Shown here: positions 1-64,000 of the stretch, in pieces
Position numbering within the stretch: position 1 is the first letter of the stretch
How the letters are laid out: every line of letters starts with the position of its first letter
Program-made: the position numbers and the translations under genes
The notes under the pieces: generated by a model
Told to the model about the DNA's origin: nothing
What the model saw: only the letters and a program-made list of their open reading frames with translations
Databases searched by the model: none
DNA from: Sedimentibacter hydroxybenzoicus DSM 7310
Lineage (GTDB): Bacteria; Bacillota; Clostridia; Tissierellales; Sedimentibacteraceae
Assembly (NCBI RefSeq): GCF_013403245.1
Contig: NZ_JACBNQ010000003.1
Span: 1-64,000 of the forward strand
DNA length: 64,000 bases
Reading direction: 5' to 3'

Positions 1-145
1 TCCGGAAGGAAAAATATTGAATAATGTAAGTAATCCAACATCACAAAACCAATTATATAGAAATAAGGCAGCCTGCATGTATTGGTTATTTTATAGTCTA
101 TAAAAAATAATAGGCGGAAGTAAAAAGATTAATAAAAGACAAATA

Positions 146-561
146 ATGATTGTTGTAATATTCATAGGATATATTTGTATGGTTATAGGAGTTACATTCT
201 TAAACAGAGGCATAGGTGCTTATAGAGGTGTAAATTTACACTTTTTAAGTACATATATAGAAGCTTGGAATTCCTTTAATACAAGGATTACAATGATGGA
301 GAAATTAAATATATATCGAATAATTTAGTTACTTATAAGAAAATAAAAGATATAGAAATTATTAGTGAAGTAGAGGCTTATGAAAAATTAAAAACGGGGA
401 AATTTAAGCTAAACAATTTATCAAACAATGTTAATACAATTTTTATAGCTGAAGTAATATTAGATTACATGCTTGATTCCAAAGGATTTTTTCAACCGGT
501 ATATTTGTTTCATACATTGTTAAATGATGAGGACACTATAATCGTTATTCCCGCAATATAA
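146..561 (+). pseudogene. decayed vanZ-like gene (internal deletion and frameshift)
   Basis: The first frame (146-328) gives a hydrophobic membrane segment followed by RGVNLHFLSTYIEAWNSF, which resembles the N-terminus of VanZ-like membrane proteins. It then stops. From about 280 a second frame stays open to the stop at 559-561 and reads as a soluble C-terminal domain ending in LDYMLDSKGFFQPVYLF and a short tail. The middle membrane helices expected of VanZ are absent. The simplest reading is one gene that lost its centre and shifted frame. That the two pieces were once one gene is inference; they could also be remnants of two genes. Confidence 0.45.
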
Positions 562-592
562 AAGTTATTATTAGCGCATTGGAGAATGGAGA

Positions 593-1624
593 GTGAAATA
601 TGTGAAAAAACTGCTGTTTTTTATTATAATTTTAACTTGTATATGCTCTGCTTGTGGGACTGAAACTAATATTACTGAAGAAGAGTATCTTTCTTTTATT
701 GAAAACTATACTTTCCCACCCAACGAAGAAGAGCTTTTGATGGTAATGCGAAAGGTGAACTTGAATTGGGGGATTGGAGAATTTATGTCGAGTTTTCAAT
801 CACAAAAAGTAGATAATGATTTAATGGCTATTCATCGCATTAGCTACCATAGGAATTTAATTGTATGCATATTAAATCTTAACTACAGTACAGGCAAATA
901 TGGCGATTTCTCATTTTGGTACAAATTTTCACCAATGGAAGATTCTATAACTCAAGAGCAATACGATAGGTTCCGAAATGAAGACTTACCATTAATATGG
1001 TCATTAGCAGGAGAGCTTCTTCTTGAGCAAGATGCAACTGAAAGTTTGGGAGAAGAATGTATGACATATTTTAATAACTACACAAAAAATGGTCAAAATC
1101 TAAATAGTATTAATTGGTGGGGAAGGCAAAATGATATTTTTTGTCATGTGGAGTTTACATGGCATTCTGCTTTTGATCAATATATACCTCACAGTATGAC
1201 TTTCTTTGATCCGGTGGCACTGGCATTTGATTATAAAACTCAAGGAAAAATTAAATTATATAAGAATCAAGAAGAAGTATATACTGTATCAGAAGTTGAT
1301 ATTTTAAATTCTACACCATCCGGTGATTTTCTCATATCAGGATATCTTGAAAACCTATGCATCAATGATGATGATATAAATCCAAGTGCATTTTATCACG
1401 GATACCCGGCTAATGTAGATTTATATCAAAAAGGATGGTTAGTGGATGAAACAGGCAAATTACCAGTTTATATTATGCCTACGCCTTTGTCAGAAAGTGA
1501 ATTATCAAAGAGTAGGTTTCATATTGTTAGAATAATAGATGCACCAGAACCATACTGTGTTATTATCCAAAGTGAAATTAATTATTCCATTAACCCAGAT
1601 GGGACGGTTCTTTTGGGACCATGA
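593..1624 (+). CDS. hypothetical lipoprotein, 343 aa
   Basis: A GTG start at 593 (alternative GTG at 602) follows GGAG-type ribosome binding sequence. The first 20 residues are a signal peptide with a lipobox-like CSAC, so the mature protein is probably a surface lipoprotein anchored at Cys21. I recognise no domain in the rest, which is rich in Trp, Tyr and acidic residues and looks globular. The last residues (NPDGTVLLGP) are encoded by a GGGACGGTTCT-type intergenic repeat that appears to have extended or replaced the original C-terminus. It stands between a decayed gene and a small membrane protein gene, in a fast-evolving region. Confidence 0.75.
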   Translation: MKYVKKLLFFIIILTCICSACGTETNITEEEYLSFIENYTFPPNEEELLMVMRKVNLNWGIGEFMSSFQSQKVDNDLMAIHRISYHRNLIVCILNLNYSTGKYGDFSFWYKFSPMEDSITQEQYDRFRNEDLPLIWSLAGELLLEQDATESLGEECMTYFNNYTKNGQNLNSINWWGRQNDIFCHVEFTWHSAFDQYIPHSMTFFDPVALAFDYKTQGKIKLYKNQEEVYTVSEVDILNSTPSGDFLISGYLENLCINDDDINPSAFYHGYPANVDLYQKGWLVDETGKLPVYIMPTPLSESELSKSRFHIVRIIDAPEPYCVIIQSEINYSINPDGTVLLGP

Positions 1625-1705
1625 TAAACACTCATCCGTAGGGGTTATAGGGGACGGGGTTACTAGACTTAGAATAGGTCTAAAGGAGACGGTTCTTAAT
1701 TGGTC
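1601..1705 (+). repeat. cluster of GGGACGG-type short repeats
   Basis: Three related units lie within about 100 bp: GGGACGGTTCTTTTGGGACC (1601-1620), GGGGACGGGG (from 1650) and GAGACGGTTCTTAATTGGTC (from 1686). They resemble REP-like GGGACGGTTCT repeats that I recall from firmicute intergenic regions. The first copy overlaps the end of the upstream coding sequence. The family assignment is from memory and was not searched. Confidence 0.4.
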
Positions 1706-1766
1706 ATTGTTACATATTGGATATTATGCTTTAATATAGTATAATTTTTGTAAGGAGGTAATTACT

Positions 1767-2117
1767 ATGTATAAACAGTTTATTTTTTGGAAGACATTAA
1801 TAAACACTATACTTGTAGGTTTAATTTCATTTTTTATATATTTAGATATAGTAACACATGTAGACAGAATATTACCTATAACTATATTTTTTATAGTTCT
1901 TATTTTATCAGAATTGATATTTTATGTTATAAGAAAAAAATATAAATTTGCAAGAGAAAAAGAGAATACAATTTTAAACATAATAATATTTACACTTCTA
2001 TTTTATGGAAACCGTTATAATGAATATTTTATTGTTGTAGGCTATGTCTTATATATGATTGCATCTCTATTAAGCTATAGGCATGCTGTCAGGAATTTTG
2101 ATGAAACAGTAAACTGA
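1767..2117 (+). CDS. small integral membrane protein, 116 aa
   Basis: The ATG start is preceded by a strong AAGGAGG site with good spacing. The product has four hydrophobic segments (about residues 10-27, 34-54, 67-81 and 86-101) separated by short basic loops, so it is an integral membrane protein with little soluble mass. No family is recognised. It has no close neighbour on the same transcript unless it is read together with the 99-aa membrane protein gene 130 bp downstream. Confidence 0.7.
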   Translation: MYKQFIFWKTLINTILVGLISFFIYLDIVTHVDRILPITIFFIVLILSELIFYVIRKKYKFAREKENTILNIIIFTLLFYGNRYNEYFIVVGYVLYMIASLLSYRHAVRNFDETVN

Positions 2118-2248
2118 TACTATTCCCGACGTTTTTAAAACAATTGAAAAAAATGTCCCCTTATTTATTTCTTATTTGTTATATATATAAGAATATAAAT
2201 TAGAGAAATGGTATTGGTTATACAGATAATTTTCAAAGGAGGCTGCAA

Positions 2249-2548
2249 ATGTACTATATTGCTGAAATATCTTGCGTTATAAATGGCATTTTTATAGCTG
2301 AAAAACTATTGTCAAGACCTTATATGGCAAAAGAGAGTAAAGCGCTCACTATATTTGGAAAATACTTAAGCCCTGTCCTTGTGTTACTTTCTTATGTGTC
2401 TCGTTATTTATTTTTAGATGATACATTAAAAAATATGCCATTATCGGCTCATATGGGTATAGGCTTGTTATGGGGATTCTTCATGGGCAGCACAAGCTAC
2501 TATGCTAAGGCAAGAATTGCTAAGCGGAAAGAGAATATAACTCAATGA
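2249..2548 (+). CDS. small membrane protein, 99 aa
   Basis: The ATG is preceded by AAAGGAGG at ideal spacing. The product has a hydrophobic N-terminal stretch, a central segment LSPVLVLLSYVSRYLF, a third segment around GIGLLWGFFMG, and a basic tail. It is probably a small membrane protein with two or three spans. No family is recognised. Confidence 0.7.
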   Translation: MYYIAEISCVINGIFIAEKLLSRPYMAKESKALTIFGKYLSPVLVLLSYVSRYLFLDDTLKNMPLSAHMGIGLLWGFFMGSTSYYAKARIAKRKENITQ

Positions 2549-2655
2549 AAGGTGGCATGTTCCGATATTATAAAATAATTAAAAAATTGTTCCTTTTTCG
2601 TTCTTATTTGTTAGACAAATAAAATACTATAGAGTTTTGGTCGTGGAGATTGCTT

Positions 2656-2796
2656 ATGCGGCTTAATAGAAAAAGATTAATAATGCTTATTATTCTGACA
2701 ACAATTGGTAGGGTAATGAGCAAATATATAAATACTGAAGAAATAGTTAAAATAACATATATAACTGATATAAAAAATATGTTAGAAACTAACTAA
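2656..2796 (+). CDS. possible small membrane-active peptide, 46 aa
   Basis: A short open frame starts at ATG 2656 after GTGGAG at about 7 nt. The N-terminus is strongly basic (MRLNRKR) and followed by a short hydrophobic run (LIMLIILTTIG), a layout seen in small membrane-acting peptides including some type I toxins. It sits about 110 bp upstream of a segment predicted to be transcribed from both strands. Coding status is uncertain because the frame is short and no homolog is known to me. Confidence 0.3.
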   Translation: MRLNRKRLIMLIILTTIGRVMSKYINTEEIVKITYITDIKNMLETN

Positions 2797-2861
2797 TTAT
2801 TTTGTTTACTGTAAAGAAATTAAGTAAAACATTGTAAAATCAATAATATTAAATTTCAATC

Positions 2862-2890
2862 TTGTAAAAATATGAAAAATATGGTAAAAT
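2862..2890 (+). promoter_or_regulatory. sigma-A-like promoter reading into a structured segment
   Basis: TTGTAA at 2862-2867 and TAAAAT at 2885-2890 are separated by 17 bp. Transcription would start near 2897 and run rightward through the same segment that the leftward RNA at 2909-3008 covers. On this strand the segment can close with AAATAGGT (2898-2905) pairing to ACCTATTT near 3000. Confidence 0.4.
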
Positions 2891-2908
2891 ATAAGTATAA
2901 ATAGGTGC

Positions 2909-3008
2909 AAAAAAAAGTAATTACCCTGCGGACACAGAGTAATTACGGCTTAAATTAAGTTGTATTTTACAGGTCAGCCAACTTTGGCTTGCTACCTATT
3001 TATATCTT
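2909..3008 (-). ncRNA. predicted small RNA, about 100 nt, with own promoter and terminator
   Basis: On the minus strand a -35 TTGATT (3043-3038) and -10 TATTAT (3020-3015) have an exact 17-bp spacer. The transcript would begin near 3008, contain a hairpin built on AGCCAA/TTGGCT, and end at a strong terminator: GTAATTAC arms (2917-2924 and 2939-2946, extended by CTG/CAG) followed by eight U residues (2916-2909). There is no open reading frame. The arrangement resembles antitoxin RNAs of clostridial type I toxin systems, but that family assignment is an inference. Confidence 0.5.
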
Positions 3009-3093
3009 ATGTAAATAATAACATATCTATACTTAAAAATCAATAAATAAATTACTAAATATGTGTCAATCTGTCAATCAGGGAGTGAAAAAA

Positions 3094-3678
3094 ATGCAAA
3101 ACAAGAAAATAAAGATGATATTTTTAGTAACTGCTGTTTTGACAGTTATGACGGTAATAGTCGGCTGCAGTAAGGATGATAAAAAAGAAACGGTGACATC
3201 TTTCCTTAAGAGTATGTATGAAGTTAATGACTATGAAAATTACGAGAGGTTTGCAGATATACGTAATGAAATTATAAAAGAGAAGATGGCAAACTCTGAC
3301 TTATCCGGAATAACTCAATTCAGCGATGAAGAAGCCAAAGAAATATACGGACAATATATTGATAAGTACGCTCCTTTTGTTACGAAAGATGGTCTTGATA
3401 AATTGTTTTCTTTAGGACTTATTACTTATATGGATAAATTGGCTTATGAAAACAACATATATGTAAGAATTGAAAATATTAGGCTGAATGAAACAGAGGA
3501 ACATGAATATATGTACACCATAAAGCTGAAGTTTATAAAAGACGATGCTGAGGCATCGGGAGAATGTACAGGCATAGTGGGAATGGCACAAGACGAAAAA
3601 GGCAGATACAAGGTTAATTTCATAAAGAAGAACGACTCTAAAACAATAAATGAAATGTTGACAGAAATAAATAATTAA
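3094..3678 (+). CDS. hypothetical lipoprotein, 194 aa
   Basis: I choose ATG 3094, which has GGGAG 8 nt upstream, over the ATG at 3061. The N-terminus MQNKKIKMIFLVTAV leads into lipobox VIVGC, so the mature protein is a lipoprotein beginning at Cys23. The body resembles small extracytoplasmic proteins with a cystatin- or NTF2-like fold (charged, alternating helix and strand), but I cannot name a family. A deleted relic of the same gene lies at 6181-6261. A bidirectional-looking terminator follows at 3746-3780. Confidence 0.75.
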   Translation: MQNKKIKMIFLVTAVLTVMTVIVGCSKDDKKETVTSFLKSMYEVNDYENYERFADIRNEIIKEKMANSDLSGITQFSDEEAKEIYGQYIDKYAPFVTKDGLDKLFSLGLITYMDKLAYENNIYVRIENIRLNETEEHEYMYTIKLKFIKDDAEASGECTGIVGMAQDEKGRYKVNFIKKNDSKTINEMLTEINN

Positions 3679-3745
3679 ATACATACCTCATCCCTGTGAC
3701 ATCCATATATAGATAAAATTGCAGAATGGTTTGTACATCCTATAA

Positions 3746-3780
3746 AATAAGCCGGTTACTCTGAATGTAATCGGCTTATT
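3746..3780 (+). terminator. rho-independent terminator between convergent genes
   Basis: Arms AATAAGCCG (3746-3754) and CGGCTTATT (3772-3780), extended by GTTAC/GTAAT, are followed by GTTTTTATTT. It serves the rightward lipoprotein gene and abuts the stop codon of the leftward M56 gene. Confidence 0.75.
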
Positions 3781-3784
3781 GTTT

Positions 3785-5575
3785 TTATTTCAAATATTGC
3801 TCTGCAAGACTGCTTAATCCATCATGATCAACTATAAAATTATTTATACCCCTGTCGAAAACATTCTCTCCCGGCAGGCTGAATGTTTTTATATCGTTGA
3901 AATTTGCATCTTTCCATATACTTACATATGCAGGCACTTCAGTGGCAGGAAAATTTGTTTCAACATTATTTAAAATTGCCAGTGCAAGTTTAGTCATATT
4001 TGAAACATCCATATTTACAAGCTTCTGACGTATAAGCTTAGCTATAAAATCCTGATGGAGAAGATCCCTTTCTATGTGCCCAATAGGGACAGTTGGTGTA
4101 TTATTGTTTCTGAATCTTAGAAGCTGTTCTATCTTACTTCCATCCATCTTTTGCACACCCTTTTCTAGATTTATGTGTAGGTTCTGATAAGGGTCATCAT
4201 ACACCATTTTAATTGGAACGTTGTATTCCACGCCCTCCATAATATCTACAACATTTTTTAAGCTATCGGTATCAAGCTTTACATAATAATTTACAGGAAT
4301 ATCAAGAAAGCTTTGAATTGCGTCAATTACAGCATTCTCACCCTCAGAGACATATATGGTGCTTATACGACTCTGTAAGCCGCCTGTATTTCCAATCTGC
4401 GTGTAGCTGGGAATACTAAGTATTGAAATATCCTTGTTTTTATTATCAAGGGAAAACAGCATTATTGTGTCTGCATGCTTTTGCCCGGTAACGTATCCGA
4501 TTAAGACTATGTTTGTTCTGTTTCCGTCAGGCTCGTTTGTGGGGATTATGTTTTTAGCATTTAATATCCCGCTAGACATCATAGCTATAGACAATATAAA
4601 TAATGCAGTTATTATCGAAACAGTAATTATAATTTTACTTTTTTTGCTTGATTCTCTTATCATATCAAACCTACGGATAATTTGATTTTTATCATTTGCC
4701 ATGGCTGTAGTAAATATTTGCTCCCTTACCTTGTTTGCAGATATAAAATTTAAAATTGTGTTCATATATCCGTTTTTATCTTCATTGTTCATTGTGGTTG
4801 TAACGGCAAGGTCACAGGAAATTTCACATTCTTCATTTATTTGCTTTACCGCAAAGTGTGCCAACGGATTGAACCAGTGTATTGAGCTTACTGCAAGGGC
4901 AAACCATTTGTACAAAAGGTCGTGACGTTTCAGGTGTGTAAGCTCATGCATGAGTATGTAGTGAAATTCCTTTTCGCTGAGAGCATGATTTGGCAGCCAC
5001 ATTGAGGTTCTGAACAAACCAACCATCATTGGAGCATCAATAAAGTCAGTTACATATACATTGACTTTATTTTTCATTTGCGTTTCCTTTAAAGCCTTAG
5101 TCATTTCCGGACATGAGATTTTAACAGAGCTTCTTCTGAGTATATTCACAAACAAGCCATATTTGAATAATCCATACATAAAGAATAACGCTGCCCCCGT
5201 AGCCCATATGTAAATTATTATATTATAATGTCCTGCGTGAACACCTTTTATTGTATCCGATAATTTGAACGGTGTTTCTACAGTGTTCATATTTTGTCCA
5301 TTTGAGGCTTCGACAGGTTCTTGTTCAACAATCTGTACTTCATTGGTCTGCAGCTCAGGTATAGATAATTCTTCCGGTGATATTTCTACAGGAGCAGATG
5401 GAAGCTGAATTCTTAGTGGTATAATCATAACAATCAAGACAGCAAGCCAAATGTAGTACTGCCAATGACTTCCAAAAACTTTTTTTGTAAAGGGCTTCAG
5501 CATAAGCAAAACAAGAATCAAAACGCTTCCTACTGCAGACATGAGAAGCACGGAGGTGAAAATCTGTGACATCAT
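3785..5575 (-). CDS. BlaR1-type M56 metallopeptidase fused to a degenerate LCP domain
   Basis: This 596-aa membrane protein has a BlaR1/MecR1-like N-terminal half: membrane segments at about 7-27, 40-54 and 115-140, then a cytoplasmic M56 zinc protease with HELTH at 210-214 and a downstream acidic ligand region EECEISCD. A further membrane span lies at about 314-333. The extracytoplasmic part (about 353-515) is not a penicillin-binding domain but a LytR-CpsA-Psr (LCP) domain (TNIVLIG, HADTIMLFSLD, ISILSIPSYT, QKMDGSKIEQLLRFR). Two residues usually conserved in LCP enzymes are changed (R-S-D-T to H-A-D-T; P-R-D-T to P-S-Y-T). It starts 3 bp after blaI and shares its SD region, so it is surely co-transcribed. 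By analogy it cleaves the repressor upon ligand sensing. Confidence 0.85.
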   Translation of the reverse strand: MMSQIFTSVLLMSAVGSVLILVLLMLKPFTKKVFGSHWQYYIWLAVLIVMIIPLRIQLPSAPVEISPEELSIPELQTNEVQIVEQEPVEASNGQNMNTVETPFKLSDTIKGVHAGHYNIIIYIWATGAALFFMYGLFKYGLFVNILRRSSVKISCPEMTKALKETQMKNKVNVYVTDFIDAPMMVGLFRTSMWLPNHALSEKEFHYILMHELTHLKRHDLLYKWFALAVSSIHWFNPLAHFAVKQINEECEISCDLAVTTTMNNEDKNGYMNTILNFISANKVREQIFTTAMANDKNQIIRRFDMIRESSKKSKIIITVSIITALFILSIAMMSSGILNAKNIIPTNEPDGNRTNIVLIGYVTGQKHADTIMLFSLDNKNKDISILSIPSYTQIGNTGGLQSRISTIYVSEGENAVIDAIQSFLDIPVNYYVKLDTDSLKNVVDIMEGVEYNVPIKMVYDDPYQNLHINLEKGVQKMDGSKIEQLLRFRNNNTPTVPIGHIERDLLHQDFIAKLIRQKLVNMDVSNMTKLALAILNNVETNFPATEVPAYVSIWKDANFNDIKTFSLPGENVFDRGINNFIVDHDGLSSLAEQYLK

Positions 5576-5577
5576 GA

Positions 5578-5952
5578 CTATTCCTCCAATTCAAAGAGTT
5601 TTTTTATTTCATCTATATCTTCAGCCGACATCTGCTTGCTCTCAAATAGGGAAGCCACAAGATTTTTCACTGAACCGTTATATAGATTGCTGATGAAGTT
5701 TTTAGTTTCATGTGTCTTGTATTCCTTTTCATTAATGGAAGGAGTGTAGTAAAAAAATCTGCCCCGTTTTTCATATGTAACGGTTCCCTTATCTACCATT
5801 CTTGAAAAAAGTGTTGCAATGGTCGAATATTTCCAATCCTTACCATGTAAGGTGTCAGAAACCTGCTGTGCTGTCATAGGTTCACCAGATGCCCAAAGAA
5901 CATTCATAATTTCAAGCTCTGCCTCAGTAATGCTAATCTTATCTCTTTTCAT
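5578..5952 (-). CDS. BlaI/MecI/CopY-family transcriptional repressor
   Basis: The 124-aa protein has the family's winged helix (ITEAELEIMNVLWASGEPMT, then a recognition region WKYSTIATLFSRMVDKG) and a C-terminal dimerisation helix with the usual length. BlaI-type repressors bind TACA/TGTA dyads and are inactivated by proteolysis started by a partner M56 receptor, here the next gene. Two such dyads lie immediately upstream (5972-6010), so autoregulation is likely. The target beyond this operon is unknown; no beta-lactamase gene is nearby. Confidence 0.9.
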   Translation of the reverse strand: MKRDKISITEAELEIMNVLWASGEPMTAQQVSDTLHGKDWKYSTIATLFSRMVDKGTVTYEKRGRFFYYTPSINEKEYKTHETKNFISNLYNGSVKNLVASLFESKQMSAEDIDEIKKLFELEE

Positions 5953-5971
5953 AAATACCTCCGCAAATTGA

Positions 5972-6010
5972 ATCTACAATCGTAGATTGATTACAGTCTA
6001 CACTTGTAGA
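5972..6010 (-). promoter_or_regulatory. paired BlaI-type operators
   Basis: Two dyads lie just upstream of the repressor start: ATCTACAATCGTAGAT (5972-5987, 6-bp perfect arms) and TCTACACTTGTAGA (5997-6010, 6-bp perfect arms). Their centres are 24 bp apart, a little over two helical turns. They carry the TACA/TGTA half-sites expected of this repressor family. Confidence 0.75.
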
Positions 6011-6180
6011 TTCAATTTGTCAATATTATTTTCGAAAAATTTGCTCCCTTTATCCTTTTTCATTTCAGACAATGCTGAAGTAAAGAAATGGAGAAATATA
6101 TCATATCCCGGAGATAATAATTCAATCGGGAGGATACTTAAGTATAACTGTGTATTCAATATATTGAAGATACGATAATC

Positions 6181-6261
6181 ACTAATGACTATGAAAATTA
6201 CTAGAGGTCTGTAGATATACGTAATGGAATTATAAAAATGGTGCAAAAAATAAATAATTAA
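6181..6261 (+). pseudogene. relic of a duplicated lipoprotein gene (copy of 3094-3678)
   Basis: Positions 6182-6235 match 3223-3276 of the lipoprotein gene almost base for base (shared TAATGACTATGAAAATTAC, then AGAGG and AGATATACGTAATG). The sequence then jumps to the last codons of that gene (AAATAAATAATTAA). About 380 bp between these parts are missing. It is the scar of a tandem duplication that has since been deleted. The rest of the 5953-6361 gap beyond the operators shows nothing else I can support. Confidence 0.65.
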
Positions 6262-6361
6262 GTATGTAAGGTTGTATAAATTTCCGGACTGTTGTAAAAT
6301 AAAATATGACGAGGTTTTTTAACAATATATAATAATTTGGCACAGTGGATGGGTTTGTATT

Positions 6362-7039
6362 ATGAAAAGAGTGTATATTGCTACGACAATACTTGTAATC
6401 CTTTTATCAGTCTTATTATTAAAAATAAAAATGGATAATAGTTTAAATGCCATATTTGATAAATGGGAAGCAGGAGATATTAATACCACAGAAAGTATTG
6501 ACATAATGAATTCTTTTACAGAATATTTAGCTGAAAATCGTGAAATCTCCACCGAGGATATAATGAATTTATCGAAGAGATTTAAGATTTATGATATAGA
6601 TGGCTTCAGGATTATAGAATATGTAGAAAATCCTGAGTTTTATGGTAACAGCGGAAAAGGCAGTTATCATATAGTTATGTATAACGATATAATAGAAATT
6701 ATAGACAGCAACGGCAGTATAAGAATTGACGAGGTTATTAAACTAAATGATAACTTATACAGTATGTATGTAACAGATTATAAATTTTCAAATATTACCG
6801 GTATCAATATTTTCGGCATAGCAATAAATGAAAAGGGTATAGAATATAAGCCGATTATAAGTAATGCTGAAATACCTGATGGATTTCAATTTATTGAATC
6901 CTTATATTACGATAGTGGGCATATTTATTTTGAAAGTATAGAAAATGATGGAAGCAATGTTCTTATAAGTGTAAATAATACAAGCTATATGTTACAATTG
7001 AGAGAAGATGGATTATATCATTTTACTGATATTGAATAG
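6362..7039 (+). CDS. hypothetical secreted or membrane-anchored protein, 225 aa
   Basis: The N-terminus MKRVYIATTILVILLSVLLL is a signal anchor with no lipobox. The remainder is an acidic, beta-rich soluble domain outside the membrane. No family is recognised. Ribosome-binding sequence upstream is weak (a G-rich GGATGGG about 12 nt before the ATG). It precedes a HAD phosphatase gene by 22 bp and may share its transcript. Confidence 0.65.
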   Translation: MKRVYIATTILVILLSVLLLKIKMDNSLNAIFDKWEAGDINTTESIDIMNSFTEYLAENREISTEDIMNLSKRFKIYDIDGFRIIEYVENPEFYGNSGKGSYHIVMYNDIIEIIDSNGSIRIDEVIKLNDNLYSMYVTDYKFSNITGINIFGIAINEKGIEYKPIISNAEIPDGFQFIESLYYDSGHIYFESIENDGSNVLISVNNTSYMLQLREDGLYHFTDIE

Positions 7040-7061
7040 ATACTAAAATTCAGGAGCATAT

Positions 7062-7661
7062 ATGAAAGAAGGCATAATATTTGATTTGGACGGAACGTTA
7101 TGGGATTCTGTCGAACCGGTTGTTGAATCATGGAACGAAGTATTGAGAAATATTTCTGAAATTAATTATTCATTAACTATAGAAGAAAGCAAAAAACTCA
7201 TGGGAAAAACAATTAAGGAAATAGCTTCAATTATATTGAGTGAAGTTGATAAAGACAGGGCATTGGAAATAATAGAGGAATGCTGTATAAACGAGTTAAT
7301 ATATTTGGAGAAAAAAGGCGGCAGTTTATATCCCAATTTGGAAAACACACTTAAAGTGTTGCTTAAGAAATATAATTTATATATAGTAAGCAACTGTCAG
7401 GAGAATTATATAGAAACATTTTTAAAGTATCATAAATTAGATAATTATTTCAGTGACTGCGAGAATCATGGCAGGACGAAGCTATCCAAGGGTGAAAATA
7501 TTAAGCTTATCATCGAAAGAAATAAATTAGACAAAGCAGTCTATATCGGAGATACACAGGGGGATTATGACGCAGCCAGGTATGCAGGTATACCTTTTAT
7601 TCATGCTAAATATGGTTTTGGGACTGTAAATGAGCCGGAAGCTTTTATTAATACATTGTGA
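7062..7661 (+). CDS. HAD-superfamily hydrolase (phosphoglycolate phosphatase-like)
   Basis: The 199-aa protein has HAD motif I (FDLDGTLWDS, nucleophile and acid Asp), an alpha-helical cap, motif II (VSNCQ), a Lys in the KLSKG region and motif IV (YIGDTQGDYDAA). This is the Gph/PgmB-like subfamily that dephosphorylates small phosphometabolites in the cytosol; the substrate cannot be told. It overlaps the next small gene by 4 bp (stop TGA inside GTGA), so the two are translationally coupled. Confidence 0.9.
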   Translation: MKEGIIFDLDGTLWDSVEPVVESWNEVLRNISEINYSLTIEESKKLMGKTIKEIASIILSEVDKDRALEIIEECCINELIYLEKKGGSLYPNLENTLKVLLKKYNLYIVSNCQENYIETFLKYHKLDNYFSDCENHGRTKLSKGENIKLIIERNKLDKAVYIGDTQGDYDAARYAGIPFIHAKYGFGTVNEPEAFINTL

Positions 7662-7864
7662 AAATACCTGTAATGTTTGATGTAAAAATAAATACATCCC
7701 ATGAGGAAATAACTACATCTTTCTCTTCATACGGTTATTTGGAGGATAGAGAGGAGAATTCGGGTTATAACTTCGAAGCTTTTTATGAAACAGAAAAACC
7801 TGTTGATCTTAATTCTGTTTTATCAATTGAAATCAACGGCAGAACGATTAAATTCGAAAATTAA
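7658..7864 (+). CDS. hypothetical small protein, 68 aa
   Basis: A GTG start overlaps the stop codon of the HAD gene. The acidic 68-aa product ends in DLNSVLSIEINGRTIKFEN, similar in style to the short beta-strand tails of extracytoplasmic DUF4179-like domains, but it has no signal peptide. It may be a fragment of a larger lost gene. The coupling to the HAD gene and the short gap to the next gene argue that it is translated. Confidence 0.5.
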   Translation: MKIPVMFDVKINTSHEEITTSFSSYGYLEDREENSGYNFEAFYETEKPVDLNSVLSIEINGRTIKFEN

Positions 7865-7880
7865 AAGGAGATTTTTGAGC

Positions 7881-8486
7881 ATGAATATTAAAAGATTTAT
7901 TGCAATTACGGCTTTAGTGGCAACTGCCGTATTTGCAGGAACAGGAATGTATACCGCTTATGCGGAGGAAGAAAGAACCGAATATTTCTTTTGGTCGGAT
8001 GCGTTGCCCATTCCGGCGTACGCAACACCGAATGAGGACGGTACTCCCGGAAAAATAGGAATCATAAATGAAAATGGTGAAAAAACCGAATTAACACTTC
8101 CAGATTATGAAGAAGCAATAAAAAATCGAGTACTTGTTCTTGTAAACGGAAAATATCTGCACACTGTAGCAGGGTCAGGGGCAGACCCGTTTATTGAAGA
8201 TGGAAGCACAATGATTCCTTTAAGGGCTATTGCCGATGCATTCGGTTTTGAAGTTGAATGGGAAGAGAGTGAAGAAAAAATTACACTGACGAGAGACAGT
8301 AAAACAATTATTTTATATATAGGAAAACCAGAGATATCGGTTGATGGAGATACAGTATATTTCGAAAACGCAGTACCATTGATTAAAAACGACAGGACAT
8401 TTTTGCCTGTGAGAAAGCTGGCAGAAATTCTTGATATTAAGGTTGAGTGGGATGATGATACAAGGACAGCAGCCTTCAGCGAATAA
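7881..8486 (+). CDS. secreted protein with copper-amine-oxidase N-terminal-like (stalk) domain
   Basis: I choose ATG 7881, preceded by AAAGGAG and followed by a clear signal peptide (MNIKRFIAITALVATAVFAG, cleavage near AYA-EE). The 201-aa product ends in a duplicated stalk-like domain recognised by VLVNGKYL, STMIPLRAIADAFGFEVEW, and FLPVRKLAEILDIKVEWDD. These repeats are common on clostridial exported proteins and are thought to bind cell wall or other surface ligands; they are not oxidases. A terminator follows at 8521-8555. The same domain type occurs in the element gene at 44339-45346. Confidence 0.85.
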   Translation: MNIKRFIAITALVATAVFAGTGMYTAYAEEERTEYFFWSDALPIPAYATPNEDGTPGKIGIINENGEKTELTLPDYEEAIKNRVLVLVNGKYLHTVAGSGADPFIEDGSTMIPLRAIADAFGFEVEWEESEEKITLTRDSKTIILYIGKPEISVDGDTVYFENAVPLIKNDRTFLPVRKLAEILDIKVEWDDDTRTAAFSE

Positions 8487-8520
8487 TAAAATCTAAAAAA
8501 TAAATTATTGTTGAATTTAA

Positions 8521-8555
8521 AAGAAGGTAATCAACTGTTAATTACCTTCTTTTTC
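8521..8555 (+). terminator. rho-independent terminator
   Basis: AAGAAGGTAAT (8521-8531) pairs with ATTACCTTCTT (8541-8551), and the stem is followed by TTTTC. It ends the HAD/stalk-domain gene group. Confidence 0.8.
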
Positions 8556-8640
8556 TATGTTTATTTAACAAGAACTCGGATTCCGTTTATTATAAGGGCA
8601 GTTACAGTTGTGACATGAGAGTTAATACTGCAAAAAATAT

Positions 8641-8669
8641 TTGTTAACGGTCTTTAATTATTATATAAT
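8641..8669 (+). promoter_or_regulatory. sigma-A promoter of the two-component operon
   Basis: TTGTTA (8641-8646) and TATAAT (8664-8669) have a 17-bp spacer and lie 35 bp upstream of the kinase start at 8704. A TTG here could be mistaken for a start codon, but it is the -35 box. Confidence 0.6.
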
Positions 8670-8703
8670 AATACAAACTATTATATTAAGCAGGGAGAGA
8701 TTA

Positions 8704-9984
8704 ATGAAAAAGAAGCAAAGAATGTTAGCTTTTGCTGTTGTTATTACAGCTACTTCACAATTTTATTTAAACTTTGCAATTGATGGATTCAGAATATCGA
8801 CGGCAGTTATAATTCTTCCGGTTTTTCTCATTATGTACGATGATATAAGCAGCATGCACACATCTGTTTTGACAGCACTAATAGTGTTTATTGTAAGGAT
8901 TTTTGTCCTTTCAATAAGAGGAGTAGGCTTTGTGCAGGCATTTTATACAGTTTTTCCCGGCTCTCTTTTTTATGTAATATACGGAATAATATTTAGTTTA
9001 AATAAGCGAATACCAAACAAGTCATTGCCCAGAATGTTTTTTTTCATATTGACATGTGATTTTTCATCTAACATTATTGAAGTATTTGTAAGGATAGTGA
9101 TATCTAATAATACCGTAAATTACAGAGATTTAGGTATATTGTTTTTAATAGCCGCCACAAGGGCTTTTTTGGCTGTGGTGATTCTTGCAATCATACTAAA
9201 CTACAGAATATTGTTGACCAGAGAGGAGCATGAGGTAAGGTACCAAAATTTAATTTTACTTATTTCTGATTTAAAAAGTGAAATATATCTCATGAAAAAA
9301 AATTCTGATGCAATTGAACATATTATGACCAATTCGTATACAATGTACGAAAATCTCTTACAATCCGGGCAGGATGATTATATTAAAGATCTTTCTTTAA
9401 ATATTACAAAGGATATTCATGAAATAAAAAAAGATTATATACTTGTAATAAAGGGACTGGAAAGCACACTGACAGAAGATCTTCAGCTATCGGAAATGAG
9501 CATAAAAGATATATTTTACATACTTAAGAAAAGCGTATACAGATCCGATGAAAATGAAAATTTATATCTTGACTTTAAATATAGTGCTAACTTTTCTACC
9601 AAGAATCATTTTCAACTGATGTCTATATTAAGGAATCTTGTTAATAACTCAATGGAATCCATGGATTTCTCTAAAAAAAATAATTATATAAAAATTTATC
9701 ATAAACATGATAAAAAAAATCATATTTTTATCGTAAGTGACAGTGGCGAAGGAATATCTCAGGAAAATTTGAAGTATATTTATAATCCGGGATTTTCCAC
9801 CAAATTTGATTACAATACAGGGGATGTAAACAGAGGCATTGGGCTTTATCATGTAAAAAATTTAGTGGAGGGTCATTTCAAGGGAACAATAGCTGTAACA
9901 TCAAAAATTAATTTGGGAACAGAATTTACCATTAAAATACCTATTTTAAATATGGAGGGGAAAAATGAAAATATACATTATTGA
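8704..9984 (+). CDS. GlnK/YcbA-like sensor histidine kinase
   Basis: ATG 8704 with GGGAGA upstream is the likely start (426 aa). The N-terminal half has about five or six membrane spans with little extracytoplasmic sequence, as in YcbA/GlnK of Bacillus. A linker helix leads to a HATPase domain with N box LRNLVNNSMES, G1 DSGEGI, a YNPGFSTKF F-box and G2 GIGLYHV. The phosphorylated His box is not the common HExxR type; H306-like residues near DAIEHIMTNS are candidates. The gene overlaps the response regulator by 20 bp. The nature of the receiver (YcbB-like) supports the assignment. The signal is probably an amino acid such as glutamine or glutamate, by analogy. Confidence 0.8.
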   Translation: MKKKQRMLAFAVVITATSQFYLNFAIDGFRISTAVIILPVFLIMYDDISSMHTSVLTALIVFIVRIFVLSIRGVGFVQAFYTVFPGSLFYVIYGIIFSLNKRIPNKSLPRMFFFILTCDFSSNIIEVFVRIVISNNTVNYRDLGILFLIAATRAFLAVVILAIILNYRILLTREEHEVRYQNLILLISDLKSEIYLMKKNSDAIEHIMTNSYTMYENLLQSGQDDYIKDLSLNITKDIHEIKKDYILVIKGLESTLTEDLQLSEMSIKDIFYILKKSVYRSDENENLYLDFKYSANFSTKNHFQLMSILRNLVNNSMESMDFSKKNNYIKIYHKHDKKNHIFIVSDSGEGISQENLKYIYNPGFSTKFDYNTGDVNRGIGLYHVKNLVEGHFKGTIAVTSKINLGTEFTIKIPILNMEGKNENIHY

Positions 9985-10798
9985 TGATGATATTACGGTT
10001 GTAAAAATGCTTGAAAATATAATAGAAGATAACGATTTGGGAACCGTATGCGGATATGAGCTGGATGGAAACAAGGGATTGGCTGAAATTGCGACCCTCG
10101 AACCGGACATTGTTTTGGTAGATTTATTGATGCCTGAAAGAGACGGAATTTCTCTCGCAAAAGAATTTAAGGATAAAAATGATAAGCCTTCCTTCATAAT
10201 GATATCTCAGGTGTCTTCCAAAAGTATGATTAGCAAAGCGTATCTGGAAGGAATAGATTTTTTTATAAATAAGCCTATAAATGTTATTGAGGTGAGTACG
10301 GTTATAAGGAATATTACAGAAAAAATCAATTACAGGAAAACGCTTAACAATATACAAAATTTAATATATAAGGATAGCAGCAGCACAAATGTGGTTAACA
10401 TACCTTCTGAGACCAGAATTAAAAAAATTCAGCTTATACTTAACAGACTGGGAATGTCCGGTGAAAAAGGCGAAAAGGAAATATTAGCAATATGCAACTA
10501 CCTGATTGTGAATAACCGAAATATGTCTGATTTAAATATCAAGGATTTATGCAAACAGCTCAGTCCCAATTCCAGTAATATGGAGCAGAGAATAAGGCGT
10601 GCTGTTTCTAAAGGCTTGACAAATCTTGCCCATCTGGGGATAGAGGATTATATGAACGACATATTTATTATGTACTCTAACAGTCTCTTTAACTTTGAAG
10701 ATGTTAAGGCTCAGATGGACAGAATAAGAGGTAAAAATAAATTTGGAGGTAAAATAAATATTAAGAAATTTATAGATGGTTTAATAGTAAATAGTTAG
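9965..10798 (+). CDS. GlnL/YcbB-like response regulator
   Basis: The 277-aa protein has a receiver domain (IIDDDITVVK, phospho-acceptor in VLVDLLMPERDG, Lys in FINKPIN) and a C-terminal YcbB-type DNA-binding domain (about 150-260, including MEQRIRRAVSKGLTNLAHLG). The receiver's EDNDLGTV and MISQVSSK stretches match the YcbB/GlnL family closely. In Bacillus subtilis GlnK-GlnL activates a glutaminase and glutamine transporter operon. Here the next genes are a TAXI-TRAP transporter, which is the likely target. Confidence 0.85.
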   Translation: MKIYIIDDDITVVKMLENIIEDNDLGTVCGYELDGNKGLAEIATLEPDIVLVDLLMPERDGISLAKEFKDKNDKPSFIMISQVSSKSMISKAYLEGIDFFINKPINVIEVSTVIRNITEKINYRKTLNNIQNLIYKDSSSTNVVNIPSETRIKKIQLILNRLGMSGEKGEKEILAICNYLIVNNRNMSDLNIKDLCKQLSPNSSNMEQRIRRAVSKGLTNLAHLGIEDYMNDIFIMYSNSLFNFEDVKAQMDRIRGKNKFGGKINIKKFIDGLIVNS

Positions 10799-10814
10799 TT
10801 AAATTTGGGAAAAG

Positions 10815-10851
10815 GTTTGTATTTTTTATGGTTATTTTTGTATTTTTTTGA
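10815..10851 (+). promoter_or_regulatory. candidate GlnL direct-repeat binding sites
   Basis: TTTTGT-ATTT-TTTTGA (10836-10851) fits the TTTTGT-N4-TTTTGT direct repeat that I recall for Bacillus GlnL with one mismatch. A weaker unit, GTTTGT-ATTT-TTTATG, precedes it at 10815-10830. Both end upstream of a TATAAT at 10862-10867. No good -35 box is present, which fits an activator-dependent promoter. Confidence 0.5.
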
Positions 10852-10906
10852 TGTTTGTCTATATAATAGTTTAAAGTAACATTAAAAAAATATGGAGGAG
10901 AATAAA

Positions 10907-11905
10907 ATGAAAAAAAGAGTATCAATTTTTTTGAGCTTGTTATTAGTAGTTTTTTTAGTGATGGGTCTTACAGGGTGTGGAACAGAAACTAACACTGATT
11001 CAGATTCAGGGGAAGAAACACCAAAATCATCCGGACAGGTATTCATAAATATCGGAACGGGCGGTACAGCCGGTACATACTTCCCGCTGGGTGGTGCATT
11101 TGCTGAAATTTGGAATAATGATATTTCCGGAATTAATGCAACTGCAACAAGTACAGGTGCATCTGTAGCAAACGTTAACTTGTTAAAGGAAGGCGAAGTT
11201 GAGGTAGTAATCATACAAAATGATATTGCTTCCTATGCCGAAACAGGTACCGTTTTGTTTGAAGGAGAACCTTATCCAAATATAAGAGGGTTATGTACAT
11301 TGTACAGTGAGCCTCTGCAGTTGGTAACCACTGACAAAAGCATAAAAACAGTTGCTGATTTAAAGGGTAAGAGAGTTGCTGTAGGAGCTATAGGAAGCGG
11401 AGTTGAAGCTAACGCAAGACAAATTATAGCAGCAGCGGGACTTGATTTTGAAAATGATATTAATCCTAAATTCCTGTCATTCGCTGAAGCTTCAACAGGA
11501 CTTAAGGATAAGCAGCTTGATGCGGCTTTCTTGGTTGCAGGTGTACCTACAGCGGCAATAGTTGACTTGTCAACTCAAAATGATGTGTTCGTTGTTCCAA
11601 TAGACGGCAAAGTTGCTGAAAATCTTATGTCAACATACCCATTCTATACGGAATTTATAATTCCGGCAGCAACATACAAGGGACAGACTGAAGATGTTAA
11701 GTCATTATCTGTAAGAGCAATGCTTGCAGTAAATGATAATCTTGATGAGGAATTGGCATACAATATGGTTAAATCAATATATGAAAACAGTGACAGAATT
11801 ACTGCTGCTCATAATGTTGGAAAAGATATAACTAAAGATACCGCACTTGACGGAATTGGAATAACATTGCATCCCGGAGCTCAAAGATACTTTGATGAAC
11901 AATAA
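10907..11905 (+). CDS. TAXI-family TRAP transporter solute-binding lipoprotein
   Basis: ATG 10907 lies 7 nt after GGAGGAG. The 332-aa product has a signal peptide with lipobox MGLTGC and the TAXI signature region (INIGTGGTAGTYFPLGGAFA), followed by the usual VADLKGKRVAVGAIGSGVE lid region. TAXI proteins deliver organic acids, glutamate or similar compounds to a fused TRAP permease at the membrane, driven by a sodium or proton gradient. The DUF1850 protein and permease genes follow in order, forming a complete system. Confidence 0.92.
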   Translation: MKKRVSIFLSLLLVVFLVMGLTGCGTETNTDSDSGEETPKSSGQVFINIGTGGTAGTYFPLGGAFAEIWNNDISGINATATSTGASVANVNLLKEGEVEVVIIQNDIASYAETGTVLFEGEPYPNIRGLCTLYSEPLQLVTTDKSIKTVADLKGKRVAVGAIGSGVEANARQIIAAAGLDFENDINPKFLSFAEASTGLKDKQLDAAFLVAGVPTAAIVDLSTQNDVFVVPIDGKVAENLMSTYPFYTEFIIPAATYKGQTEDVKSLSVRAMLAVNDNLDEELAYNMVKSIYENSDRITAAHNVGKDITKDTALDGIGITLHPGAQRYFDEQ

Positions 11906-11931
11906 CATAAAACAAAAGGGAATGAATCAGT

Positions 11932-12456
11932 TTGAAAAAAATAAAGATTGAATTTATAATTATTGCATTGTTCTTTGCTGCAATAGCGGTTTACATTATG
12001 GGAGCGATTGGCTCCAAAGGACACAAATTACTTGTGATAAAGAACAATACAACAGGACAAAAGACAGAATTTTACCTTAAAGACAATTCTTTTTCATTAG
12101 GGTACATGCATTCGGTTATGAAAACTCCTGCAGAAGAATTTTTTCATATCAATGAGAATAACAAAATTGTGATGGAAAAGACAGTGTATGAATCTTTTGG
12201 AGTTGGACTGCCGTTTCTGGCAGACATGGATGATTTTGAAATTAAAGACGATAAATTCATTCTTTATAAAAATGATGATTATGAAGAAATAAATATGATC
12301 ATATCGCCTATTCCGGAGCATTGGCTCCAAATAGGCGATATGAAATATGAGCTTATGGATATTTTAAAAGAAGAAAATTGTTCAATCACTGTTTATGCAC
12401 ATGATGTTTCCACTATTAAATATTTAATGCTTATATTAACTAATCAATATTCATAA
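11932..12456 (+). CDS. DUF1850 protein of a TAXI-TRAP system
   Basis: The start is TTG 11932 with AAGGGA upstream. The 174-aa protein has one N-terminal membrane anchor (about 7-24) and then a small extracytoplasmic DUF1850 domain (SLGYMHSVMKTPAEEFFHI). DUF1850 genes regularly sit between the TAXI receptor and the fused permease, as here, and are presumed accessory subunits; the exact role is unknown. Confidence 0.8.
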   Translation: MKKIKIEFIIIALFFAAIAVYIMGAIGSKGHKLLVIKNNTTGQKTEFYLKDNSFSLGYMHSVMKTPAEEFFHINENNKIVMEKTVYESFGVGLPFLADMDDFEIKDDKFILYKNDDYEEINMIISPIPEHWLQIGDMKYELMDILKEENCSITVYAHDVSTIKYLMLILTNQYS

Positions 12457-12469
12457 AGGAGGAAAAAAT

Positions 12470-14437
12470 GTGACTGAGAAAATAAACAATGATATTGTTG
12501 AAGATATAGAAGAAGTAAGCAAGGAAGAAGTTGATAAGATTCTCAGAAAGTATGATAAAGGATCTGATTTCAGGGTTTTTTCAGGAAATCTTAATAAAAT
12601 CATTTCAATCATTCTTTTAGGCTTCTCGCTATTTCAATTGTACACGGCTATATTTTTAGGTATGGAACCCATGATACTGAGGTCGATTCATCTTGCTTTT
12701 GGATTATCTCTGATTTTTTTACTTTATCCGGCCAGCAAAAAATGGTCGAAGGATAAACTACATCCATTGGATGTAATTACGGCTTTGATTGCAGTGATCG
12801 TATGCTTTTATGTTGTTGTATTTTATAAGGACCTTGTTTATAGAGCCGGTAGAATTACCACTACTGACATGGTAGTAGGGTTGATGGCGGTATTCTTGGT
12901 GTTGGAAGCAGCACGAAGGGTAATCGGACTTCCTATGGTTATTATTTCTGTTTTATTTATAGCATACGCTTTTTTGGGACCATATATTCCAGGCAAACTT
13001 GCTCACAGAGGGGTGAGTCTTAATAACTTCGCACAGCATATATTCTTCACTACAGAAGGAATTATGGGATTGCCTATAGGCGTTTCATCCACGTTTATTT
13101 TTATGTTCCTGCTGTTCGGTGCATATTTAGAGAAAACCGGGATGGGGGAATTTTTTATAAATCTTGCGAACTCTATTTCGGGAAGCTCTCCCGGAGGACC
13201 TGCTAAAGTTGCAGTCATATCCAGCGGATGCATGGGAACATTGTCGGGAAGTTCTGTAGCCAATGTTGTTGGGACAGGAAGCTTTACCATACCAATGATG
13301 AAAAGATTGGGTTACAAGAATGAATTTTCAGGAGCAGTTGAAGCTACCGCTTCCACAGGAGGACAGCTCATGCCTCCAATTATGGGTGCTGCGGCATTCC
13401 TTATGGCGGAAATAACAAACACTCCTTACTTTACAATAATCAAAGCAGCTGCAGTACCTGCTCTTTTGTATTACTTCGGTGTATGGGTGGGTGTGCATTT
13501 TGAGGCAAAGAAGTTAAATTTGACGGGGATGTCTAAGGATCAAATTCCTAAAATAAGTCATGTAATGAAAACCAGAGGACATCTCATAATACCGATAATT
13601 TCAGTTATGTATTTGTTGATACAAGGGTTTTCACCCATAAGGGCAGCACTTGGAGCGATTGTTACAACACTTATATGCTCAGCGTTTAAAAAAGATACGA
13701 GAATGTCGTTTAATGATATTGTAGATGGACTGATTAAAGGTGCAAAAAGTGCGCTCACCGTTGTGGCAGCGTGTGCTTGTGCCGGAATAATAATCGGTGT
13801 GGTAACTCAGACAGGTTTAGGATTGAAGATGGGTTCAGTAATTGTAGGTATGGCAAATGGCAATCTGTTCCTTACATTGTTCTTTACAATGATAACATCT
13901 TTGATTTTGGGAATAGGTGTGCCTACTACGGCTAACTATGTAATTACATCAACCATAGCGGCTCCTGCGCTGCTGATGCTGGGTGTTGGTGTGATTCCTG
14001 CGCACATGTTTGTTTTCTACTTTGGTATTATAGCAGATGTTACACCTCCTGTTTGTCTTGCGGCAGTTGCAGCATCAGGCATTGCAAAATCGGAACCTAT
14101 GAGAACCGGTGTACAAGCAACTCGCCTGGCAATAGCTGCTTTCCTGATACCATATATATTTGTTCACAGCCCACGTATACTTATGATAAATACAACACCA
14201 TTGCTGCTTGTATTTGACATAGTTACTGCTCTTGTTGGAATTACATGCATAGCAATTGCATTAACAGGCTTTTTCAAAACTCATATGTCAATTATTGAAA
14301 AAGCATTGTTTGTAGCAGGCGGAATACTCCTAGTTTTAACAAAGGTTCATTTTGTTGCTATAGGTGTAGTGCTCGTAGCTTTGGCATATATTATGCAGAA
14401 GAGAAAAGAACAAAAAATTTTAAGCAGTACAACTTAA
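12470..14437 (+). CDS. TRAP transporter fused permease (DctQM type)
   Basis: GTG 12470 follows AAAGGAGG. The 655-aa protein carries about four N-terminal spans of the small DctQ-like part fused to the long DctM-like part, with family motifs GSSVANVVGTGSFTIPMM, TASTGGQLMPPIMGAAAF and GIGVPTTANYVITSTIAAPA. The many Gly/Ser/Thr-rich re-entrant loops are typical of the elevator-type transport domain. It is the membrane subunit for the TAXI receptor two genes upstream. Substrate is not readable; a C4-C5 dicarboxylate or glutamate is likely given the GlnKL-like regulators. Confidence 0.92.
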   Translation: MTEKINNDIVEDIEEVSKEEVDKILRKYDKGSDFRVFSGNLNKIISIILLGFSLFQLYTAIFLGMEPMILRSIHLAFGLSLIFLLYPASKKWSKDKLHPLDVITALIAVIVCFYVVVFYKDLVYRAGRITTTDMVVGLMAVFLVLEAARRVIGLPMVIISVLFIAYAFLGPYIPGKLAHRGVSLNNFAQHIFFTTEGIMGLPIGVSSTFIFMFLLFGAYLEKTGMGEFFINLANSISGSSPGGPAKVAVISSGCMGTLSGSSVANVVGTGSFTIPMMKRLGYKNEFSGAVEATASTGGQLMPPIMGAAAFLMAEITNTPYFTIIKAAAVPALLYYFGVWVGVHFEAKKLNLTGMSKDQIPKISHVMKTRGHLIIPIISVMYLLIQGFSPIRAALGAIVTTLICSAFKKDTRMSFNDIVDGLIKGAKSALTVVAACACAGIIIGVVTQTGLGLKMGSVIVGMANGNLFLTLFFTMITSLILGIGVPTTANYVITSTIAAPALLMLGVGVIPAHMFVFYFGIIADVTPPVCLAAVAASGIAKSEPMRTGVQATRLAIAAFLIPYIFVHSPRILMINTTPLLLVFDIVTALVGITCIAIALTGFFKTHMSIIEKALFVAGGILLVLTKVHFVAIGVVLVALAYIMQKRKEQKILSSTT

Positions 14438-14442
14438 ACTTT

Positions 14443-14484
14443 ACAAAAATAAAGTCGTTGAATTTTCAGCGGCTTTATTTTTGT
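14443..14484 (+). terminator. rho-independent terminator of the TRAP operon
   Basis: ACAAAAATAAAG (14443-14454) pairs with CTTTATTTTTGT (14473-14484). The stem is long and its 3' arm supplies the U-rich tract. Confidence 0.75.
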
Positions 14485-14546
14485 GCATAATTTTTTTAAG
14501 AAGTAGAGTTAATTACTTTCCACCCGTTTTTATATGCCGGGAGGGA

Positions 14547-14569
14547 CAAGAGTAACATAGATACTCTTG
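14547..14569 (+). other. short perfect hairpin upstream of the ribose operon
   Basis: CAAGAGTA (14547-14554) and TACTCTTG (14562-14569) form an 8-bp stem with a 7-nt loop, in the gap between the TRAP operon and rbsR. There is no clear U tract beyond TTTTC, so it may be a weak terminator or an unrelated palindrome. Confidence 0.3.
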
Positions 14570-14588
14570 CAAATGTTTTCTTTTATTG

Positions 14589-14633
14589 TTGACTTTTTTG
14601 TTATTCAGGATTATAATTTAGTTAAACGTTTAA
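14589..14633 (+). promoter_or_regulatory. rbs promoter with LacI-type operator
   Basis: TTGACT (14589-14594) and TATAAT (14612-14617) have an exact 17-bp spacer. A perfect 12-bp palindrome, TTAAACGTTTAA (14622-14633), sits on the expected start of transcription. The central CG is the hallmark of LacI/RbsR-family operators. RbsR, encoded next, would repress its own operon here. Confidence 0.8.
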
Positions 14634-14646
14634 GTAGGTATTCGAT

Positions 14647-15663
14647 ATGAAAATTACCATTAAAGAAATTGCAAAAGAGGCAGGAGTATCTATTGCCACG
14701 GTTTCGATGATTTTAAATAATAAGGATAAGAATATTACACATGCAACCCGTGTGAGAGTTCTGGATGCGGTAAAAAAATATAACTATGTTCCAAATGCAA
14801 TGGCAGGCAGTCTCGTAACTCAAAAAACTCACATTGTGGGATTGATACTGCCTGATATTACCAACCCATTTTTCCCCGGTATCGCCAGAGGAGCCGAAGA
14901 CAAGGCAAATGAATCGGGCTACAGCATTATATTTTGCAATACGGACGATAAGCTCGAAGTGGAAGAAAAGTATATTGAAACTCTCACTAAAAAAATGGCA
15001 GACGGAATAATAATTGCACATTCTTCCGGCAGTGAAAAAATGTCTGAAATATTGGAAAGATGTAAGGTTCCCATAATTTTAATCGACAGAGATTTTTATT
15101 CGGAAAAAGTTTGCGGTAAGGTATTGGTTAACAACTTAGAGGGAGCATACAAGGGTGTTTCTTATTTGATAAACAAAGGATATACAAAAATAGCATTTCT
15201 CTCAGGCTCATTAAAGACACGCACAGCCAGAGACAGATTAGATGGATATAAAAAGGCTTTATCGGATAACGGTCTGGAGTATGACGAAAAACTTGTTAAA
15301 TACGGCGAATACAAAATTGAATGGGGAAAAGACGGCGTTAATGAATTGTTATCTGAAACCCGACAGTTTGATTCCATATTTTGCGGCAATGACCTGATTG
15401 CAATTGGCGCTATTAAGGAGCTTAAGAAAAATGGCTACAGTATTCCCGGCGATGTGGGTGTAATGGGTTTTGATGACATATATCTGGCAGGACTTGTGGA
15501 GCCGTCTCTTACTACTGTAAGGCAGCCTAATTATAAAATGGGTTATCAGGCTATGGAGTTATTGTTGGAAACCTTGAATGACCCGGATAAGAAAAATAAT
15601 AATTTTAAGGAAATGGAAATAATAACACTGGATACAGAAATAATTGAAAGAAATTCTATATAA
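14647..15663 (+). CDS. rbsR: LacI-family ribose operon repressor
   Basis: The 338-aa protein has an N-terminal LacI helix-turn-helix (IKEIAKEAGVSIATVSMIL) and hinge helix, then a periplasmic-binding-protein-like sensor domain (VGLILPDITNPFFPGIARG; final SLTTVRQPNYKMGYQAMELL). The gene heads an operon with rbsD, rbsA, rbsC and rbsB, which identifies ribose as the most likely inducer. The promoter has a palindromic operator at the start site. Confidence 0.9.
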   Translation: MKITIKEIAKEAGVSIATVSMILNNKDKNITHATRVRVLDAVKKYNYVPNAMAGSLVTQKTHIVGLILPDITNPFFPGIARGAEDKANESGYSIIFCNTDDKLEVEEKYIETLTKKMADGIIIAHSSGSEKMSEILERCKVPIILIDRDFYSEKVCGKVLVNNLEGAYKGVSYLINKGYTKIAFLSGSLKTRTARDRLDGYKKALSDNGLEYDEKLVKYGEYKIEWGKDGVNELLSETRQFDSIFCGNDLIAIGAIKELKKNGYSIPGDVGVMGFDDIYLAGLVEPSLTTVRQPNYKMGYQAMELLLETLNDPDKKNNNFKEMEIITLDTEIIERNSI

Positions 15664-15689
15664 TCATCAATTATAAAGCAGGTGGTAAA

Positions 15690-16109
15690 ATGAAAAAAGG
15701 AAATTTATTAAACTCTGAGATTTCATATGTGATAGGTAAAATGGGACATACGGATTCACTGACTATAGGGGACTGCGGGCTACCCGTCCCGGAAGGAGTT
15801 CAAAGGATAGACCTTGCGGTAGTAAAGGGATTGCCGGAATTTATTCCTGTATTATCTGCGGTGCTGGGGGAATTGTTTATTGAAAAGGTTATACTTGCAA
15901 AAGAAATAGTCCATAGTAACCCTGAATTGAACAATAAAATAACAGAGATTATAAAAACTGCCGAAAAAGAAGAATTAAGAGCAATTGAAGTTGAATATGT
16001 CGCCCATGAGGAATTCAAGAAAAGAACAGCAGGTACCAAGGCGGTTATAAGAACCGGTGAATATAAAGCATTTGCTAATATTATCCTTGTATCCGGAGTA
16101 ATGTTCTGA
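15690..16109 (+). CDS. rbsD: D-ribose pyranase
   Basis: The 139-aa protein has the RbsD family features: GKMGHTDSLTIGDCGLPVP at the N-terminus (with the catalytic His) and IRTGEYKAFANIILVSGV at the C-terminus. It interconverts beta-pyran and beta-furan forms of ribose after uptake. An AGGTGG site lies 8 nt upstream of the ATG. It sits between the repressor and the ATPase in the usual order. Confidence 0.95.
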   Translation: MKKGNLLNSEISYVIGKMGHTDSLTIGDCGLPVPEGVQRIDLAVVKGLPEFIPVLSAVLGELFIEKVILAKEIVHSNPELNNKITEIIKTAEKEELRAIEVEYVAHEEFKKRTAGTKAVIRTGEYKAFANIILVSGVMF

Positions 16110-16139
16110 TGAATATAAAAATTAGCGGGTGGTGATTAA

Positions 16140-17645
16140 TTGAAAGACATTGCAGTATCCATGAAACATATTACGAAAAATTTTTCCGGTATTAATGTAT
16201 TAAAAGATGTGAGCTTCAATATTTACAAGGGGCGTGTTATGGCACTTGTAGGTGAAAACGGAGCAGGAAAATCCACCCTGATGAAAATTCTTACCGGGGT
16301 TTATCTGAAGACGGACGGAGAAATTTATCTGGATGGCAGTGAGGTCAGCTTTAATGATACTCATTCATCTCAGGAAGCCGGAATTGCCATTATACACCAG
16401 GAGTTAAATTTAGTTAAAGACCTGTCCATAGGAGAAAATATATTTCTCGGAAGGGAACCCGTATCAGGCAGGGGAAGGATTATGTGGAAAAGGCTTTATG
16501 AAAATTCCGAATATTGGCTGAAAAAATTGGGGTTGAATGAAAATCCCAGAGAATTGGTCAGGAATTTAAGCGTAGGAAAGCAACAGCTGGTTGAAATTGC
16601 GAAAGCCCTTTCTATTGATGCAAAAGTTATTATAATGGATGAGCCGACCGGTGCTTTGACACCTGCCGAAACACAAAAATTATTCAATGTAATAAACGAT
16701 TTAAAAAGAGAAGGAAAAAGCATCGTATACATATCTCACAGATTGCAGGAAATATTTGAAATATGCGATGATGTTACCGTATTGAGAGACGGAGAGCTGA
16801 TTGGTGAAAAGTCTGTCTCGGAAACAGATGAAGATAAAGTAATTGAGATGATGGTGGGAAGAAAACTAAGCGAGCAATATCCCAGAATTGAAACAGCAAT
16901 AGGGCAGGATGTTTTTCGGGTGGAAAGCCTTTCAAACGAATTTGTAAAAGACATTTCATTTTCATTAAGACAAAGCGAAACATTAGGAGTAGCCGGTTTA
17001 ATGGGGTCTTCAAGGACTGAGCTTATGAGGACGCTTTACGGGATTTATCCGTATAAAGGAGATATCTTTTTAAATGGTACAAAAATAAAGATTCTGTCTC
17101 CCATGGACGCCTTGAATTTTGGAATAGCATATGTTTCTGAGGACAGAAAGACTAACGGAATAATAACCGATATGAGTGTTAGGGATAATATAACCATGTC
17201 TTCCCTTAAGAAATTTACAAGTGCTCTCGGTCTGATCAATAAGAATAAGGAACAAGCTTCGGCAAACAATTATATAGAAACAATGTCCATAAAAACTGCA
17301 GGTACGTATCAGCTGTTAAAATACTTAAGCGGAGGAAATCAGCAAAAAGTATCTATTGCAAAAAACCTTAATACCAGTCCCAAAATACTTATATTGGATG
17401 AACCAACCAGAGGCGTGGATGTAGGTGCAAGAAAGGATATCTATGATTTAATTAACAAGTTTAAAAAAGAAGGTATGTGCATTATAGTTGTATCCTCTGA
17501 TATACCTGAAGTTCTGGGAATTTGTGACCGTATCATGGTTATGCACGAGGGTAAGATTTCCGGCTTTTTACAACAAAAAGATGCTACTCAAGAAGCTATC
17601 ATGACACTTGCCGTAGGAAAGGATGTGTACAATGACGACCATTAA
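16140..17645 (+). CDS. rbsA: ribose ABC transporter ATP-binding protein
   Basis: The 501-aa protein has two tandem ABC domains. The first has Walker A GENGAGKST and signature LSVGKQQ; the second, less conserved, has Walker A-like GLMGSSRTE, signature LSGGNQQK and Walker B ILILDEPTRGVDVG. This is the standard RbsA/MglA architecture. It starts with TTG at 16140 after GGGTGGTGA. The coding sequence overlaps rbsC by 14 bp. Confidence 0.95.
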   Translation: MKDIAVSMKHITKNFSGINVLKDVSFNIYKGRVMALVGENGAGKSTLMKILTGVYLKTDGEIYLDGSEVSFNDTHSSQEAGIAIIHQELNLVKDLSIGENIFLGREPVSGRGRIMWKRLYENSEYWLKKLGLNENPRELVRNLSVGKQQLVEIAKALSIDAKVIIMDEPTGALTPAETQKLFNVINDLKREGKSIVYISHRLQEIFEICDDVTVLRDGELIGEKSVSETDEDKVIEMMVGRKLSEQYPRIETAIGQDVFRVESLSNEFVKDISFSLRQSETLGVAGLMGSSRTELMRTLYGIYPYKGDIFLNGTKIKILSPMDALNFGIAYVSEDRKTNGIITDMSVRDNITMSSLKKFTSALGLINKNKEQASANNYIETMSIKTAGTYQLLKYLSGGNQQKVSIAKNLNTSPKILILDEPTRGVDVGARKDIYDLINKFKKEGMCIIVVSSDIPEVLGICDRIMVMHEGKISGFLQQKDATQEAIMTLAVGKDVYNDDH

Positions 17646-18576
17646 AAAACTGCTTAAAAATAAGCCCTTAATAGTACTTCTTGCTGCATCGGTTGTTGTA
17701 GCAATTATCAATCCCAGATTTCTGACTTGGGGCAATATTCTGACTGTTCTGAGGCAGACATCCATCAATGCGGTAATTGCCACAGGCATGACCTTTGCAA
17801 TATTAATCGGAGGTATAGATTTATCGGTAGGCTCGGTTTTAGGGTTTTGCGGTGCTATAGCGGCAGCTATGATTTCATCAGGCATAAATGTATTTGTCGT
17901 TGTAATTACGGCTTTGATGTTAGGAACCTTTATAGGCTTCCTTAACGGAACACTTATCACCGCAGGGCGATTGCAGCCTTTTATTGCAACCTTGGGTACG
18001 GTAACACTGTTAAGAGGCTTAATTCTTGTATTTACAAAGGGAAGACCGATAAGCACGGGAAGCACCGGCGCATCCGAAGCCTTTGGAAAAATCGGTACAG
18101 GATTTATCGGACCTATACCAATTCCCGTTTACATAATGATAGTGGTGTTTATTTTAGCGTACTATATATTAAATCATACTCGTATAGGAAGATATATTTA
18201 TGCAACCGGCTCTAATGAAGAGGCTACAATTTATTCGGGGATTAAAACAAGCCGTGTCAAATTATTTGTTTATTCAGTTTCTGGAATGACGGCGGCCTTG
18301 GCAGGAATATTGATTACGGCAAGATTAGGCTCAGCTCAGCCCACAGCAGGTGCCGGATATGAGCTTGATGCCATTGCGGCAGTTGTCCTTGGAGGAACAA
18401 GCATGGCAGGAGGAGTCGGAACAATTGCAGGCACGGCGATCGGAGCACTTATAATCGGTATATTGAACAATGCCCTTAATTTAATGAAAGTACCATCCTA
18501 TTACCAGGATGTTGCAAAGGGTATAGTTATATTAGCAGCAGTACTTCTTGATAGAAAACAAAAGCTATCAAGATAA
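17632..18576 (+). CDS. rbsC: ribose ABC transporter permease
   Basis: The 314-aa membrane protein has eight to ten spans and the BPD_transp_2 signature (ATGMTFAILIGGIDLSVGS; GRYIYATGSNEEA; DAIAAVVLGGTSMAGG). I choose ATG 17632, preceded by AAAGG, though GTG 17623 is possible. It overlaps the end of rbsA, implying coupled translation. Confidence 0.93.
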   Translation: MTTIKKLLKNKPLIVLLAASVVVAIINPRFLTWGNILTVLRQTSINAVIATGMTFAILIGGIDLSVGSVLGFCGAIAAAMISSGINVFVVVITALMLGTFIGFLNGTLITAGRLQPFIATLGTVTLLRGLILVFTKGRPISTGSTGASEAFGKIGTGFIGPIPIPVYIMIVVFILAYYILNHTRIGRYIYATGSNEEATIYSGIKTSRVKLFVYSVSGMTAALAGILITARLGSAQPTAGAGYELDAIAAVVLGGTSMAGGVGTIAGTAIGALIIGILNNALNLMKVPSYYQDVAKGIVILAAVLLDRKQKLSR

Positions 18577-18609
18577 AAATAAAAATTAATAAATAATTTG
18601 GAGGGTTTT

Positions 18610-19512
18610 ATGAAAAGATTTTTGAGTTTAGTTGTTGTCACACTAATGATACTGTCAATGTTTGCAGGATGCAGTACAAATGAAAATGTAACCAATGAGG
18701 AAGCAAAGACCATAGGTCTGGCAATTTCAACATTAAATAATCCTTTCTTTGTCGACCTTGAAGCAGGCGCAAAAGCAAAGGCTCAAGAATTAGGCGTTAC
18801 GCTTGTTACACTGGACTCACAGGATGACTCTGCAACAGAAATGTCAAATGTAGAAGATTTAATTAACCAAGGTGTTGATATTATTATGATTAACCCTACA
18901 GATTCTGATGCGGTTAAAAGCGCCGTTGAGGCAGCAAACAAAGCAAATATCCCTGTAATAACACTTGACAGGGGAGCTAACGGCGGTGAAGTTGTATCAC
19001 ACATTGCTTCTGATAACGTTGCAGGCGGTAAGCTTGCAGGAGAATATGTCATAGAGCTGTTAGGCGGCAAAGGAAAAGTCGTTGAACTGGAAGGCATACC
19101 CGGAGCTTCTGCTGCAAGAGACAGAGGGCAGGGCTTTAATGAAGCAATAAGTGGAACTGACATTGAAGTAGTTGCAAAACAAACAGCAAACTTTGACAGA
19201 GCAGAGGGACTGACTGTAATGGAAAACATTCTGCAGGCTCAGCCGGAAATAGATGCGGTATTTGCTCACAATGATGAAATGGCTCTTGGAGCAATAGAAG
19301 CTATAAAAGCTTCAAAGAGAGATATCCTGGTTGTAGGCTTTGATGCCACTGATGATGCGAAAGCTGCCGTGGAAAGCGGCGAAATGGCAGCAACAGTTGA
19401 ACAGCTTCCAAAGGAAATAGGCTCTATGGGCGTTGAAGCAGCAGTAAAAATCCTGAATGGAGAAAAGGTTGAAAGCATGATGCCTGTAGATCTTCAATTA
19501 GTTAAGAAATAA
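18610..19512 (+). CDS. rbsB: ribose-binding lipoprotein
   Basis: ATG 18610 has GGAGGG 4-5 nt upstream; the TTG at 18598 is not needed. The 300-aa protein has a signal peptide with lipobox MFAGC and a type I periplasmic-binding fold (LAISTLNNPFFVDLEAG; INPTDSDAV; LDRGANGG; VFAHNDEMALGA). Being lipid-anchored, it presents ribose to RbsAC at the outer face of the membrane. Confidence 0.93.
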   Translation: MKRFLSLVVVTLMILSMFAGCSTNENVTNEEAKTIGLAISTLNNPFFVDLEAGAKAKAQELGVTLVTLDSQDDSATEMSNVEDLINQGVDIIMINPTDSDAVKSAVEAANKANIPVITLDRGANGGEVVSHIASDNVAGGKLAGEYVIELLGGKGKVVELEGIPGASAARDRGQGFNEAISGTDIEVVAKQTANFDRAEGLTVMENILQAQPEIDAVFAHNDEMALGAIEAIKASKRDILVVGFDATDDAKAAVESGEMAATVEQLPKEIGSMGVEAAVKILNGEKVESMMPVDLQLVKK

Positions 19513-19537
19513 TGTAATATCTTTAGCAAAATTATGT

Positions 19538-19630
19538 GTTCCCGCAGCAGAGCGTAAAGTCAAAAATTGCAGACTAACGTTGCGGGAACAAAAAGCTCTC
19601 GATTCTTAATATAGTCTAGGGCTTTTTTTT
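19538..19630 (+). terminator. tandem hairpins ending the ribose operon
   Basis: The first stem is GTTCCCGCA (19538-19546) with TGCGGGAAC (19581-19589), enclosing a second partial stem AGTC/GACT. Immediately after, AAAAAGCTCT (19590-19599) pairs with AGGGCTTTTT (from 19618), followed by a U tract; this is the terminator proper. The first hairpin may protect the 3' end or be a separate element. Confidence 0.7.
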
Positions 19631-19649
19631 ATTGCATGCTTAATGCATT

Positions 19650-19657
19650 CATACAGT
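19650..19657 (+). promoter_or_regulatory. possible sigma-E -10 element upstream of yqfC
   Basis: CATACAGT matches the -10 consensus recognised by the mother-cell sigma factor E. A convincing -35 element at the right spacing is not evident. The call rests on the fact that yqfC and yqfD belong to the sigma-E regulon in Bacillus. Confidence 0.25.
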
Positions 19658-19757
19658 TAGTCTTACATGCATAATTATTAAAGGAGGGGACACATCTCTT
19701 TTGCCAAGGGCAAGTCCCTGTGAGATAAGGGCAATGTTAAAATAGGAAGGTGATGCT

Positions 19758-20036
19758 ATGGGTAAGTTTAACGATTTTAGAAGCAGAATTGCAGATGATT
19801 TGGAAATTCCGAATGATGCTCTTTCAGATAATTTCAATTTAATGATGCACGGCAATAAGAAGGTTATAATAGAAAATCACTTAGGAATAATTGTGTACGA
19901 AAATAATTTGGTTGAGGTAAAGGCTATAGAGGTGAATATCACAGTTAAGGGAACTAAATTTAAAATAGAAGAAATAAATGACTACAAGGTTATAATTAAG
20001 GGTAATATTGAAGAAATAATATTTAAAAAGGAGTAA
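19758..20036 (+). CDS. yqfC: sporulation protein YqfC
   Basis: This 92-aa protein belongs to the YabP/YqfC family, with the sequence NFNLMMHGNKKVIIENHLG near residue 30 and a beta-rich C-terminal half. In Bacillus it is made in the mother cell under sigma E. An AGGAAGG site lies upstream of the ATG. It is followed at 2 bp by yqfD, and the pair is almost always together in spore formers. Confidence 0.9.
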   Translation: MGKFNDFRSRIADDLEIPNDALSDNFNLMMHGNKKVIIENHLGIIVYENNLVEVKAIEVNITVKGTKFKIEEINDYKVIIKGNIEEIIFKKE

Positions 20037-20038
20037 TT

Positions 20039-21250
20039 ATGCTTATTTTCAAGTTGATGTCTTTATTGACAGGTTATGTTACAGTGCGTCTTAGAGCGGC
20101 AAACTTCGAAAAAGTCATGAATTTACTTCGAAAAAAGGGTATAAGCATATGGGATGTTGAAAGAAAAGAGTATGATATTAAATTTAAAATATCCTATGAA
20201 GATTACAGAAAATATGCTGATACTATTAAAGAAACTAAAATGGAACCGTTAAATAAAAAGGGTCTCATATACAATCTGACAAAATTAAAGGTGAGAAAAG
20301 GCTTTGTATTGGGGCTTTTTGCTTTAGTCGTCTCTCTTTATGTTATCACATCGTTAATCTGGAATATACAAGTTGTCGGAACAAACAATATAACTGCCCG
20401 AAACATAATTAAAGCTCTTGAAAATAACAATATTAAGACACCAATCTCCCACACCAGTGTAGATCCTAAACATTTAGAAACTATTCTTTACAAAAACTTT
20501 GAAAATTTTAAATTTGTTGAGGTATATATCGAAGGGTCTAATTTAATAATTTTTGTTAAGGAAAAAGAAATTGAAAAGGCGGATATTAAGAAAAACGAGC
20601 CAACAAGCATTATTTCCACTAAAAATGCAATAATAAATAAAGTAATTGCAAAGAGTGGTCAACCGGTAGTCAAAGAAGGCGACGTGGTTTATGAAGGTCA
20701 GACATTGATAATGGGCATTGTTAAAAATAAAAATTCGGAAGAATTTATGATGGTTCCTTCGGAAGGTACTATTTATGGTAAGACATATTACAATTTTGAA
20801 TTAAAGGAGCCGAAATTTAAAGATGTGGAAGTATCCACCAATAAAAGCAAAAGCGTTTATTACTTGCATTTAAATGGCAAAAGTAATAAAATATTAAGTG
20901 ACAAGAGTCCTTTTGAAAATTATAATTATAAAGAACGGACTATTCAAATTCCTATACTATCAAATTTGACTGATATCAGCATCATAAAGGGTACATATTA
21001 TGAACAGATGATAAAGGAAGTCGATATAAATGAAGATACGGCCAAAAACACTTTAACAATAGGAATGTATGATGACTTGCTGAAAAAGTGCGGCAAGGAA
21101 GCAAGAATATTAAAATCATCTTTAAATTTTTCTGATGATGATAATTATTATTATTTACGAGCTCAAATTGAAGTAATTGAGGATATAGGCACAAAGGTTA
21201 AAATATATCCAATGCCGGAAACGGAACAAGAACAAACAACTAATGAGTAA
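20039..21250 (+). CDS. yqfD: sporulation protein YqfD
   Basis: The 403-aa protein has a soluble N-terminal part, one membrane span at about residues 90-111 (GLFALVVSLYVITSLIW), and an extracytoplasmic region with POTRA-like features (VVGTNNITARNIIKALE). YqfD/SpoIV family proteins occur only in endospore formers and act in the mother cell; the molecular role is not established. It starts 2 bp after yqfC and precedes phoH by 12 bp, so all belong to one transcript. Confidence 0.9.
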   Translation: MLIFKLMSLLTGYVTVRLRAANFEKVMNLLRKKGISIWDVERKEYDIKFKISYEDYRKYADTIKETKMEPLNKKGLIYNLTKLKVRKGFVLGLFALVVSLYVITSLIWNIQVVGTNNITARNIIKALENNNIKTPISHTSVDPKHLETILYKNFENFKFVEVYIEGSNLIIFVKEKEIEKADIKKNEPTSIISTKNAIINKVIAKSGQPVVKEGDVVYEGQTLIMGIVKNKNSEEFMMVPSEGTIYGKTYYNFELKEPKFKDVEVSTNKSKSVYYLHLNGKSNKILSDKSPFENYNYKERTIQIPILSNLTDISIIKGTYYEQMIKEVDINEDTAKNTLTIGMYDDLLKKCGKEARILKSSLNFSDDDNYYYLRAQIEVIEDIGTKVKIYPMPETEQEQTTNE

Positions 21251-21262
21251 GCAGGAGGTTAA

Positions 21263-22231
21263 ATGGAATTACACGAAGAAAATATATTAATAACAGAAGA
21301 CAAAAATCTTATTAAGCTATTAGGAATTCACGATAAAAATATTAAGATAATCAAAAGCTATTTTGATGTGAATATACTGGTAAGAAATGATATGATTAAG
21401 GTTACCGGAGATAAAAATAAGGTTGAAGCTGTTGTTAAAGTATTAAAAGACATGATAAGTATAATCGGCTCGGAGGGTGAAATAACCGACCAAAAGGTTG
21501 TTTACTTGATTGAAGCAAATAGATCAAATTATAACATAGATTATAATGAAGTATTAAAGGAAGTTATCGTAACGACTGCATCCGGAAGAGTAATAAAGCC
21601 AAAAACAATCGGACAGAAAAGATATATGGACCTGATAAATTCCAAGGATGTTACGTTTGGAATCGGTCCTGCCGGCACAGGAAAGACGTATCTGGCTGTG
21701 GCAGCAGCCGTAAATGCTTTCAGAAAAAAGGAAGTAGAGCGTATCATACTTACGAGACCTGCCGTTGAGGCAGGGGAAAAATTGGGATTTTTGCCGGGAG
21801 ATTTGCAGGATAAGGTTGACCCTTACCTTAGACCTCTTTACGATGCATTATTTGATATAATGGGACCTGAAAACTATTTGAAGAATGTGGAGAAGCAATT
21901 AATTGAGGTTGCTCCTTTGGCTTACATGAGAGGACGAACTCTTGATTCTTCATTTATTATACTTGATGAGGCACAAAATACTACCAATGAACAGATGAAA
22001 ATGTTCCTGACCCGCCTCGGTTATGGCTCTAAGGCGGTAATAACCGGCGATATAACACAAATTGACCTGCCTGAAGGTAAAAAATCAGGTCTTAAAACCG
22101 TACAGAGAATATTGAAGGATGTGGAAGACATCGGCTTTATGTATTTTCAAAACACTGATGTAGTAAGGCATAAATTGGTTCAGGATATTATAAAAGCATA
22201 TGAAAGGCATGAGAATAAGAAAAATGATTAA
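21263..22231 (+). CDS. phoH: PhoH-family ATPase
   Basis: The 322-aa cytoplasmic protein has an N-terminal KH-like region and a PhoH nucleotide-binding domain with Walker A GPAGTGKT near residue 136 and a DEAQN Walker B. PhoH proteins are thought to be RNA-acting ATPases or helicases. The yqfC-yqfD-phoH-ybeY-cdd-era order is standard in this phylum, supporting a role near rRNA processing with YbeY and Era. AGGAGG precedes the ATG. Confidence 0.93.
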   Translation: MELHEENILITEDKNLIKLLGIHDKNIKIIKSYFDVNILVRNDMIKVTGDKNKVEAVVKVLKDMISIIGSEGEITDQKVVYLIEANRSNYNIDYNEVLKEVIVTTASGRVIKPKTIGQKRYMDLINSKDVTFGIGPAGTGKTYLAVAAAVNAFRKKEVERIILTRPAVEAGEKLGFLPGDLQDKVDPYLRPLYDALFDIMGPENYLKNVEKQLIEVAPLAYMRGRTLDSSFIILDEAQNTTNEQMKMFLTRLGYGSKAVITGDITQIDLPEGKKSGLKTVQRILKDVEDIGFMYFQNTDVVRHKLVQDIIKAYERHENKKND

Positions 22232-22670
22232 TGTATTATTTGATGATAGGCAGGATGTTATAGAAATTACCGGGGATAATTGCAAAGCAGTTGAAAAAGC
22301 AATTGAAGAGGTAATAAAAGCCGAGGAATTAGAAGAGGATTTTGAGGTAAGCGTATCCTTTGTCACCAACGAAGAAATAAAGGGGCTTAATAAAGAATTC
22401 AGAAATGTTGACAGTGAGACGGATGTTTTATCCTTTCCGATGGATGATGAGTTTGAAGGTGTGGTATTGTTAGGAGACATAGTGCTTTCAACTCAGAGAA
22501 TAATCGAACAAGCTAACGATTTTGGTCACAGCTTAGAAAGAGAGATGGCTTATTTGACGGTTCACAGCATGCTGCATTTATTAGGCTACGATCACATGAA
22601 TGGTGATGAAAAGACAGAAATGCGTTCAAGGGAAAAAGAAATAATGAAGAAACTTCAAATATTTAAATAA
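22224..22670 (+). CDS. ybeY: endoribonuclease YbeY (16S rRNA maturation)
   Basis: The zinc-binding motif HSMLHLLGYDH near the C-terminus, together with ETDVLSFPMDDE, identifies YbeY, a metal-dependent RNase needed for 16S rRNA 3'-end processing. I prefer ATG 22224, which gives the usual MINVLFDDR-type N-terminus; ATG 22200 and 22209 are in frame. The start overlaps the phoH stop, implying coupling. Confidence 0.93.
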   Translation: MINVLFDDRQDVIEITGDNCKAVEKAIEEVIKAEELEEDFEVSVSFVTNEEIKGLNKEFRNVDSETDVLSFPMDDEFEGVVLLGDIVLSTQRIIEQANDFGHSLEREMAYLTVHSMLHLLGYDHMNGDEKTEMRSREKEIMKKLQIFK

Positions 22671-22680
22671 GGAAAAACAA

Positions 22681-23742
22681 ATGAAAAAATTACTCATATT
22701 TATATTAGCTGTTTTTATGCTTACATCATGCTCTGAAAAAGCAAATCAGCCTCTTGATACAGAGTCTGAAAAGAAAAATGAAGAGAATATACCGGAAGTT
22801 GAAGAAATTGAATCAAAGCTTGAAGAAGATGATCCTAATAAAATAGTATCACCATTGGACGGTCTGAAATATTATCCGGAAGAGCTTTCTCTAAGACCTG
22901 TTGCGGTTTCTTTAGACAACCATCCCCGCGCAAGATGGCAGGCAGGACTAAAGGATGCAGAAATAGTTTATGAATTTCAGGTCGAATTTCCTTATACAAG
23001 GTACTTGGCCATATATTTGGCTAAACAGCCCGAAATGGTAGGTCCTGTACGAAGCGCAAGACCGTATATCATTTATTATGCCTTAGAAAATGACGGTATA
23101 TTTGTTCATGTGGGAGGAAGCGAAGATGCTTTCAGTGAAATAAAAAGATTGCAGGCAGCAGAAATTGACGGTTTGTATTCCGGTGCTATGTGGAGATACA
23201 ATGATACAGGGAAATATGCTCCGCACAACATGTATACCACATTAAAGTCAATAAGGGATGAAGCAAAGAGATTGGGATTCAGAACCGAAGCAAGCTTCGA
23301 AAAATATAACTTTAGTGAAGCCGGTTCAAAACTGTCGGTAAAATATAAGGACAGCTTCAAGGCAAATAAAATAAATATTGAATACAATAAAGATAATACC
23401 ACAGATTATACATATAATAAGGATTCAAAGTTATATTTACGTTTTAAAGACAAGGAAGAGCATATTGATGAATTGTATAAGGAGCAATTAACAGCTAAAA
23501 ACATAATTGTACTGGAGCAGCCTAAAAGTGTATTGGATTCTGTAGGGAGATTATATTTAGAATCAATTGGAACAGGTAAAGGTATTTACTTCACTGAAGG
23601 TGAGGGAGTATTTATAACCTGGACAAAGAAAAGTGAAAAGGATAGAACAAGATTTTACATAAATGATGCAGAGCTTAAATTAAATCCTGGCAATACGTGG
23701 ATACAGATTGTAGACAGCGTCGAATCTGTAACAAATGAATAA
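22681..23742 (+). CDS. DUF3048 lipoprotein (YerB-like)
   Basis: The 353-aa product starts with a signal peptide and lipobox MLTSC, then an acidic low-complexity linker (about 20-60) and the DUF3048 domains (LRPVAVSLDNHPRARWQAGL; VGPVRSARPYII; YAPHNMYT). YerB-type proteins are extracytoplasmic lipoproteins of unknown biochemical role. Its position inside the ybeY-cdd-era cluster is less usual. The start is 10 bp after ybeY. Confidence 0.85.
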   Translation: MKKLLIFILAVFMLTSCSEKANQPLDTESEKKNEENIPEVEEIESKLEEDDPNKIVSPLDGLKYYPEELSLRPVAVSLDNHPRARWQAGLKDAEIVYEFQVEFPYTRYLAIYLAKQPEMVGPVRSARPYIIYYALENDGIFVHVGGSEDAFSEIKRLQAAEIDGLYSGAMWRYNDTGKYAPHNMYTTLKSIRDEAKRLGFRTEASFEKYNFSEAGSKLSVKYKDSFKANKINIEYNKDNTTDYTYNKDSKLYLRFKDKEEHIDELYKEQLTAKNIIVLEQPKSVLDSVGRLYLESIGTGKGIYFTEGEGVFITWTKKSEKDRTRFYINDAELKLNPGNTWIQIVDSVESVTNE

Positions 23743-23760
23743 TATGAAAGGATGATGTAA

Positions 23761-24153
23761 ATGGAAGATAAATTACTAATTAAAATTGCTATGGAAGCAA
23801 GGGAGAAATCATACAGCCCATATTCAAACTTTAAGGTTGGAGCGGCGGTATACACTAAAAGCGGTAAGGTGTTTACCGGCTGCAATATTGAATCTGCCTC
23901 CTATACTCCGACCATCTGCGCTGAAAGAGTTGCAATTTCAAAATGTATATCAGAAGGATACAAGGATATAGAAAAGATTGCTGTTGTCGGCAGCAATGTA
24001 AAAACATCCTTTCCATGCGGTGTGTGCAGACAATTTATGGTTGAATTCGGTAAGGATATGAAGGTTATATGTGCCAAAAATATAGATTCATACGAAGTTT
24101 ATACACTAAAGGAACTTCTGCCCAACAGCTTTGGTCCGGAGGATCTGGAATAG
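23761..24153 (+). CDS. cdd: cytidine deaminase
   Basis: The 130-aa protein has the homotetrameric cytidine deaminase motifs: YSPYSNFKVGAAV, the zinc ligand and catalytic CAERVAI, and PCGVCRQ. It converts cytidine and deoxycytidine to the uridine forms in pyrimidine salvage. The cdd-era pairing is typical of Firmicutes; era begins 17 bp downstream. A GGATG site precedes the ATG. Confidence 0.95.
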   Translation: MEDKLLIKIAMEAREKSYSPYSNFKVGAAVYTKSGKVFTGCNIESASYTPTICAERVAISKCISEGYKDIEKIAVVGSNVKTSFPCGVCRQFMVEFGKDMKVICAKNIDSYEVYTLKELLPNSFGPEDLE

Positions 24154-24169
24154 AAAGAAGAGGAGAAAC

Positions 24170-25069
24170 ATGTTTAAATCAGGATTTGTAACGATAATAG
24201 GAAGACCAAATGTAGGTAAATCGACTTTAATGAACTCAATGATCGGTGAGAAAATTTCAATAATGTCGGATAAACCTCAAACAACGAGAAATAAAATAAG
24301 GACTGTCTATACCGATGATGAGGCTCAAATTGTATTTTTGGATACTCCCGGTATACATAAGCCAAAAAATCAGCTTGGGGAATTCATGAATACAGAGGTT
24401 GATTCTGCCTTGGACGGAATGGATGTATTGATTATGATTACCGATGAGTTCAATAAGGTTGGACCGGGAGATGAGTTTATCATTGAGAAAATTAAAGATT
24501 TAAAAACAAAAAAAATATTGATAATAAATAAAATCGATAAATTCAGTCAGGAAGCTGTCATAAAAATTGCTCAGGAATTTGATAAATATAAAGCTTTTGA
24601 TGATATTTTACCTATGTCGGCTATTAAAAATGTAGGAGTGGATTCCTTAATTAAATTAATAATTAAATATTTAAAGCCGGGACCCATGTATTTCCCGTCA
24701 GATTATATAACTGACAGACCGGAGCGCTTTGTTGTTTCCGAAATTATCAGAGAAAAAACTTTGTTGTATCTGAATGAAGAAGTTCCTCACGGAATTGCCG
24801 TTGAAATAGAGGAAATGAAGGAAAGAAAAAACAAAGACCTTGTTGATATAAGAGCTAATATTCTGTGTGAGAAAAAATCGCACAAAAGTATTATAATAGG
24901 CAAGGACGGCAGAAAGATCAAGGGGATCGGTAAAAGTGCAAGAGAAGATATCGAAAGATTGCTGGGTAGCCAGGTTAATTTACAGTTGTTTGTAAAAATT
25001 TCTGAAAATTGGCGAGATAATAATTATTTATTAAGATCCTTGGGTTATGACAAGAGACATGATAGTTGA
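24170..25069 (+). CDS. era: GTPase Era
   Basis: ATG 24170 has AGAGGAG 5 nt upstream; the earlier in-frame ATG lies within cdd. The 299-aa protein has the G domain (GRPNVGKST, DTPGIHKP, NKIDK) and a C-terminal KH domain with GKDGRKIKGIG. Era binds the 3' end of 16S rRNA during 30S assembly. It overlaps recO by 23 bp. Confidence 0.96.
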   Translation: MFKSGFVTIIGRPNVGKSTLMNSMIGEKISIMSDKPQTTRNKIRTVYTDDEAQIVFLDTPGIHKPKNQLGEFMNTEVDSALDGMDVLIMITDEFNKVGPGDEFIIEKIKDLKTKKILIINKIDKFSQEAVIKIAQEFDKYKAFDDILPMSAIKNVGVDSLIKLIIKYLKPGPMYFPSDYITDRPERFVVSEIIREKTLLYLNEEVPHGIAVEIEEMKERKNKDLVDIRANILCEKKSHKSIIIGKDGRKIKGIGKSAREDIERLLGSQVNLQLFVKISENWRDNNYLLRSLGYDKRHDS

Positions 25070-25772
25070 TGAAGTATTAATTCTAAAAGAAGTAATTTAT
25101 AAAGAAAATGATAAAATACTTCATGCCCTGTCAAGAGAAAACGGTAAAATTCAATTACTTTCGAAAGGATCTAAGAAAAGTAATTCTCATTTAATCAACG
25201 TTTCTCAGTTGTTTGCTTATTCAAGATGCTCGCTGGCAAAATCAAAGGATATGTTCATAATAACACATGCAGAGCTGATTGATAATTTCTACGGTTTGAA
25301 GAACAATATGGAAGCTTTCTTTTATGGGAGCTATATATTAGAACTTATAGGCTATGTTGCCGGAGAAAATGAAGTGGATTCCCGTGTTTTTGATATGACG
25401 GTTTCAGTAATTAAATATTTGAGTGAAACAGATAAGGATTACAATAAATTAGTAGCTGCTTATGAATTAAAATTAATTTCAATGCTTGGATACAAACCAA
25501 CATTAAATATCTGTATATCATGCGGCAATGAAATACAAGCAAACGCAAAGTTTTCAATCCAAGAAGGCGGCTTATTCTGCAGCGATTGCGTAAATTATGG
25601 AAGTGGAATAAATGTTACCTACAGTGAAATACTAACAATGGAAAGAATTTTAAAAACTAAATTCGAATATATAAATTCTATTGACGTTACAGCCAACATA
25701 TTAAGCTTAATAAGAAACTTCTTATTTTACTATATTGGCAAGGATAATTTTACAACTTTAAAATTACTATAA
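25047..25772 (+). CDS. recO: DNA repair protein RecO
   Basis: The 241-aa protein has an N-terminal OB fold (EVLILKEVIYKENDKILHALS), a helical domain and a four-Cys zinc finger (CISCGNEI ... CSDC). RecO anneals SSB-coated strands and loads RecA with RecR. The start may be ATG 25047 or ATG 25059, both inside era; 25059 gives the more usual N-terminus. Confidence 0.92.
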   Translation: MTRDMIVDEVLILKEVIYKENDKILHALSRENGKIQLLSKGSKKSNSHLINVSQLFAYSRCSLAKSKDMFIITHAELIDNFYGLKNNMEAFFYGSYILELIGYVAGENEVDSRVFDMTVSVIKYLSETDKDYNKLVAAYELKLISMLGYKPTLNICISCGNEIQANAKFSIQEGGLFCSDCVNYGSGINVTYSEILTMERILKTKFEYINSIDVTANILSLIRNFLFYYIGKDNFTTLKLL

Positions 25773-25788
25773 AAGGAAGGTACAATCC

Positions 25789-26406
25789 ATGGAAAATGAA
25801 AACTTAAAAAAAATTGATGATATTCTTAAGCGCACAGATACAGATTATTCGACTGCTAAGAAAGCACTTGAGGATGCAAACGGAGACGTGCTCGATGCAA
25901 TAATTATGATTGAAAACCAAAACAAGAGCAACTCGTATACAAAAAGTAATAAAGGTGAGCAAATATTCAATCAGCTAAAGGATATACTTGCAAAGGGTAA
26001 TGCGACGAAGATTACAATAAAGAAAAACAATGAAATAATTGTTAATCTGCCTGTTACGGCAGGAATTATAGGTGCTTTTGCTGCTCCATTTTTGTCTGCC
26101 GCAGGGATTACAGCCGCACTATTGACACAATGCTCCGTAGAAATAACTCAAGCAGACGGCAACGTAGTTAATCTCGGACAAAAAGTTGAGCAAGGTGTGG
26201 ATATTGTTAAGGATGCAATGCAGGATGTAAGACAGGGTGCCGAAAATTTAAAAAATGATTTTATGAGCAGTACTAATGAATTTAAAAACGAATTTAAAAA
26301 CAGCGCAAACGAGTTCAAAAATGATTTTAAAAACAGCGCAAATGAATTTAAAAATGACATAAAGGACGATTTCACATATTCATATAAGGATGATGATGAA
26401 TTTTAA
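25789..26406 (+). CDS. DUF4342 protein with N-terminal UBA-like domain and C-terminal FKN repeats
   Basis: The 205-aa protein has an EF-Ts/UBA-like helical domain (about 1-45, KKALEDANGDVLDAIIMIE), a DUF4342 domain with a hydrophobic hairpin (about 55-125, TAGIIGAFAAPFLSAAGITAAL), and a tail of three or four imperfect 11-residue repeats of the type NSANEFKNDFK. The tail is predicted amphipathic helix and could line a membrane or another helix. AAAGGAAGG precedes the ATG. Function is unknown. Confidence 0.8.
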   Translation: MENENLKKIDDILKRTDTDYSTAKKALEDANGDVLDAIIMIENQNKSNSYTKSNKGEQIFNQLKDILAKGNATKITIKKNNEIIVNLPVTAGIIGAFAAPFLSAAGITAALLTQCSVEITQADGNVVNLGQKVEQGVDIVKDAMQDVRQGAENLKNDFMSSTNEFKNEFKNSANEFKNDFKNSANEFKNDIKDDFTYSYKDDDEF

Positions 26407-26415
26407 AAGAAATTC

Positions 26416-26444
26416 TTGACATTAATTCTTAATTTTGTTACATT
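26416..26444 (+). promoter_or_regulatory. sigma-A promoter of the glyS T-box transcript
   Basis: TTGACA (26416-26421) and TACATT (26439-26444) are separated by 17 bp, placing the start of transcription near 26451, at the beginning of the T-box leader. Confidence 0.7.
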
Positions 26445-26450
26445 AAGATT

Positions 26451-26646
26451 AATGTTGAGGCAATGAGAAAGAAGAGTAAACTATAAAGAATTTATAGAGA
26501 GTCAGGTGTGGTGGAAACTGATAAAGAAGTATAGTTGAAGGGCGCTTTTGAGTCAATTATTTTAAGAGGATAAAGCAATGCTTTATCAAATAGGGTGGAA
26601 CCGCGGAATTAATCTTTCGTCCCTATGTGGGATGGAAGATTTTTTT
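26451..26646 (+). promoter_or_regulatory. T-box riboswitch leader (glycine)
   Basis: The leader has stem I elements (AGAGAG, GGTGTGGTGGAAACTGA), the specifier region with GGC (26541-26543) before GCTTTTGAG, the conserved T-box AGGGTGGAACCGCGG (26592-26606) and a terminator with AATCTTTCGTCCC pairing to GGGATGGAAGATT followed by U7. GGC is a glycine codon and agrees with the downstream glycyl-tRNA synthetase. Uncharged tRNA-Gly would pair with the specifier and the T-box bulge and prevent termination. Confidence 0.93.
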
Positions 26647-26686
26647 GTACTATTAAAATATATATGGTTACAATAACCTAACAGTT

Positions 26687-26762
26687 TATCATCCTGAACG
26701 TAAGAGGAGGCTCTCAGAACTTCAAAAGATAAGATTCCTCCCTTACGTTCGGAATGACAGGA
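26687..26762 (+). repeat. intergenic palindromic repeat, copy 1
   Basis: An imperfect palindrome begins TATCATCCTGAACGTAAG and ends TTACGTTCGGAATGACAG. Read on the minus strand it has the same frame as copy 2 at 29799-29879 (TGTCATTCCGA..CGTAAG..GAGGAATCT). It lies between the T-box terminator and the glyS ribosome binding site, so it is part of the glyS leader and would fold into a long hairpin. Confidence 0.7.
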
Positions 26763-26828
26763 AATACATAATATTGGTATATGAAATCTTTAAAATCCCA
26801 TTTCAAATAATTTTAAATGGAGGCAATC

Positions 26829-28223
26829 ATGGCAAAAAACGAAAAAAACAAATTAGAAAAGCTTGTTTCTCTTTCTAAATCGAGAGGTATAATTTTCCCC
26901 GGCTCAGAAATTTACGGTGGTCTGGCAAATACATGGGATTATGGACCGCTGGGTGTAGAAATAAAGAATAACGTGAAAAAAGCTTGGTGGAAAAAATTCA
27001 TACAGGAAAGTCCATACAATGTTGGGCTTGATTCGGCCATACTTATGAATCCCACAACCTGGGTGGCTTCGGGTCACGTAGGAGGATTCAGTGATCCTTT
27101 GATGGATTGCAAGGAATGTAAGGCAAGATTCAGAGCGGATAAATTAATCGAAGACTACATGAGAGAAAATGATGAGGTGCAAATAGTAGACGGCTGGTCT
27201 AATTCTCAAATGGAAGCTTATATATCAGAAAATAATATTAAATGTCCTGAGTGTGAAAAACATAATTTTACATCAATCAGGAAATTTAATTTAATGTTTA
27301 AAACCTTTCAGGGTGTTACCGAAGACTCCCAGTCAGAAATATTTTTAAGGCCGGAAACGGCTCAGGGTATATTTGTAAACTTTAAGAATGTGGCTCGTTC
27401 CACAAGAAAGAAAATACCTTTCGGAATTGGACAAATTGGTAAATCCTTCAGAAACGAAATTACTCCGGGTAACTTTACCTTTAGAACAAGAGAGTTTGAA
27501 CAAATGGAGTTAGAATTCTTCTGTGAGCCTGGTAAGGATCTTGAATGGTTCTATTATTGGAAGGATTTCTGCATGAATTGGTTGTTATCCTTAGGTATGA
27601 CAAAAGAAAATGTGCGTTTCAGAGATCACGATCCTGCAGAATTATCTCACTACAGCAACGCTACGACAGACATAGAATATTTATTCCCCTTCGGTTGGGG
27701 AGAGCTTTGGGGTATAGCTGACAGAACAGATTTTGACTTAAAGGCACATATAACTACTTCAGGAGAGGACTTGTCCTATCAGGACCCTGTAACGAACGAA
27801 AAATACGTTCCGTACTGTATTGAACCATCACTTGGTGCTGACAGAGTTATGCTTGCTATATTAGTTGACGCGTACAATGAAGAAATTCTTGAAGATGGAA
27901 CCGAAAGAGTCGTGCTAAAGCTTCATCCTGCACTTGCACCATATAAAGCGGCCGTATTGCCGCTGACTAAAAAATTAAACGATCAAGCTACAGAAGTTTA
28001 TCATAAGCTGCAAAAAAGCTTTAACGTGGATTATGACGATGCGGGAAGTATAGGTAAGAGATACAGACGACACGATGAGGTTGGAACTCCGTATTGTATA
28101 ACTTTTGATTTTGATTCTCTTGAAGATAATTCTGTTACGGTACGAGACAGAGACACAATGGAACAAGTCAGAGTTAAAATAGATGATTTAGAACAATACA
28201 TCAATGATAAAATAAATTTCTAA
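26829..28223 (+). CDS. glyS: glycyl-tRNA synthetase, dimeric class II
   Basis: ATG 26829 follows GGAGGC; the ATG at 26817 overlaps this site. The 464-aa enzyme has class II motifs and the eukaryote/Gram-positive glyRS features: [14 protein letters not shown]-like N-terminus ([17 protein letters not shown]), motif 2 [19 protein letters not shown], and the C-terminal anticodon domain ([23 protein letters not shown]). It charges tRNA-Gly. Expression is controlled by the T-box upstream. Confidence 0.96.
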
Positions 28224-28314
28224 CAATTGGCAATAGATGTGTGATTGATAAAACCAATTGCACATTCATTGCTATTCTATGGGCTAATCAATAGCTAATC
28301 CATCGTCCAAAGGG

Positions 28315-28941
28315 GTGATCCATATAAAATTATCAGACAGACAAAATCAAATAATTGAAATAATAGAAAAGCTCCAACCTGTAACAGGAGAAGCGATAGC
28401 TGAAAAAATAGGTCTTACAAGAGCAACACTCCGACCTGATTTGGCGGTTTTATCCATGTGCGGCTTAATTGACGCAAAACCGAAGGTTGGATATTATATA
28501 TCGAATAAAAAAAGCAACAGAGATATAATAGAAAAATTATCAGCAATAAAAGTATCGGATATTAAATCACTTCCTATAAATGTAACTGAATCCACAAGCG
28601 TTTACGATGCGATAGTAACTTTATTTTTAGAAAATGTAGGTACATTGTTCGTAGTGGAGGATGAGGCATTAAAAGGTGTAATATCAAGAAAAGATTTATT
28701 AAAGGCATCCATGGGAGGAAAAGATTTAAATGCTATACCCGTGGGTATAGTAATGACAAGGATGCCTAAAATCATATATTGTTTGGAAGAGGATTCAATT
28801 TTAGAGGCAGCAGAAAAAATCATAGAGCATGAAATAGATTGTATACCGATTATAACCCATTTGCCAAACAATAAAGTAAAGGCAATCGGAAGAATTTCAA
28901 AAACTAATATAACAAATGTTTTATTAGAAATAACCAAATAA
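28315..28941 (+). CDS. CcpN/YqzB-like repressor with CBS domains
   Basis: The 208-aa protein has an N-terminal helix-turn-helix (SDRQNQIIEIIEKLQPVTGEAI) and two CBS domains (about 80-200), as in CcpN, the repressor of gluconeogenic genes. The neighbour PPDK regulator is the regular partner. The start is unclear: GTG 28315 gives the usual family length but overlaps the best SD (AGGGG, 28311-28315), whereas that SD would place initiation near the fourth codon (ATA, 28324). Confidence 0.85.
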   Translation: MIHIKLSDRQNQIIEIIEKLQPVTGEAIAEKIGLTRATLRPDLAVLSMCGLIDAKPKVGYYISNKKSNRDIIEKLSAIKVSDIKSLPINVTESTSVYDAIVTLFLENVGTLFVVEDEALKGVISRKDLLKASMGGKDLNAIPVGIVMTRMPKIIYCLEEDSILEAAEKIIEHEIDCIPIITHLPNNKVKAIGRISKTNITNVLLEITK

Positions 28942-28951
28942 AGAGGTGCAT

Positions 28952-29767
28952 ATGGAGAAGATTAATATTTACGCTGTTTCGGATTCCTTGGGAGAAACTG
29001 CTGAGCAGGTGGCAAAAGCGGTAATCAGACAGTTTGACTTGGCTGATTTTGATATAAAAAAGGTATCCTATATAAATGATAAGGAATCAATAGATCATTT
29101 AATACAAAAAGCATCAGATGAAAATGCATTTATAGTATTTACTTTGGTGGTTGAAGAGCTCAGAGATTACATGATTGAAAAAGCTTCAGAATATAACCTT
29201 GACGCAGTTGATATAATGACACCTATTCTATTTCCTTTAGTTAAAAAATTGGGCTTAGCTCCTAAAAACGAGCCCGGTCTTTTACGTCAGCTTGACGAAA
29301 AATATTTTAAAAGAGTAGAATCAGTGGAATTTGCAGTAAAATATGATGACGGAAAAGATACGAGGGGAATCCTTTTAGCAGACGTAGTCTTGATAGGAGT
29401 ATCAAGAACCTCTAAGACACCGCTTTCTATGTACCTTGCCCACAAGAATTTAAAGGTTGCAAATATTCCGTTAGTTCCTGAGGTCAGCTTGCCTGAGGAG
29501 TTAAAGTTAATATCTCCTAAAAGAATAATAGGATTAACTTTAAATGTGGAAAATCTGAATAAAATCAGAAAAGAGCGCCTTAAAGCAATGGGGCTTAGGG
29601 ATACGGCAAATTATGCCAATATGGAAAGAATTTTTGAGGAACTTGAATATTCGGAAAAGGTTATGAGAAACTTAAAATGCAAAATAATTGATACAACTAA
29701 CAAAGCAGTTGAAGAAACTGCCTCAATTATTCTTGACTACATAGCTGAAAACGAAATAAAAAAATAA
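28952..29767 (+). CDS. ppsR: pyruvate, phosphate dikinase regulatory protein
   Basis: ATG 28952 follows AGAGGTG; the 271-aa protein matches the DUF299/PPSR family, with VSDSLGETAEQVA at the N-terminus and the nucleotide-binding loop GVSRTSKTPLSMYLA. It is a bifunctional ADP-dependent kinase and Pi-dependent phosphorylase acting on a Thr of PPDK (or PEP synthase). Its pairing with the CcpN-like regulator joins transcriptional and enzymatic control of the pyruvate/PEP step. Confidence 0.95.
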   Translation: MEKINIYAVSDSLGETAEQVAKAVIRQFDLADFDIKKVSYINDKESIDHLIQKASDENAFIVFTLVVEELRDYMIEKASEYNLDAVDIMTPILFPLVKKLGLAPKNEPGLLRQLDEKYFKRVESVEFAVKYDDGKDTRGILLADVVLIGVSRTSKTPLSMYLAHKNLKVANIPLVPEVSLPEELKLISPKRIIGLTLNVENLNKIRKERLKAMGLRDTANYANMERIFEELEYSEKVMRNLKCKIIDTTNKAVEETASIILDYIAENEIKK

Positions 29768-29798
29768 TTTTGTGAATATACAAATAATGTACGTTTTT

Positions 29799-29879
29799 TG
29801 TCATTCCGAGCGTAAGTGAGGAATCTCAGGTTTTTAAATGCTGAGATCCTTCGAGCCAAAATTCTCAGGATGACAAATA
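29799..29879 (+). repeat. intergenic palindromic repeat, copy 2
   Basis: TTGTCATTCCGAGCGTAAG, GAGGAATCTC, GAGATCCTTCGAG and CTCAGGATGACAA form a long imperfect hairpin between two housekeeping genes. It shares its ends and the GAGGAATCT segment with the reverse complement of 26687-26762. Similar CATTCCGAGCG...AGGATGACA palindromes occur in many bacterial genomes. Confidence 0.75.
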
Positions 29880-29898
29880 TAATTATCAGGGGGTGATA

Positions 29899-30915
29899 AT
29901 GGTGAATATACGAGAGCGATATGAACAATTCGAAATTGATTACTTATCTCCACACGCTGCTAAAAGTAGATTTTCAAAAGGCAGAAAGGTTCCGGAAGAA
30001 AGTTGCGAAATAAGAACCGAATACCAAAGAGACAGAGATAGAATAATTCATTCAAAAAGCTTCAGGAGATTAAAACACAAAACACAAGTTTTTTTATCTC
30101 CTGAAGGAGATCATTACAGGACACGTCTTACTCACACATTGGAAGTATCACAAATTTCAAGAACTATTGCAAGAAGCTTAAATTTAAATGAAGATTTAAC
30201 CGAGGCAATTGCCCTTGGTCATGATTTGGGTCATACACCCTTCGGCCATACAGGCGAGAAAATACTTAATGAAATTTGCGAAGAAGGCTTTAAGCACAAT
30301 GAACAAAGCTTGAGAGTTGTAGAGTTCTTAGAACTAAGAAACGGCAACAGAGGATTAAACCTTACATTTGAAGTCAGAGATGGAATTCTAAATCACCCAT
30401 TAAGTTATAACCCCTCAACTCTGGAAGGTCAAATCGTAAGCATTTCTGACAGAATAGCCTACATAAATCACGACATTGATGATGCACTGAGAGCAGATAT
30501 AATAAAGTCTGGGCAAATGCCCGATATTTTCTTTAAAACCTTAGGTTATACTCATGGGCAAAGAATTAATACCATGATAACAGATGTGATAAAAAGTAGC
30601 ATGGATAAAAACAAAATAACCATGAGTGAAGAAATTGCTCATTATACAAAAGAACTCAGAGATTTTTTATTTAAAAATGTATATTACAATAAAACCGCAA
30701 AAAGTGAAGAAGATAAAACGAAATTTATAATTGAAAAGATATTTGAATACTATACTAAGAATTTTGAGCTATTACCTGATTTTTATTTACAAATATATAA
30801 CGAAAACAATTTGGCAAAAAACGTAATAATTAAGGATTACATTGCCGGCATGACAGATCGTTATGCAATGAAAGTATTTGAAGATTTGTACATTCCCAAA
30901 CCTTGGAGGCAATAG
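29899..30915 (+). CDS. dgt: deoxyguanosinetriphosphate triphosphohydrolase-like HD protein
   Basis: ATG 29899 has AGGGGG 6 nt upstream. The 338-aa protein is the short Dgt-like type with [22 protein letters not shown] motif [14 protein letters not shown] and the downstream [15 protein letters not shown] Asp. These enzymes remove triphosphate from dNTPs, preferably dGTP. Its place before dnaG-sigA is normal for clostridia. Confidence 0.92.
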
Positions 30916-30929
30916 ATAAAAATATTTTG

Positions 30930-30958
30930 TTGACAAGCTTATTTCGTTGTGTTATAAT
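30930..30958 (+). promoter_or_regulatory. sigma-A promoter of dnaG-sigA
   Basis: TTGACA (30930-30935) and TATAAT (30953-30958) with an exact 17-bp spacer is a consensus promoter 32 bp upstream of the dnaG start codon. Confidence 0.85.
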
Positions 30959-30989
30959 CTGTGTTCAACGTATAGATAATGGTGATATT

Positions 30990-32756
30990 ATGCCCTATAG
31001 ATTGGATTCTGATGTAGTTAAAAGAATTCTAGATGAAAACAACATAGTAGATGTTATAGAAGAATTTTTACCTTTAAAAAAAGCAGGTGCAAATTACAGC
31101 ACAAACTGCCCCTTTCATAAGGAAAAAACTCCTTCTTTTATTGTTTCACCGGATAAACAGATATTTCATTGCTTTGGCTGCGGAGAAAGCGGCGACAGCA
31201 TAAGCTTTATTACAAAGTATAAAAATTATACTTTCGTTGAAGCTGCGGAGTATCTTGCAAAAAAGGCGGGGATTATTTTAGAAGAGGTTAATAACTTTTC
31301 AAACAACCAAGAAAATAAAGAGCTTACGGACAGGCTTTATAAAATAAACAGAGATGCTGCGGCATATTTTTATAGAAATTTAAAAGCGTATCCGGAGATT
31401 ATAAGTTACTTAAAATCAAGGAAAATTGATAATGATGTAATAAAAAAGTTTGGAATTGGATATGCTATAAATCAATGGGATAATTTGCTAAAATACTTAA
31501 CCGGTAAGGGGTACATAGAAGAAGACATATTAAAAACCGGATTAATAATTAAGCATCAGGAAAAAAATTCATGCTATGATCGTTTCAGAAACAGAGTGAT
31601 GTTTCCTATATTTGATGTACGGAAAAGAATAATAGGTTTTGGAGGAAGAGTTATTGATGATTCACTTCCTAAATATCTCAATTCACCTGAAACTTTAATA
31701 TTTAACAAAGGTTACAATTTATACGGTCTCAATTTAGCAAGGGAAGCAGTAAAAGACAAAAGCTTCATATTGGTAGAAGGATACATGGATGTTATTAAAA
31801 TGCATGCATATGGATATGATACAGCCGTTGCAGCTTTGGGAACATCCTTGACTGACAATCAGATAAAACTATTAAAAAGATATTCCAAGAGCTTTTATAT
31901 TGGCTTTGACTCGGACAATGCAGGTCAAAATGCCGCTTTAAAAGCTTTGAACATGTTTAAAAGAAACAATATAGATGCAAAGGTAATAATTATAGATAAT
32001 GCAAAGGACCCCGATGAATATTTAAATAAGTTCGGGAAAGTAAATTTCGACAAATTAATTGAAAATTCTCTTGATTATTATAATTTCTTAGAATATCATT
32101 TTAATGAAATATATGAAAATTATAGTAAAGTTGAATATATATCTAAAATTTTTGACAATATAGTAAATGTCAACAGCGAAATAGAAAAAGAGCTTATATT
32201 TGAAAAATTATCAAGTAAAGTAGGTGTTTCCAAAGAATCGATAATTAAAGAATATAACAAGAAAGAAACTAATCAAAGAACTTTTGTAAAGACTTCAATT
32301 CCTGCTAAAATTAAAATGCAGGTGCAAAAAATTACAACATCCCATGAAGAGGAGTTAATCAAACTGATACTCATAGAAAATGATTTTGCTTTACAGCTTA
32401 AAGAAATAGTAAACGAAGATATATTTAAGGATTTAGAATTTTATGGAATATTTAAAGAGATGTATGAATACAAAATAAACAATATGAGTATAGATGAAGA
32501 TAGCTTAAAAAAAATTATAAAAAATGAACCGGATGCTAAAGTTTTATTGCAATGTGACGATGTTGATTATGATAATTTAGAGTCATTATTCAAGGATTGT
32601 ATTAAAAGGTTAAAAATAAAATATTATGAAAAGAAAAGAAGCATACTGAGTGACAATTTAACACAATCTGAAAACTCTGAGGAAAGCAAAGAAATAATGA
32701 CCGAAATTTTTATCCTCGCTAAAAAAATTAAGTCAACTAAAGAGGAGGTTAACTAA
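30990..32756 (+). CDS. dnaG: DNA primase
   Basis: The start is ATG 30990 (588 aa); the upstream in-frame ATG would lie before the promoter. The zinc-binding domain has C40/H43/C61/C64 (CPFHKEKTPSF ... CFGCG), followed by the TOPRIM catalytic domain (LVEGYMDVIK, GFDSDNAGQNAA, KDPDEYL) and a C-terminal helicase-binding region. It makes RNA primers at the fork. It is followed at 3 bp by sigA. Confidence 0.96.
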   Translation: MPYRLDSDVVKRILDENNIVDVIEEFLPLKKAGANYSTNCPFHKEKTPSFIVSPDKQIFHCFGCGESGDSISFITKYKNYTFVEAAEYLAKKAGIILEEVNNFSNNQENKELTDRLYKINRDAAAYFYRNLKAYPEIISYLKSRKIDNDVIKKFGIGYAINQWDNLLKYLTGKGYIEEDILKTGLIIKHQEKNSCYDRFRNRVMFPIFDVRKRIIGFGGRVIDDSLPKYLNSPETLIFNKGYNLYGLNLAREAVKDKSFILVEGYMDVIKMHAYGYDTAVAALGTSLTDNQIKLLKRYSKSFYIGFDSDNAGQNAALKALNMFKRNNIDAKVIIIDNAKDPDEYLNKFGKVNFDKLIENSLDYYNFLEYHFNEIYENYSKVEYISKIFDNIVNVNSEIEKELIFEKLSSKVGVSKESIIKEYNKKETNQRTFVKTSIPAKIKMQVQKITTSHEEELIKLILIENDFALQLKEIVNEDIFKDLEFYGIFKEMYEYKINNMSIDEDSLKKIIKNEPDAKVLLQCDDVDYDNLESLFKDCIKRLKIKYYEKKRSILSDNLTQSENSEESKEIMTEIFILAKKIKSTKEEVN

Positions 32757-32759
32757 CCC

Positions 32760-33920
32760 ATGGGTGAAAATAAAAACGTAACAGTAGAAGAATCTGAAAA
32801 AGATATAGAAATGCAGCAAAAAATTGATTCTATCAAAAATAAATTGATAGAGAAAGGTAAAAGAAACGGATTCATAACATATAAGGAAGTATTGAGGTCT
32901 TTTGAGAAATTAGATATTAACCCGGAATTTATTGATGACTTTTATAAGCAGGCAGAAGATAATGACCTTGAAATACTTGGTTTTCAGGATGATATGATTC
33001 TTGAAAAAGTTGACGACATAGATGACACGGAAATTAAGGATGAAGTGGACTTTTTTGTAAGCCAATCAGATGATGATATATTGAAGGGTGTAAATATTGA
33101 TGACCCTGTCAGAATGTATTTAAAGGAAATAGGAAAAGTACCATTATTATCGGCAAATGAAGAAATAGATCTTGCAAAAAAAATGCAGGATGGAGATGAA
33201 GAAGCAAAGAAAAGATTGGCAGAAGCCAATTTAAGATTGGTTGTAAGCATCGCTAAGCGCTATGTTGGAAGAGGCATGTTGTTCTTGGATTTAATTCAGG
33301 AGGGAAATCTTGGATTAATTAAGGCAGTTGAGAAATTTGATTACACAAAAGGATTTAAATTCAGCACATACGCTACCTGGTGGATTCGTCAGGCAATAAC
33401 GAGAGCAATAGCAGACCAGGCAAGAACTATAAGAATCCCTGTCCATATGGTAGAAACAATAAATAAATTAATTAGAATTAAAAGGCAGCTTTTACAGGAA
33501 TTAGGGCGTGATGCAACACCTGAGGAAATTGCCCTTGAAATGGAAATGGAGCCTGATAAGGTAAGAGAAATATTAAAAATTGCTCAGGAACCTGTTTCAC
33601 TGGAAACACCAATAGGGGAGGAAGAAGACAGTCACTTAGGTGACTTTATACCGGATGATGAGGTTCAGGCCCCGTCGGACGTAGCAACTTTCACACTTTT
33701 AAAGGAACAGCTTTCATCAGTGCTTCATACTTTGACAGACAGAGAGCAAAAGGTTCTAAGACTGAGATTCGGATTAGATGACGGAAGAGCAAGAACCTTA
33801 GAAGAGGTTGGCAAGGAATTTGATGTAACAAGAGAAAGAATAAGACAAATTGAAGCTAAGGCATTAAGGAAGCTTAGACACCCAAGCCGCAGCAAGAAAT
33901 TAAAGGATTATTTAGAATAA
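32760..33920 (+). CDS. sigA: primary sigma factor (sigma A)
   Basis: The 386-aa protein has regions 1.1 and 1.2 ([16 protein letters not shown]), 2 ([33 protein letters not shown]), 3 and 4 ([20 protein letters not shown]). It is the housekeeping sigma factor. The SD GAGGAGG lies inside the end of dnaG. A terminator follows (33923-33952). Confidence 0.97.
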
Positions 33921-33922
33921 AC

Positions 33923-33952
33923 AGGGGAGGGTTAAAACCCTCTCATTTTTAA
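33923..33952 (+). terminator. rho-independent terminator after sigA
   Basis: GGGAGGGTT and AACCCTCTC form a compact G+C-rich hairpin followed by ATTTTTAATT. Confidence 0.8.
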
Positions 33953-33965
33953 TTATGAGGTGATT

Positions 33966-34643
33966 ATGAACCGATTGGAATGTATTAAATCTATGCTTGC
34001 TAAATGTCATACTGCAGCGGACATAGGAACTGATCATGGCTATGTGGCAGAGATGCTTTTAAATGAAAATATATGCGAAAAAGTAATAGCAACAGATTTA
34101 AATAAAGGACCTCTGGACAGAGCAATAAAGCATTTAACATCTGTAAATTTACACGGAAAATGTGATTTCAGGTTGGGGAGCGGGCTTACTGTATTAAATG
34201 AAAATGAGGCAGATGCAATAATTATTGCAGGTATGGGAGGAGAATTGATTGCAGATATAATCGAAGCATCTAAAAATATTGCACTACAAGCTTCCCAGCT
34301 TATTTTACAGCCCATGACAATGGGGGATAAGCTGAGGCAGTATTTAGCTGAAAACAGCTTTAAGATAATTGATGAAAACATTGTAAAAGAAATGCACCAT
34401 TATTATTTTGTTATTAAGGCTGTTCCCGGCAAATATGAAGTAACCGATAAAATATTTTATGAAATAAGTAAAATAATATTAGAAAAGAAAGATCCGATAA
34501 TGGTTGAATATCTGAACAAAATATTAAAAGTAAACGAAAATATTATTGTCAGTATTGAAAAAAGCAACGGCAGAGATTATAATGAAAAAGCAGAAGCATT
34601 AAGAACGAAAAATAAAAAAATAAGGGAGTTGATGGAAAATTAA
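33966..34643 (+). CDS. trmK: tRNA (adenine(22)-N1)-methyltransferase
   Basis: ATG 33966 follows GAGGTG. The 225-aa protein has a SAM-binding fold (ADIGTDHGYVAEMLL, ATDLNKGPLDRA), a GMGGELI motif and a C-terminal coiled helix pair, as in TrmK/YqfN. It methylates A22 in several tRNAs. Neighbours sigA upstream and nif3/yqfO downstream are in the usual order. Confidence 0.93.
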   Translation: MNRLECIKSMLAKCHTAADIGTDHGYVAEMLLNENICEKVIATDLNKGPLDRAIKHLTSVNLHGKCDFRLGSGLTVLNENEADAIIIAGMGGELIADIIEASKNIALQASQLILQPMTMGDKLRQYLAENSFKIIDENIVKEMHHYYFVIKAVPGKYEVTDKIFYEISKIILEKKDPIMVEYLNKILKVNENIIVSIEKSNGRDYNEKAEALRTKNKKIRELMEN

Positions 34644-35415
34644 AGTTGATTCTATTATTAAAATATTAAATGAAAAGCTAGAATTGAAGTCTCAGGAATC
34701 CTGGGACAACGGCGGATTGCAGATTGGAGACTATTGCAGTGACATAAATAACATTATGTTAACTATGGATATCAATTTAAAATTGATAGAGTATGCAATC
34801 AATAATAATATTAATTTGATAATCACTCATCATCCATTTTTGTTTTCAGGCCTTAAATCCATTGATTTCAGTACATACGAGGGTAGCTTAATCAAGCTTA
34901 TGATTAACAATGATATAAATTTATACAGCATGCACACAAGCTATGACATGGCAGAATACGGGGTAACACACAGTCTGGCTAAAATATTGAAGATTGACTC
35001 ATATGAAGTACTGCATGTCGTAAATCCTGATGGCAGCGGCTACGGAGGCATAGGCTGTGTTGAGCCGATTAATATAGTTGAATTTGCAAAACAAATAAAG
35101 AAGCTTTTAAATGCGGATTATATAAAATTATATTGTAACAAAGATTATAAAACAGTACGCAAAGCTGCATTTTGTGGAGGAAGCGGAAGCGATTTTATAA
35201 AGGATGCTATTGCAAAAGAAGCAGATGTGTACATAACAGGCGACATAAAATACCATCAGGCACAATTTGCTTTGCAAAACAATCTGTGTATTATAGATGC
35301 AGGTCATTATAATACGGAATATCAGTCATTGCAGAACATTAAAAACATATTAGATACAGAAGGATTAAAAGTAACGTTAATGGAAGTAAATACTGTAAAT
35401 GAAATTATTTTATAG
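34639..35415 (+). CDS. Nif3/YqfO-family protein, apparent AUU start
   Basis: The 258-aa protein has Nif3 metal-site motifs (HHPFLFSG, MHTSYDMAEYG, GDIKYHQAQFA, DAGHYNTE). The family's N-terminal helix is encoded upstream of the first canonical start (TTG 34684): in frame the sequence reads IKVDSIIKILNEKLELKSQE. No ATG, GTG or TTG lies in that extension before the TGA at 34630, so the natural start appears to be ATT 34639, which overlaps the trmK stop (TAA 34641-34643). GGGAG at 34623-34627 and GATGG are the available SD sequences. The role of Nif3 proteins is poorly defined. Confidence 0.85.
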   Translation: MKVDSIIKILNEKLELKSQESWDNGGLQIGDYCSDINNIMLTMDINLKLIEYAINNNINLIITHHPFLFSGLKSIDFSTYEGSLIKLMINNDINLYSMHTSYDMAEYGVTHSLAKILKIDSYEVLHVVNPDGSGYGGIGCVEPINIVEFAKQIKKLLNADYIKLYCNKDYKTVRKAAFCGGSGSDFIKDAIAKEADVYITGDIKYHQAQFALQNNLCIIDAGHYNTEYQSLQNIKNILDTEGLKVTLMEVNTVNEIIL

Positions 35416-35424
35416 GGGATGGAT

Positions 35425-37359
35425 ATGGATAAAAATTACGAATACATAAGAGTTGCCGTAGCAATACCGACTCTTAAGGTAGCAAATCCAATATACAATA
35501 TAAGGGAAATTGTTTTGCTCTCAAAAAAAGCATATGAAGAGAAAAACGCAAGGGTTGTATTGTTTCCGGAGCTTTGCATAACAGGATATAGCTGCGGAGA
35601 TTTATTTAATCAGAGGGCACTTATAAACGGAGCCGAGGAAGCTTTGCAGCTATTGCTTAATGAGACCGAGGATCTTAATATTTTAGTAGCCGTAGGTATG
35701 CCCGTATATATTGATAATCAATTGTTTAATTGTGCCGTACTGCTGAAAAACGGTAAGATTCTCGGAGTTGTTCCAAAAACATATGTGCCGAACTATAATG
35801 AATTTTATGAAAAGAGATGGTTTGCTTCATCTCTTTCGAGAATATCTGACGAAGTAACGTTGTGTGGGCAAAATATTCCCTTTAATGAAAACATGCTGTT
35901 TAAAGACACACTTTCATCCTTATGCATAGGATTTGATATTTGTGAGGACTTGTGGGTAAGTATACCTCCAAGCTCATATCATACAATTCACGGGGCAAAT
36001 TTAATTTTGAATCTTTCTGCCAGCAATGAAACAGTGGGGAAAAGTGACTACAGAAGAGATATAGTAAGAATTCAATCATCAAAATGTATGACCTCCTATT
36101 GTTTTGCATCGGCAGGACAATCCGAAAGCACTACAGATGTGGTATCATCGGGTCATGCGTTGATTGCCGAAAACGGCCTGATTTTAAATGAGGACAGATT
36201 TTCAACTGAAAGCAGCATAATCTATGCTGATATAGATTTAGAAAAGCTTAAAAACGATAGAGTTAAATTCAACAGCTACATGGGGAGAATTGAAAATAGG
36301 GATTATAGATATGTAAGCTTTGAGCTTGGATATTCGGAAAATCTTCAATTGGATAGATTTATAGATAAATACCCGTTCGTTCCAGCTAATACAGCAGAAA
36401 GAAACCATAGATGCAAAGAAATATTAAACATACAGGCAACAGGACTTTATCAAAGATTATATAAAATAGGTGCTAAAAAAGCAGTTATAGGAATATCCGG
36501 CGGTCTGGACAGTACCTTAGCTTTATTGGTAACAGTTGAATCATTTAAAAAGCTTAAGCTTCCTATGGAAAATATTATAGCAATAACAATGCCGGGATTC
36601 GGTACATCCTCAAGGACGTACAATAACGGCTTGATATTGATGAAGGAGTTGGGTGTAACTTCAAAGGAAATTTCAATCAAGGATGCATGCATACAGCATT
36701 TTAAGGATATAGGGCACGATATTAACATACATGATGTTACATACGAAAACGCACAGGCAAGAGAAAGAACTCAAATTTTGATGGACTATGCAAACAAGGA
36801 AAATGCAATAGTAGTGGGAACCGGAGATTTATCTGAACTGGCTTTAGGCTGGTGCACATACAATGGCGATCACATGTCGATGTACGGAGTAAATTCTGGT
36901 ATACCTAAGACATTGGTTAAATATATGGTTAAATGGTATGCAGAAGAACATGCTGAAGGAAATATAAGAAAAGCCCTGTTAGACGTCTATGATACACCTG
37001 TAAGCCCTGAACTTCTGCCGACTGATAAGGCAGGAAACATTGCACAGCTTACCGAAAAATCGGTAGGCTCATACGATTTGAATGATTTCTTCTTGTTTAA
37101 CATGCTCAGGAACGGTTATGGACCTGAAAAAATATATTTCCTTGCTAAAATTGCTTTTAAGGATGAATTCAGTAACGAAGTAATTCTTGAAACTCTGAAA
37201 AATTTCTATAAAAGATTTTTCACACAGCAATTTAAACGCTCCTGCATGCCTGACGGTGTAAAGGTCGGCTCAGTTTCCTTATCTCCAAGGGGTGACTGGA
37301 AAATGCCAAGCGATGCATCTTATGAATTATGGCTGGATAGGTTGAATAGAATTGGTTAA
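35425..37359 (+). CDS. nadE: glutamine-dependent NAD+ synthetase
   Basis: ATG 35425 is favoured over 35419 because AGGGGA is 6 nt upstream. The 644-aa enzyme has an N-terminal nitrilase-type glutaminase domain (VLFPELCITGYSCGD, PKTYVPNYNEFYEKRWF, catalytic Cys in GFDICEDLW) and a C-terminal synthetase with the PP-loop VIGISGGLDSTLAL. It amidates nicotinate adenine dinucleotide. It is the last gene before rnpB. Confidence 0.95.
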   Translation: MDKNYEYIRVAVAIPTLKVANPIYNIREIVLLSKKAYEEKNARVVLFPELCITGYSCGDLFNQRALINGAEEALQLLLNETEDLNILVAVGMPVYIDNQLFNCAVLLKNGKILGVVPKTYVPNYNEFYEKRWFASSLSRISDEVTLCGQNIPFNENMLFKDTLSSLCIGFDICEDLWVSIPPSSYHTIHGANLILNLSASNETVGKSDYRRDIVRIQSSKCMTSYCFASAGQSESTTDVVSSGHALIAENGLILNEDRFSTESSIIYADIDLEKLKNDRVKFNSYMGRIENRDYRYVSFELGYSENLQLDRFIDKYPFVPANTAERNHRCKEILNIQATGLYQRLYKIGAKKAVIGISGGLDSTLALLVTVESFKKLKLPMENIIAITMPGFGTSSRTYNNGLILMKELGVTSKEISIKDACIQHFKDIGHDINIHDVTYENAQARERTQILMDYANKENAIVVGTGDLSELALGWCTYNGDHMSMYGVNSGIPKTLVKYMVKWYAEEHAEGNIRKALLDVYDTPVSPELLPTDKAGNIAQLTEKSVGSYDLNDFFLFNMLRNGYGPEKIYFLAKIAFKDEFSNEVILETLKNFYKRFFTQQFKRSCMPDGVKVGSVSLSPRGDWKMPSDASYELWLDRLNRIG

Positions 37360-37367
37360 TAATGCAT

Positions 37368-37396
37368 TTGACTTTAAAAATAAATTACTGTAATAT
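37368..37396 (+). promoter_or_regulatory. sigma-A promoter of rnpB
   Basis: TTGACT (37368-37373) and TAATAT (37391-37396) with a 17-bp spacer set the start at about 37402-37403, which is exactly the first base of the P1 helix. Confidence 0.8.
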
Positions 37397-37401
37397 GTAA
37401 A

Positions 37402-37733
37402 GGAGTAAATTATACAGTCGCATGCTTTTGCATGAGGAAAGTCCGTGCTCCGTAGAGCAGGGTGCCGGGTAACACCCGGTGAGGGTGACCTCAAGGATAG
37501 TGCAACAGAAATAGACCGCCGAGCAATCGGCAAGGATGGAAAGGTGAGGTAAGAGCTCACCGGCAATTAGGCGACTAATTGGCCATGTAAACCCCACCCG
37601 GAGCAAGACCAAAAAAGGACCTTGGAGTGGCTGCTCGTCACAGTCCAAATGGTAGGTTGCTGGAGCCTGTCGGCAACGTCAGGCGTAGATAGATGACTGT
37701 TTAAAACAGAACACGGCTTACATATTTACTCTA
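37402..37733 (+). ncRNA. rnpB: RNase P RNA, with 3' end supplied by an integrated element
   Basis: P1 is formed by GAGTAAAT (37403-37410) and ATTTACTC (37724-37731). The conserved GAGGAAAGTCC (37434-37444), ACAGAAA and the 3' block AGAACACGGCTTAC are all present. At about 332 nt it is a compact bacterial RNA. It cleaves the 5' leader of pre-tRNAs with RnpA. The element at 37710-49396 entered this 3' block, so the last bases and the terminator (37746-37773) now come from the element, and the RNA should remain functional. Confidence 0.95.
37710..37723 (+). repeat. attachment core, left (attL)
   Basis: AACACGGCTTACAT, identical to 49383-49396. The core is a part of the conserved rnpB 3' segment. 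Confidence 0.85.
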
Positions 37734-37745
37734 AACCTTATTATC

Positions 37746-37773
37746 AAAAAACATTGAGAAATCAGTGTTTTTT
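37746..37773 (+). terminator. element-supplied terminator of rnpB
   Basis: AAAAAACATTG and CAGTGTTTTTT form the stem (one G-T mispair), followed by GCTTTTT. It replaces the original terminator now found at 49424-49447. Confidence 0.65.
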
Positions 37774-37796
37774 GCTTTTTAAGCCCCTTTTGAAAA

Positions 37797-37813
37797 TTGG
37801 CTTATTGTCGGGT
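37797..37813 (+). repeat. 17-bp direct repeat, left copy
   Basis: TTGGCTTATTGTCGGGT is identical to 49264-49280. Both copies lie inside the element close to its ends (73 bp from the left core, 102 bp from the right core), as expected of recombinase arm sites. Confidence 0.7.
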
Positions 37814-37929
37814 GTAAATAAAACCGTAGTTTTGCGTTATTAACTGAGAAACTCTATAAGCTTATATATATTTTGTTGCATTATAACTCAGCTAAAATAG
37901 TATGTCAATACATAAATTGTGATTTTTTG

Positions 37930-37941
37930 TTGAAATATCAA
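37930..37941. repeat. TTGAAATWTCAA palindrome, site 1
   Basis: TTGAAATATCAA followed by TG. Related sites are at 46354-46365, 48176-48187 and 49304-49315, all in intergenic DNA of the element. See the note on this family in the findings. Confidence 0.6.
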
Positions 37942-37974
37942 TGAAAACAAAAAATAGAGCCTGTTGGCTCTATT

Positions 37975-38895
37975 TTATCCTATTAATTCACATACATCAT
38001 TTAAGTTTGTTGGTATTAAATGTGTGTATATTTCCAATGTTCTTATATCTTTATGCCCTGTATATTGGGCTATTTTTTTCAGGCTTACATTTTTCCTTAC
38101 AAGGTTCGTTATGAAACTATGCCTAAACGTATGTATCGTTATGTTAAAATCTGCTTTATCCTGAACACCGCTGTTTCTTACATACTTTTTTACAAGGTCA
38201 TTTAAAGCGTCCTTTCCTATTTTGAATACTTTCCCCGATATTCTGTTTTCTATTGCTAAATAATCTATAAGTGCTTGTCTAAGGCTCTTCGACAAAGGCA
38301 CAATCGAAACATTATCCGTTTTGGAATGTTTTATTGTAATTATATCTCTTACAAAGTCTATATCTTCCCAATTTAATGCTAAGACACTACTCCTTCTGCA
38401 ACCTGTACTACGTAAAAACTCTAAAATTGCGATATCTCTTATGTTATTTTGGGTTCTATCTTTCTTGGCTGTTTCAACTATTTTCTTTATGTCTTCTTCG
38501 TCAAGGTATTTTGGAAGATTCAATGTTTTTTCTTCATCGAAAATCTGATTTCTAACCCTTTTAAATGAAAAATCCTTTACAAAATTATCTTCTATAAACC
38601 CAAACTCTTCTAAAAAGTCATAGAACACTTTCAAAGAGTCATATTTTCTATCTACTGTCGATTTTTTATACTCTTTTGTCGTTATTTTCTCCGTCAGAAA
38701 GTTTCTGTAATTCATTATATGTGCTTTGCCTATGGAGTCTATATAGCATATAGAGGGGTATTTCTCTTTTATGTAGTTTTCAAAAATCAAGATATCTATT
38801 TTATAAGCTCCGATTGTGGAGTCTTTTAAACCTTTAATATTCAAGTAGGAAGGGAATTGCTCAATGGCCTTTTTTAAAGTTATTTTTTCCTTCAA
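37975..38895 (-). CDS. tyrosine recombinase/integrase 1
   Basis: The 306-aa protein has an N-terminal SAM-like core-binding domain (YLNIKGLKDSTIGAYKIDIL) and a catalytic domain with Arg in STGCRRSSVLAL, the Lys-containing IKHSKTDN loop, HTFRHSF, the GHKDIRT His and nucleophile Tyr in LEIYTHL. It ends 252 bp from the left core. It is a candidate for the enzyme that inserted the element in rnpB. The end of the gene is preceded by only weak terminator sequence. Confidence 0.92.
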   Translation of the reverse strand: MKEKITLKKAIEQFPSYLNIKGLKDSTIGAYKIDILIFENYIKEKYPSICYIDSIGKAHIMNYRNFLTEKITTKEYKKSTVDRKYDSLKVFYDFLEEFGFIEDNFVKDFSFKRVRNQIFDEEKTLNLPKYLDEEDIKKIVETAKKDRTQNNIRDIAILEFLRSTGCRRSSVLALNWEDIDFVRDIITIKHSKTDNVSIVPLSKSLRQALIDYLAIENRISGKVFKIGKDALNDLVKKYVRNSGVQDKADFNITIHTFRHSFITNLVRKNVSLKKIAQYTGHKDIRTLEIYTHLIPTNLNDVCELIG

Positions 38896-39289
38896 AAATA
38901 CCAGTCCCTTCGTCTTTGTTTTGGTTTTACATTTTGGTCTGTTAAGACCCCTCCAAAAACTAAGAAAGACTTTTCTTCTTAGGATATATTTATTTTACAT
39001 ATATATCAATGTATTAAATTAATCGATTAATTTCATAAGGACTTTTTATTAATCCTTATATTTATAAAATACTCAAAAAAAAGATTTATTTCAAGAGTAA
39101 GTTTTATTTTTGCGTGGTAATTTATGGTAGAACAATGTGCCGTTGAAATAACAGCAAAATAAGTTATACGTCTCTCCACAGAACATATAGTAAAATGTGA
39201 GGTTTTAAAGAAAACAAAGAAAAATCAAAAGAACTTAATAAAGGCCAAGAAAATACAAAGGAAGAATTTTTTGTGAAGAGGACGTTAAA
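38896..39289. other. divergent regulatory region of the element (int1 / radC)
   Basis: This 394-bp gap holds: CTAAGAA/TTCTTAG arms near 38960-38985; a perfect 18-bp palindrome AAATTAATCGATTAATTT at 39016-39033; an AAGGA/TCCTT inverted repeat near 39037-39058; and, at about 39114-39150, TGGTAATTTATGG...AACAATGT plus GTTGAAATAAC, which recur at 46314-46365. TATAGTAAAAT near 39186 may be the -10 region of the radC-like gene. It looks like the switch region between the leftward recombinase and the rightward genes. Confidence 0.5.
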
Positions 39290-39898
39290 ATGGAGAAAAG
39301 TATTATAAAAGAGAGAGTTCAGAAATATGGAGTAGATTCATTAATGGATTGGGAGTTATTGCATTTACTTACAAGTGTGGAACCAGAGGAATTACAGCAA
39401 TTTAAGGATTTTAATGATTTGAGAGACAAAATAGAAATGCTTAAAGCCACTGATATACAAAAACAAAAGGTTAGAGCAGTTTTTAGTATTTTCACAAGAA
39501 TCGGAAAAGAAAACACTAACAGGACTAAGATTTCAAGTCCGTCAGATGCCTATGAACTCCTGAAATGGGAAATGGAGCATCTAAAAAAGGAAGAATTTAG
39601 AGTTGTATTGCTTGACACCAAAAATCACGTAATAGATGTAAAAACGATAAGTGTCGGGAGTCTCAATTCTTCAATCGTTTCTCCGCAGATTGTTATGAAG
39701 GAAGCTATTATTAATTCAGCAAGTTCAGTTATTCTGGCTCACAACCACCCTTCAGGTAATTCAGAAAGTTCAAGAGAAGATTTTTTGCTGACCGAAAGAC
39801 TAATTCAATGTTTTAAGTTAGTAGGAATCAGCGTTATAGACCATATCATAATCGGGCAAAATAACTTTTACTCTTTTAAAGAAGACGGGTTAATTTAA
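39290..39898 (+). CDS. RadC-like JAB-domain protein
   Basis: The 202-aa protein has a short helix-hairpin-helix-like N-terminus and a JAB/MPN domain with the metal motif AHNHPSGNSESSREDF. RadC-like proteins are frequent on mobile elements; their enzymatic role is not established. GAGG is 8 nt before the ATG. It is the first rightward gene of the element. Confidence 0.88.
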   Translation: MEKSIIKERVQKYGVDSLMDWELLHLLTSVEPEELQQFKDFNDLRDKIEMLKATDIQKQKVRAVFSIFTRIGKENTNRTKISSPSDAYELLKWEMEHLKKEEFRVVLLDTKNHVIDVKTISVGSLNSSIVSPQIVMKEAIINSASSVILAHNHPSGNSESSREDFLLTERLIQCFKLVGISVIDHIIIGQNNFYSFKEDGLI

Positions 39899-40086
39899 GC
39901 TCAAAAACAAGTCAAACAAATGACTTGTTTTTTTTATGCTTGATAGAACACATTTTCGTTATGGCTTTGGGGACATCTGTATAACATATAATATGTAAAG
40001 GTGTTGGATATTAAATACCAACATAATATTTACTCAAATCCTTGTGGATTGTAATATTCATAAATCAAAACGCCACAATTTTTATA

Positions 40087-40287
40087 GCAGACAGCCCCAC
40101 GGGGAACAAGACGGTTTTACGTTCCGTTTCACTTCACATAAAACCTACAATTATATGCCCGCCCTTTGGGCGAACATATAATTGACTTGTTCCGCCGTTA
40201 TGCGACTGTCGGAGAAATTCCGCCTTTGGCGGCCAAAGCGGAGCTTTTAATTTCTCCTGTCGCATATACTGCCGTGGGTCTGTCTGC
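40087..40287 (+). other. 201-bp multi-branched palindromic region (candidate oriT, replication origin or RNA)
   Basis: Outer arms GCAGACAGCCCCACGG (40087-40102) and CCGTGGGTCTGTCTGC (40272-40287) pair at 15 of 16 positions. Inside: GGAACAAG/CTTGTTCC (40103-40110/40186-40193) enclosing ACGG/CCGT and AATTATATG/CATATAATT (40149-40157/40175-40183) capped by CGCCCtttGGGCG. A second arm has TATGCGAC/GTCGCATA (40199-40206/40259-40266), GGAGAAATT/AATTTCTCC (40211-40219/40249-40257), capped by CCGCCtttGGCGG and CTTTGG/CCAAAG. G+C is about 50% against about 30% around it. There is no long reading frame. Confidence 0.85.
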
Positions 40288-40361
40288 CGAGAGTTCAAGG
40301 TATTACGCAAATCAGAGTGTTTAGCATCACACTAATAGTAAGAAGAAAGGAGCATAAAACT

Positions 40362-40955
40362 ATGGCAAAAGGACGAAAAAGAACAACTAACTTGACCTTT
40401 ATGGAAAAGGATAAACGTCTATTTCAAGGTATTTCTAAGTGCGGTAAAGCAATAACACCTTTAATAGAGAAATATTACAACATTTCTCAAAAAAGAATTG
40501 ACCGCTTTGTAAAGCAAGGTTATTTAATAAAAAGTTCTGCCATTTGGGAAAATAAATCGATAATGTGCTATGGACTAAGCGAAAAAGGTAAGAAGTGGGT
40601 AAAGAACAATATTCACACCGTAAATAGCTTATATAAGCCAGCAAGAGGAGCTACTCACGACATAGCACTATTTCAAGAGTATAGCAAACTAAGCAGGAAA
40701 GAACAGGATTTATCCTTAACAGAAACAGATATATCACGACAGAACAAGCTAAGCTATGCCTCTCCCGTAGATTTGTATATCCCACCATATCAAGACGAAA
40801 GCGGCATCATAATTCAAGGACAAGCCATTGAAATTATTACCCCCGCTTATTCAAAAGATGACATTGAGAAGAAAGCAATCTATGTTGAAGAATGCCTAAA
40901 AACAAGTAATTTTAAACAAATTTTTGTAAATTACAAGCATACACGAGAACTCTAA
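40362..40955 (+). CDS. winged-helix protein, possibly replication-relaxation-like
   Basis: ATG 40362 has AAGGAG 8-9 nt upstream (197 aa). The first 90 residues form a winged helix (QKRIDRFVKQGYLIKSS ... CYGLSEKGKKWV). The second half (VDLYIPPYQDE, IIQGQAIEIITPAYSKDDIEKKA) recalls the restriction-endonuclease-like half of replication-relaxation family proteins of plasmids, but key residues are not certain. It begins 74 bp after the structured region and heads a run of four genes ending with the coupling ATPase. It may bind the structured DNA. Confidence 0.7.
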   Translation: MAKGRKRTTNLTFMEKDKRLFQGISKCGKAITPLIEKYYNISQKRIDRFVKQGYLIKSSAIWENKSIMCYGLSEKGKKWVKNNIHTVNSLYKPARGATHDIALFQEYSKLSRKEQDLSLTETDISRQNKLSYASPVDLYIPPYQDESGIIIQGQAIEIITPAYSKDDIEKKAIYVEECLKTSNFKQIFVNYKHTREL

Positions 40956-40972
40956 GGAAAGGAGAGCAAAAA

Positions 40973-41839
40973 ATGAATATGGTAAATAACAATCAACTAC
41001 GAATAAAGGATTTTCCGAAAGAAATAAGCAAGATAGCACAGGAACGATTCATAAAGGGCGATAATTTGATAATTAATTTAAAGGAAATCAATATTTCCCC
41101 AATACAGAGCGTTTTAATAGTCCTTTACTATTATGACTACTTAAGCTTTATCTATAAGGCAGGAAAAGGACTTATCCTATATAAACAGATAGAACGGTAT
41201 ATGAAAGAATACCAAAATATCAGCGTTAGGCATACAAGAAACGTAATAGAAGAAATGTATTTTTACAGATTAATTGAAAAGTCCAATAAATGGGGCAATT
41301 GCTATATAAAAATGACAAACCCTTCATATCGATTTTTCAGTAATGGGAAAAACCTTAAAAAATCGCAAGAAATCGGGAGCTTGAAGAGAAACATATTTAT
41401 AACCGAGCATTATTTGAGATACAAACCAGATATGAGAGAAAGCTTCATAAATATAATAGCAGGTCAAAATATATTACAAGCTGAAAGGCTGGAACAATTG
41501 GAAAAGCACAATATATTTCTTGAAAACATCACAAAGGATAAGGAAGACAACCTTATTATACACTTTGGGCTATTAGATATATCAAGCACAATAAATATTA
41601 ATACTATTAAGGAAAAAATCGAATTGATAAATAGCTTTTTCAACTTGAATTACAACAATATCCATTTCCGACTTAACATAAATACACAGGACAATACAAG
41701 GTATCAATTCCTAAAAAACAAGTGGAATAAATCAACCCCCTATGTAAAAGCCACACGATTTAAAAGCATTACATTCACCAATTTAAGCATTAAGAGGTAT
41801 TTCACTTTTAATGCGGATAGTCAAATTACAGAACAATAA
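40973..41839 (+). CDS. hypothetical element protein, 288 aa
   Basis: AAAGGAGAG precedes the ATG. The protein is basic, without signal peptide or membrane spans. A region near residues 60-105 (KQIERYMKEYQNISVRHTRN) could be a winged helix; the C-terminal half is beta-rich. No family recognised. It lies between the winged-helix gene and the 154-aa gene, with 17-18 bp gaps, in one operon with the coupling ATPase. Confidence 0.75.
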   Translation: MNMVNNNQLRIKDFPKEISKIAQERFIKGDNLIINLKEINISPIQSVLIVLYYYDYLSFIYKAGKGLILYKQIERYMKEYQNISVRHTRNVIEEMYFYRLIEKSNKWGNCYIKMTNPSYRFFSNGKNLKKSQEIGSLKRNIFITEHYLRYKPDMRESFINIIAGQNILQAERLEQLEKHNIFLENITKDKEDNLIIHFGLLDISSTININTIKEKIELINSFFNLNYNNIHFRLNINTQDNTRYQFLKNKWNKSTPYVKATRFKSITFTNLSIKRYFTFNADSQITEQ

Positions 41840-41857
41840 TCGAAAGGAGAAGAATAT

Positions 41858-42322
41858 ATGTTTAAACGATTTTTAAAAGAAAACAACATAGAAGAAAATA
41901 TCATTACAAGAGATATATACAGATTAATAAGAAAGATAGATTTAATAGATTACAGCCCAAGGACAAAATACACCATTTTTAATGAGTTAGCAAAAATTTA
42001 TATCGGAATAGAAAGGCATACAATGCTGTTGCTTGAAATGGGTGGAAAAGCCGAAAAAATGGGATACTTTTTAGAATTGGACATTTTAGAACGATTTATA
42101 AGATATTTGATTAAACATTTTAGATTCGAGCAGGATTTTATTAGTTTAGTCGAAAGAAACAAGAGAAATATCGAGTATGTATGTGGAACAGAGGGACAAG
42201 TCAATATTAACAATACTGTATTTGATACCATAGAAGTTGGAGAAGAAACAGAAAACATAAATACAGATGAAAAAGATGCTGAAATGAAGGACATATTAGA
42301 AATATTAGATTTAGAAGAATAA
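41858..42322 (+). CDS. hypothetical helical element protein, 154 aa
   Basis: AAAGGAG is well placed before the ATG. The product is helical for residues 1-110 and has an acidic tail (EVGEETENINTDEKDAE ... ILDLEE). No family is recognised. A short hairpin with U tract follows (42327-42350), so the coupling ATPase gene may be read less than its upstream neighbours. Confidence 0.7.
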   Translation: MFKRFLKENNIEENIITRDIYRLIRKIDLIDYSPRTKYTIFNELAKIYIGIERHTMLLLEMGGKAEKMGYFLELDILERFIRYLIKHFRFEQDFISLVERNKRNIEYVCGTEGQVNINNTVFDTIEVGEETENINTDEKDAEMKDILEILDLEE

Positions 42323-42326
42323 GCAT

Positions 42327-42350
42327 TCCCCCGTTAAGGGGGATTTGTTT
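42327..42350 (+). terminator. compact terminator or attenuator
   Basis: CCCCC-GTTAA-GGGGG followed by ATTTGTTTTT. It stands in the 57-bp gap before the coupling ATPase start. Confidence 0.65.
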
Positions 42351-42379
42351 TTACATTACTGATGAAAGGAGCAAAACGA

Positions 42380-44272
42380 ATGAAAATAGATTTTGATAAG
42401 CATAAAAGCGAGATTACAATACTTATAACGGTTTTAACCGTATTTCAAGCCTTACTAATAGGTGGGCTTTTTCTTAAAAAAGGAGCATTTATAATTTTTA
42501 CCATTATTACACTTGTCAGCGGCAGTTTCTCAATAGTTATAGAAAATAAGAAAAGGCTTTATATTTCAACAATACTTTATATTATTTATTTGCTTATATA
42601 TGTCAATAACATACTATTAGGTAATTTAGACGTCTTGTTGAAAATAATGCTTTACGTCTTGTTTGTTGTCCTATTCATAAGCTATATAAGTGTAAAGGAG
42701 ATAGACATAATAGAGCAAATAGAAAAGATAAAGCCATTGTTGAGCCTTAATTTTCGCAATCTCAGAAGAGACAAGCCTAAAAAGGGTGATGTTTGTATTT
42801 GTAAGACAAAAAACAAGCCTGTTTATATTCCCATAAAAGATAGATTTCTCCACACTCTGATACTTGGTCCTACGGGGTGTGGTAAAACATCACAGTCCAT
42901 TTTACCTATGATTAATCAGGATATGGCATTTAATGAATGTGGAATAACGGTTATAGAACCAAAGGGAGACTTAGCAGAAAAGGTTTATGCTATGGCACAG
43001 CATTACGGCAGGAAGGTAATATATTTTAATCCAACATTGGATTCCTGTCCAACATTTAACCCCTTGTATGGAGATGAAGAAGATGTAGTAGAGAATATGG
43101 CAACGACATTTAAAATGCTGAAACCTGATTCCCCTCAGTTTTTTCAGGATATGGAAGAACAGCTAATAAGGAATGCCTTGAAACTGCTTAAAAGATTAAA
43201 AGGAAATCAGGCAACTTTAATAGATTTGAACAATTTAATGTTTGATATTGGCGGTATAGGAAAAAACCTGATAAACAATTTTGAGGAACATAATAAAAAT
43301 AAAGTTCAAAGTTTATCATTAAAACAGGAAAACGAGGAAATTATCAGCTATTTTAAGCAGAATTACTTCAATGAAAATGACCAGACTTTTGAAAACACAT
43401 CAGGAGTTCGCACACAGGTTGCGAAAGTCGTTTCAAATAAGTATTTACGTAAGGTTTTAAATCCTCAAAATGGTAAAAGTGATATTGATTTTTCTAAACA
43501 TTTGGAAGGTTGCGGCATTATTACTATTTCCACGGAGCAAGGAAAACTAAGGGATTTAGGCTCTTTCTTAGGGTATTTTATTATCTTAAACTTCCAATCG
43601 GCTGTTTTTAAGAGAGGGGGAGACGAAGATACCAGAAGACCACATTTTTTATACATAGATGAGTTTCAGACCTATGCCAATTCAGGATTTTCCGATATGC
43701 TGACACAGGGACGCTCTTATAGAGTTGCTTCCACCATTGCCACACAAAACAGGGCATTAATAGGAATGGGGAGCGGAAAGGACGGGAAAGATTTTATTGA
43801 ATTGGTTTCAACTAATGCCCGAAATGTTATTATTTATCCCGGTGGAAACTATTCAGATGCCAAATATTACAGCGACCAATTCGGAGAAATACTGACTAAA
43901 AGAAAAAGCACAGGAACGAGCAAACAAAGGTTCAATATACTTAATGGGAATAGCAGTAATACCGCAACGGACAATAAAAGTTTTTCTGAGCAATGGGAAA
44001 ATCGTATCAGACCAGCGGACATTATTTACAGACCATTCGGAGAAATCATATATTGTATTATAAAAAATAACACCATACAACTGCCTAATGTCGGTAAAGT
44101 GTCATTTCTCTCAGAAGAGCTAAACGGAAAGCTTTCTAAAATGGTGAGGGAAAATAAGGAAATCCTTGCCGCAGGAATTAACCCTGATTTTTATAGAAAT
44201 GAAAAAGGGGAGTTTGTAAAAAGCATAGATGAAATATTGAGAGATAATATAAAGATAGATAGTATGATTTAA
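42380..44272 (+). CDS. VirD4/TraG-type coupling ATPase
   Basis: ATG 42380 has AAAGGAG 9 nt upstream. The 630-aa protein has three or four N-terminal membrane spans (about 14-105), Walker A GPTGCGKT (163-170), VIEPKGDLAEKVYAMA, and Walker B FLYIDEF with TQGRSYRVASTIATQNRA. These are hallmarks of type IV coupling proteins that bring DNA-relaxase complexes to a transport channel. No relaxase or other channel gene is recognised in the element, so the protein may work with a helper's machinery or with an unrecognised partner. A terminator follows at 44289-44317. Confidence 0.9.
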   Translation: MKIDFDKHKSEITILITVLTVFQALLIGGLFLKKGAFIIFTIITLVSGSFSIVIENKKRLYISTILYIIYLLIYVNNILLGNLDVLLKIMLYVLFVVLFISYISVKEIDIIEQIEKIKPLLSLNFRNLRRDKPKKGDVCICKTKNKPVYIPIKDRFLHTLILGPTGCGKTSQSILPMINQDMAFNECGITVIEPKGDLAEKVYAMAQHYGRKVIYFNPTLDSCPTFNPLYGDEEDVVENMATTFKMLKPDSPQFFQDMEEQLIRNALKLLKRLKGNQATLIDLNNLMFDIGGIGKNLINNFEEHNKNKVQSLSLKQENEEIISYFKQNYFNENDQTFENTSGVRTQVAKVVSNKYLRKVLNPQNGKSDIDFSKHLEGCGIITISTEQGKLRDLGSFLGYFIILNFQSAVFKRGGDEDTRRPHFLYIDEFQTYANSGFSDMLTQGRSYRVASTIATQNRALIGMGSGKDGKDFIELVSTNARNVIIYPGGNYSDAKYYSDQFGEILTKRKSTGTSKQRFNILNGNSSNTATDNKSFSEQWENRIRPADIIYRPFGEIIYCIIKNNTIQLPNVGKVSFLSEELNGKLSKMVRENKEILAAGINPDFYRNEKGEFVKSIDEILRDNIKIDSMI

Positions 44273-44288
44273 GGGCTTATGCCTAAAA

Positions 44289-44317
44289 TAAAACCACCCC
44301 TTGTTTTGAGGGGTGAT
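44289..44317. terminator. terminator between convergent genes
   Basis: AACCACCCCTTG and GAGGGGTGATTT form a G+C-rich stem with T-rich flank, after the coupling ATPase and before the end of the leftward stalk-domain gene. Confidence 0.7.
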
Positions 44318-44338
44318 TTGTTAAATAAACTATCAATA

Positions 44339-45346
44339 TTAATCTGGCAATATAATTATATCTACACCACTTCCAACATCATCAATAAAAACAATTTTTG
44401 TTTTGCCAAAAGTATAAGTTTTACCATACTCTGGCTCTTTGTTGTTTTTTACACAGTTGTCAAAGTAGTCAAAGATAGCTTTTGCATCTTTTGTATTTCC
44501 GGTATAATATTTTAATGCTTCTATTGTTGTATTCATTATAGTTGCAACTCTTGGATACGTTTCTTCATCGTATGTCATTCCCCAATCTCTAATACGAATT
44601 AAAGGATTGTCATTATCATCTCTTATAATTTTCAATGGAGCATTTGGATCAGATAATCCACTACTACTGGGTTCTGTAAGAGTTCCACCTTGTATAACTT
44701 TTCCAGTATCTTCTAATGCTTTATTTAACAGTGCATAATCTTCATCTAATGTGCTACCTTTTTTTCTGGTTCCTAATATAGAATTTTCATTAGAACCTAT
44801 AATTTCCCAACGATTTATTCCCTTATTATTAGTAGTGTAATTTATAATGTCTTTCCCATATTCAATCCCGTCAATAATAATACCTTCTTCTGGTTCTTCC
44901 AATGGCAATATTTGAACATCTATGCTCTTAATTTGAACATTTTTAATATTATTTTCTTCATTATAACCTACCCAATAACCCAGAACCTCTGAAACTAGTC
45001 TTATAGGAACAAAAGTTGTATTATTTGAAATAATCGCAGGGGCATCTATTCTTATCTCACTTCTTCCTCTATATATTATATCACTACCAATTTTTATTTT
45101 TGTGTGTCCGTCAATAATAACAGTCGTATTTTTTTGGTCCCAATCAACCTTTTTACCCAACTCTTGGCTAATAATTCTAAGAGGAACCATAGTTCTGCCA
45201 TTCTCAATAAATGGTGCTCCCATTTCCTCTGGAATATCCATTTTGACATCATTTAAATAGATTTCAATTTTACTTTCACTTGCTGATACAACGGAAAATG
45301 ACATAATCATCATAATAAATAAAATTAAGCCTAATACTTTTTTCAT
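44339..45346 (-). CDS. exported protein with copper-amine-oxidase N-terminal-like (stalk) domain
   Basis: I choose the ATG at 45346 (GGAGGG 6-7 nt upstream) over that at 45364. The 335-aa protein has a signal peptide (MKKVLGLILFIMMIMSFSVVSAS) and two stalk-domain units (RTMVPLRIISQELGKKVDWDQ; TTFVPIRLVSEVLGYWVGYN). The C-terminal half (about 140-335) is not recognised, and ends in a possible domain with IRDWGMTYDEETYPRVA. It is a cargo candidate: it acts outside the cell and has no link with transfer or recombination. Confidence 0.85.
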   Translation of the reverse strand: MKKVLGLILFIMMIMSFSVVSASESKIEIYLNDVKMDIPEEMGAPFIENGRTMVPLRIISQELGKKVDWDQKNTTVIIDGHTKIKIGSDIIYRGRSEIRIDAPAIISNNTTFVPIRLVSEVLGYWVGYNEENNIKNVQIKSIDVQILPLEEPEEGIIIDGIEYGKDIINYTTNNKGINRWEIIGSNENSILGTRKKGSTLDEDYALLNKALEDTGKVIQGGTLTEPSSSGLSDPNAPLKIIRDDNDNPLIRIRDWGMTYDEETYPRVATIMNTTIEALKYYTGNTKDAKAIFDYFDNCVKNNKEPEYGKTYTFGKTKIVFIDDVGSGVDIIILPD

Positions 45347-45485
45347 CTCTTCCCTCCGAGTCATATTATTATATTAGTGCTTTTTTTAACAAGCACCCTT
45401 ATATATTACCAAGAGTGTCGAATATTGTCAACCAGGTAAATCCTGAAATGGTTGTTTTTGCTAAGTTATAGGTTTGTGCAGAGAA

Positions 45486-45510
45486 AAAAGAAACCCTTTC
45501 AGGTTTCTTC
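45486..45510 (-). terminator. terminator of the 208-aa gene
   Basis: On the minus strand GAAGAAACC and GGTTTCTTT form a hairpin followed by a U-rich tract, just after the stop at 45517. Confidence 0.7.
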
Positions 45511-45516
45511 AAATGT

Positions 45517-46143
45517 TTAAGCAACTTCGCTTAATTCTTCTTTCTTACTTTTTGTCATTACGTTAATTCGTCTTAATTTTGAAACGTATGTAAGTAATAC
45601 ATTGTCCTCAATCTTAAAGACCTTATTTGTTTTCTGTTCATAATAAGGGGTTTCAATTATGTCCCTTATTGCTTCCAAGTCCTTAACGTCGGTTCTATCG
45701 GCTATTAAAAACTTTACTAACTGCCACCTTCCAAATACCTTTTTTGGTATTACTATACGGCTATTGTCCATTTCTACAAAAGGACTATATACATTCACAC
45801 ATTTTTTGTTTTTGACATTTAGAAAAACCATAACACAGAAATCCATTGCCAGAAAGACAACAATTGTATTCAAAACAGCTAAATCGTATATGTCCTTTAA
45901 TGAATGCCCACAAAAGTCCATAATTGCCTGAATTGAAGTCAATAGTTTTTTATCTATTGGTTTTTCAAAGCTCAACTCATATACATCAGTTGTTTTTCCC
46001 CAGCGGAGAGAATTGCTTATGTCTGTTATCTCTATTGTGTATTCCTTGATTCTAATATTCAAGTTTTCTTCCTTGAAGTAGTAGTCATTGCCTACTTCCA
46101 TTTGTGCTAAATCTTTATTAATCTTATTATTTTTCTTTATCAT
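45517..46143 (-). CDS. hypothetical element protein, 208 aa, with long leader
   Basis: TAGGAGAT stands 7 nt before the ATG. The product shows no signal peptide. A hydrophobic stretch near residues 85-108 (DLAVLNTIVVFLAMDFCVMVFL) may be a buried core or a membrane-touching segment, flanked by charged sequence. No family is recognised. It is a cargo candidate. The transcript probably begins at about 46275 (TGCTATAAT) and thus has a leader of over 120 nt with several hairpins. Confidence 0.7.
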   Translation of the reverse strand: MIKKNNKINKDLAQMEVGNDYYFKEENLNIRIKEYTIEITDISNSLRWGKTTDVYELSFEKPIDKKLLTSIQAIMDFCGHSLKDIYDLAVLNTIVVFLAMDFCVMVFLNVKNKKCVNVYSPFVEMDNSRIVIPKKVFGRWQLVKFLIADRTDVKDLEAIRDIIETPYYEQKTNKVFKIEDNVLLTYVSKLRRINVMTKSKKEELSEVA

Positions 46144-46290
46144 TTTACAATCTCCTATAAGTTTTTTCAGTAAGACATACTCTTACCATCCAAGTCGTAC
46201 GACCCTCCCTCAATAGTATAGATTAGATTGTATTGTTGCGGCATTTCCGAATGCCAGTATTTAGCACTTAATTAAATTATAGCAGATATT
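46144..46290 (-). promoter_or_regulatory. structured leader of the 208-aa gene
   Basis: On the minus strand an extended -10 box TGCTATAAT is followed by GGCATT/AATGCC, the palindrome GTCGTACGAC, and GTAAGA/TCTTAC hairpins, then the SD. The succession of small hairpins in over 120 nt of untranslated RNA suggests a regulatory leader, but it fits no riboswitch class I know. Confidence 0.35.
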
Positions 46291-46353
46291 TTTTTATCCG
46301 CACTATTTTCGCTATGGTAATTTATGGAACAATGTAAAAATCTTATTTTTTTA

Positions 46354-46365
46354 TTGAAATATCAA
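46354..46365. repeat. TTGAAATWTCAA palindrome, site 2
   Basis: TTGAAATATCAA within ATTGAAATATCAATT. It is preceded by TGGTAATTTATGGAACAATGT (from 46314), a motif also found at 39114 with a 3-bp insertion. The site is about 90 bp upstream of the 456-aa gene. Confidence 0.6.
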
Positions 46366-46455
46366 TTAAAAATTTTTCATAAGACACCTAAAAATTATAA
46401 TTTCCTTGCCTTCTTACTATAATAAAATAAAACTCAAATGACAGGGGGTATTACG

Positions 46456-47826
46456 GTGATAATAACAGAGAAAACAGCCGAGCAATGGACAATTAGCGAT
46501 ACATTACAGGGACGCACATACTTCATATACAATTATTCATTTTTCAATAAATATAAAGATTATGGGTATGCCAATATAAATGCGTTTGTAGAAGAATATT
46601 TCTTCAATAAAATAGATAAAGATTTACGTGGAAAATTGGAAATAATTAAGAAGAAAGAGGACAAAGAGGACGGAATCAGAAGAAGAAACGAAAGCTATAT
46701 CAAAAAGCTTAAAAAAGAGCAGATTATAAGGCTTAAAGCAGAGCTAAGAGAAGAACACCCGTATATGACAGATAAAGAAATTGAGAAAATGGCTTATGAT
46801 ATACGAGACACAAAGCATAAAATCAATTGGCAGTATCTTAATAAAATGGACGAGCAGGAAATAAGTGTATTAAAGAAACGGCTGAAATTAAAGAAAAGAG
46901 ACATAGCAAAAATAATTGATGCTTTTGAATTAGAAGAAAATGAGTTCCAGACCACAAGAGATTTTATAATCTACGCACGAAAGATTAATATTTCCAATTT
47001 ATTCAATGCGAAAAACATATTAAACAACTACGGTGAATGTCCGTTTATAAAGAATAATAAATGTGTTATCACAGTCCGTAAGCAACACTTTAAGATTTTG
47101 AGCTTTGATCCTGATGAAAAAGCAGGTATAGCCTTTGATTTGTTCGATTTGCTCTCTCTTTATGGTATTGGAATAATGGATTTAATAAGAATTAAGAATA
47201 TTGTTATTACTACCTACAATGAATATCTGACCGAAATAGAAAAAGTAAATGAACAACTGACAAATGAGAAGAAAAGATTTAAAAGAATACTGAAAGAGAT
47301 TAAGAAACTTGATAAAAACAATAGAGCCATATACAATTACCTTAAAAATCACCTTACTTTTTTGGAGATTATTATAAAAGAGGGGGAAGAGAGGATTTGT
47401 AGCACAAAATACTTACAAGAAGACGGAAAAGCAATATTTTTTAACTCCTGCCGATATTTAGGGAAAAAATATAACACACGATATCAGAAAGTTTCAGAGG
47501 AAATAAACCTGTTATGCGTTTTAGGAATATTAAGCAAAATTACAGATATGACCGAAGATATTGTCCATAATTACGAACACGACTATAATATCAATTATTT
47601 AGTGCTGAATGATTTGAATTGGGATATTGTAGAAGAAAGGATAAAGGTCTTAAAAGAAAACAAAATAACCCCAAAGAATATAAACTTTAACAGCATAAAG
47701 AATGTATTCGGGGAAGATTTGGTGGAGCAGGTGTTCCAAAAGAAAAAAGACAAGCAAGCGGCAGAGATAAAACAGGAAGAAAGGAAAAGGGGCTTTATAG
47801 TCCGTGATGAAGATGTGCCATTTTAA
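46456..47826 (+). CDS. element protein with SSB-like C-terminal tip (replication protein candidate), 456 aa
   Basis: GTG 46456 has GGGGG 7 nt upstream; the ATG at 46438 has no SD. The protein is highly charged with long helical segments (about 55-160). At about 190-240 it reads YGECPFIKNNKCVITVRK and then FDLFDLLSLYG, which recalls the layout of a CHC2 primase zinc finger that has lost its second metal half. The C-terminus ends in RDEDVPF, the same pattern as the D-D-D-I-P-F tip of single-stranded DNA-binding protein, which recruits replication and repair enzymes. I propose a replication or single-strand DNA role; this is inference. Confidence 0.7.
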   Translation: MIITEKTAEQWTISDTLQGRTYFIYNYSFFNKYKDYGYANINAFVEEYFFNKIDKDLRGKLEIIKKKEDKEDGIRRRNESYIKKLKKEQIIRLKAELREEHPYMTDKEIEKMAYDIRDTKHKINWQYLNKMDEQEISVLKKRLKLKKRDIAKIIDAFELEENEFQTTRDFIIYARKINISNLFNAKNILNNYGECPFIKNNKCVITVRKQHFKILSFDPDEKAGIAFDLFDLLSLYGIGIMDLIRIKNIVITTYNEYLTEIEKVNEQLTNEKKRFKRILKEIKKLDKNNRAIYNYLKNHLTFLEIIIKEGEERICSTKYLQEDGKAIFFNSCRYLGKKYNTRYQKVSEEINLLCVLGILSKITDMTEDIVHNYEHDYNINYLVLNDLNWDIVEERIKVLKENKITPKNINFNSIKNVFGEDLVEQVFQKKKDKQAAEIKQEERKRGFIVRDEDVPF

Positions 47827-48272
47827 CAGCATAAAAAAACCTTATTGGAATGTGTTAATTCCAATAAAAAAATTACTTTTAAGGGGACTATATATATACC
47901 TAAAAGAAAAGATGTTTTAATGATTTTTGAAAATAAAAATATATTTTATTCATTAACATCTTATAGGGCATAAAGCCCTACATCAATATAATAAAAAAGA
48001 ACAGGGACAACAAACATAAGCGACAAATAAAATATAAAGTGAGTCGTAAAATTGATTTTTTCCTTCTGCTTTTATGAACCCCTTAAATTGATTTTAAGCA
48101 AAGTTAATATTTTTATAGTCCAATCGCTCGCAATGTGTTTGAACAATGCTTAAAACATAAAAATGCACCTCAATGTTGAAATTTCAATGTGTGTAATATT
48201 ATATTTGCTTTTGATACTTCTATAATGTTAACATATTAACTATATAGAAGGGGGCAAGATAGGTATCTTGCC
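47827..48272. other. 446-bp intergenic region of the element
   Basis: A stem TTATTGGAAT/ATTCCAATAA (about 47841-47866) has A8 on the right and T7 on the minus-strand side, so it can terminate leftward transcription from integrase 2. The remaining sequence is AT-rich without reading frames, except that 48176-48187 has the perfect palindrome TTGAAATTTCAA (site 3), within CAATG-TTGAAATTTCAA-TGTG. Confidence 0.5.
48176..48187. repeat. TTGAAATWTCAA palindrome, site 3
   Basis: TTGAAATTTCAA, a perfect 12-bp palindrome, 86 bp beyond the 3' end of integrase 2. Confidence 0.6.
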
Positions 48273-49193
48273 CTAACTTATTTTTTTAGCACCTACTAAT
48301 GGAAACTTTTCTACGGCATTTTTTAGGTGGTTTATGTTTGTATGTGTATATATCGTTGTGGTATTAATGTCTTCGTGTCCAAGTAATTCTTTAATCTCCA
48401 ATAAATCGACCCCCTGCTGATGTAATAGAGAAGCGAAAGCGTGTCGGCATTTATGGAAACTATAATCTTTGCTTCCTAATCCACATTTTTTTAAGTATGT
48501 TTTAAACAGGACGTGCATATTACTCATACTCATTCTTGTACCCCGACTACTGATGATTATAGCCCTGTTTGTAAGTGGTAGTCTTTCGTTTAGGTAATTC
48601 CATAAATCTGTTTTTAATGGTTCGACGAGTGGAATTACTCTTGATTTATTTCCCTTTCCTTTTCTAATGGTTATGGTGTCTCTTCCGAAGTCTATATCAT
48701 CAAAATTGAGACCATTCACTTCCGCACGTCTTCCACCCGTAAAGATAAACAGTTCGACCATAACTTTGTCTCTTAATCGATTTTCTGGAAATCTGGCATA
48801 CTTTTCGGGAGCATCCATTAATCGTTGTAATTCATTCACCTTTATATAAATTGGCAATTTCTTCTCTTCTTTTGGTGCTTTAATGGGAGCCATAGGATTC
48901 TTATCTATGTATTCCGTCTCAATCAAATATTTAAAAAATGATGCCAGACAATGTATCTTTCTTCTTACCGTATTTGTTGCAAATTTTTTGTTTTCTTTGA
49001 GAAACGTAATAAATCTTCTTAATATCGCTGTTGTAATTAAATTGATTTGAGGCTCTACCTGAATAATGTTAAGAAACTCTATGATATTGCTGAAATCATA
49101 TTTATAACTCTTTACTGTTGCTTCGGAACAATTGTTTTCAGATTTTTGATAGTCTAAAAAATATTCAAAATAAATCTCTAATTCAGATTTCAT
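48273..49193 (-). CDS. tyrosine recombinase/integrase 2 (XerD-like)
   Basis: The 306-aa protein has a core-binding domain (YFLDYQKSENNCSEATVKSY) and catalytic residues Arg in TGGRRAEVNGL, Lys in RKGKGNKSRVIPL, HKCRHAFASLL, GHEDINTT and Tyr in TIYTHTN. It is not a duplicate of integrase 1: they share the fold but little sequence. It starts 190 bp inside the right core, the position typical for an element integrase, and so is the better candidate for the enzyme acting at attR. Confidence 0.92.
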   Translation of the reverse strand: MKSELEIYFEYFLDYQKSENNCSEATVKSYKYDFSNIIEFLNIIQVEPQINLITTAILRRFITFLKENKKFATNTVRRKIHCLASFFKYLIETEYIDKNPMAPIKAPKEEKKLPIYIKVNELQRLMDAPEKYARFPENRLRDKVMVELFIFTGGRRAEVNGLNFDDIDFGRDTITIRKGKGNKSRVIPLVEPLKTDLWNYLNERLPLTNRAIIISSRGTRMSMSNMHVLFKTYLKKCGLGSKDYSFHKCRHAFASLLHQQGVDLLEIKELLGHEDINTTTIYTHTNINHLKNAVEKFPLVGAKKIS

Positions 49194-49263
49194 TATATTA
49201 CTTACCCTCCTTGATATTGAAAAGATTGAAAGGTAAGAGCATTTAGTTATGTACTTATTCGTT

Positions 49264-49280
49264 TTGGCTTATTGTCGGGT
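49264..49280 (+). repeat. 17-bp direct repeat, right copy
   Basis: TTGGCTTATTGTCGGGT, identical to 37797-37813 at the other end of the element. Confidence 0.7.
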
Positions 49281-49303
49281 TTTAAAAAATCCGTCTAACA
49301 TAA

Positions 49304-49315
49304 CTGAAATTTCAA
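49304..49315. repeat. TTGAAATWTCAA palindrome, site 4
   Basis: CTGAAATTTCAA followed by TG, one base from the perfect palindrome of site 3, between integrase 2 and attR. Confidence 0.5.
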
Positions 49316-49382
49316 TGTTTTTAAATGCTCATTTTCCAATGGTTTCAATGCCATAAAGAGCTTACTGTATTAATAGCGATAT

Positions 49383-49396
49383 AACACGGCTTACAT
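49383..49396 (+). repeat. attachment core, right (attR)
   Basis: AACACGGCTTACAT, identical to the left core in rnpB. Directly downstream lies TATTTACTCTC, which is the expected natural P1 strand of rnpB. Confidence 0.85.
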
Positions 49397-49423
49397 TATT
49401 TACTCTCTACAAACATATAAAAT

Positions 49424-49447
49424 ACTCGCGTTATGCGAGTTTTTTTT
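49424..49447 (+). terminator. displaced original rnpB terminator
   Basis: ACTCGC-GTTAT-GCGAGT followed by eight T. It is a perfect rho-independent terminator 28 bp after the right core with no gene to terminate, as expected of the original rnpB 3' end. Confidence 0.8.
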
Positions 49448-49520
49448 ATGTTTTTGCACTTATATTATAGGTGACTGATATCAAATCAGAGATTTGGGTC
49501 ATCTGCCTATACAAATCGTA

Positions 49521-49546
49521 ACAATTTTTGAAATACTGCATATAAT
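49521..49546 (+). promoter_or_regulatory. possible late-sporulation promoter
   Basis: AC (49521-49522), 16 bp, CATATAAT (49539-49546) matches the loose sigma-K consensus AC-N16/17-CATANNNT. TATAAT in the same place would also serve sigma A, though without a good -35. Confidence 0.25.
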
Positions 49547-49574
49547 GGTACAACCTCAAAAAAGGGGTGATATT

Positions 49575-49667
49575 ATGTATATACTTCCATGGTTTTTACT
49601 TGGAGTCGGTTACGGCAGATGTTCAAGAGTGCGCGGAGCACAGGGAAGACGCTGTTGTAGACGATAG
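49575..49667 (+). CDS. very small basic Cys-containing protein, 30 aa
   Basis: ATG 49575 follows AAAGGGGTG at a good distance. The 30-residue product starts hydrophobic (MYILPWFLLGVGYG) and ends in a basic half with three Cys (RCSRVRGAQGRRCCRR). A strong terminator follows 9 bp after the stop, so the unit is a complete minimal gene. Very small proteins of this kind are known from spore coats, but this one matches none I know. Confidence 0.55.
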   Translation: MYILPWFLLGVGYGRCSRVRGAQGRRCCRR

Positions 49668-49676
49668 TGGTATAAA

Positions 49677-49701
49677 AAAAAGACGCTTCGGCGTCTTTTT
49701 A
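49677..49701. terminator. bidirectional terminator
   Basis: AAAAAGACGC-TTCG-GCGTCTTTTT: a 10-bp stem with the stable UUCG loop and T-tracts on both sides. It serves the 30-aa gene and the leftward MFS gene, whose stop codon overlaps it. Confidence 0.9.
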
Positions 49702-50925
49702 GATTGCTGTATTTTTAACCGCAGCTTCGAATATTAATTTTTTATATATTACAATAATTGTAATCAATATGATACTTGCTGAAATCACCCATATAGTCGG
49801 AATAGTAAAATAATTTATCAATATGCTGTAAAGCAGGGAACCGGTTAAGCCGCCTATTTGTATAACCAATGAATAAACCGACAGTACTGAGGCTCTTACT
49901 TCATTGGGAATTTCTCTGTTCAAAATAACACCTTCAGGTATATTGGCCATTCCAAATAATAGGTAAATCATTGAATAGGAAAACATAAAAATAGGTATAT
50001 TCGTTTGAATTGCTGTGATTATCATTGATACGGCAATGAGCGTTCTTAATATTAGATACATTTTATATGTATTAAATTTATATTTCTTTATCAGCTTATT
50101 TGAGCCGATACTTCCTAATGTGGCGGCAGCAAAATATAAAAATGCCATAACGCCTAAAAGTCCCATGAAACTGTCATTAGGCAACAGTGATAAAAAATGC
50201 GGCTGCCAAAATGTTTCTAAGCTGCTTAAGAAGAATCCCGTTGAAAAAACCGATATAAATATGCATATAATTGTAGAGTTTTTTACTACTATTGATGAAC
50301 TGTTTATTATATGCTGCTTAATAGTTATGCGATTTTCTTTGTTATTGTCAGCTGATTCCGTTATAAAAATAAATCCAAGTATTACGACAACAGATGCCAG
50401 AATAAGTCTTAGAATTATATTTAAGTCATAAATGCTTGATAAGGAAAAATATGTATTTGTAATTTTAGGCAACATACCACCTGTCAATGCACCTGTTGAC
50501 ATTCCAAGTGCTTCCAAAACATTGAGTCTTGTGGTTATGTTGTGCAGCTTGTCTTTTCCGTAATTATCTATGTAATAATCAATAAACAATGCATCAAAAG
50601 ATCCGGAGGAGAGTGCCCTGCTTAAACCGTAAAACATCATTCCTATACTTAACAATATGAAACCTTTTCCGAACAATAATATTATAAAACTTACCAAAGA
50701 AACTATTATCGACAAACAAAATGATTTTTTCCTGCCGAAAACATCGGCAATAATTCCCGTTGGAAGCTCTAATACAATGACAGTAAAAGCATAAATACCA
50801 AGAATTAAAGAAAGGTTGCTCAAAGTTGCTCCCTTATCAAGGAGAAGTAAGCTAATTACGGGTGTTAATATTCCGGTTAAAAAAGAGTTGAGAAATAGAA
50901 TTATTGAATATATTTTCAGCTTCAT
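49699..50925 (-). CDS. MFS-family exporter
   Basis: ATG 50925 (AAGGAA 7 nt upstream) is preferred over 50964. The 408-aa protein has twelve predicted spans, the MFS loop motif between spans 2 and 3 (GIIADVFGRKKSF) and a central cytoplasmic loop. It resembles drug/proton antiporters. The substrate is unknown. Confidence 0.85.
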   Translation of the reverse strand: MKLKIYSIILFLNSFLTGILTPVISLLLLDKGATLSNLSLILGIYAFTVIVLELPTGIIADVFGRKKSFCLSIIVSLVSFIILLFGKGFILLSIGMMFYGLSRALSSGSFDALFIDYYIDNYGKDKLHNITTRLNVLEALGMSTGALTGGMLPKITNTYFSLSSIYDLNIILRLILASVVVILGFIFITESADNNKENRITIKQHIINSSSIVVKNSTIICIFISVFSTGFFLSSLETFWQPHFLSLLPNDSFMGLLGVMAFLYFAAATLGSIGSNKLIKKYKFNTYKMYLILRTLIAVSMIITAIQTNIPIFMFSYSMIYLLFGMANIPEGVILNREIPNEVRASVLSVYSLVIQIGGLTGSLLYSILINYFTIPTIWVISASIILITIIVIYKKLIFEAAVKNTAI

Positions 50926-51005
50926 AAGAAATTCCTTTTCTTTTGTATGTGTTTGAAGGGACAACGTTATCTCAATAATATCCTATACTTGCGGATTCGT
51001 CAAGC

Positions 51006-51031
51006 ATAAAAAAAGCGCCTGAGCGCTTTTT
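51006..51031. terminator. rho-independent terminator after ribU
   Basis: AAAAAAGCGC-CTGA-GCGCTTTTTA; U tracts on both strands. It ends the leftward ribU transcript. Confidence 0.85.
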
Positions 51032-51059
51032 AAACAATCTAAAGTTGTGTAGAAATTTT

Positions 51060-51671
51060 TTATCTATGAAGTATTGGTGATACTCTTTTGTATATGAGTA
51101 TTGTAATTGATGAAATTACCACACCCTTAAATAAGTTGAAAGGTGCTACCGCATACATAACAAGCGTCTTTAAATCTGTTATTGCAGGGTTTAATAAGTT
51201 ACCCATATCAATAAATGCCTGAAGTGGTGCTCCAAATACTCTTGCATAAACAGGAAGCAATACAAAGTAGTTCATAAGTGAACCTATAATAGATAATGAT
51301 ATACTTCCTGCTATTAAACCTATAATTGCTGTTTTGTAAGATTTTTTATGCTTGTAAATATAACCTGCAGGAATAATGAAAGCACATCCTACGGCAAAGT
51401 TTGCCAACTCACCGATACCTCCGGTAACAGTACCATTCAGAACAAAATTAATTAAAATTTTTACGAACTCAATTGCTATTCCGGCGATGGGTCCCATGGC
51501 AAACGTACCTAACAATACCGGTACTTCACTAAAGTCCAATTGATAAAAATTTGGAGCAAACCATAACGGGAACTCAAACAACATCAACACTGATGCCACC
51601 GCTGATAAAACTCCTATTTTTGCAATTGTTTTTGTGTAACTTCTTTCTTTTACATAAATTTCATTTTTCAT
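51060..51671 (-). CDS. ribU: riboflavin ECF transporter S component
   Basis: ATG 51671 has AGGAGG 7 nt upstream. The 203-aa membrane protein has six spans and the RibU features (ALYKDY-like N-terminus absent; SVLMLFEFPLWFAPNFYQLDFSEVP, then GIAIEFVKILINFVLNGT). It binds riboflavin and works with the shared EcfAA'T energising module, which is not in this window. An FMN riboswitch upstream confirms the substrate. Confidence 0.93.
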   Translation of the reverse strand: MKNEIYVKERSYTKTIAKIGVLSAVASVLMLFEFPLWFAPNFYQLDFSEVPVLLGTFAMGPIAGIAIEFVKILINFVLNGTVTGGIGELANFAVGCAFIIPAGYIYKHKKSYKTAIIGLIAGSISLSIIGSLMNYFVLLPVYARVFGAPLQAFIDMGNLLNPAITDLKTLVMYAVAPFNLFKGVVISSITILIYKRVSPILHR

Positions 51672-51734
51672 ATTTTCCTCCTTGTGCCTTTGCACTATAT
51701 AAAGATTACCAGAGGCATTTGCATTTGCTATGAC

Positions 51735-51764
51735 ATAAATAAAGCCTCTGAAATCTTCAGAGGC
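51735..51764 (-). terminator. expression-platform terminator of the FMN riboswitch
   Basis: On the minus strand GCCTCTGAA-GAT-TTCAGAGGC is followed by TTTATTT. A second GCCTCTG further downstream (about 51709-51716) could compete for the same arm. Confidence 0.8.
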
Positions 51765-51794
51765 AAAAAATCGATAGAACTATAAGCTTAGCTT

Positions 51795-51905
51795 ATGTAA
51801 CTCTTCTACCATCCAGACTTTACTGTCGGTATTGGAATCTCACCAATTCAACCTTTCGGCTCGCGGACTTTACCGCCGGTCGGGAATTTCACCCTGCCCT
51901 GAAGA
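51795..51905 (-). promoter_or_regulatory. FMN riboswitch
   Basis: On the minus strand the RFN signature blocks are present in order: CAGGGCAGGGTGAAATTCC, CCGACCGGCGGTAAAGTCC, GCGAGCC, TTGGTGAGATTCCAATACC, CGACAGTAAAGTCTGGATGG. Binding FMN would favour the terminator at 51735-51764 and shut off ribU. Confidence 0.96.
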
Positions 51906-52054
51906 TATTTACAAATTTATTATATCATAATTTTTATAGTTGTAAACATTTTTTTGAAATTTTAAAAAAATATATACGTTTATCATAAATTCAGATATTC
52001 ATAATATTATAGATTAAGGGGGACAAGATTAAGATTAACCGTGGGGAGGAATTT

Positions 52055-52987
52055 ATGAATAACGTAATAATGCTTTTAAGCATCAATTTAAGAAATATAG
52101 TTTCCCGAAATATAAGCTTATTAAGCAGCGATACTGTTGAAATTCGGCTTAGAGTAAACAGTCCGATATTAATAAAGAAGGTTAAATCCGAAATTTTTTT
52201 AGAAGAAAACTACAAAGTAAAAAAAAGAGATATAGATGACACAATTTCTAACTTAACTAAAAATTCTATCCATGCCTTTGAAAAAGAAATCAGAAGCGGA
52301 TACATAACCATAGAGGGCGGGCATAGGGTCGGGCTTGGAGGGGACTGCATCTATGAGCATAATATTTTTAACGGCTTTAAAAATATTACTTCATTAAATA
52401 TAAGGATTGCGAGGGAATATCCGGGATGCTCAGAAAATTATATAAAATATTTTATAAGCTCCAGGAAAAGTATTTACAATACATTAATAATTGGCCCTCC
52501 TCTTTCTGGTAAGACGACATTTATCAGAGACGTGTCAGTTAAGCTGAGTGATGGTGTGAAAAATCAGTTCTTTGAAGGAAGCGACGTCACATTAATTGAC
52601 GAAAGGGGTGAAATTTCTTCGGTGTATAACGGAGAGCCTCAAATGTACGTTGGAAGACGAACCGACGTATTAAGTTATTGTATGAAAAGAGACGGATTTT
52701 TTATGGGCATCAGAGCTCTTTCTCCAAAAGTCATAATATCAGACGAGCTGGGTTCTCAGGATGACTATGAAATTCTTCAATATGCTTTAAAAAGCGGAGT
52801 TAATATAATTACCACTGCACATGGTTACAGCTTAGAGGATGTTAAAAAAAACATATATTTAAAAAACATAATTGAAAATAATTTTTTCGACCGCGCTTTA
52901 ATACTTAAAAACAGCAAAAAGCCGTGTACCGTGAAAGAGGTTTTCGATTTTGAACGAAATAGGGTGATATTTAATGATATGGATTAA
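52055..52987 (+). CDS. spoIIIAA: stage III sporulation protein AA (ATPase)
   Basis: The 310-aa cytoplasmic ATPase has Walker A GPPLSGKT (147-154), VTLIDERGEISSVYNG and IISDELGSQDD. It resembles secretion ATPases of type II/IV systems and is the energising subunit of the SpoIIIA-SpoIIQ channel, on the mother-cell side. It opens the spoIIIA operon and overlaps spoIIIAB by 14 bp. A sigma-E promoter is expected upstream, but I could not fix its boxes. Confidence 0.96.
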   Translation: MNNVIMLLSINLRNIVSRNISLLSSDTVEIRLRVNSPILIKKVKSEIFLEENYKVKKRDIDDTISNLTKNSIHAFEKEIRSGYITIEGGHRVGLGGDCIYEHNIFNGFKNITSLNIRIAREYPGCSENYIKYFISSRKSIYNTLIIGPPLSGKTTFIRDVSVKLSDGVKNQFFEGSDVTLIDERGEISSVYNGEPQMYVGRRTDVLSYCMKRDGFFMGIRALSPKVIISDELGSQDDYEILQYALKSGVNIITTAHGYSLEDVKKNIYLKNIIENNFFDRALILKNSKKPCTVKEVFDFERNRVIFNDMD

Positions 52988-53477
52988 ATCTTCATTGTTT
53001 ATTCTTACAATAGTAACCGTTAAATTTATATTTAAATTTATAAACGATTATGGTGACAGACGTATGGACAATATGAAGGAATTGTTAGATTTTACAGATT
53101 ATCTGAGAATTTATTCCTGTCAGATGCACATGTCGTATGAAGAAATATATTTGAAATATAATTTCAGCAATGAAAATATACGAATGGTATGCAATAAATT
53201 AATGGATGAAATTGAAAACAAAAAAAATAAAGGCAAATACATTGTTTATATTGAGGAGTTATTGCACACACCTGATAATTTCAACAAAAAGTTTATTGAT
53301 ATCCTTGATTATTACGGTAGCACATATTCCGATGTGCTAGATGCAAAGCTGAAATTTACTATCAGGGAAATGGAATACTCTATGAAAGATTATGAAAGGC
53401 AACACATTGATAAAAAAAACCTGAACAACAGAATTTCTTTATTACTGGGATGCCTTGCTGCAGTAATTCTTATTTAG
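52974..53477 (+). CDS. spoIIIAB: stage III sporulation protein AB
   Basis: The 167-aa protein has an N-terminal span, a helical cytoplasmic domain and a C-terminal hydrophobic end (ISLLLGCLAAVILI), as in SpoIIIAB, which is related to type II secretion GspF-like platforms. The start overlaps spoIIIAA. Confidence 0.92.
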   Translation: MIWIKSSLFILTIVTVKFIFKFINDYGDRRMDNMKELLDFTDYLRIYSCQMHMSYEEIYLKYNFSNENIRMVCNKLMDEIENKKNKGKYIVYIEELLHTPDNFNKKFIDILDYYGSTYSDVLDAKLKFTIREMEYSMKDYERQHIDKKNLNNRISLLLGCLAAVILI

Positions 53478-53492
53478 GAGGTACGATTATTC

Positions 53493-53690
53493 ATGGATAT
53501 TGATTTAATTTTTAAGGTTGGTGCAATAGGCATAGTAGTGGCCGTTTTTAATCAGATTCTATCAAAAACAGGAAGAGATGAACAAGCAATGTTTGTAACA
53601 CTTACGGGAGTTATTGTCGTGATGGCACTCATCGTAGGAATGATGAACGATTTATTTACGGAGGTAAAATCTATATTCAACTTGTATTGA
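53493..53690 (+). CDS. spoIIIAC: stage III sporulation protein AC
   Basis: The 65-aa protein has two membrane spans, with VGAIGIVVAVFNQILSKTGR typical of SpoIIIAC. AGGAGG precedes it. It forms part of the channel's inner-membrane base with AD and AE. Confidence 0.95.
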   Translation: MDIDLIFKVGAIGIVVAVFNQILSKTGRDEQAMFVTLTGVIVVMALIVGMMNDLFTEVKSIFNLY

Positions 53691-53709
53691 TGAAAGGAAT
53701 GAATGATAT

Positions 53710-54099
53710 ATGTTGCTTGCAAAAATTATATTCATTGCCGTAATCACTGTTATTTTAGGCATAACAATTTCAAATTTTAATAAAGAGTTCAAGGTTTATA
53801 TTACTGTTATATTTGGCATATTGGTCATGTTTATGCTGTTTATTGAGCTAAAGGCATATATAGAGGAATTTACCAATATTTTTATCAGATATAATATCAG
53901 AATTGAATACTTCACTACTATTTTAAAAATTGTAGGTATTGCATATCTATGTGACTTCATATCACTTCTTTGTAAGGATTTGAATTACGAATCGGTGGGC
54001 AAAAAGGTGGAGATTGCAGGCAAGCTTATAATATTAATTTATTCTATCGATGTAATTAAAATATTCCTTGATCAAATATTGATGCTTGTTAACGGGTGA
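53710..54099 (+). CDS. spoIIIAD: stage III sporulation protein AD
   Basis: The 129-aa protein has three or four spans, with the family sequence IVGIAYLCDFISLLCKDLNY. It follows spoIIIAC by 19 bp. Confidence 0.94.
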   Translation: MLLAKIIFIAVITVILGITISNFNKEFKVYITVIFGILVMFMLFIELKAYIEEFTNIFIRYNIRIEYFTTILKIVGIAYLCDFISLLCKDLNYESVGKKVEIAGKLIILIYSIDVIKIFLDQILMLVNG

Positions 54100-54103
54100 T
54101 GAG

Positions 54104-55240
54104 ATGAAAATAAAAATAACACTTTTTTTAATAATTTTAATAACTCTGAATACAATAAATGCTTTTGCGGGAACTTTAGATAATGCAATCAATGAAATTC
54201 CTACAGATACTCTTGAAGATTATTTAAACAAAAATAATCAATATTTCAGGGACAACAATTTAAAGCTTAAGGATCTGATCGTAAATGCATTTAAGGGAAG
54301 ATTGGATATAAGCTTAAAGGACTATTTTCTGTATGAATTTAATAATGAGCAGGGATTTTTTAAGAGTATTTTAAAAACCGGCATTAATATTATCGTTATT
54401 TGTATGGTACTGACTATAATTAAATATTTTTCAGATGAATTCGGCAGTCAGAGCGTATCAGATATTGTGATGGTTTTTTCGGTTTTAATTATATTTACTA
54501 TAATATTAAAAGACGTTTTAAACATAAAAAATATGCTGAAAAGCGATTTTCTGACTTTCAGAACGATTACCGAAGAAATTAACGCTGTTTTTATGGCTGC
54601 CATGCTGACTTTCGGGAAACTGAGCATACTGCAATTTTTCCAAACATCTTTAAACTATGTGGTTGGTATGACTACACAGCTCATATATCAATTTACGGAT
54701 ATTATGACCATCATTATGATAGCGGTTATTTTGATAAATAATATGAGTAAGCTGATAAATGCAAATCTGATGTATAAATTTTTAAAGAAGGCAACGCTTT
54801 TAATTTTATCAGGATATATGATTATAATAGTCATAAATTTTTCTGTACAAGGATATATATTATATAAAACAGACAATATTTTTATAAGCTCCATAAAAGC
54901 ATTGTCTCCAACCGCAGTTCCTGTAATAGGTAATGCCGTAAGCAGTTTCTTTGGAGTGTTTTTAAAGAGCATACTGATGATAAAGGATGTTTTAGGTATA
55001 GTAATAATTATATTTATGTTCTCCGCTTTTGGCGGTTCACTGATAAAAATTGCTCTTGCTCTGATTTTGTACAAAGCTGTAGGAGTGTTAACAGAGCCGT
55101 TCAGCGAAAATATATCCAAGCTGATTTATGAAATGGCAGACATGTTTTTTATCTACTTGATATGCCTTATTACACCTATAATAATCGTAACCGTTTATTA
55201 TTCAATTTTGTTAAATTATATAAATAACATTTTCGGGTAG
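54104..55240 (+). CDS. spoIIIAE: stage III sporulation protein AE
   Basis: ATG 54104, with GGTGATGAG upstream, gives 378 aa; ATG 54086 would overlap spoIIIAD. A signal-like N-terminus (INAFA) is followed by an amphipathic segment and six or seven membrane spans, with SPTAVPVIGNAVSSFFG and EPFSENISKLIYEMAD. It is the largest membrane subunit of the complex. Confidence 0.95.
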   Translation: MKIKITLFLIILITLNTINAFAGTLDNAINEIPTDTLEDYLNKNNQYFRDNNLKLKDLIVNAFKGRLDISLKDYFLYEFNNEQGFFKSILKTGINIIVICMVLTIIKYFSDEFGSQSVSDIVMVFSVLIIFTIILKDVLNIKNMLKSDFLTFRTITEEINAVFMAAMLTFGKLSILQFFQTSLNYVVGMTTQLIYQFTDIMTIIMIAVILINNMSKLINANLMYKFLKKATLLILSGYMIIIVINFSVQGYILYKTDNIFISSIKALSPTAVPVIGNAVSSFFGVFLKSILMIKDVLGIVIIIFMFSAFGGSLIKIALALILYKAVGVLTEPFSENISKLIYEMADMFFIYLICLITPIIIVTVYYSILLNYINNIFG

Positions 55241-55244
55241 TCAA

Positions 55245-55682
55245 ATGAAAAATACAATTATAAATATAATAATTCTAATACTGATGTTCAACATTATTAT
55301 GATAATTTTCCCGGAGGGTAAGACACAGAAATTTTGCCGGATTGCTATAAAAATTTTTATCATGATTTATATTCTGGATAATATATTTTTAAATGGAAGT
55401 ATTAATATAAATATATTAAGTGATTTACCGGTATTAGAAACAAACTATGAAAGAGAAGTGACGCTTAGCAGCATAGACGATGATATCATAGAATCTATAA
55501 ACAAAGATTATTTTGAAGGGGATGATGTAGTAAAAAGCATATCGTTAAGCTTTACGGAGGATATGGACATAAAAGCTGAAATAACCTTAAATAAGCTTCT
55601 GAGCTTTGATGAAGCAAATGTATTGAAAACCAACATAGCTGATATCTTTCATATAGAATCAGAAAACATTTATATACGATAG
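55245..55682 (+). CDS. spoIIIAF: stage III sporulation protein AF
   Basis: The 145-aa protein has two N-terminal spans and a C-terminal ring-building-like domain in the intermembrane space. Start 4 bp after spoIIIAE. Confidence 0.9.
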   Translation: MKNTIINIIILILMFNIIMIIFPEGKTQKFCRIAIKIFIMIYILDNIFLNGSININILSDLPVLETNYEREVTLSSIDDDIIESINKDYFEGDDVVKSISLSFTEDMDIKAEITLNKLLSFDEANVLKTNIADIFHIESENIYIR

Positions 55683-55718
55683 CTTGAGTTTCAGCACGAA
55701 TAGAATACGGGGGAACAC

Positions 55719-56279
55719 ATGAATAATTTATTGAATATGTTTAAAGAAAACAAGAATTTAAAATACGCCGTAAATATTTTTATTTTGCTGGTTATAATCT
55801 CCTTGATTTTGAAATTTGACACTTCAGTAATAACCGGCACAGAAACTGATAATATAACAGACAAAATGGACAAAAAGGAAATGACAACAGATGACTATGT
55901 ATTTTCTTTAGAGGAAAGGTTGGAAAAAATTTTAGGAAAAATTGAAAATATGCAAAGTGTTGATGTAATGATCTACACTAAAAAAACTCCTGAAATGAAA
56001 CCTGTCTATGATGAAAATATAAGTAATGAAACAAATATGGAAACCGGAACAGATGGAACTAAAAGAGAGGTGAAAAGAGAAACTAAACAAACTCAGGCAA
56101 TTCTTGGCGGTAACAATCAGGTCGTGGAAAGGTTATATGAATATCCTGAAATATCAGGAGTGCTGGTTGTTGCTAAATATAATGGTGATAAAGATATTTA
56201 TACAACTCTAATGAATTGTGTAAAAACTTTATTAGATATCAATATAAATGATATTGAAGTAATACTTTCCAATAAATAG
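55719..56279 (+). CDS. spoIIIAG: stage III sporulation protein AG
   Basis: The 186-aa protein has one N-terminal span and the ring-building motif region (YVFSLEERLEKILGKIENMQ ... PEISGVLVVAKY). SpoIIIAG forms a large ring in the intermembrane space. GGGGG precedes the ATG. Confidence 0.94.
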   Translation: MNNLLNMFKENKNLKYAVNIFILLVIISLILKFDTSVITGTETDNITDKMDKKEMTTDDYVFSLEERLEKILGKIENMQSVDVMIYTKKTPEMKPVYDENISNETNMETGTDGTKREVKRETKQTQAILGGNNQVVERLYEYPEISGVLVVAKYNGDKDIYTTLMNCVKTLLDININDIEVILSNK

Positions 56280-56320
56280 ATTGGAAGGAAACGTGTCTTA
56301 AATTAACTAAGGGGGTAATT

Positions 56321-57055
56321 ATGATTATGAGAAAGGAAACATTAGTGTTTTTAACTTCTTTGGCAATAATATTTATAATTGGTTATGTAAATATGACGAT
56401 GGTGCCGGAGAATCCGTTTGATTTGAACGACATTGCAAAAATAGAGGAAGCAAATAAACCTGTTAACCTGGACGAAGATGTAGCTCAGATAATAGAGGGA
56501 GATATGGCCGATTTAAAGAAAAATGATTTAGTTGAAATATTAGAACAAATCGATAAATCAGACATTACCGCTAATCCTCCCGTTGGTGATACGGAGCTTG
56601 CGGAAGATGAATCAGATTATGTAATTCTTGGTGACATTACTGATATTTTAAACAATGATTCTGTTGAAGCTTCATCTGACGGAATTTTAAATACATTGAA
56701 TATAAACTTTGCCAATTTTAAATTAAACAGAGATAAGAGCAATATGGATGTTATTGATCATCTTGAAAATACCATAAGCAACGAATCTATTTCATCAGAA
56801 ACAAAAAGTCAGTTTGAAGGCTTGCTTTTAAATAAAAGCGAATACGTTCAGACTGAGAATAGTATTGAAATGATGCTTCAGTCAAAAGGTTATAATGAAA
56901 CGATAGTAATTGTAGATGCAGATGCTATTAAGGTTGTAACAAACGACCCCATAGAACAAGCTGACGCAACCAAAATAAAAGATGTTATTGTATCAGAAAC
57001 AGATTATGAACCTGCACAAATAAAAATAGTAAAATTTGATAATATTGATTTGTAA
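56321..57055 (+). CDS. spoIIIAH: stage III sporulation protein AH
   Basis: The 244-aa protein has one N-terminal span (TLVFLTSLAIIFIIGYVNM), an acidic linker (about 30-130) and a C-terminal ring-building domain (SETKSQFEGLLLNKSEYVQ, LQSKGYNETIVIVD). It interacts with SpoIIQ from the forespore. It ends the operon. Confidence 0.93.
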   Translation: MIMRKETLVFLTSLAIIFIIGYVNMTMVPENPFDLNDIAKIEEANKPVNLDEDVAQIIEGDMADLKKNDLVEILEQIDKSDITANPPVGDTELAEDESDYVILGDITDILNNDSVEASSDGILNTLNINFANFKLNRDKSNMDVIDHLENTISNESISSETKSQFEGLLLNKSEYVQTENSIEMMLQSKGYNETIVIVDADAIKVVTNDPIEQADATKIKDVIVSETDYEPAQIKIVKFDNIDL

Positions 57056-57078
57056 AGACATATATTTTCTGATATAAT
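57050..57078 (+). promoter_or_regulatory. sigma-A-like promoter of asp23-nusB
   Basis: TTGTAA (57050-57055) and TATAAT (57073-57078), spacer 17 bp, overlapping the end of spoIIIAH. Confidence 0.65.
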
Positions 57079-57097
57079 TACTTATGGAGGTGCTAAT

Positions 57098-57499
57098 ATG
57101 GATAACGAAAATATAGGTCAAGTTAAAATATCTGATGATGTAATAATTATTATTGCCGGTATTGCAACCAGTTCAGTTAAAGGTGTAAGTACAACTCGTA
57201 CAGGTGTTGCTGACGGTATTTCAAACTTGTTTTCTAAAAATAACTATTCAAAAGGAATTAAGGTTGAAATAAATGAAAATATAGTAGTTTTAGATATTTT
57301 CATAAATGTAGAATACGGTTATAAAATCAGCGACGTTGCAAAAGAGGTTCAAGCTACCGTTAAAAAAGAGGTTGAAACTATGACCGATATGGAAGTAGCT
57401 GCGGTAAACGTTCATGTACTTAACATCATACAAGATAAAGATAAAGAAAAAGATAAAGAGATAGACAAAGACATAATTGAAGCTGAAATAGTAGAATAA
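57098..57499 (+). CDS. Asp23/Gls24-family envelope stress protein
   Basis: The 133-aa protein has the Asp23 domain (IGQVKISDDVIIIIAGIATSS, then VEINENIVVLDIFINVEYG, DVAKEVQATVKKEVE) and an acidic/basic low-complexity tail rich in DKDKEKDK. These small proteins associate with membranes in cell-envelope upkeep. A TGGAGG site precedes the ATG. It is the usual neighbour of nusB. Confidence 0.93.
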   Translation: MDNENIGQVKISDDVIIIIAGIATSSVKGVSTTRTGVADGISNLFSKNNYSKGIKVEINENIVVLDIFINVEYGYKISDVAKEVQATVKKEVETMTDMEVAAVNVHVLNIIQDKDKEKDKEIDKDIIEAEIVE

Positions 57500-57508
57500 A
57501 TATCCTCA

Positions 57509-57541
57509 TATAGATTGACAATTTAATTTTGTCAATCTATA
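57509..57541 (+). other. 13-bp perfect hairpin between asp23 and nusB
   Basis: TATAGATTGACAA (57509-57521) and TTGTCAATCTATA (57529-57541) pair perfectly with a 7-nt loop. There is no U tract, so it is not a standard terminator. It lies 32 bp before the nusB start. Confidence 0.75.
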
Positions 57542-57573
57542 ATTGCGTTAAAGAGAAATTTTACGGAGGCAAC

Positions 57574-57978
57574 ATGAAGCGAAAAGAAACAAGAGAAGAA
57601 GCAGTAAAAATTGCATACTGTATGGATGTCAACAAAGACTTTGACAAAAACCTTCCATGTATATTTATTAATCATTTTGAAATTGAAGATGTTGACACTG
57701 ATTATCTTAATAAAACAATGGATGATTTAATTGATAATATTGAAATGATAGATCGATACATAACAGATAATTCAAAGGATTGGAAAATAAACAGAATTGC
57801 AAAGGTGGATCTTGCTGTACTAAGAGTTGCTATTGCGGAAATACTGTATAATGATAAAATACCCGAAAGTGTGTCTATAAATGAAGCTGTTGAAATAAGC
57901 AAAAAATATTCTAATGAGGATTCTCATAAATTTATAAACGGGATTTTGGGCACTGTTGTAAGAAATATAGGAAAATGA
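57574..57978 (+). CDS. nusB: transcription antitermination factor NusB
   Basis: ATG 57574 follows ACGGAGG. The 134-aa helical protein has the NusB ending VDLAVLRVAIAEILYNDKIP and INEAVEISKKYSNEDSHKF. It acts with NusE (S10) in rRNA antitermination. The stop overlaps the next start (ATGA). Confidence 0.94.
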   Translation: MKRKETREEAVKIAYCMDVNKDFDKNLPCIFINHFEIEDVDTDYLNKTMDDLIDNIEMIDRYITDNSKDWKINRIAKVDLAVLRVAIAEILYNDKIPESVSINEAVEISKKYSNEDSHKFINGILGTVVRNIGK

Positions 57979-58943
57979 AAGATTATATATTAGGAATTGA
58001 TACCAGCGCCTATACTACATCAATTGCATTAATAGATCAGGAAAGCCAGGAAATATTGGCAGATAAAAGAAAAGTATTAACAGTACCCATGGGTCAAAAG
58101 GGATTGAGACAGCAGGATGCTGTTTTTCAGCATATGAAAAATTTTCAGGAACTGTACTCTGAAATAAATATAAATTTTAATAATATTAAAACAGTTTCAG
58201 TCAGTTCAAGACCAAGAAATGTTACCGGATCATATATGCCTGTATTTACTGTTGGGCAAAACTACGGAAAAATTATAGCTAAATCCTTAAATTGTAAATA
58301 TATCGAATATTCCCATCAGGAAAACCACATTGCCGCATCACTGATTGATTATTATAAAGAGATAAATAACAATGTCCTTGCAATTCATATATCCGGAGGA
58401 ACTACAGAATTTCTTGATGTAAACAAGTCATCTAAGGGTTATGATGCCGTAATTGTCGGAGGAAGCAAGGATATAACATTTGGACAGCTTATAGACAGGA
58501 TTGGAGCACTATTTGAATTTCAGTTTCCTTGCGGCTTTCATATGGAAAATTATTTAAATGAAAACAATAATATTGACAAGATAATAGCACCTAAAATAAG
58601 CGGTGATGCATATATAAATCTATCAGGTATGGAAAACTACTTTACAAATTTATATCTATCTAAAAAATTTAACAAGAAATCAATAATTAATGCACTTTTT
58701 ACATACGTTTCCGATTGTATAATACATATAATCAATGAAATAAAATTAAGCTCTGACATAGAAACAATTATAATAGCCGGAGGAGTAGCTTCAAATTCAT
58801 TAATCAGAAAACGTATACTGAATAAGCTTAATAACGAATACAATGTAATATTACCTACGAAAGAAAATGCATCTGATAATGCTGTGGGAACTGCGTTTCT
58901 TCCGATTATAGACAGGTGGTACAATGAAATTAAAACCAATTAA
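57975..58943 (+). CDS. TsaD/Kae1-like paralogue (glycoprotease-family ASKHA protein)
   Basis: The 322-aa protein has an ASKHA fold with the phosphate-binding start GIDTSAYTTSIALID, the HxxxH metal motif in SHQENHIAAS, ISGGTTEF and GGVASNSLIR. It is shorter and more diverged than TsaD, which makes t6A in tRNA, and it sits between nusB and xseA in the usual clostridial place. It is probably a clade-specific paralogue. Function is unknown. Confidence 0.85.
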   Translation: MKDYILGIDTSAYTTSIALIDQESQEILADKRKVLTVPMGQKGLRQQDAVFQHMKNFQELYSEININFNNIKTVSVSSRPRNVTGSYMPVFTVGQNYGKIIAKSLNCKYIEYSHQENHIAASLIDYYKEINNNVLAIHISGGTTEFLDVNKSSKGYDAVIVGGSKDITFGQLIDRIGALFEFQFPCGFHMENYLNENNNIDKIIAPKISGDAYINLSGMENYFTNLYLSKKFNKKSIINALFTYVSDCIIHIINEIKLSSDIETIIIAGGVASNSLIRKRILNKLNNEYNVILPTKENASDNAVGTAFLPIIDRWYNEIKTN

Positions 58944-60108
58944 AGTATCAGTTCTAAACCAATATATTAAAAAATATTTGATGAGCAATTCAATTTTAAA
59001 TAATCTCAGGGTTGAAGGTGAAATATCCAACATACGCTTAAGCAAGACAGGCTATACATATTTTACGTTGGGTGACGAAGACTCTATTATTAATTGTGTT
59101 GCTTTTTTTGCTGACAATATTTCTAAAAACGGCGATAAAATTATTGCAGAAGGTGAATTATCCGTATATGAAGCGAGAGGTTCTTATCAGCTCGTAGTAA
59201 GAAATATCGAGAGAGTAGGGCTGGGTAAAATACTTCTCGATTTGGAAATGTTGAAAGAAAAGCTTAAGAAGGAAGGCATGTTTGACCGTCACAGGGATAT
59301 ACCTCTGTATCCAACAAGAATAGGAGTTATTACATCAAAAACAGGTGCAGCCATAAAGGACATTTTAAAAACCTTTGAAGGTGTTCGGGCCGATTTTGAA
59401 ATTATAATATATAACACCTTGGTACAAGGTGAAAAATCAAAAGATAATATAATCAATGGAATTAAATATTTTAACGAAAACCTCACTGACGTTATATTGA
59501 TATCCAGGGGCGGAGGCAGCTTTGAAGATTTAAATGTATTTAATGATTTAAAGATTGCAGAAGAGGTTTATAAGTCCAAAATTCCGGTTGTTACAGGTAT
59601 AGGTCACGAAACGGACAGAACATTAACCGATTATGTTGCAGATATTTATTGTCATACCCCAACTGCCGCAGCAGAAATAATAATAAAGGGATACAAGGAT
59701 GTTGAGGAAAGATTAAGAAGTTACCTGCAATTATTAAAACAAAATACTAATAATATTATAAATTTAAAAAAATCGGAATTGAAATCCAACAGATACATAC
59801 TTAAAAACTTTTTACCTGTGGAATATATTTATAAGACTAAAAATGATATAGAAAATTATAAAAACATAATGAAAAATATATTAAACAAAAAAATCAGCAG
59901 CCTTGAGCTTCAGCTCAGTGTTATGAGCGAGAGGTTAAACAGCCACAATTATAACAAACAACTTGAAAAAGGCTTTACTTTAGTCACAGACAATAAAGGA
60001 AACATTATTAAAAATATAAATCAAATCCAGCTATCAGATATGTTGAACATACGGTTTAAAGAATTTGAAGTAATAGCTGAAACAAAAGAGATAAAAGAGG
60101 TGGAATGA
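58924..60108 (+). CDS. xseA: exonuclease VII large subunit
   Basis: The 394-aa protein has an N-terminal OB fold (SNIRLSKTGYTYFTLGDED) and catalytic domain (GVITSKTGAAIKDIL, ISRGGGSFEDLNVFND, GIGHETDRTLTDYVAD, TPTAAAE) plus coiled-coil C-terminus. It degrades single-stranded DNA with XseB. It overlaps its upstream neighbour by 20 bp and xseB by 4 bp. Confidence 0.96.
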   Translation: MKLKPIKVSVLNQYIKKYLMSNSILNNLRVEGEISNIRLSKTGYTYFTLGDEDSIINCVAFFADNISKNGDKIIAEGELSVYEARGSYQLVVRNIERVGLGKILLDLEMLKEKLKKEGMFDRHRDIPLYPTRIGVITSKTGAAIKDILKTFEGVRADFEIIIYNTLVQGEKSKDNIINGIKYFNENLTDVILISRGGGSFEDLNVFNDLKIAEEVYKSKIPVVTGIGHETDRTLTDYVADIYCHTPTAAAEIIIKGYKDVEERLRSYLQLLKQNTNNIINLKKSELKSNRYILKNFLPVEYIYKTKNDIENYKNIMKNILNKKISSLELQLSVMSERLNSHNYNKQLEKGFTLVTDNKGNIIKNINQIQLSDMLNIRFKEFEVIAETKEIKEVE

Positions 60109-60299
60109 TGGAATATGAAAATTTTGAAACGGCATTTGAACATCTGAAGAGCATCATCGATAAATTTGAAGCAAAGGAAAATATCTCTCTGGATGAATTG
60201 GTAAAGAACTATGAAGAAGGAATGAAAGCTTATACATACTGCTCAAATAAACTGGACGATACCCAGAAAAAAATAAAATTGATAGATGAAACTGAATAA
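60105..60299 (+). CDS. xseB: exonuclease VII small subunit
   Basis: The 64-aa protein has the family pattern FETAFEHLKSIIDKFE and SLDELVKNYEEGM. It starts at ATG 60105 overlapping the xseA stop (ATGA); ATG 60108 is also possible. Several copies coat the XseA coiled coil. Confidence 0.94.
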   Translation: MMEYENFETAFEHLKSIIDKFEAKENISLDELVKNYEEGMKAYTYCSNKLDDTQKKIKLIDETE

Positions 60300-60324
60300 A
60301 TACAACTTCTATGCAAATTAATAA

Positions 60325-60353
60325 TTGATATTTATAAATTATTATGTTACAAT
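60325..60353 (+). promoter_or_regulatory. sigma-A promoter of tlyA-argR-recN
   Basis: TTGATA (60325-60330) and TACAAT (60348-60353), spacer 17 bp, 68 bp before tlyA. Confidence 0.65.
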
Positions 60354-60421
60354 CATATTGAATTGTTCATATTTTTTTAAAAATTTCAGAATAATTATAA
60401 AAAGTAATGAAAGGGTATTGA

Positions 60422-61219
60422 ATGGAAGCTATTCGACTTGATGTATATATGCATAAAAATGGATTAAGTCAAAGCAGAGAAAATTCAAAGCAGTTAATTT
60501 TAAATGAGTGCGTATATGTAAATAATAAATTAATTACTAAACCTTCTGTAAAAGTTACGGATTCTGACGATATAAGAGTTGAAAAACCTTTTGAATATGT
60601 TAGTCGTGGAGCAATAAAAATAGAAAAAGCTATAAATTTATTTGATATCAGCGTTAAAAATAAAACAGCCGTAGATATCGGAGCCTCAACAGGCGGTTTT
60701 ACGGATTTTCTTTTAAAGAAAGGTGCCGGCAAGGTTTACGCCATAGATGTTGGACACAACCAGCTTCATGATTCACTGTCAGAAAATGATAGAGTTATTA
60801 ATTTAGAGGGTACTAATTTCAGATATATTGAAACTTCTGTTTTTAAGGAACCGGTAGATATAATCGTTATTGATGTTTCTTTTATATCTTTAAAACTATT
60901 GATGCCAAGGATATGTGAAATTACTAATGAGAGTACAGATATTATTGCTCTTATTAAGCCTCAGTTTGAAGCAGGCAGAGGAAATATAGGAAAAAATGGA
61001 ATTGTAAAAGATAAAGCTATACATCTTACGGTATTAAATAATATAAAAAAATATTGCGAAGAAAACAATCTGGTCATTGAAGATATAACGTTTTCTCCTA
61101 TTACCGGCGGAGATGGAAACATTGAGTATTTAGCTCACATTAAAAAAGTAAAAGCTGGACAATATAGTTCGGAACTTAATTTCAAAGCATTAATAAAAAA
61201 AGCTTTTGAATTTTTATAA
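60422..61219 (+). CDS. tlyA: TlyA-family rRNA 2'-O-methyltransferase
   Basis: The 265-aa protein has an N-terminal S4 domain (RLDVYMHKNGLSQSRENSK) and a SAM-dependent methyltransferase domain (AVDIGASTGGFTDFLL, IDVGHNQL, KPQFEAGRG). TlyA enzymes methylate riboses in 16S and 23S rRNA; older annotations call it hemolysin. AAAGGG precedes the ATG. Next is argR. Confidence 0.93.
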   Translation: MEAIRLDVYMHKNGLSQSRENSKQLILNECVYVNNKLITKPSVKVTDSDDIRVEKPFEYVSRGAIKIEKAINLFDISVKNKTAVDIGASTGGFTDFLLKKGAGKVYAIDVGHNQLHDSLSENDRVINLEGTNFRYIETSVFKEPVDIIVIDVSFISLKLLMPRICEITNESTDIIALIKPQFEAGRGNIGKNGIVKDKAIHLTVLNNIKKYCEENNLVIEDITFSPITGGDGNIEYLAHIKKVKAGQYSSELNFKALIKKAFEFL

Positions 61220-61241
61220 AATAATTTTTATGAGGTGACTA

Positions 61242-61694
61242 ATGAAAAAGTATACGAGACAAACAAAAATTCTTGAACTTATTTCAAAAAAAGAAGTTGA
61301 AACTCAGGAAGAACTTGCCGACGGCTTAAAGGCCATGGGCATTGATGTAACGCAAGCAACAATATCAAGAGATATCAAGGAGCTTCGTTTAGTAAAGGTA
61401 ATGTCTAAGAACGGAAAATACAAATATGCAACAATAGGACAAAGCCAGGAAGGAATTACTGACAGATTAAATAAAATATTTGAAAATTCAGTTGTTTCTA
61501 TTGATAATGCCTTGAATATTATAGTTTTAAAAACTATACCCGGTGCAGCTCAAATTTGTGCTTCAGCCATTGATTACATGGGAGTTGACGATATAGTCGG
61601 AACATTGGCGGGAGATGACACGGTCTTTGTAGCAATAAGAACTATGGATGATATAGAAAAAGTATTGGAAGAGTTCAAAAAGAATATAAGATAA
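61242..61694 (+). CDS. argR: arginine repressor/AhrC family
   Basis: The 150-aa protein has an N-terminal winged helix (QEELADGLKAMGIDVTQATI, SRDIKELRLVKV) and C-terminal hexamerisation/arginine-binding domain (VLKTIPGAAQ, GTLAGDDTVFVA). The tlyA-argR-recN order is typical of spore-forming Firmicutes. GAGGTG precedes the ATG. Confidence 0.95.
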   Translation: MKKYTRQTKILELISKKEVETQEELADGLKAMGIDVTQATISRDIKELRLVKVMSKNGKYKYATIGQSQEGITDRLNKIFENSVVSIDNALNIIVLKTIPGAAQICASAIDYMGVDDIVGTLAGDDTVFVAIRTMDDIEKVLEEFKKNIR

Positions 61695-61704
61695 CGGTGA
61701 TATA

Positions 61705-63369
61705 ATGCTTTTAACTTTAAATATAAGCAATTTTGCGGTATTTGAAAAACAGACCATCGAATTTGACAGTGGATTTAATGTATTTACCGGAGAAACAGGC
61801 TCAGGTAAATCAATTTTAATTGAAGCATTATCTTTAATATTAGGTGAAAGAGCCTCTAAGGATTTAATCAGAAAAGGAAAAAGCAGCGCTCTGTTAGAGG
61901 CGATTTTTGATGTATCTGATAATAGTGATTTTTATGGTTTTTTGCAAGATAATAATATTGAAATGAGTGTCGAAGATTATCTTATAATTTCGAGAGAAAT
62001 ATATGAAAATGGTAAAAGCATCAGTAAAATTAACGGCAGAACCGTACCGCTAAGTATTATAAAAGAAGCAGGCAGCTATTTAATCGATATTTACGGTCAA
62101 TTTGGCCATGAAAGCTTGTTTAAAAAAGAAAATCATATTATTTTATTAGATAGCTTGATTCAAAAGGATTTAACACCGAATCTTGAAGCCTATCATAAGC
62201 TTTATACGGAGTATAACAGGATAATAAAAGAAATTGAGAGCCTGCAAGGTAAATTAAGCAATAAGGATCTAAAAATTGAACAGCTTAAATTTGAAATCAA
62301 TGAAATAGATGAAGCTGATTTAAATGAATTTGAAGAAGAAGATCTTTTAAAGCAAATTAAAAAACTTTCAAACATTCAGGAAATACAAAATTCATTAATT
62401 GAAATTAACAGCATATTGAGCGATAACAGCTTAAACAGCGTATATAACTTACTTAATAAAGTTAAAGGTTATGATGATTCCTTATCTGATTTTCTTTCTA
62501 AGCTTGATATTTTATTGGAAGAATTACAATACTTCAATTATGATTTAAGAGATTATTCGGAACGATTAGATTTTGACGGTGAAAAATTGGACATTATCGA
62601 AAAAAGAATGTCTTTTATAAACCGTTTAAAAAGAAAATACGGTTTTTCAATTGAAAAAATTAAAGAGTATAGAGAATCTGCAGATAAAGAATTGGATATA
62701 CTGTTAAAAGCAGAATCTAATTTAAATACTATGATTAAAGAAAAATCGGAGTATAACAAGAGGCTTGAAGAGTACTCCAATATAATTTCCGATATAAGAA
62801 AAAACGCCGCTAAAATTTTAGAAGCAAAAATATTGAATGAGCTTGACGACTTAAATATGAAAAATATTGAGTTTAAGGTTGCAATAAACAGAAAAGCAAG
62901 TTATTCATACGATGGTGTCGATGATGTGGAATTTTTAATTTCTACAAATGTGGGCAGTGATTTGAATTCTGTTCAAAAGGTTGTTTCCGGAGGAGAAGCT
63001 TCACGTATAATGCTTGCTTTTAAAAAGATTGTCAGTGATATAGAAAGCGCTCAAACCATGGTATTTGATGAAATTGACACCGGAATAAGCGGTAAGACGG
63101 CACAGATGGCTGGGATAAAAATGAGTTATATTTCTGCAAATCATCAGATAATTTGCGTTACACATTCTCCGCAAATTGCTTCAATTTCAAAAAATCATTT
63201 TTTAATTGAAAAAAAGATTATTAATAACAATACTTACAGCATCGTAAATAAATTAAACGAAGAAAATAAAATCTATGAAATAGCAAGATTGTTAAGCGGA
63301 ATGAAGATAACAGAAAAATCATTAAGTAATGCAAGGGATCTAATTGATTCAAGCGAGCAATTTCATTAA
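61705..63369 (+). CDS. recN: DNA repair protein RecN
   Basis: The 554-aa SMC-like ATPase has Walker A GETGSGKS, the coiled-coil halves (about 150-380) and the C-terminal signature VVSGGEASRIMLAFK with Walker B MVFDEIDTGISG. It gathers broken DNA ends. An ACGGTGA site precedes the ATG. It starts 10 bp after argR. Confidence 0.95.
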   Translation: MLLTLNISNFAVFEKQTIEFDSGFNVFTGETGSGKSILIEALSLILGERASKDLIRKGKSSALLEAIFDVSDNSDFYGFLQDNNIEMSVEDYLIISREIYENGKSISKINGRTVPLSIIKEAGSYLIDIYGQFGHESLFKKENHIILLDSLIQKDLTPNLEAYHKLYTEYNRIIKEIESLQGKLSNKDLKIEQLKFEINEIDEADLNEFEEEDLLKQIKKLSNIQEIQNSLIEINSILSDNSLNSVYNLLNKVKGYDDSLSDFLSKLDILLEELQYFNYDLRDYSERLDFDGEKLDIIEKRMSFINRLKRKYGFSIEKIKEYRESADKELDILLKAESNLNTMIKEKSEYNKRLEEYSNIISDIRKNAAKILEAKILNELDDLNMKNIEFKVAINRKASYSYDGVDDVEFLISTNVGSDLNSVQKVVSGGEASRIMLAFKKIVSDIESAQTMVFDEIDTGISGKTAQMAGIKMSYISANHQIICVTHSPQIASISKNHFLIEKKIINNNTYSIVNKLNEENKIYEIARLLSGMKITEKSLSNARDLIDSSEQFH

Positions 63370-63413
63370 TCTGATTTGAATTATTGTTTATACGTCATAA
63401 CATATTCTATCTT

Positions 63414-63437
63414 TTCACAAAAAAGGTTCTTGTGAAA
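63414..63437 (+). terminator. hairpin after recN
   Basis: TTTCACAA and TTGTGAAA form an 8-bp stem between recN and spoIVB. No strong U tract follows, so its terminator function is uncertain. Confidence 0.35.
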
Positions 63438-63504
63438 TAGAAGACATTAGTATAATACAAACATTATATGGAGAAATTAAAGATAAAACTTGAAGGAGTG
63501 CAGA

Positions 63505-64000
63505 ATGAAAAATTTCGCTAAAAGAGTTTTATTCTTTATTTTTTTTATTGCAATTTTAGTGACAGCGATCTATTTTGGCTATGATTTAAAAACAAATCCA
63601 TATATTTTTACTAAAATAGGCGGAAACGAGGTTATAGAAACCGAAGGTAAATATATTATTCCCGGTGGTCAAACCATAGGAGTGGAATTAAAAACAAAGG
63701 GTGTATTGGTTGTAGGTTTGGCAGATATAGTTAATTCAGATGAAATATCAATATCTCCGGCTAAAATTTCCGGTATGGAAATAGGAGATAAAATATTGGC
63801 CATAGATTCTAAGAAAATAGAAACGGTCGATGATATAAAATCATATACCAATGACAATGGCATTAAGGATTACAGCTTTACGGTGGAAAGAGACGGAAAT
63901 ATTATTAGTTTTAATATAGCTCCGACAAAAACCCTGGGAAGTGACGATATTAAGTTCGGATTCTGGGCAAGAGAAAATATAGCCGGAATAGGTACAATTA
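63505..64000 (+). CDS. spoIVB: SpoIVB peptidase, N-terminal part (gene runs off the window)
   Basis: ATG 63505 follows GGAG. The 165 residues present give an N-terminal span (RVLFFIFFIAILVTAIYFGY), a PDZ domain (about 70-145, KISGMEIGDKILAIDSKKIE) and the start of the S55 serine protease domain (GFWARENIAGIGT). In the forespore SpoIVB signals the pro-sigma-K checkpoint. It follows recN in the canonical recN-spoIVB-spo0A order. Confidence 0.93.
   Translation, partial: MKNFAKRVLFFIFFIAILVTAIYFGYDLKTNPYIFTKIGGNEVIETEGKYIIPGGQTIGVELKTKGVLVVGLADIVNSDEISISPAKISGMEIGDKILAIDSKKIETVDDIKSYTNDNGIKDYSFTVERDGNIISFNIAPTKTLGSDDIKFGFWARENIAGIGTI

Follow-up and report, generated by a model that had tools for sequence, protein, structure and literature searches.

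The gene for class A RNase P RNA (rnpB, 37402–37736, + strand) in the window, the 64,000-nucleotide stretch of Sedimentibacter hydroxybenzoicus DSM 7310 DNA analyzed here, is followed by a segment bounded by a direct repeat. The left core, AACACGGCTTACAT (attL, 37710–37723, + strand), lies within rnpB, and a second exact copy (attR, 49383–49396, + strand) is found 11,673 bp away, core to core. The direct repeat is the 3′ part of rnpB and consists of the 14-nt exact core plus ATTTACTCT, which is present past the core at both ends, shifted by 1 base. An earlier note on this DNA had described a 14-bp core flanking an 11.7-kb insert, and this was borne out: the two exact copies are the only ones in the 3.8-Mb genome, where 0.02 copies of the 14-mer would be expected (0.0003 in the window; mononucleotide expectation). 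Even with two mismatches allowed, AACACGGCTTACAT has no further match in the window, the shuffled mean at the same tolerance being 0.24. The low expectation and the lack of near matches rule out a chance repeat as the origin of the second core.

The interrupted gene is full length in silico (RF00010 match complete over model positions 1–367, 282.1 bits), with its 3′ end coming from the element. The element-side P1 3′ strand ATTTACTCT (37724–37732, + strand) pairs with the host 5′ GGAGTAAAT with one G-U pair, and the duplex of the rnpB ends has an energy of −15.7 kcal/mol with the element tail versus −16.7 kcal/mol with the right copy. The left tail after rnpB is ATTTACTCTAAACC plus a hairpin (37745–37774, + strand; 13-pair stem, T-rich tail, fold z −4.95), the element-borne replacement terminator that had been placed at 37746–37773. 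At the right end, the displaced host P1 3′ strand CTCTCTACA (49398–49406, + strand), shared with three of 22 same-genus rnpB tails, and the displaced original terminator (49424–49440, + strand; a stem followed by 8 T, with a fold z of −5.33) agree with the original P1 strand and terminator proposed beyond the right copy (49424–49447). These analyses confirmed that the core repeat, the insert, and both junction structures are real, and they support the claim that the element supplies the last bases of rnpB.

A tyrosine recombinase gene lies at either end of the 11.67-kb element, with genes for a RadC protein, a T4CP-like ATPase, and cargo between them. IntL (37975–38895, − strand; PF00589, 7.5e-30) and IntR (48273–49193, − strand; PF00589, 1.1e-34), both 306 aa long, each adjoin an att site and retain intact catalytic motifs (TGxRR, HxxRH, GH, and IYTH); they are distant from each other (25–31% identity). 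A 31-nt direct repeat (87%) beginning with TTGGCTTATTGTCGGGT is subterminal at the left (37797–37827, + strand) and at the right (49264–49294, + strand), and its two copies are putative arm-type sites. An outward-facing promoter-like site, TTGACA-17-TATAAT (37880–37908, − strand), matches all 12 consensus bases, and a similar site is present in a related element (L091). The stretch holds five promoter-like sites scoring at least 9 versus 2.2 expected, and none among the sites listed is IntR's own. A terminator-like hairpin lies behind IntL (37951–37976, − strand).

Between the recombinase genes, the + strand encodes a RadC-family protein (39290–39898; PF04002, 4e-44) with homologs in L091 and a second related element (G247), orf3 (40317–40955), orf4 (40973–41839), and orf5 (41858–42322), all three with homologs in L091 (33% over 328 columns for orf4 and 40% over 144 columns for orf5), a T4CP/TraG-VirD4-like ATPase (42362–44272; PF02534, 1.1e-14), and orf9 (46438–47826). 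The last is weakly similar to the C-terminal part of primase-like proteins (residues 243–439, 26%, E 4.5e-8), the match being a 659-aa protein read as primase-like. The − strand encodes a protein with a copper amine oxidase N-terminal-like domain (44339–45364; PF07833, 2.8e-26), regarded as cargo, with a homologous stretch in the G247 element, and orf8 (45517–46143), for which family searches returned nothing above the cut-off. Predicted structures were weak for orf9 (pLDDT 38.5) and orf3 (50.9, a low-confidence model that is better only in its winged-helix-like N-terminal part). No compositional contrast was found, the G+C content of the insert (31.6%) not differing markedly from those of the flanks (33.8 and 31.0%).

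Empty rnpB sites, which the earlier note had proposed to seek in related genomes, were looked for in 22 same-genus loci, one genome per species. As judged by gene order, rnpB is followed by MFS and/or RibU genes, the right-core flank in the window, in 17 of the 22, and IntL, IntR, or a phage-type integrase was found behind rnpB in none (up to 8 kb read each). In L044 and L051, rnpB and the MFS gene are far apart, and other genes, but no integrase, lie between them. The rnpB tail pattern occurs once in 21 of the 22 stretches read and not at all in L043, which has a variant tail; the element-side tail is present in 0 of 22. Neither two cores without the element nor a mismatching rnpB terminator, either of which the earlier note took to speak against insertion, was seen among these loci. 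The site is also empty in three family members of G247, where the order is ZnR-rnpB-NlpC-FolD with no insert.

All six IntL-type recombinases found adjoin rnpB, namely those of the window, G247, [Clostridium] ultunense (G218), a Marinisporobacter MAG, G849, and G1008. In G247, a 31.8-kb insert carries both recombinases (IntL 56% and IntR 65% identical to those of the window) and a like subterminal repeat at both ends, at a distance similar to that in the window. In C. ultunense, a 24-bp repeat bounds 50.3 kb that include both recombinases, and pairing of the rnpB ends is less stable when the tail comes from the element (−16.3 versus −20.3 kcal/mol). The Marinisporobacter MAG locus comprises rnpB, IntL, RadC, and orf3–5, and the L091 and G1008 elements were read at the near (rnpB) end only. 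Beside the far core, an IntR homolog is present in G247 and C. ultunense and, in damaged form, in G241 and G849. The G241 homolog has an internal stop; the core pair is present there, and IntL was not found within the 4.1 kb up to the contig end. In G849, IntL and IntR lie on two contigs, and the IntR homolog, located beside 67 nt that repeat the rnpB tail, has a frame without the GH and tyrosine motifs. IntL points toward rnpB in the window, G247, and L091, and runs in the same direction as rnpB in G218, G849, and G1008. The IntL tree contains a group of five with support of 100/99. When five core pairs were compared, the region of possible crossover shrank to C(A/T)CGGCTTA, which is part of the P4 helix.

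An unrelated phage-type integrase occupies the same site in G039, in G220 (a remnant), and in the IMG/VR provirus IMGVR_UViG_3300035388_000034. The integrases of G039 and the viral contig form a separate clade (support 100/100). An RF00010 sample of 61 genomes yielded the phage-type cases G039 and G043, and an RF00010 search covering 20 genomes yielded G220. In a count of rnpB copies, those identical in inner sequence were merged and two conserved motifs were required, leaving 61 distinct copies, 54 of them with at least 1300 nt downstream. Low rnpB scores were noted for G217, which has masked bases, and for G216, whose copy begins at a contig edge. Two "Bacteriophage sp." records with a weak rnpB-tail match were set aside: the first has frames read as DnaJ-like and isochorismatase-like, and the second contains both conserved rnpB ends. 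Like the element, the prophages use the rnpB tail as the core and have the tail rebuilt at attL; unlike it, they carry a single integrase by rnpB, which is of the phage-type clade, phage genes, and TTTGCCACC- or TTTGCCAACG-type repeats near attL. The IntL-type loci and the phage-type integrases support the view that rnpB is a recurrent target of mobile elements.

The use of rnpB by phage-type integrases in related hosts raises the possibility that the insert, instead of being conjugative or mobilizable, is a satellite or a defective prophage. Searches of its ten proteins (Pfam, NCBIfam, and PHROGs) revealed no relaxase family, which is compatible with this possibility, and no excisionase was recognized in the element; a VirB4-type ATPase or own mating-pair apparatus, by which an ICE would be recognized, was likewise absent among the ten. 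However, capsid, portal, and terminase families, the marks of a prophage, were not found among them either: the PHROGs families matched were those of integrases, one resembling RadC, and others with no assigned function, and the T4CP-like protein gave a weak terminase-like hit (E 4.7e-4). The ATPase is closest to plasmid conjugation proteins, in a comparison within plasmid records, where it matches proteins of Bacillales plasmids at 61% across 76% of its length. It matched 109 plasmid records, of which 85 are typed as non-mobilizable, 14 as conjugative, and 10 as mobilizable. In two plasmids, both typed as non-mobilizable, its neighborhood includes a RecD-like helicase, a type IA topoisomerase, and a replication-relaxation protein, and the Geobacillus plasmid adds CpaB and secretion ATPases. 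These neighborhoods are suggestive of an untyped transfer system. We regard a defective prophage or satellite as unlikely.

We consider it very probable that 37710–49396 is a site-specific element that entered the rnpB 3′ end by tyrosine recombination and swapped the tail via attP; both end structures, the empty sites by gene order, and the recurrence in independent hosts are demonstrated in silico. Strand exchange would take place inside C(A/T)CGGCTTA, which forms the 3′ strand of P4, a conserved helix, with a chemistry that we infer. The attP site would duplicate the end of rnpB, with core, P1 3′ strand, and terminator, and the gene would therefore be rebuilt at attL and the original tail moved to attR. 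IntL by rnpB and IntR by the far core would presumably divide the labor, and the subterminal repeats probably act as arm sites. The element may be excised as a circle, and the T4CP-like gene suggests that it could be transferred, possibly as a mobilizable element.

The distant relationship of IntL and IntR could also point to two elements of separate origin, both bringing their own integrase, that were inserted successively at rnpB with loss of the middle core, so that the two-recombinase layout would be accidental. The damage to IntR in G241 and G849 fits such accretion, and in G849 the sequence past the far core again resembles the left end, as in a tandem array. Nevertheless, the same pair occupies the same places in the window, G247, C. 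ultunense, and G849 (on two contigs), the subterminal repeat is common to both ends in the window and G247, and C. ultunense falls outside the window and G247 in the IntL and IntR groups alike (long branches). We therefore judge accretion to be improbable. A dedicated rnpB-directed class in which the junction controls expression of the two recombinases is a distinctly doubtful extension: in the integrated state, the promoter-like site (37908–37880) would fire antisense toward rnpB, whereas transcription from it would cross attP and reach IntR in the circle alone, so the element would register whether it is integrated and, while it is, could modulate RNase P. The reading of the second core as a piece of rnpB that arose by chance or recombination, a duplicated tail beyond ordinary chromosomal DNA, can practically be dismissed, since the flank-like G+C content of the insert is outweighed by the low expectation for exact copies, the recombinases at both ends, the empty sites in relatives with neither IntL nor IntR there in any same-genus locus, and the same architecture in other hosts.

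IntL was detected in three of 249 genomes of the order (E 1e-30, its own included), in one of 391 of the class (E 1e-25), which is its own, and in 10 of 398 of the phylum (E 1e-25, its own included), the other nine being 28–34% identical. A genome collection gave 17 loci, two of which align with almost all of the query at no less than 34%, and the G849 IntL found two of 19 genomes in its own order. By these searches IntL is rare; the number of IntL loci at rnpB is uninformative on frequency because those outside the window came from integrase searches. Relatives in phage and plasmid records are all below 60% identity (25–31% among the matches listed), viral contigs gave one distant match (28%), and the insert (37724–49382) has no close DNA match among plasmids. 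No report of rnpB as an integration target was found in open-licence papers, to which the search was confined, consistent with the earlier remark that this target is rarely reported.

Genes for tRNA and tmRNA are the textbook docking sites for tyrosine-recombinase islands, ICEs, and IMEs, which enter at the 3′ end. Elements of the Tn554 type and other multi-recombinase elements also carry more than one tyrosine recombinase, with the genes in tandem; here, in contrast, each end of the element has one of the recombinase genes, and integration targets an RNA gene. Integration of islands, ICEs, and IMEs at the 3′ end by tyrosine recombinases is described for tRNA genes in PMC10111431. The islands in tRNA and tmRNA genes share with the present element a core within the gene, a tail rebuilt by attP, an integrase beside the att site, and a displaced tail at the other end; they differ in that here the target is rnpB, the crossover falls within a catalytic-core strand, that of P4, and a recombinase is present at each end. 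The gene-tail repeat, complete target, intact integrases, and empty sites in relatives all accord with the earlier suggestion that the strategy is the same. Because related elements elsewhere and unrelated phages use the same spot, rnpB appears to be a docking site for mobile DNA that has been overlooked. The data indicate that at least two unrelated types of integrase have repeatedly used the gene of a further universal, essential RNA in the manner known from tRNA and tmRNA genes. The exchange would fall within a highly conserved ribozyme helix, which gives the family a very constrained core. The rnpB 3′ end can be added to the sites covered in surveys of mobile DNA, and the harmless swapping of the end of an essential ribozyme by an element becomes testable.

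The window carries a full-length class A RNase P RNA gene at 37402-37736 (282.1 bits, Rfam), and the core AACACGGCTTACAT lies both in its 3′ end (37710-37723) and at 49383-49396. No further copy with up to two mismatches was found in the whole window, and no third exact copy in the 3.8-Mb genome; the earlier note had described the core as flanking an insert. ATTTACTCT follows both cores; a single additional T precedes it on the right, none on the left. Each tail possesses a terminator-like hairpin, at 37745-37774 on the left (fold z −4.95) and with its stem at 49424-49440 on the right, where a T tract is also present (fold z −5.33). The 5′ end of the host rnpB, with GGAGTAAAT, gives similar duplex energies with both tails (−15.7 left vs −16.7 right). 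The corresponding values are −22.5 and −21.1 in genome G247 and −16.3 and −20.3 in [Clostridium] ultunense DSM 10521 (G218), indicating that the element's tail pairs less well in the latter.

Ten reading frames of at least 150 aa were tested in the element. Two tyrosine recombinases, IntL beside rnpB (37975-38895, minus strand) and IntR beside the far core (48273-49193, minus strand), both display the TGxRR, HxxRH, GH, and IYTH motifs. Of the eight proteins encoded between them, one belongs to the RadC family, one is a T4CP-like ATPase, one has a copper amine oxidase N-terminal-like domain, and five have no family match. Among the ten frames, no VirB4-type family was found, and the T4CP's weak terminase-like match was the only hit to a phage structural family. 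A 31-nt direct repeat (87% identity) is located near both element ends. Measured start to start, its TGGCTTATTGTCGGGT is 88 nt from the left core and 118 nt from the right one, on the element side in each case. The T4CP-like protein (42362-44272) matches proteins of large Bacillales plasmids at 61%. Two such plasmids that we inspected are typed as non-mobilizable and have replication-relaxation and topoisomerase genes nearby; the gene and its plasmid relatives perhaps belong to an untyped transfer system.

The RF00010 search found rnpB in 59 of 61 genomes, and stretches around the gene were taken from 22 same-genus and two same-family genomes. In 17 of the 22 same-genus loci, rnpB is followed, without a contig break, by the MFS and/or RibU gene found in the window's right flank; three contigs stop within 1.7 kb (L036, L045, and L053), and in two loci (L043 and L049) rnpB is reversed relative to its neighbours. 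The stretch behind rnpB, up to 8 kb long, matched neither of the two recombinases nor the phage-type integrase described below at E 1e-5 in any of the 24 loci. By gene order, the 17 loci represent the empty site that the earlier note had proposed to look for. CTCTCTACA of the window's right flank occurs in three of the 22 same-genus rnpB tails and the window's left tail in none, leading us to assign the right tail to the host type and to regard the left one as foreign, as the earlier note had proposed. The reading that the element replaces the rnpB 3′ end and displaces the original P1 strand and terminator to the right is supported. In the two reversed loci (genomes G024 and G013), RibU is upstream of rnpB and nadE or its neighbours are downstream, which suggests an inversion at rnpB. 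Genome G027 gave two full rnpB matches (C175:864-1205 and C12:9348-9690), reflecting either contamination or a true second copy. The window also contains an ordinary FMN riboswitch preceding a RibU-like gene (51797-51910, minus) and an ordinary T-box leader (26454-26627, plus).

Searching 249 genomes of the order with IntL at E 1e-30 hit its own genome, G247 (56%, close), and G218 (37%, remote). IntR at E 1e-40 matched 33 genomes besides its own, the nearest being G247 (65%), G241 (42%, one internal stop), and G218 (40%), with the remainder below 40%. In G247, rnpB ends in CAGAACACGGCTTA, followed by IntL, and the identical 14-mer recurs 31.8 kb on beside IntR; each end has a similar repeat, separated from the core by 90 nt in one case and 128 nt in the other. 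The gene order there is ZnR-rnpB-insert-NlpC-FolD, and three family relatives without the insert (G030, G060, and G237) show ZnR-rnpB-NlpC-FolD; in a fourth, G047, the 10 kb read past rnpB hold different genes. In G218, 50.3 kb including both recombinases lie between 24-bp repeats. A Marinisporobacter MAG (L091) keeps the order rnpB, IntL (50%), RadC (54%), and homologues of orf3, orf4, and orf5, element genes without assigned function, on a contig that stops before the far side. G241 has one core at rnpB and a second adjoining its damaged IntR homologue. In G849, an IntL homologue is located 0.7 kb past rnpB, and on a separate contig a 67-nt copy of the G849 rnpB tail adjoins an IntR homologue that matches at 44% over residues 7-253 and whose frame is missing the GH and tyrosine motifs. 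The IntL homologue of G1008, 64% to that of G849, adjoins the rnpB tail.

IntL points towards rnpB in the window, G247, and L091 but runs in the same direction as rnpB in G218, G849, and G1008, so that the left end was rearranged at least once. These two orientations and the damaged G849 IntR slightly raise the odds that two unrelated elements were inserted in succession at rnpB, a tandem accretion that we consider unlikely. In a tree of 35 recombinases, which did not include the G1008 IntL, the IntL proteins of the window, G247, L091, G218, and G849 form one group (support 100/99), with G218 and G849 on long branches flagged by the program. All six IntL-type recombinases, these five and that of G1008, adjoin rnpB. 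No rnpB was found near the next-nearest integrases in 10-14 kb stretches of G872, G652, G671, and G625, four of eight such genomes. The IntR proteins of the window, G247, and G218 also group together (99/98), and pattern matching found no rnpB tail in another 16 IntR-like loci of about 3.9 kb apiece (L061-L076). In the G849 and G1008 elements (L168 and L181), the rnpB terminator is immediately followed by an inverted copy of the core letters, e.g. AATAAGCCGAG, which may be an additional recombinase site.

The blocks shared by five core pairs (AACACGGCTTACAT in the window, CAGAACACGGCTTA in G247, a 24-mer in G218, a 25-mer in G241, and a 67-mer in G849) overlap only in C(A/T)CGGCTTA, which is the 3′ strand of helix P4 of RNase P RNA. 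Among 61 distinct rnpB copies with both conserved motifs, the variable base is matched by its 5′-strand partner in every one (CCGAG/CTCGG in 34, CCGTG/CACGG in 24, and CCGGG/CCCGG in three), with no mismatched pair. The pairing is intact where rnpB is interrupted, in the window, G247, G218, L091, G241, G220, G039, and G849. In G220, the variable base is T in the far copy vs A in attL, placing the exchange to the right of this base, with the P4 pair preserved.

From the anatomy of the element we infer a scheme in which IntL and/or IntR would bind the core and the putative arm repeats, and strand exchange within the 9-nt interval between a circular attP and the rnpB attB would yield a complete rnpB carrying the element's tail; excision would be the reversal. 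A sigma-70-type promoter-like site (12/12 consensus bases, 37908-37880, minus) inside the element is directed outward at the rnpB 3′ end. A similar site (10/12) occupies the same place in L091, and TTGCTT-17-TATAAT was seen in G247 by eye only, being missing from the scan list. Such sites arise by chance: five were found vs 2.2 expected from shuffles in the window, two vs 1.5 in G247, and one vs 1.3 in L091. None was listed on the minus strand upstream of IntR in 49150-49750. As judged from sequence, transcription from the predicted left promoter would run towards IntR in the circle and antisense to rnpB in the chromosome.

Some rnpB 3′ ends, which the earlier note suggested surveying for other integrase genes, carry phage-type ones. 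In G039, the region immediately 3′ of rnpB (L151, contig C45, 248-1786) holds a 388-aa phage-type integrase and prophage-like genes, with frames read as repressor-, ImmA-, and antirepressor-like beyond the integrase, and a second core is on a different contig (C42:29003). Behind its rnpB, G220 retains a 104-aa remnant of a phage-type integrase, and a second core is 31.7 kb off. In G043 (L004), 56 aa of the same phage-type integrase (70%) are left 74-241 nt past the rnpB core, probably the scar of a lost prophage. The viral contig IMGVR_UViG_3300035388_000034 contains the 3′ part of rnpB, truncated at the contig end (147 bits), an integrase 59% to that of G039, and a second core; in two other viral contigs (L165 and L167), the surroundings of the rnpB tail are attR-like. 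The G039 and viral-contig integrases group together (100/100), separate from IntL and IntR in the 35-recombinase tree, and represent an independent use of the same rnpB site.

No report of rnpB as an integration site was found in the portions consulted of the open-licence literature, including PMC2386152, PMC2516327, PMC2705793, PMC3541175, PMC10111431, PMC5462765, PMC2864759, PMC9569102, PMC2824730, PMC3053259, and PMC8776855. The strategy is the same as that of integration into tRNA and tmRNA genes, a known one applied to a target that we did not find described in those portions. The two-recombinase elements seem to constitute a family bound to rnpB.
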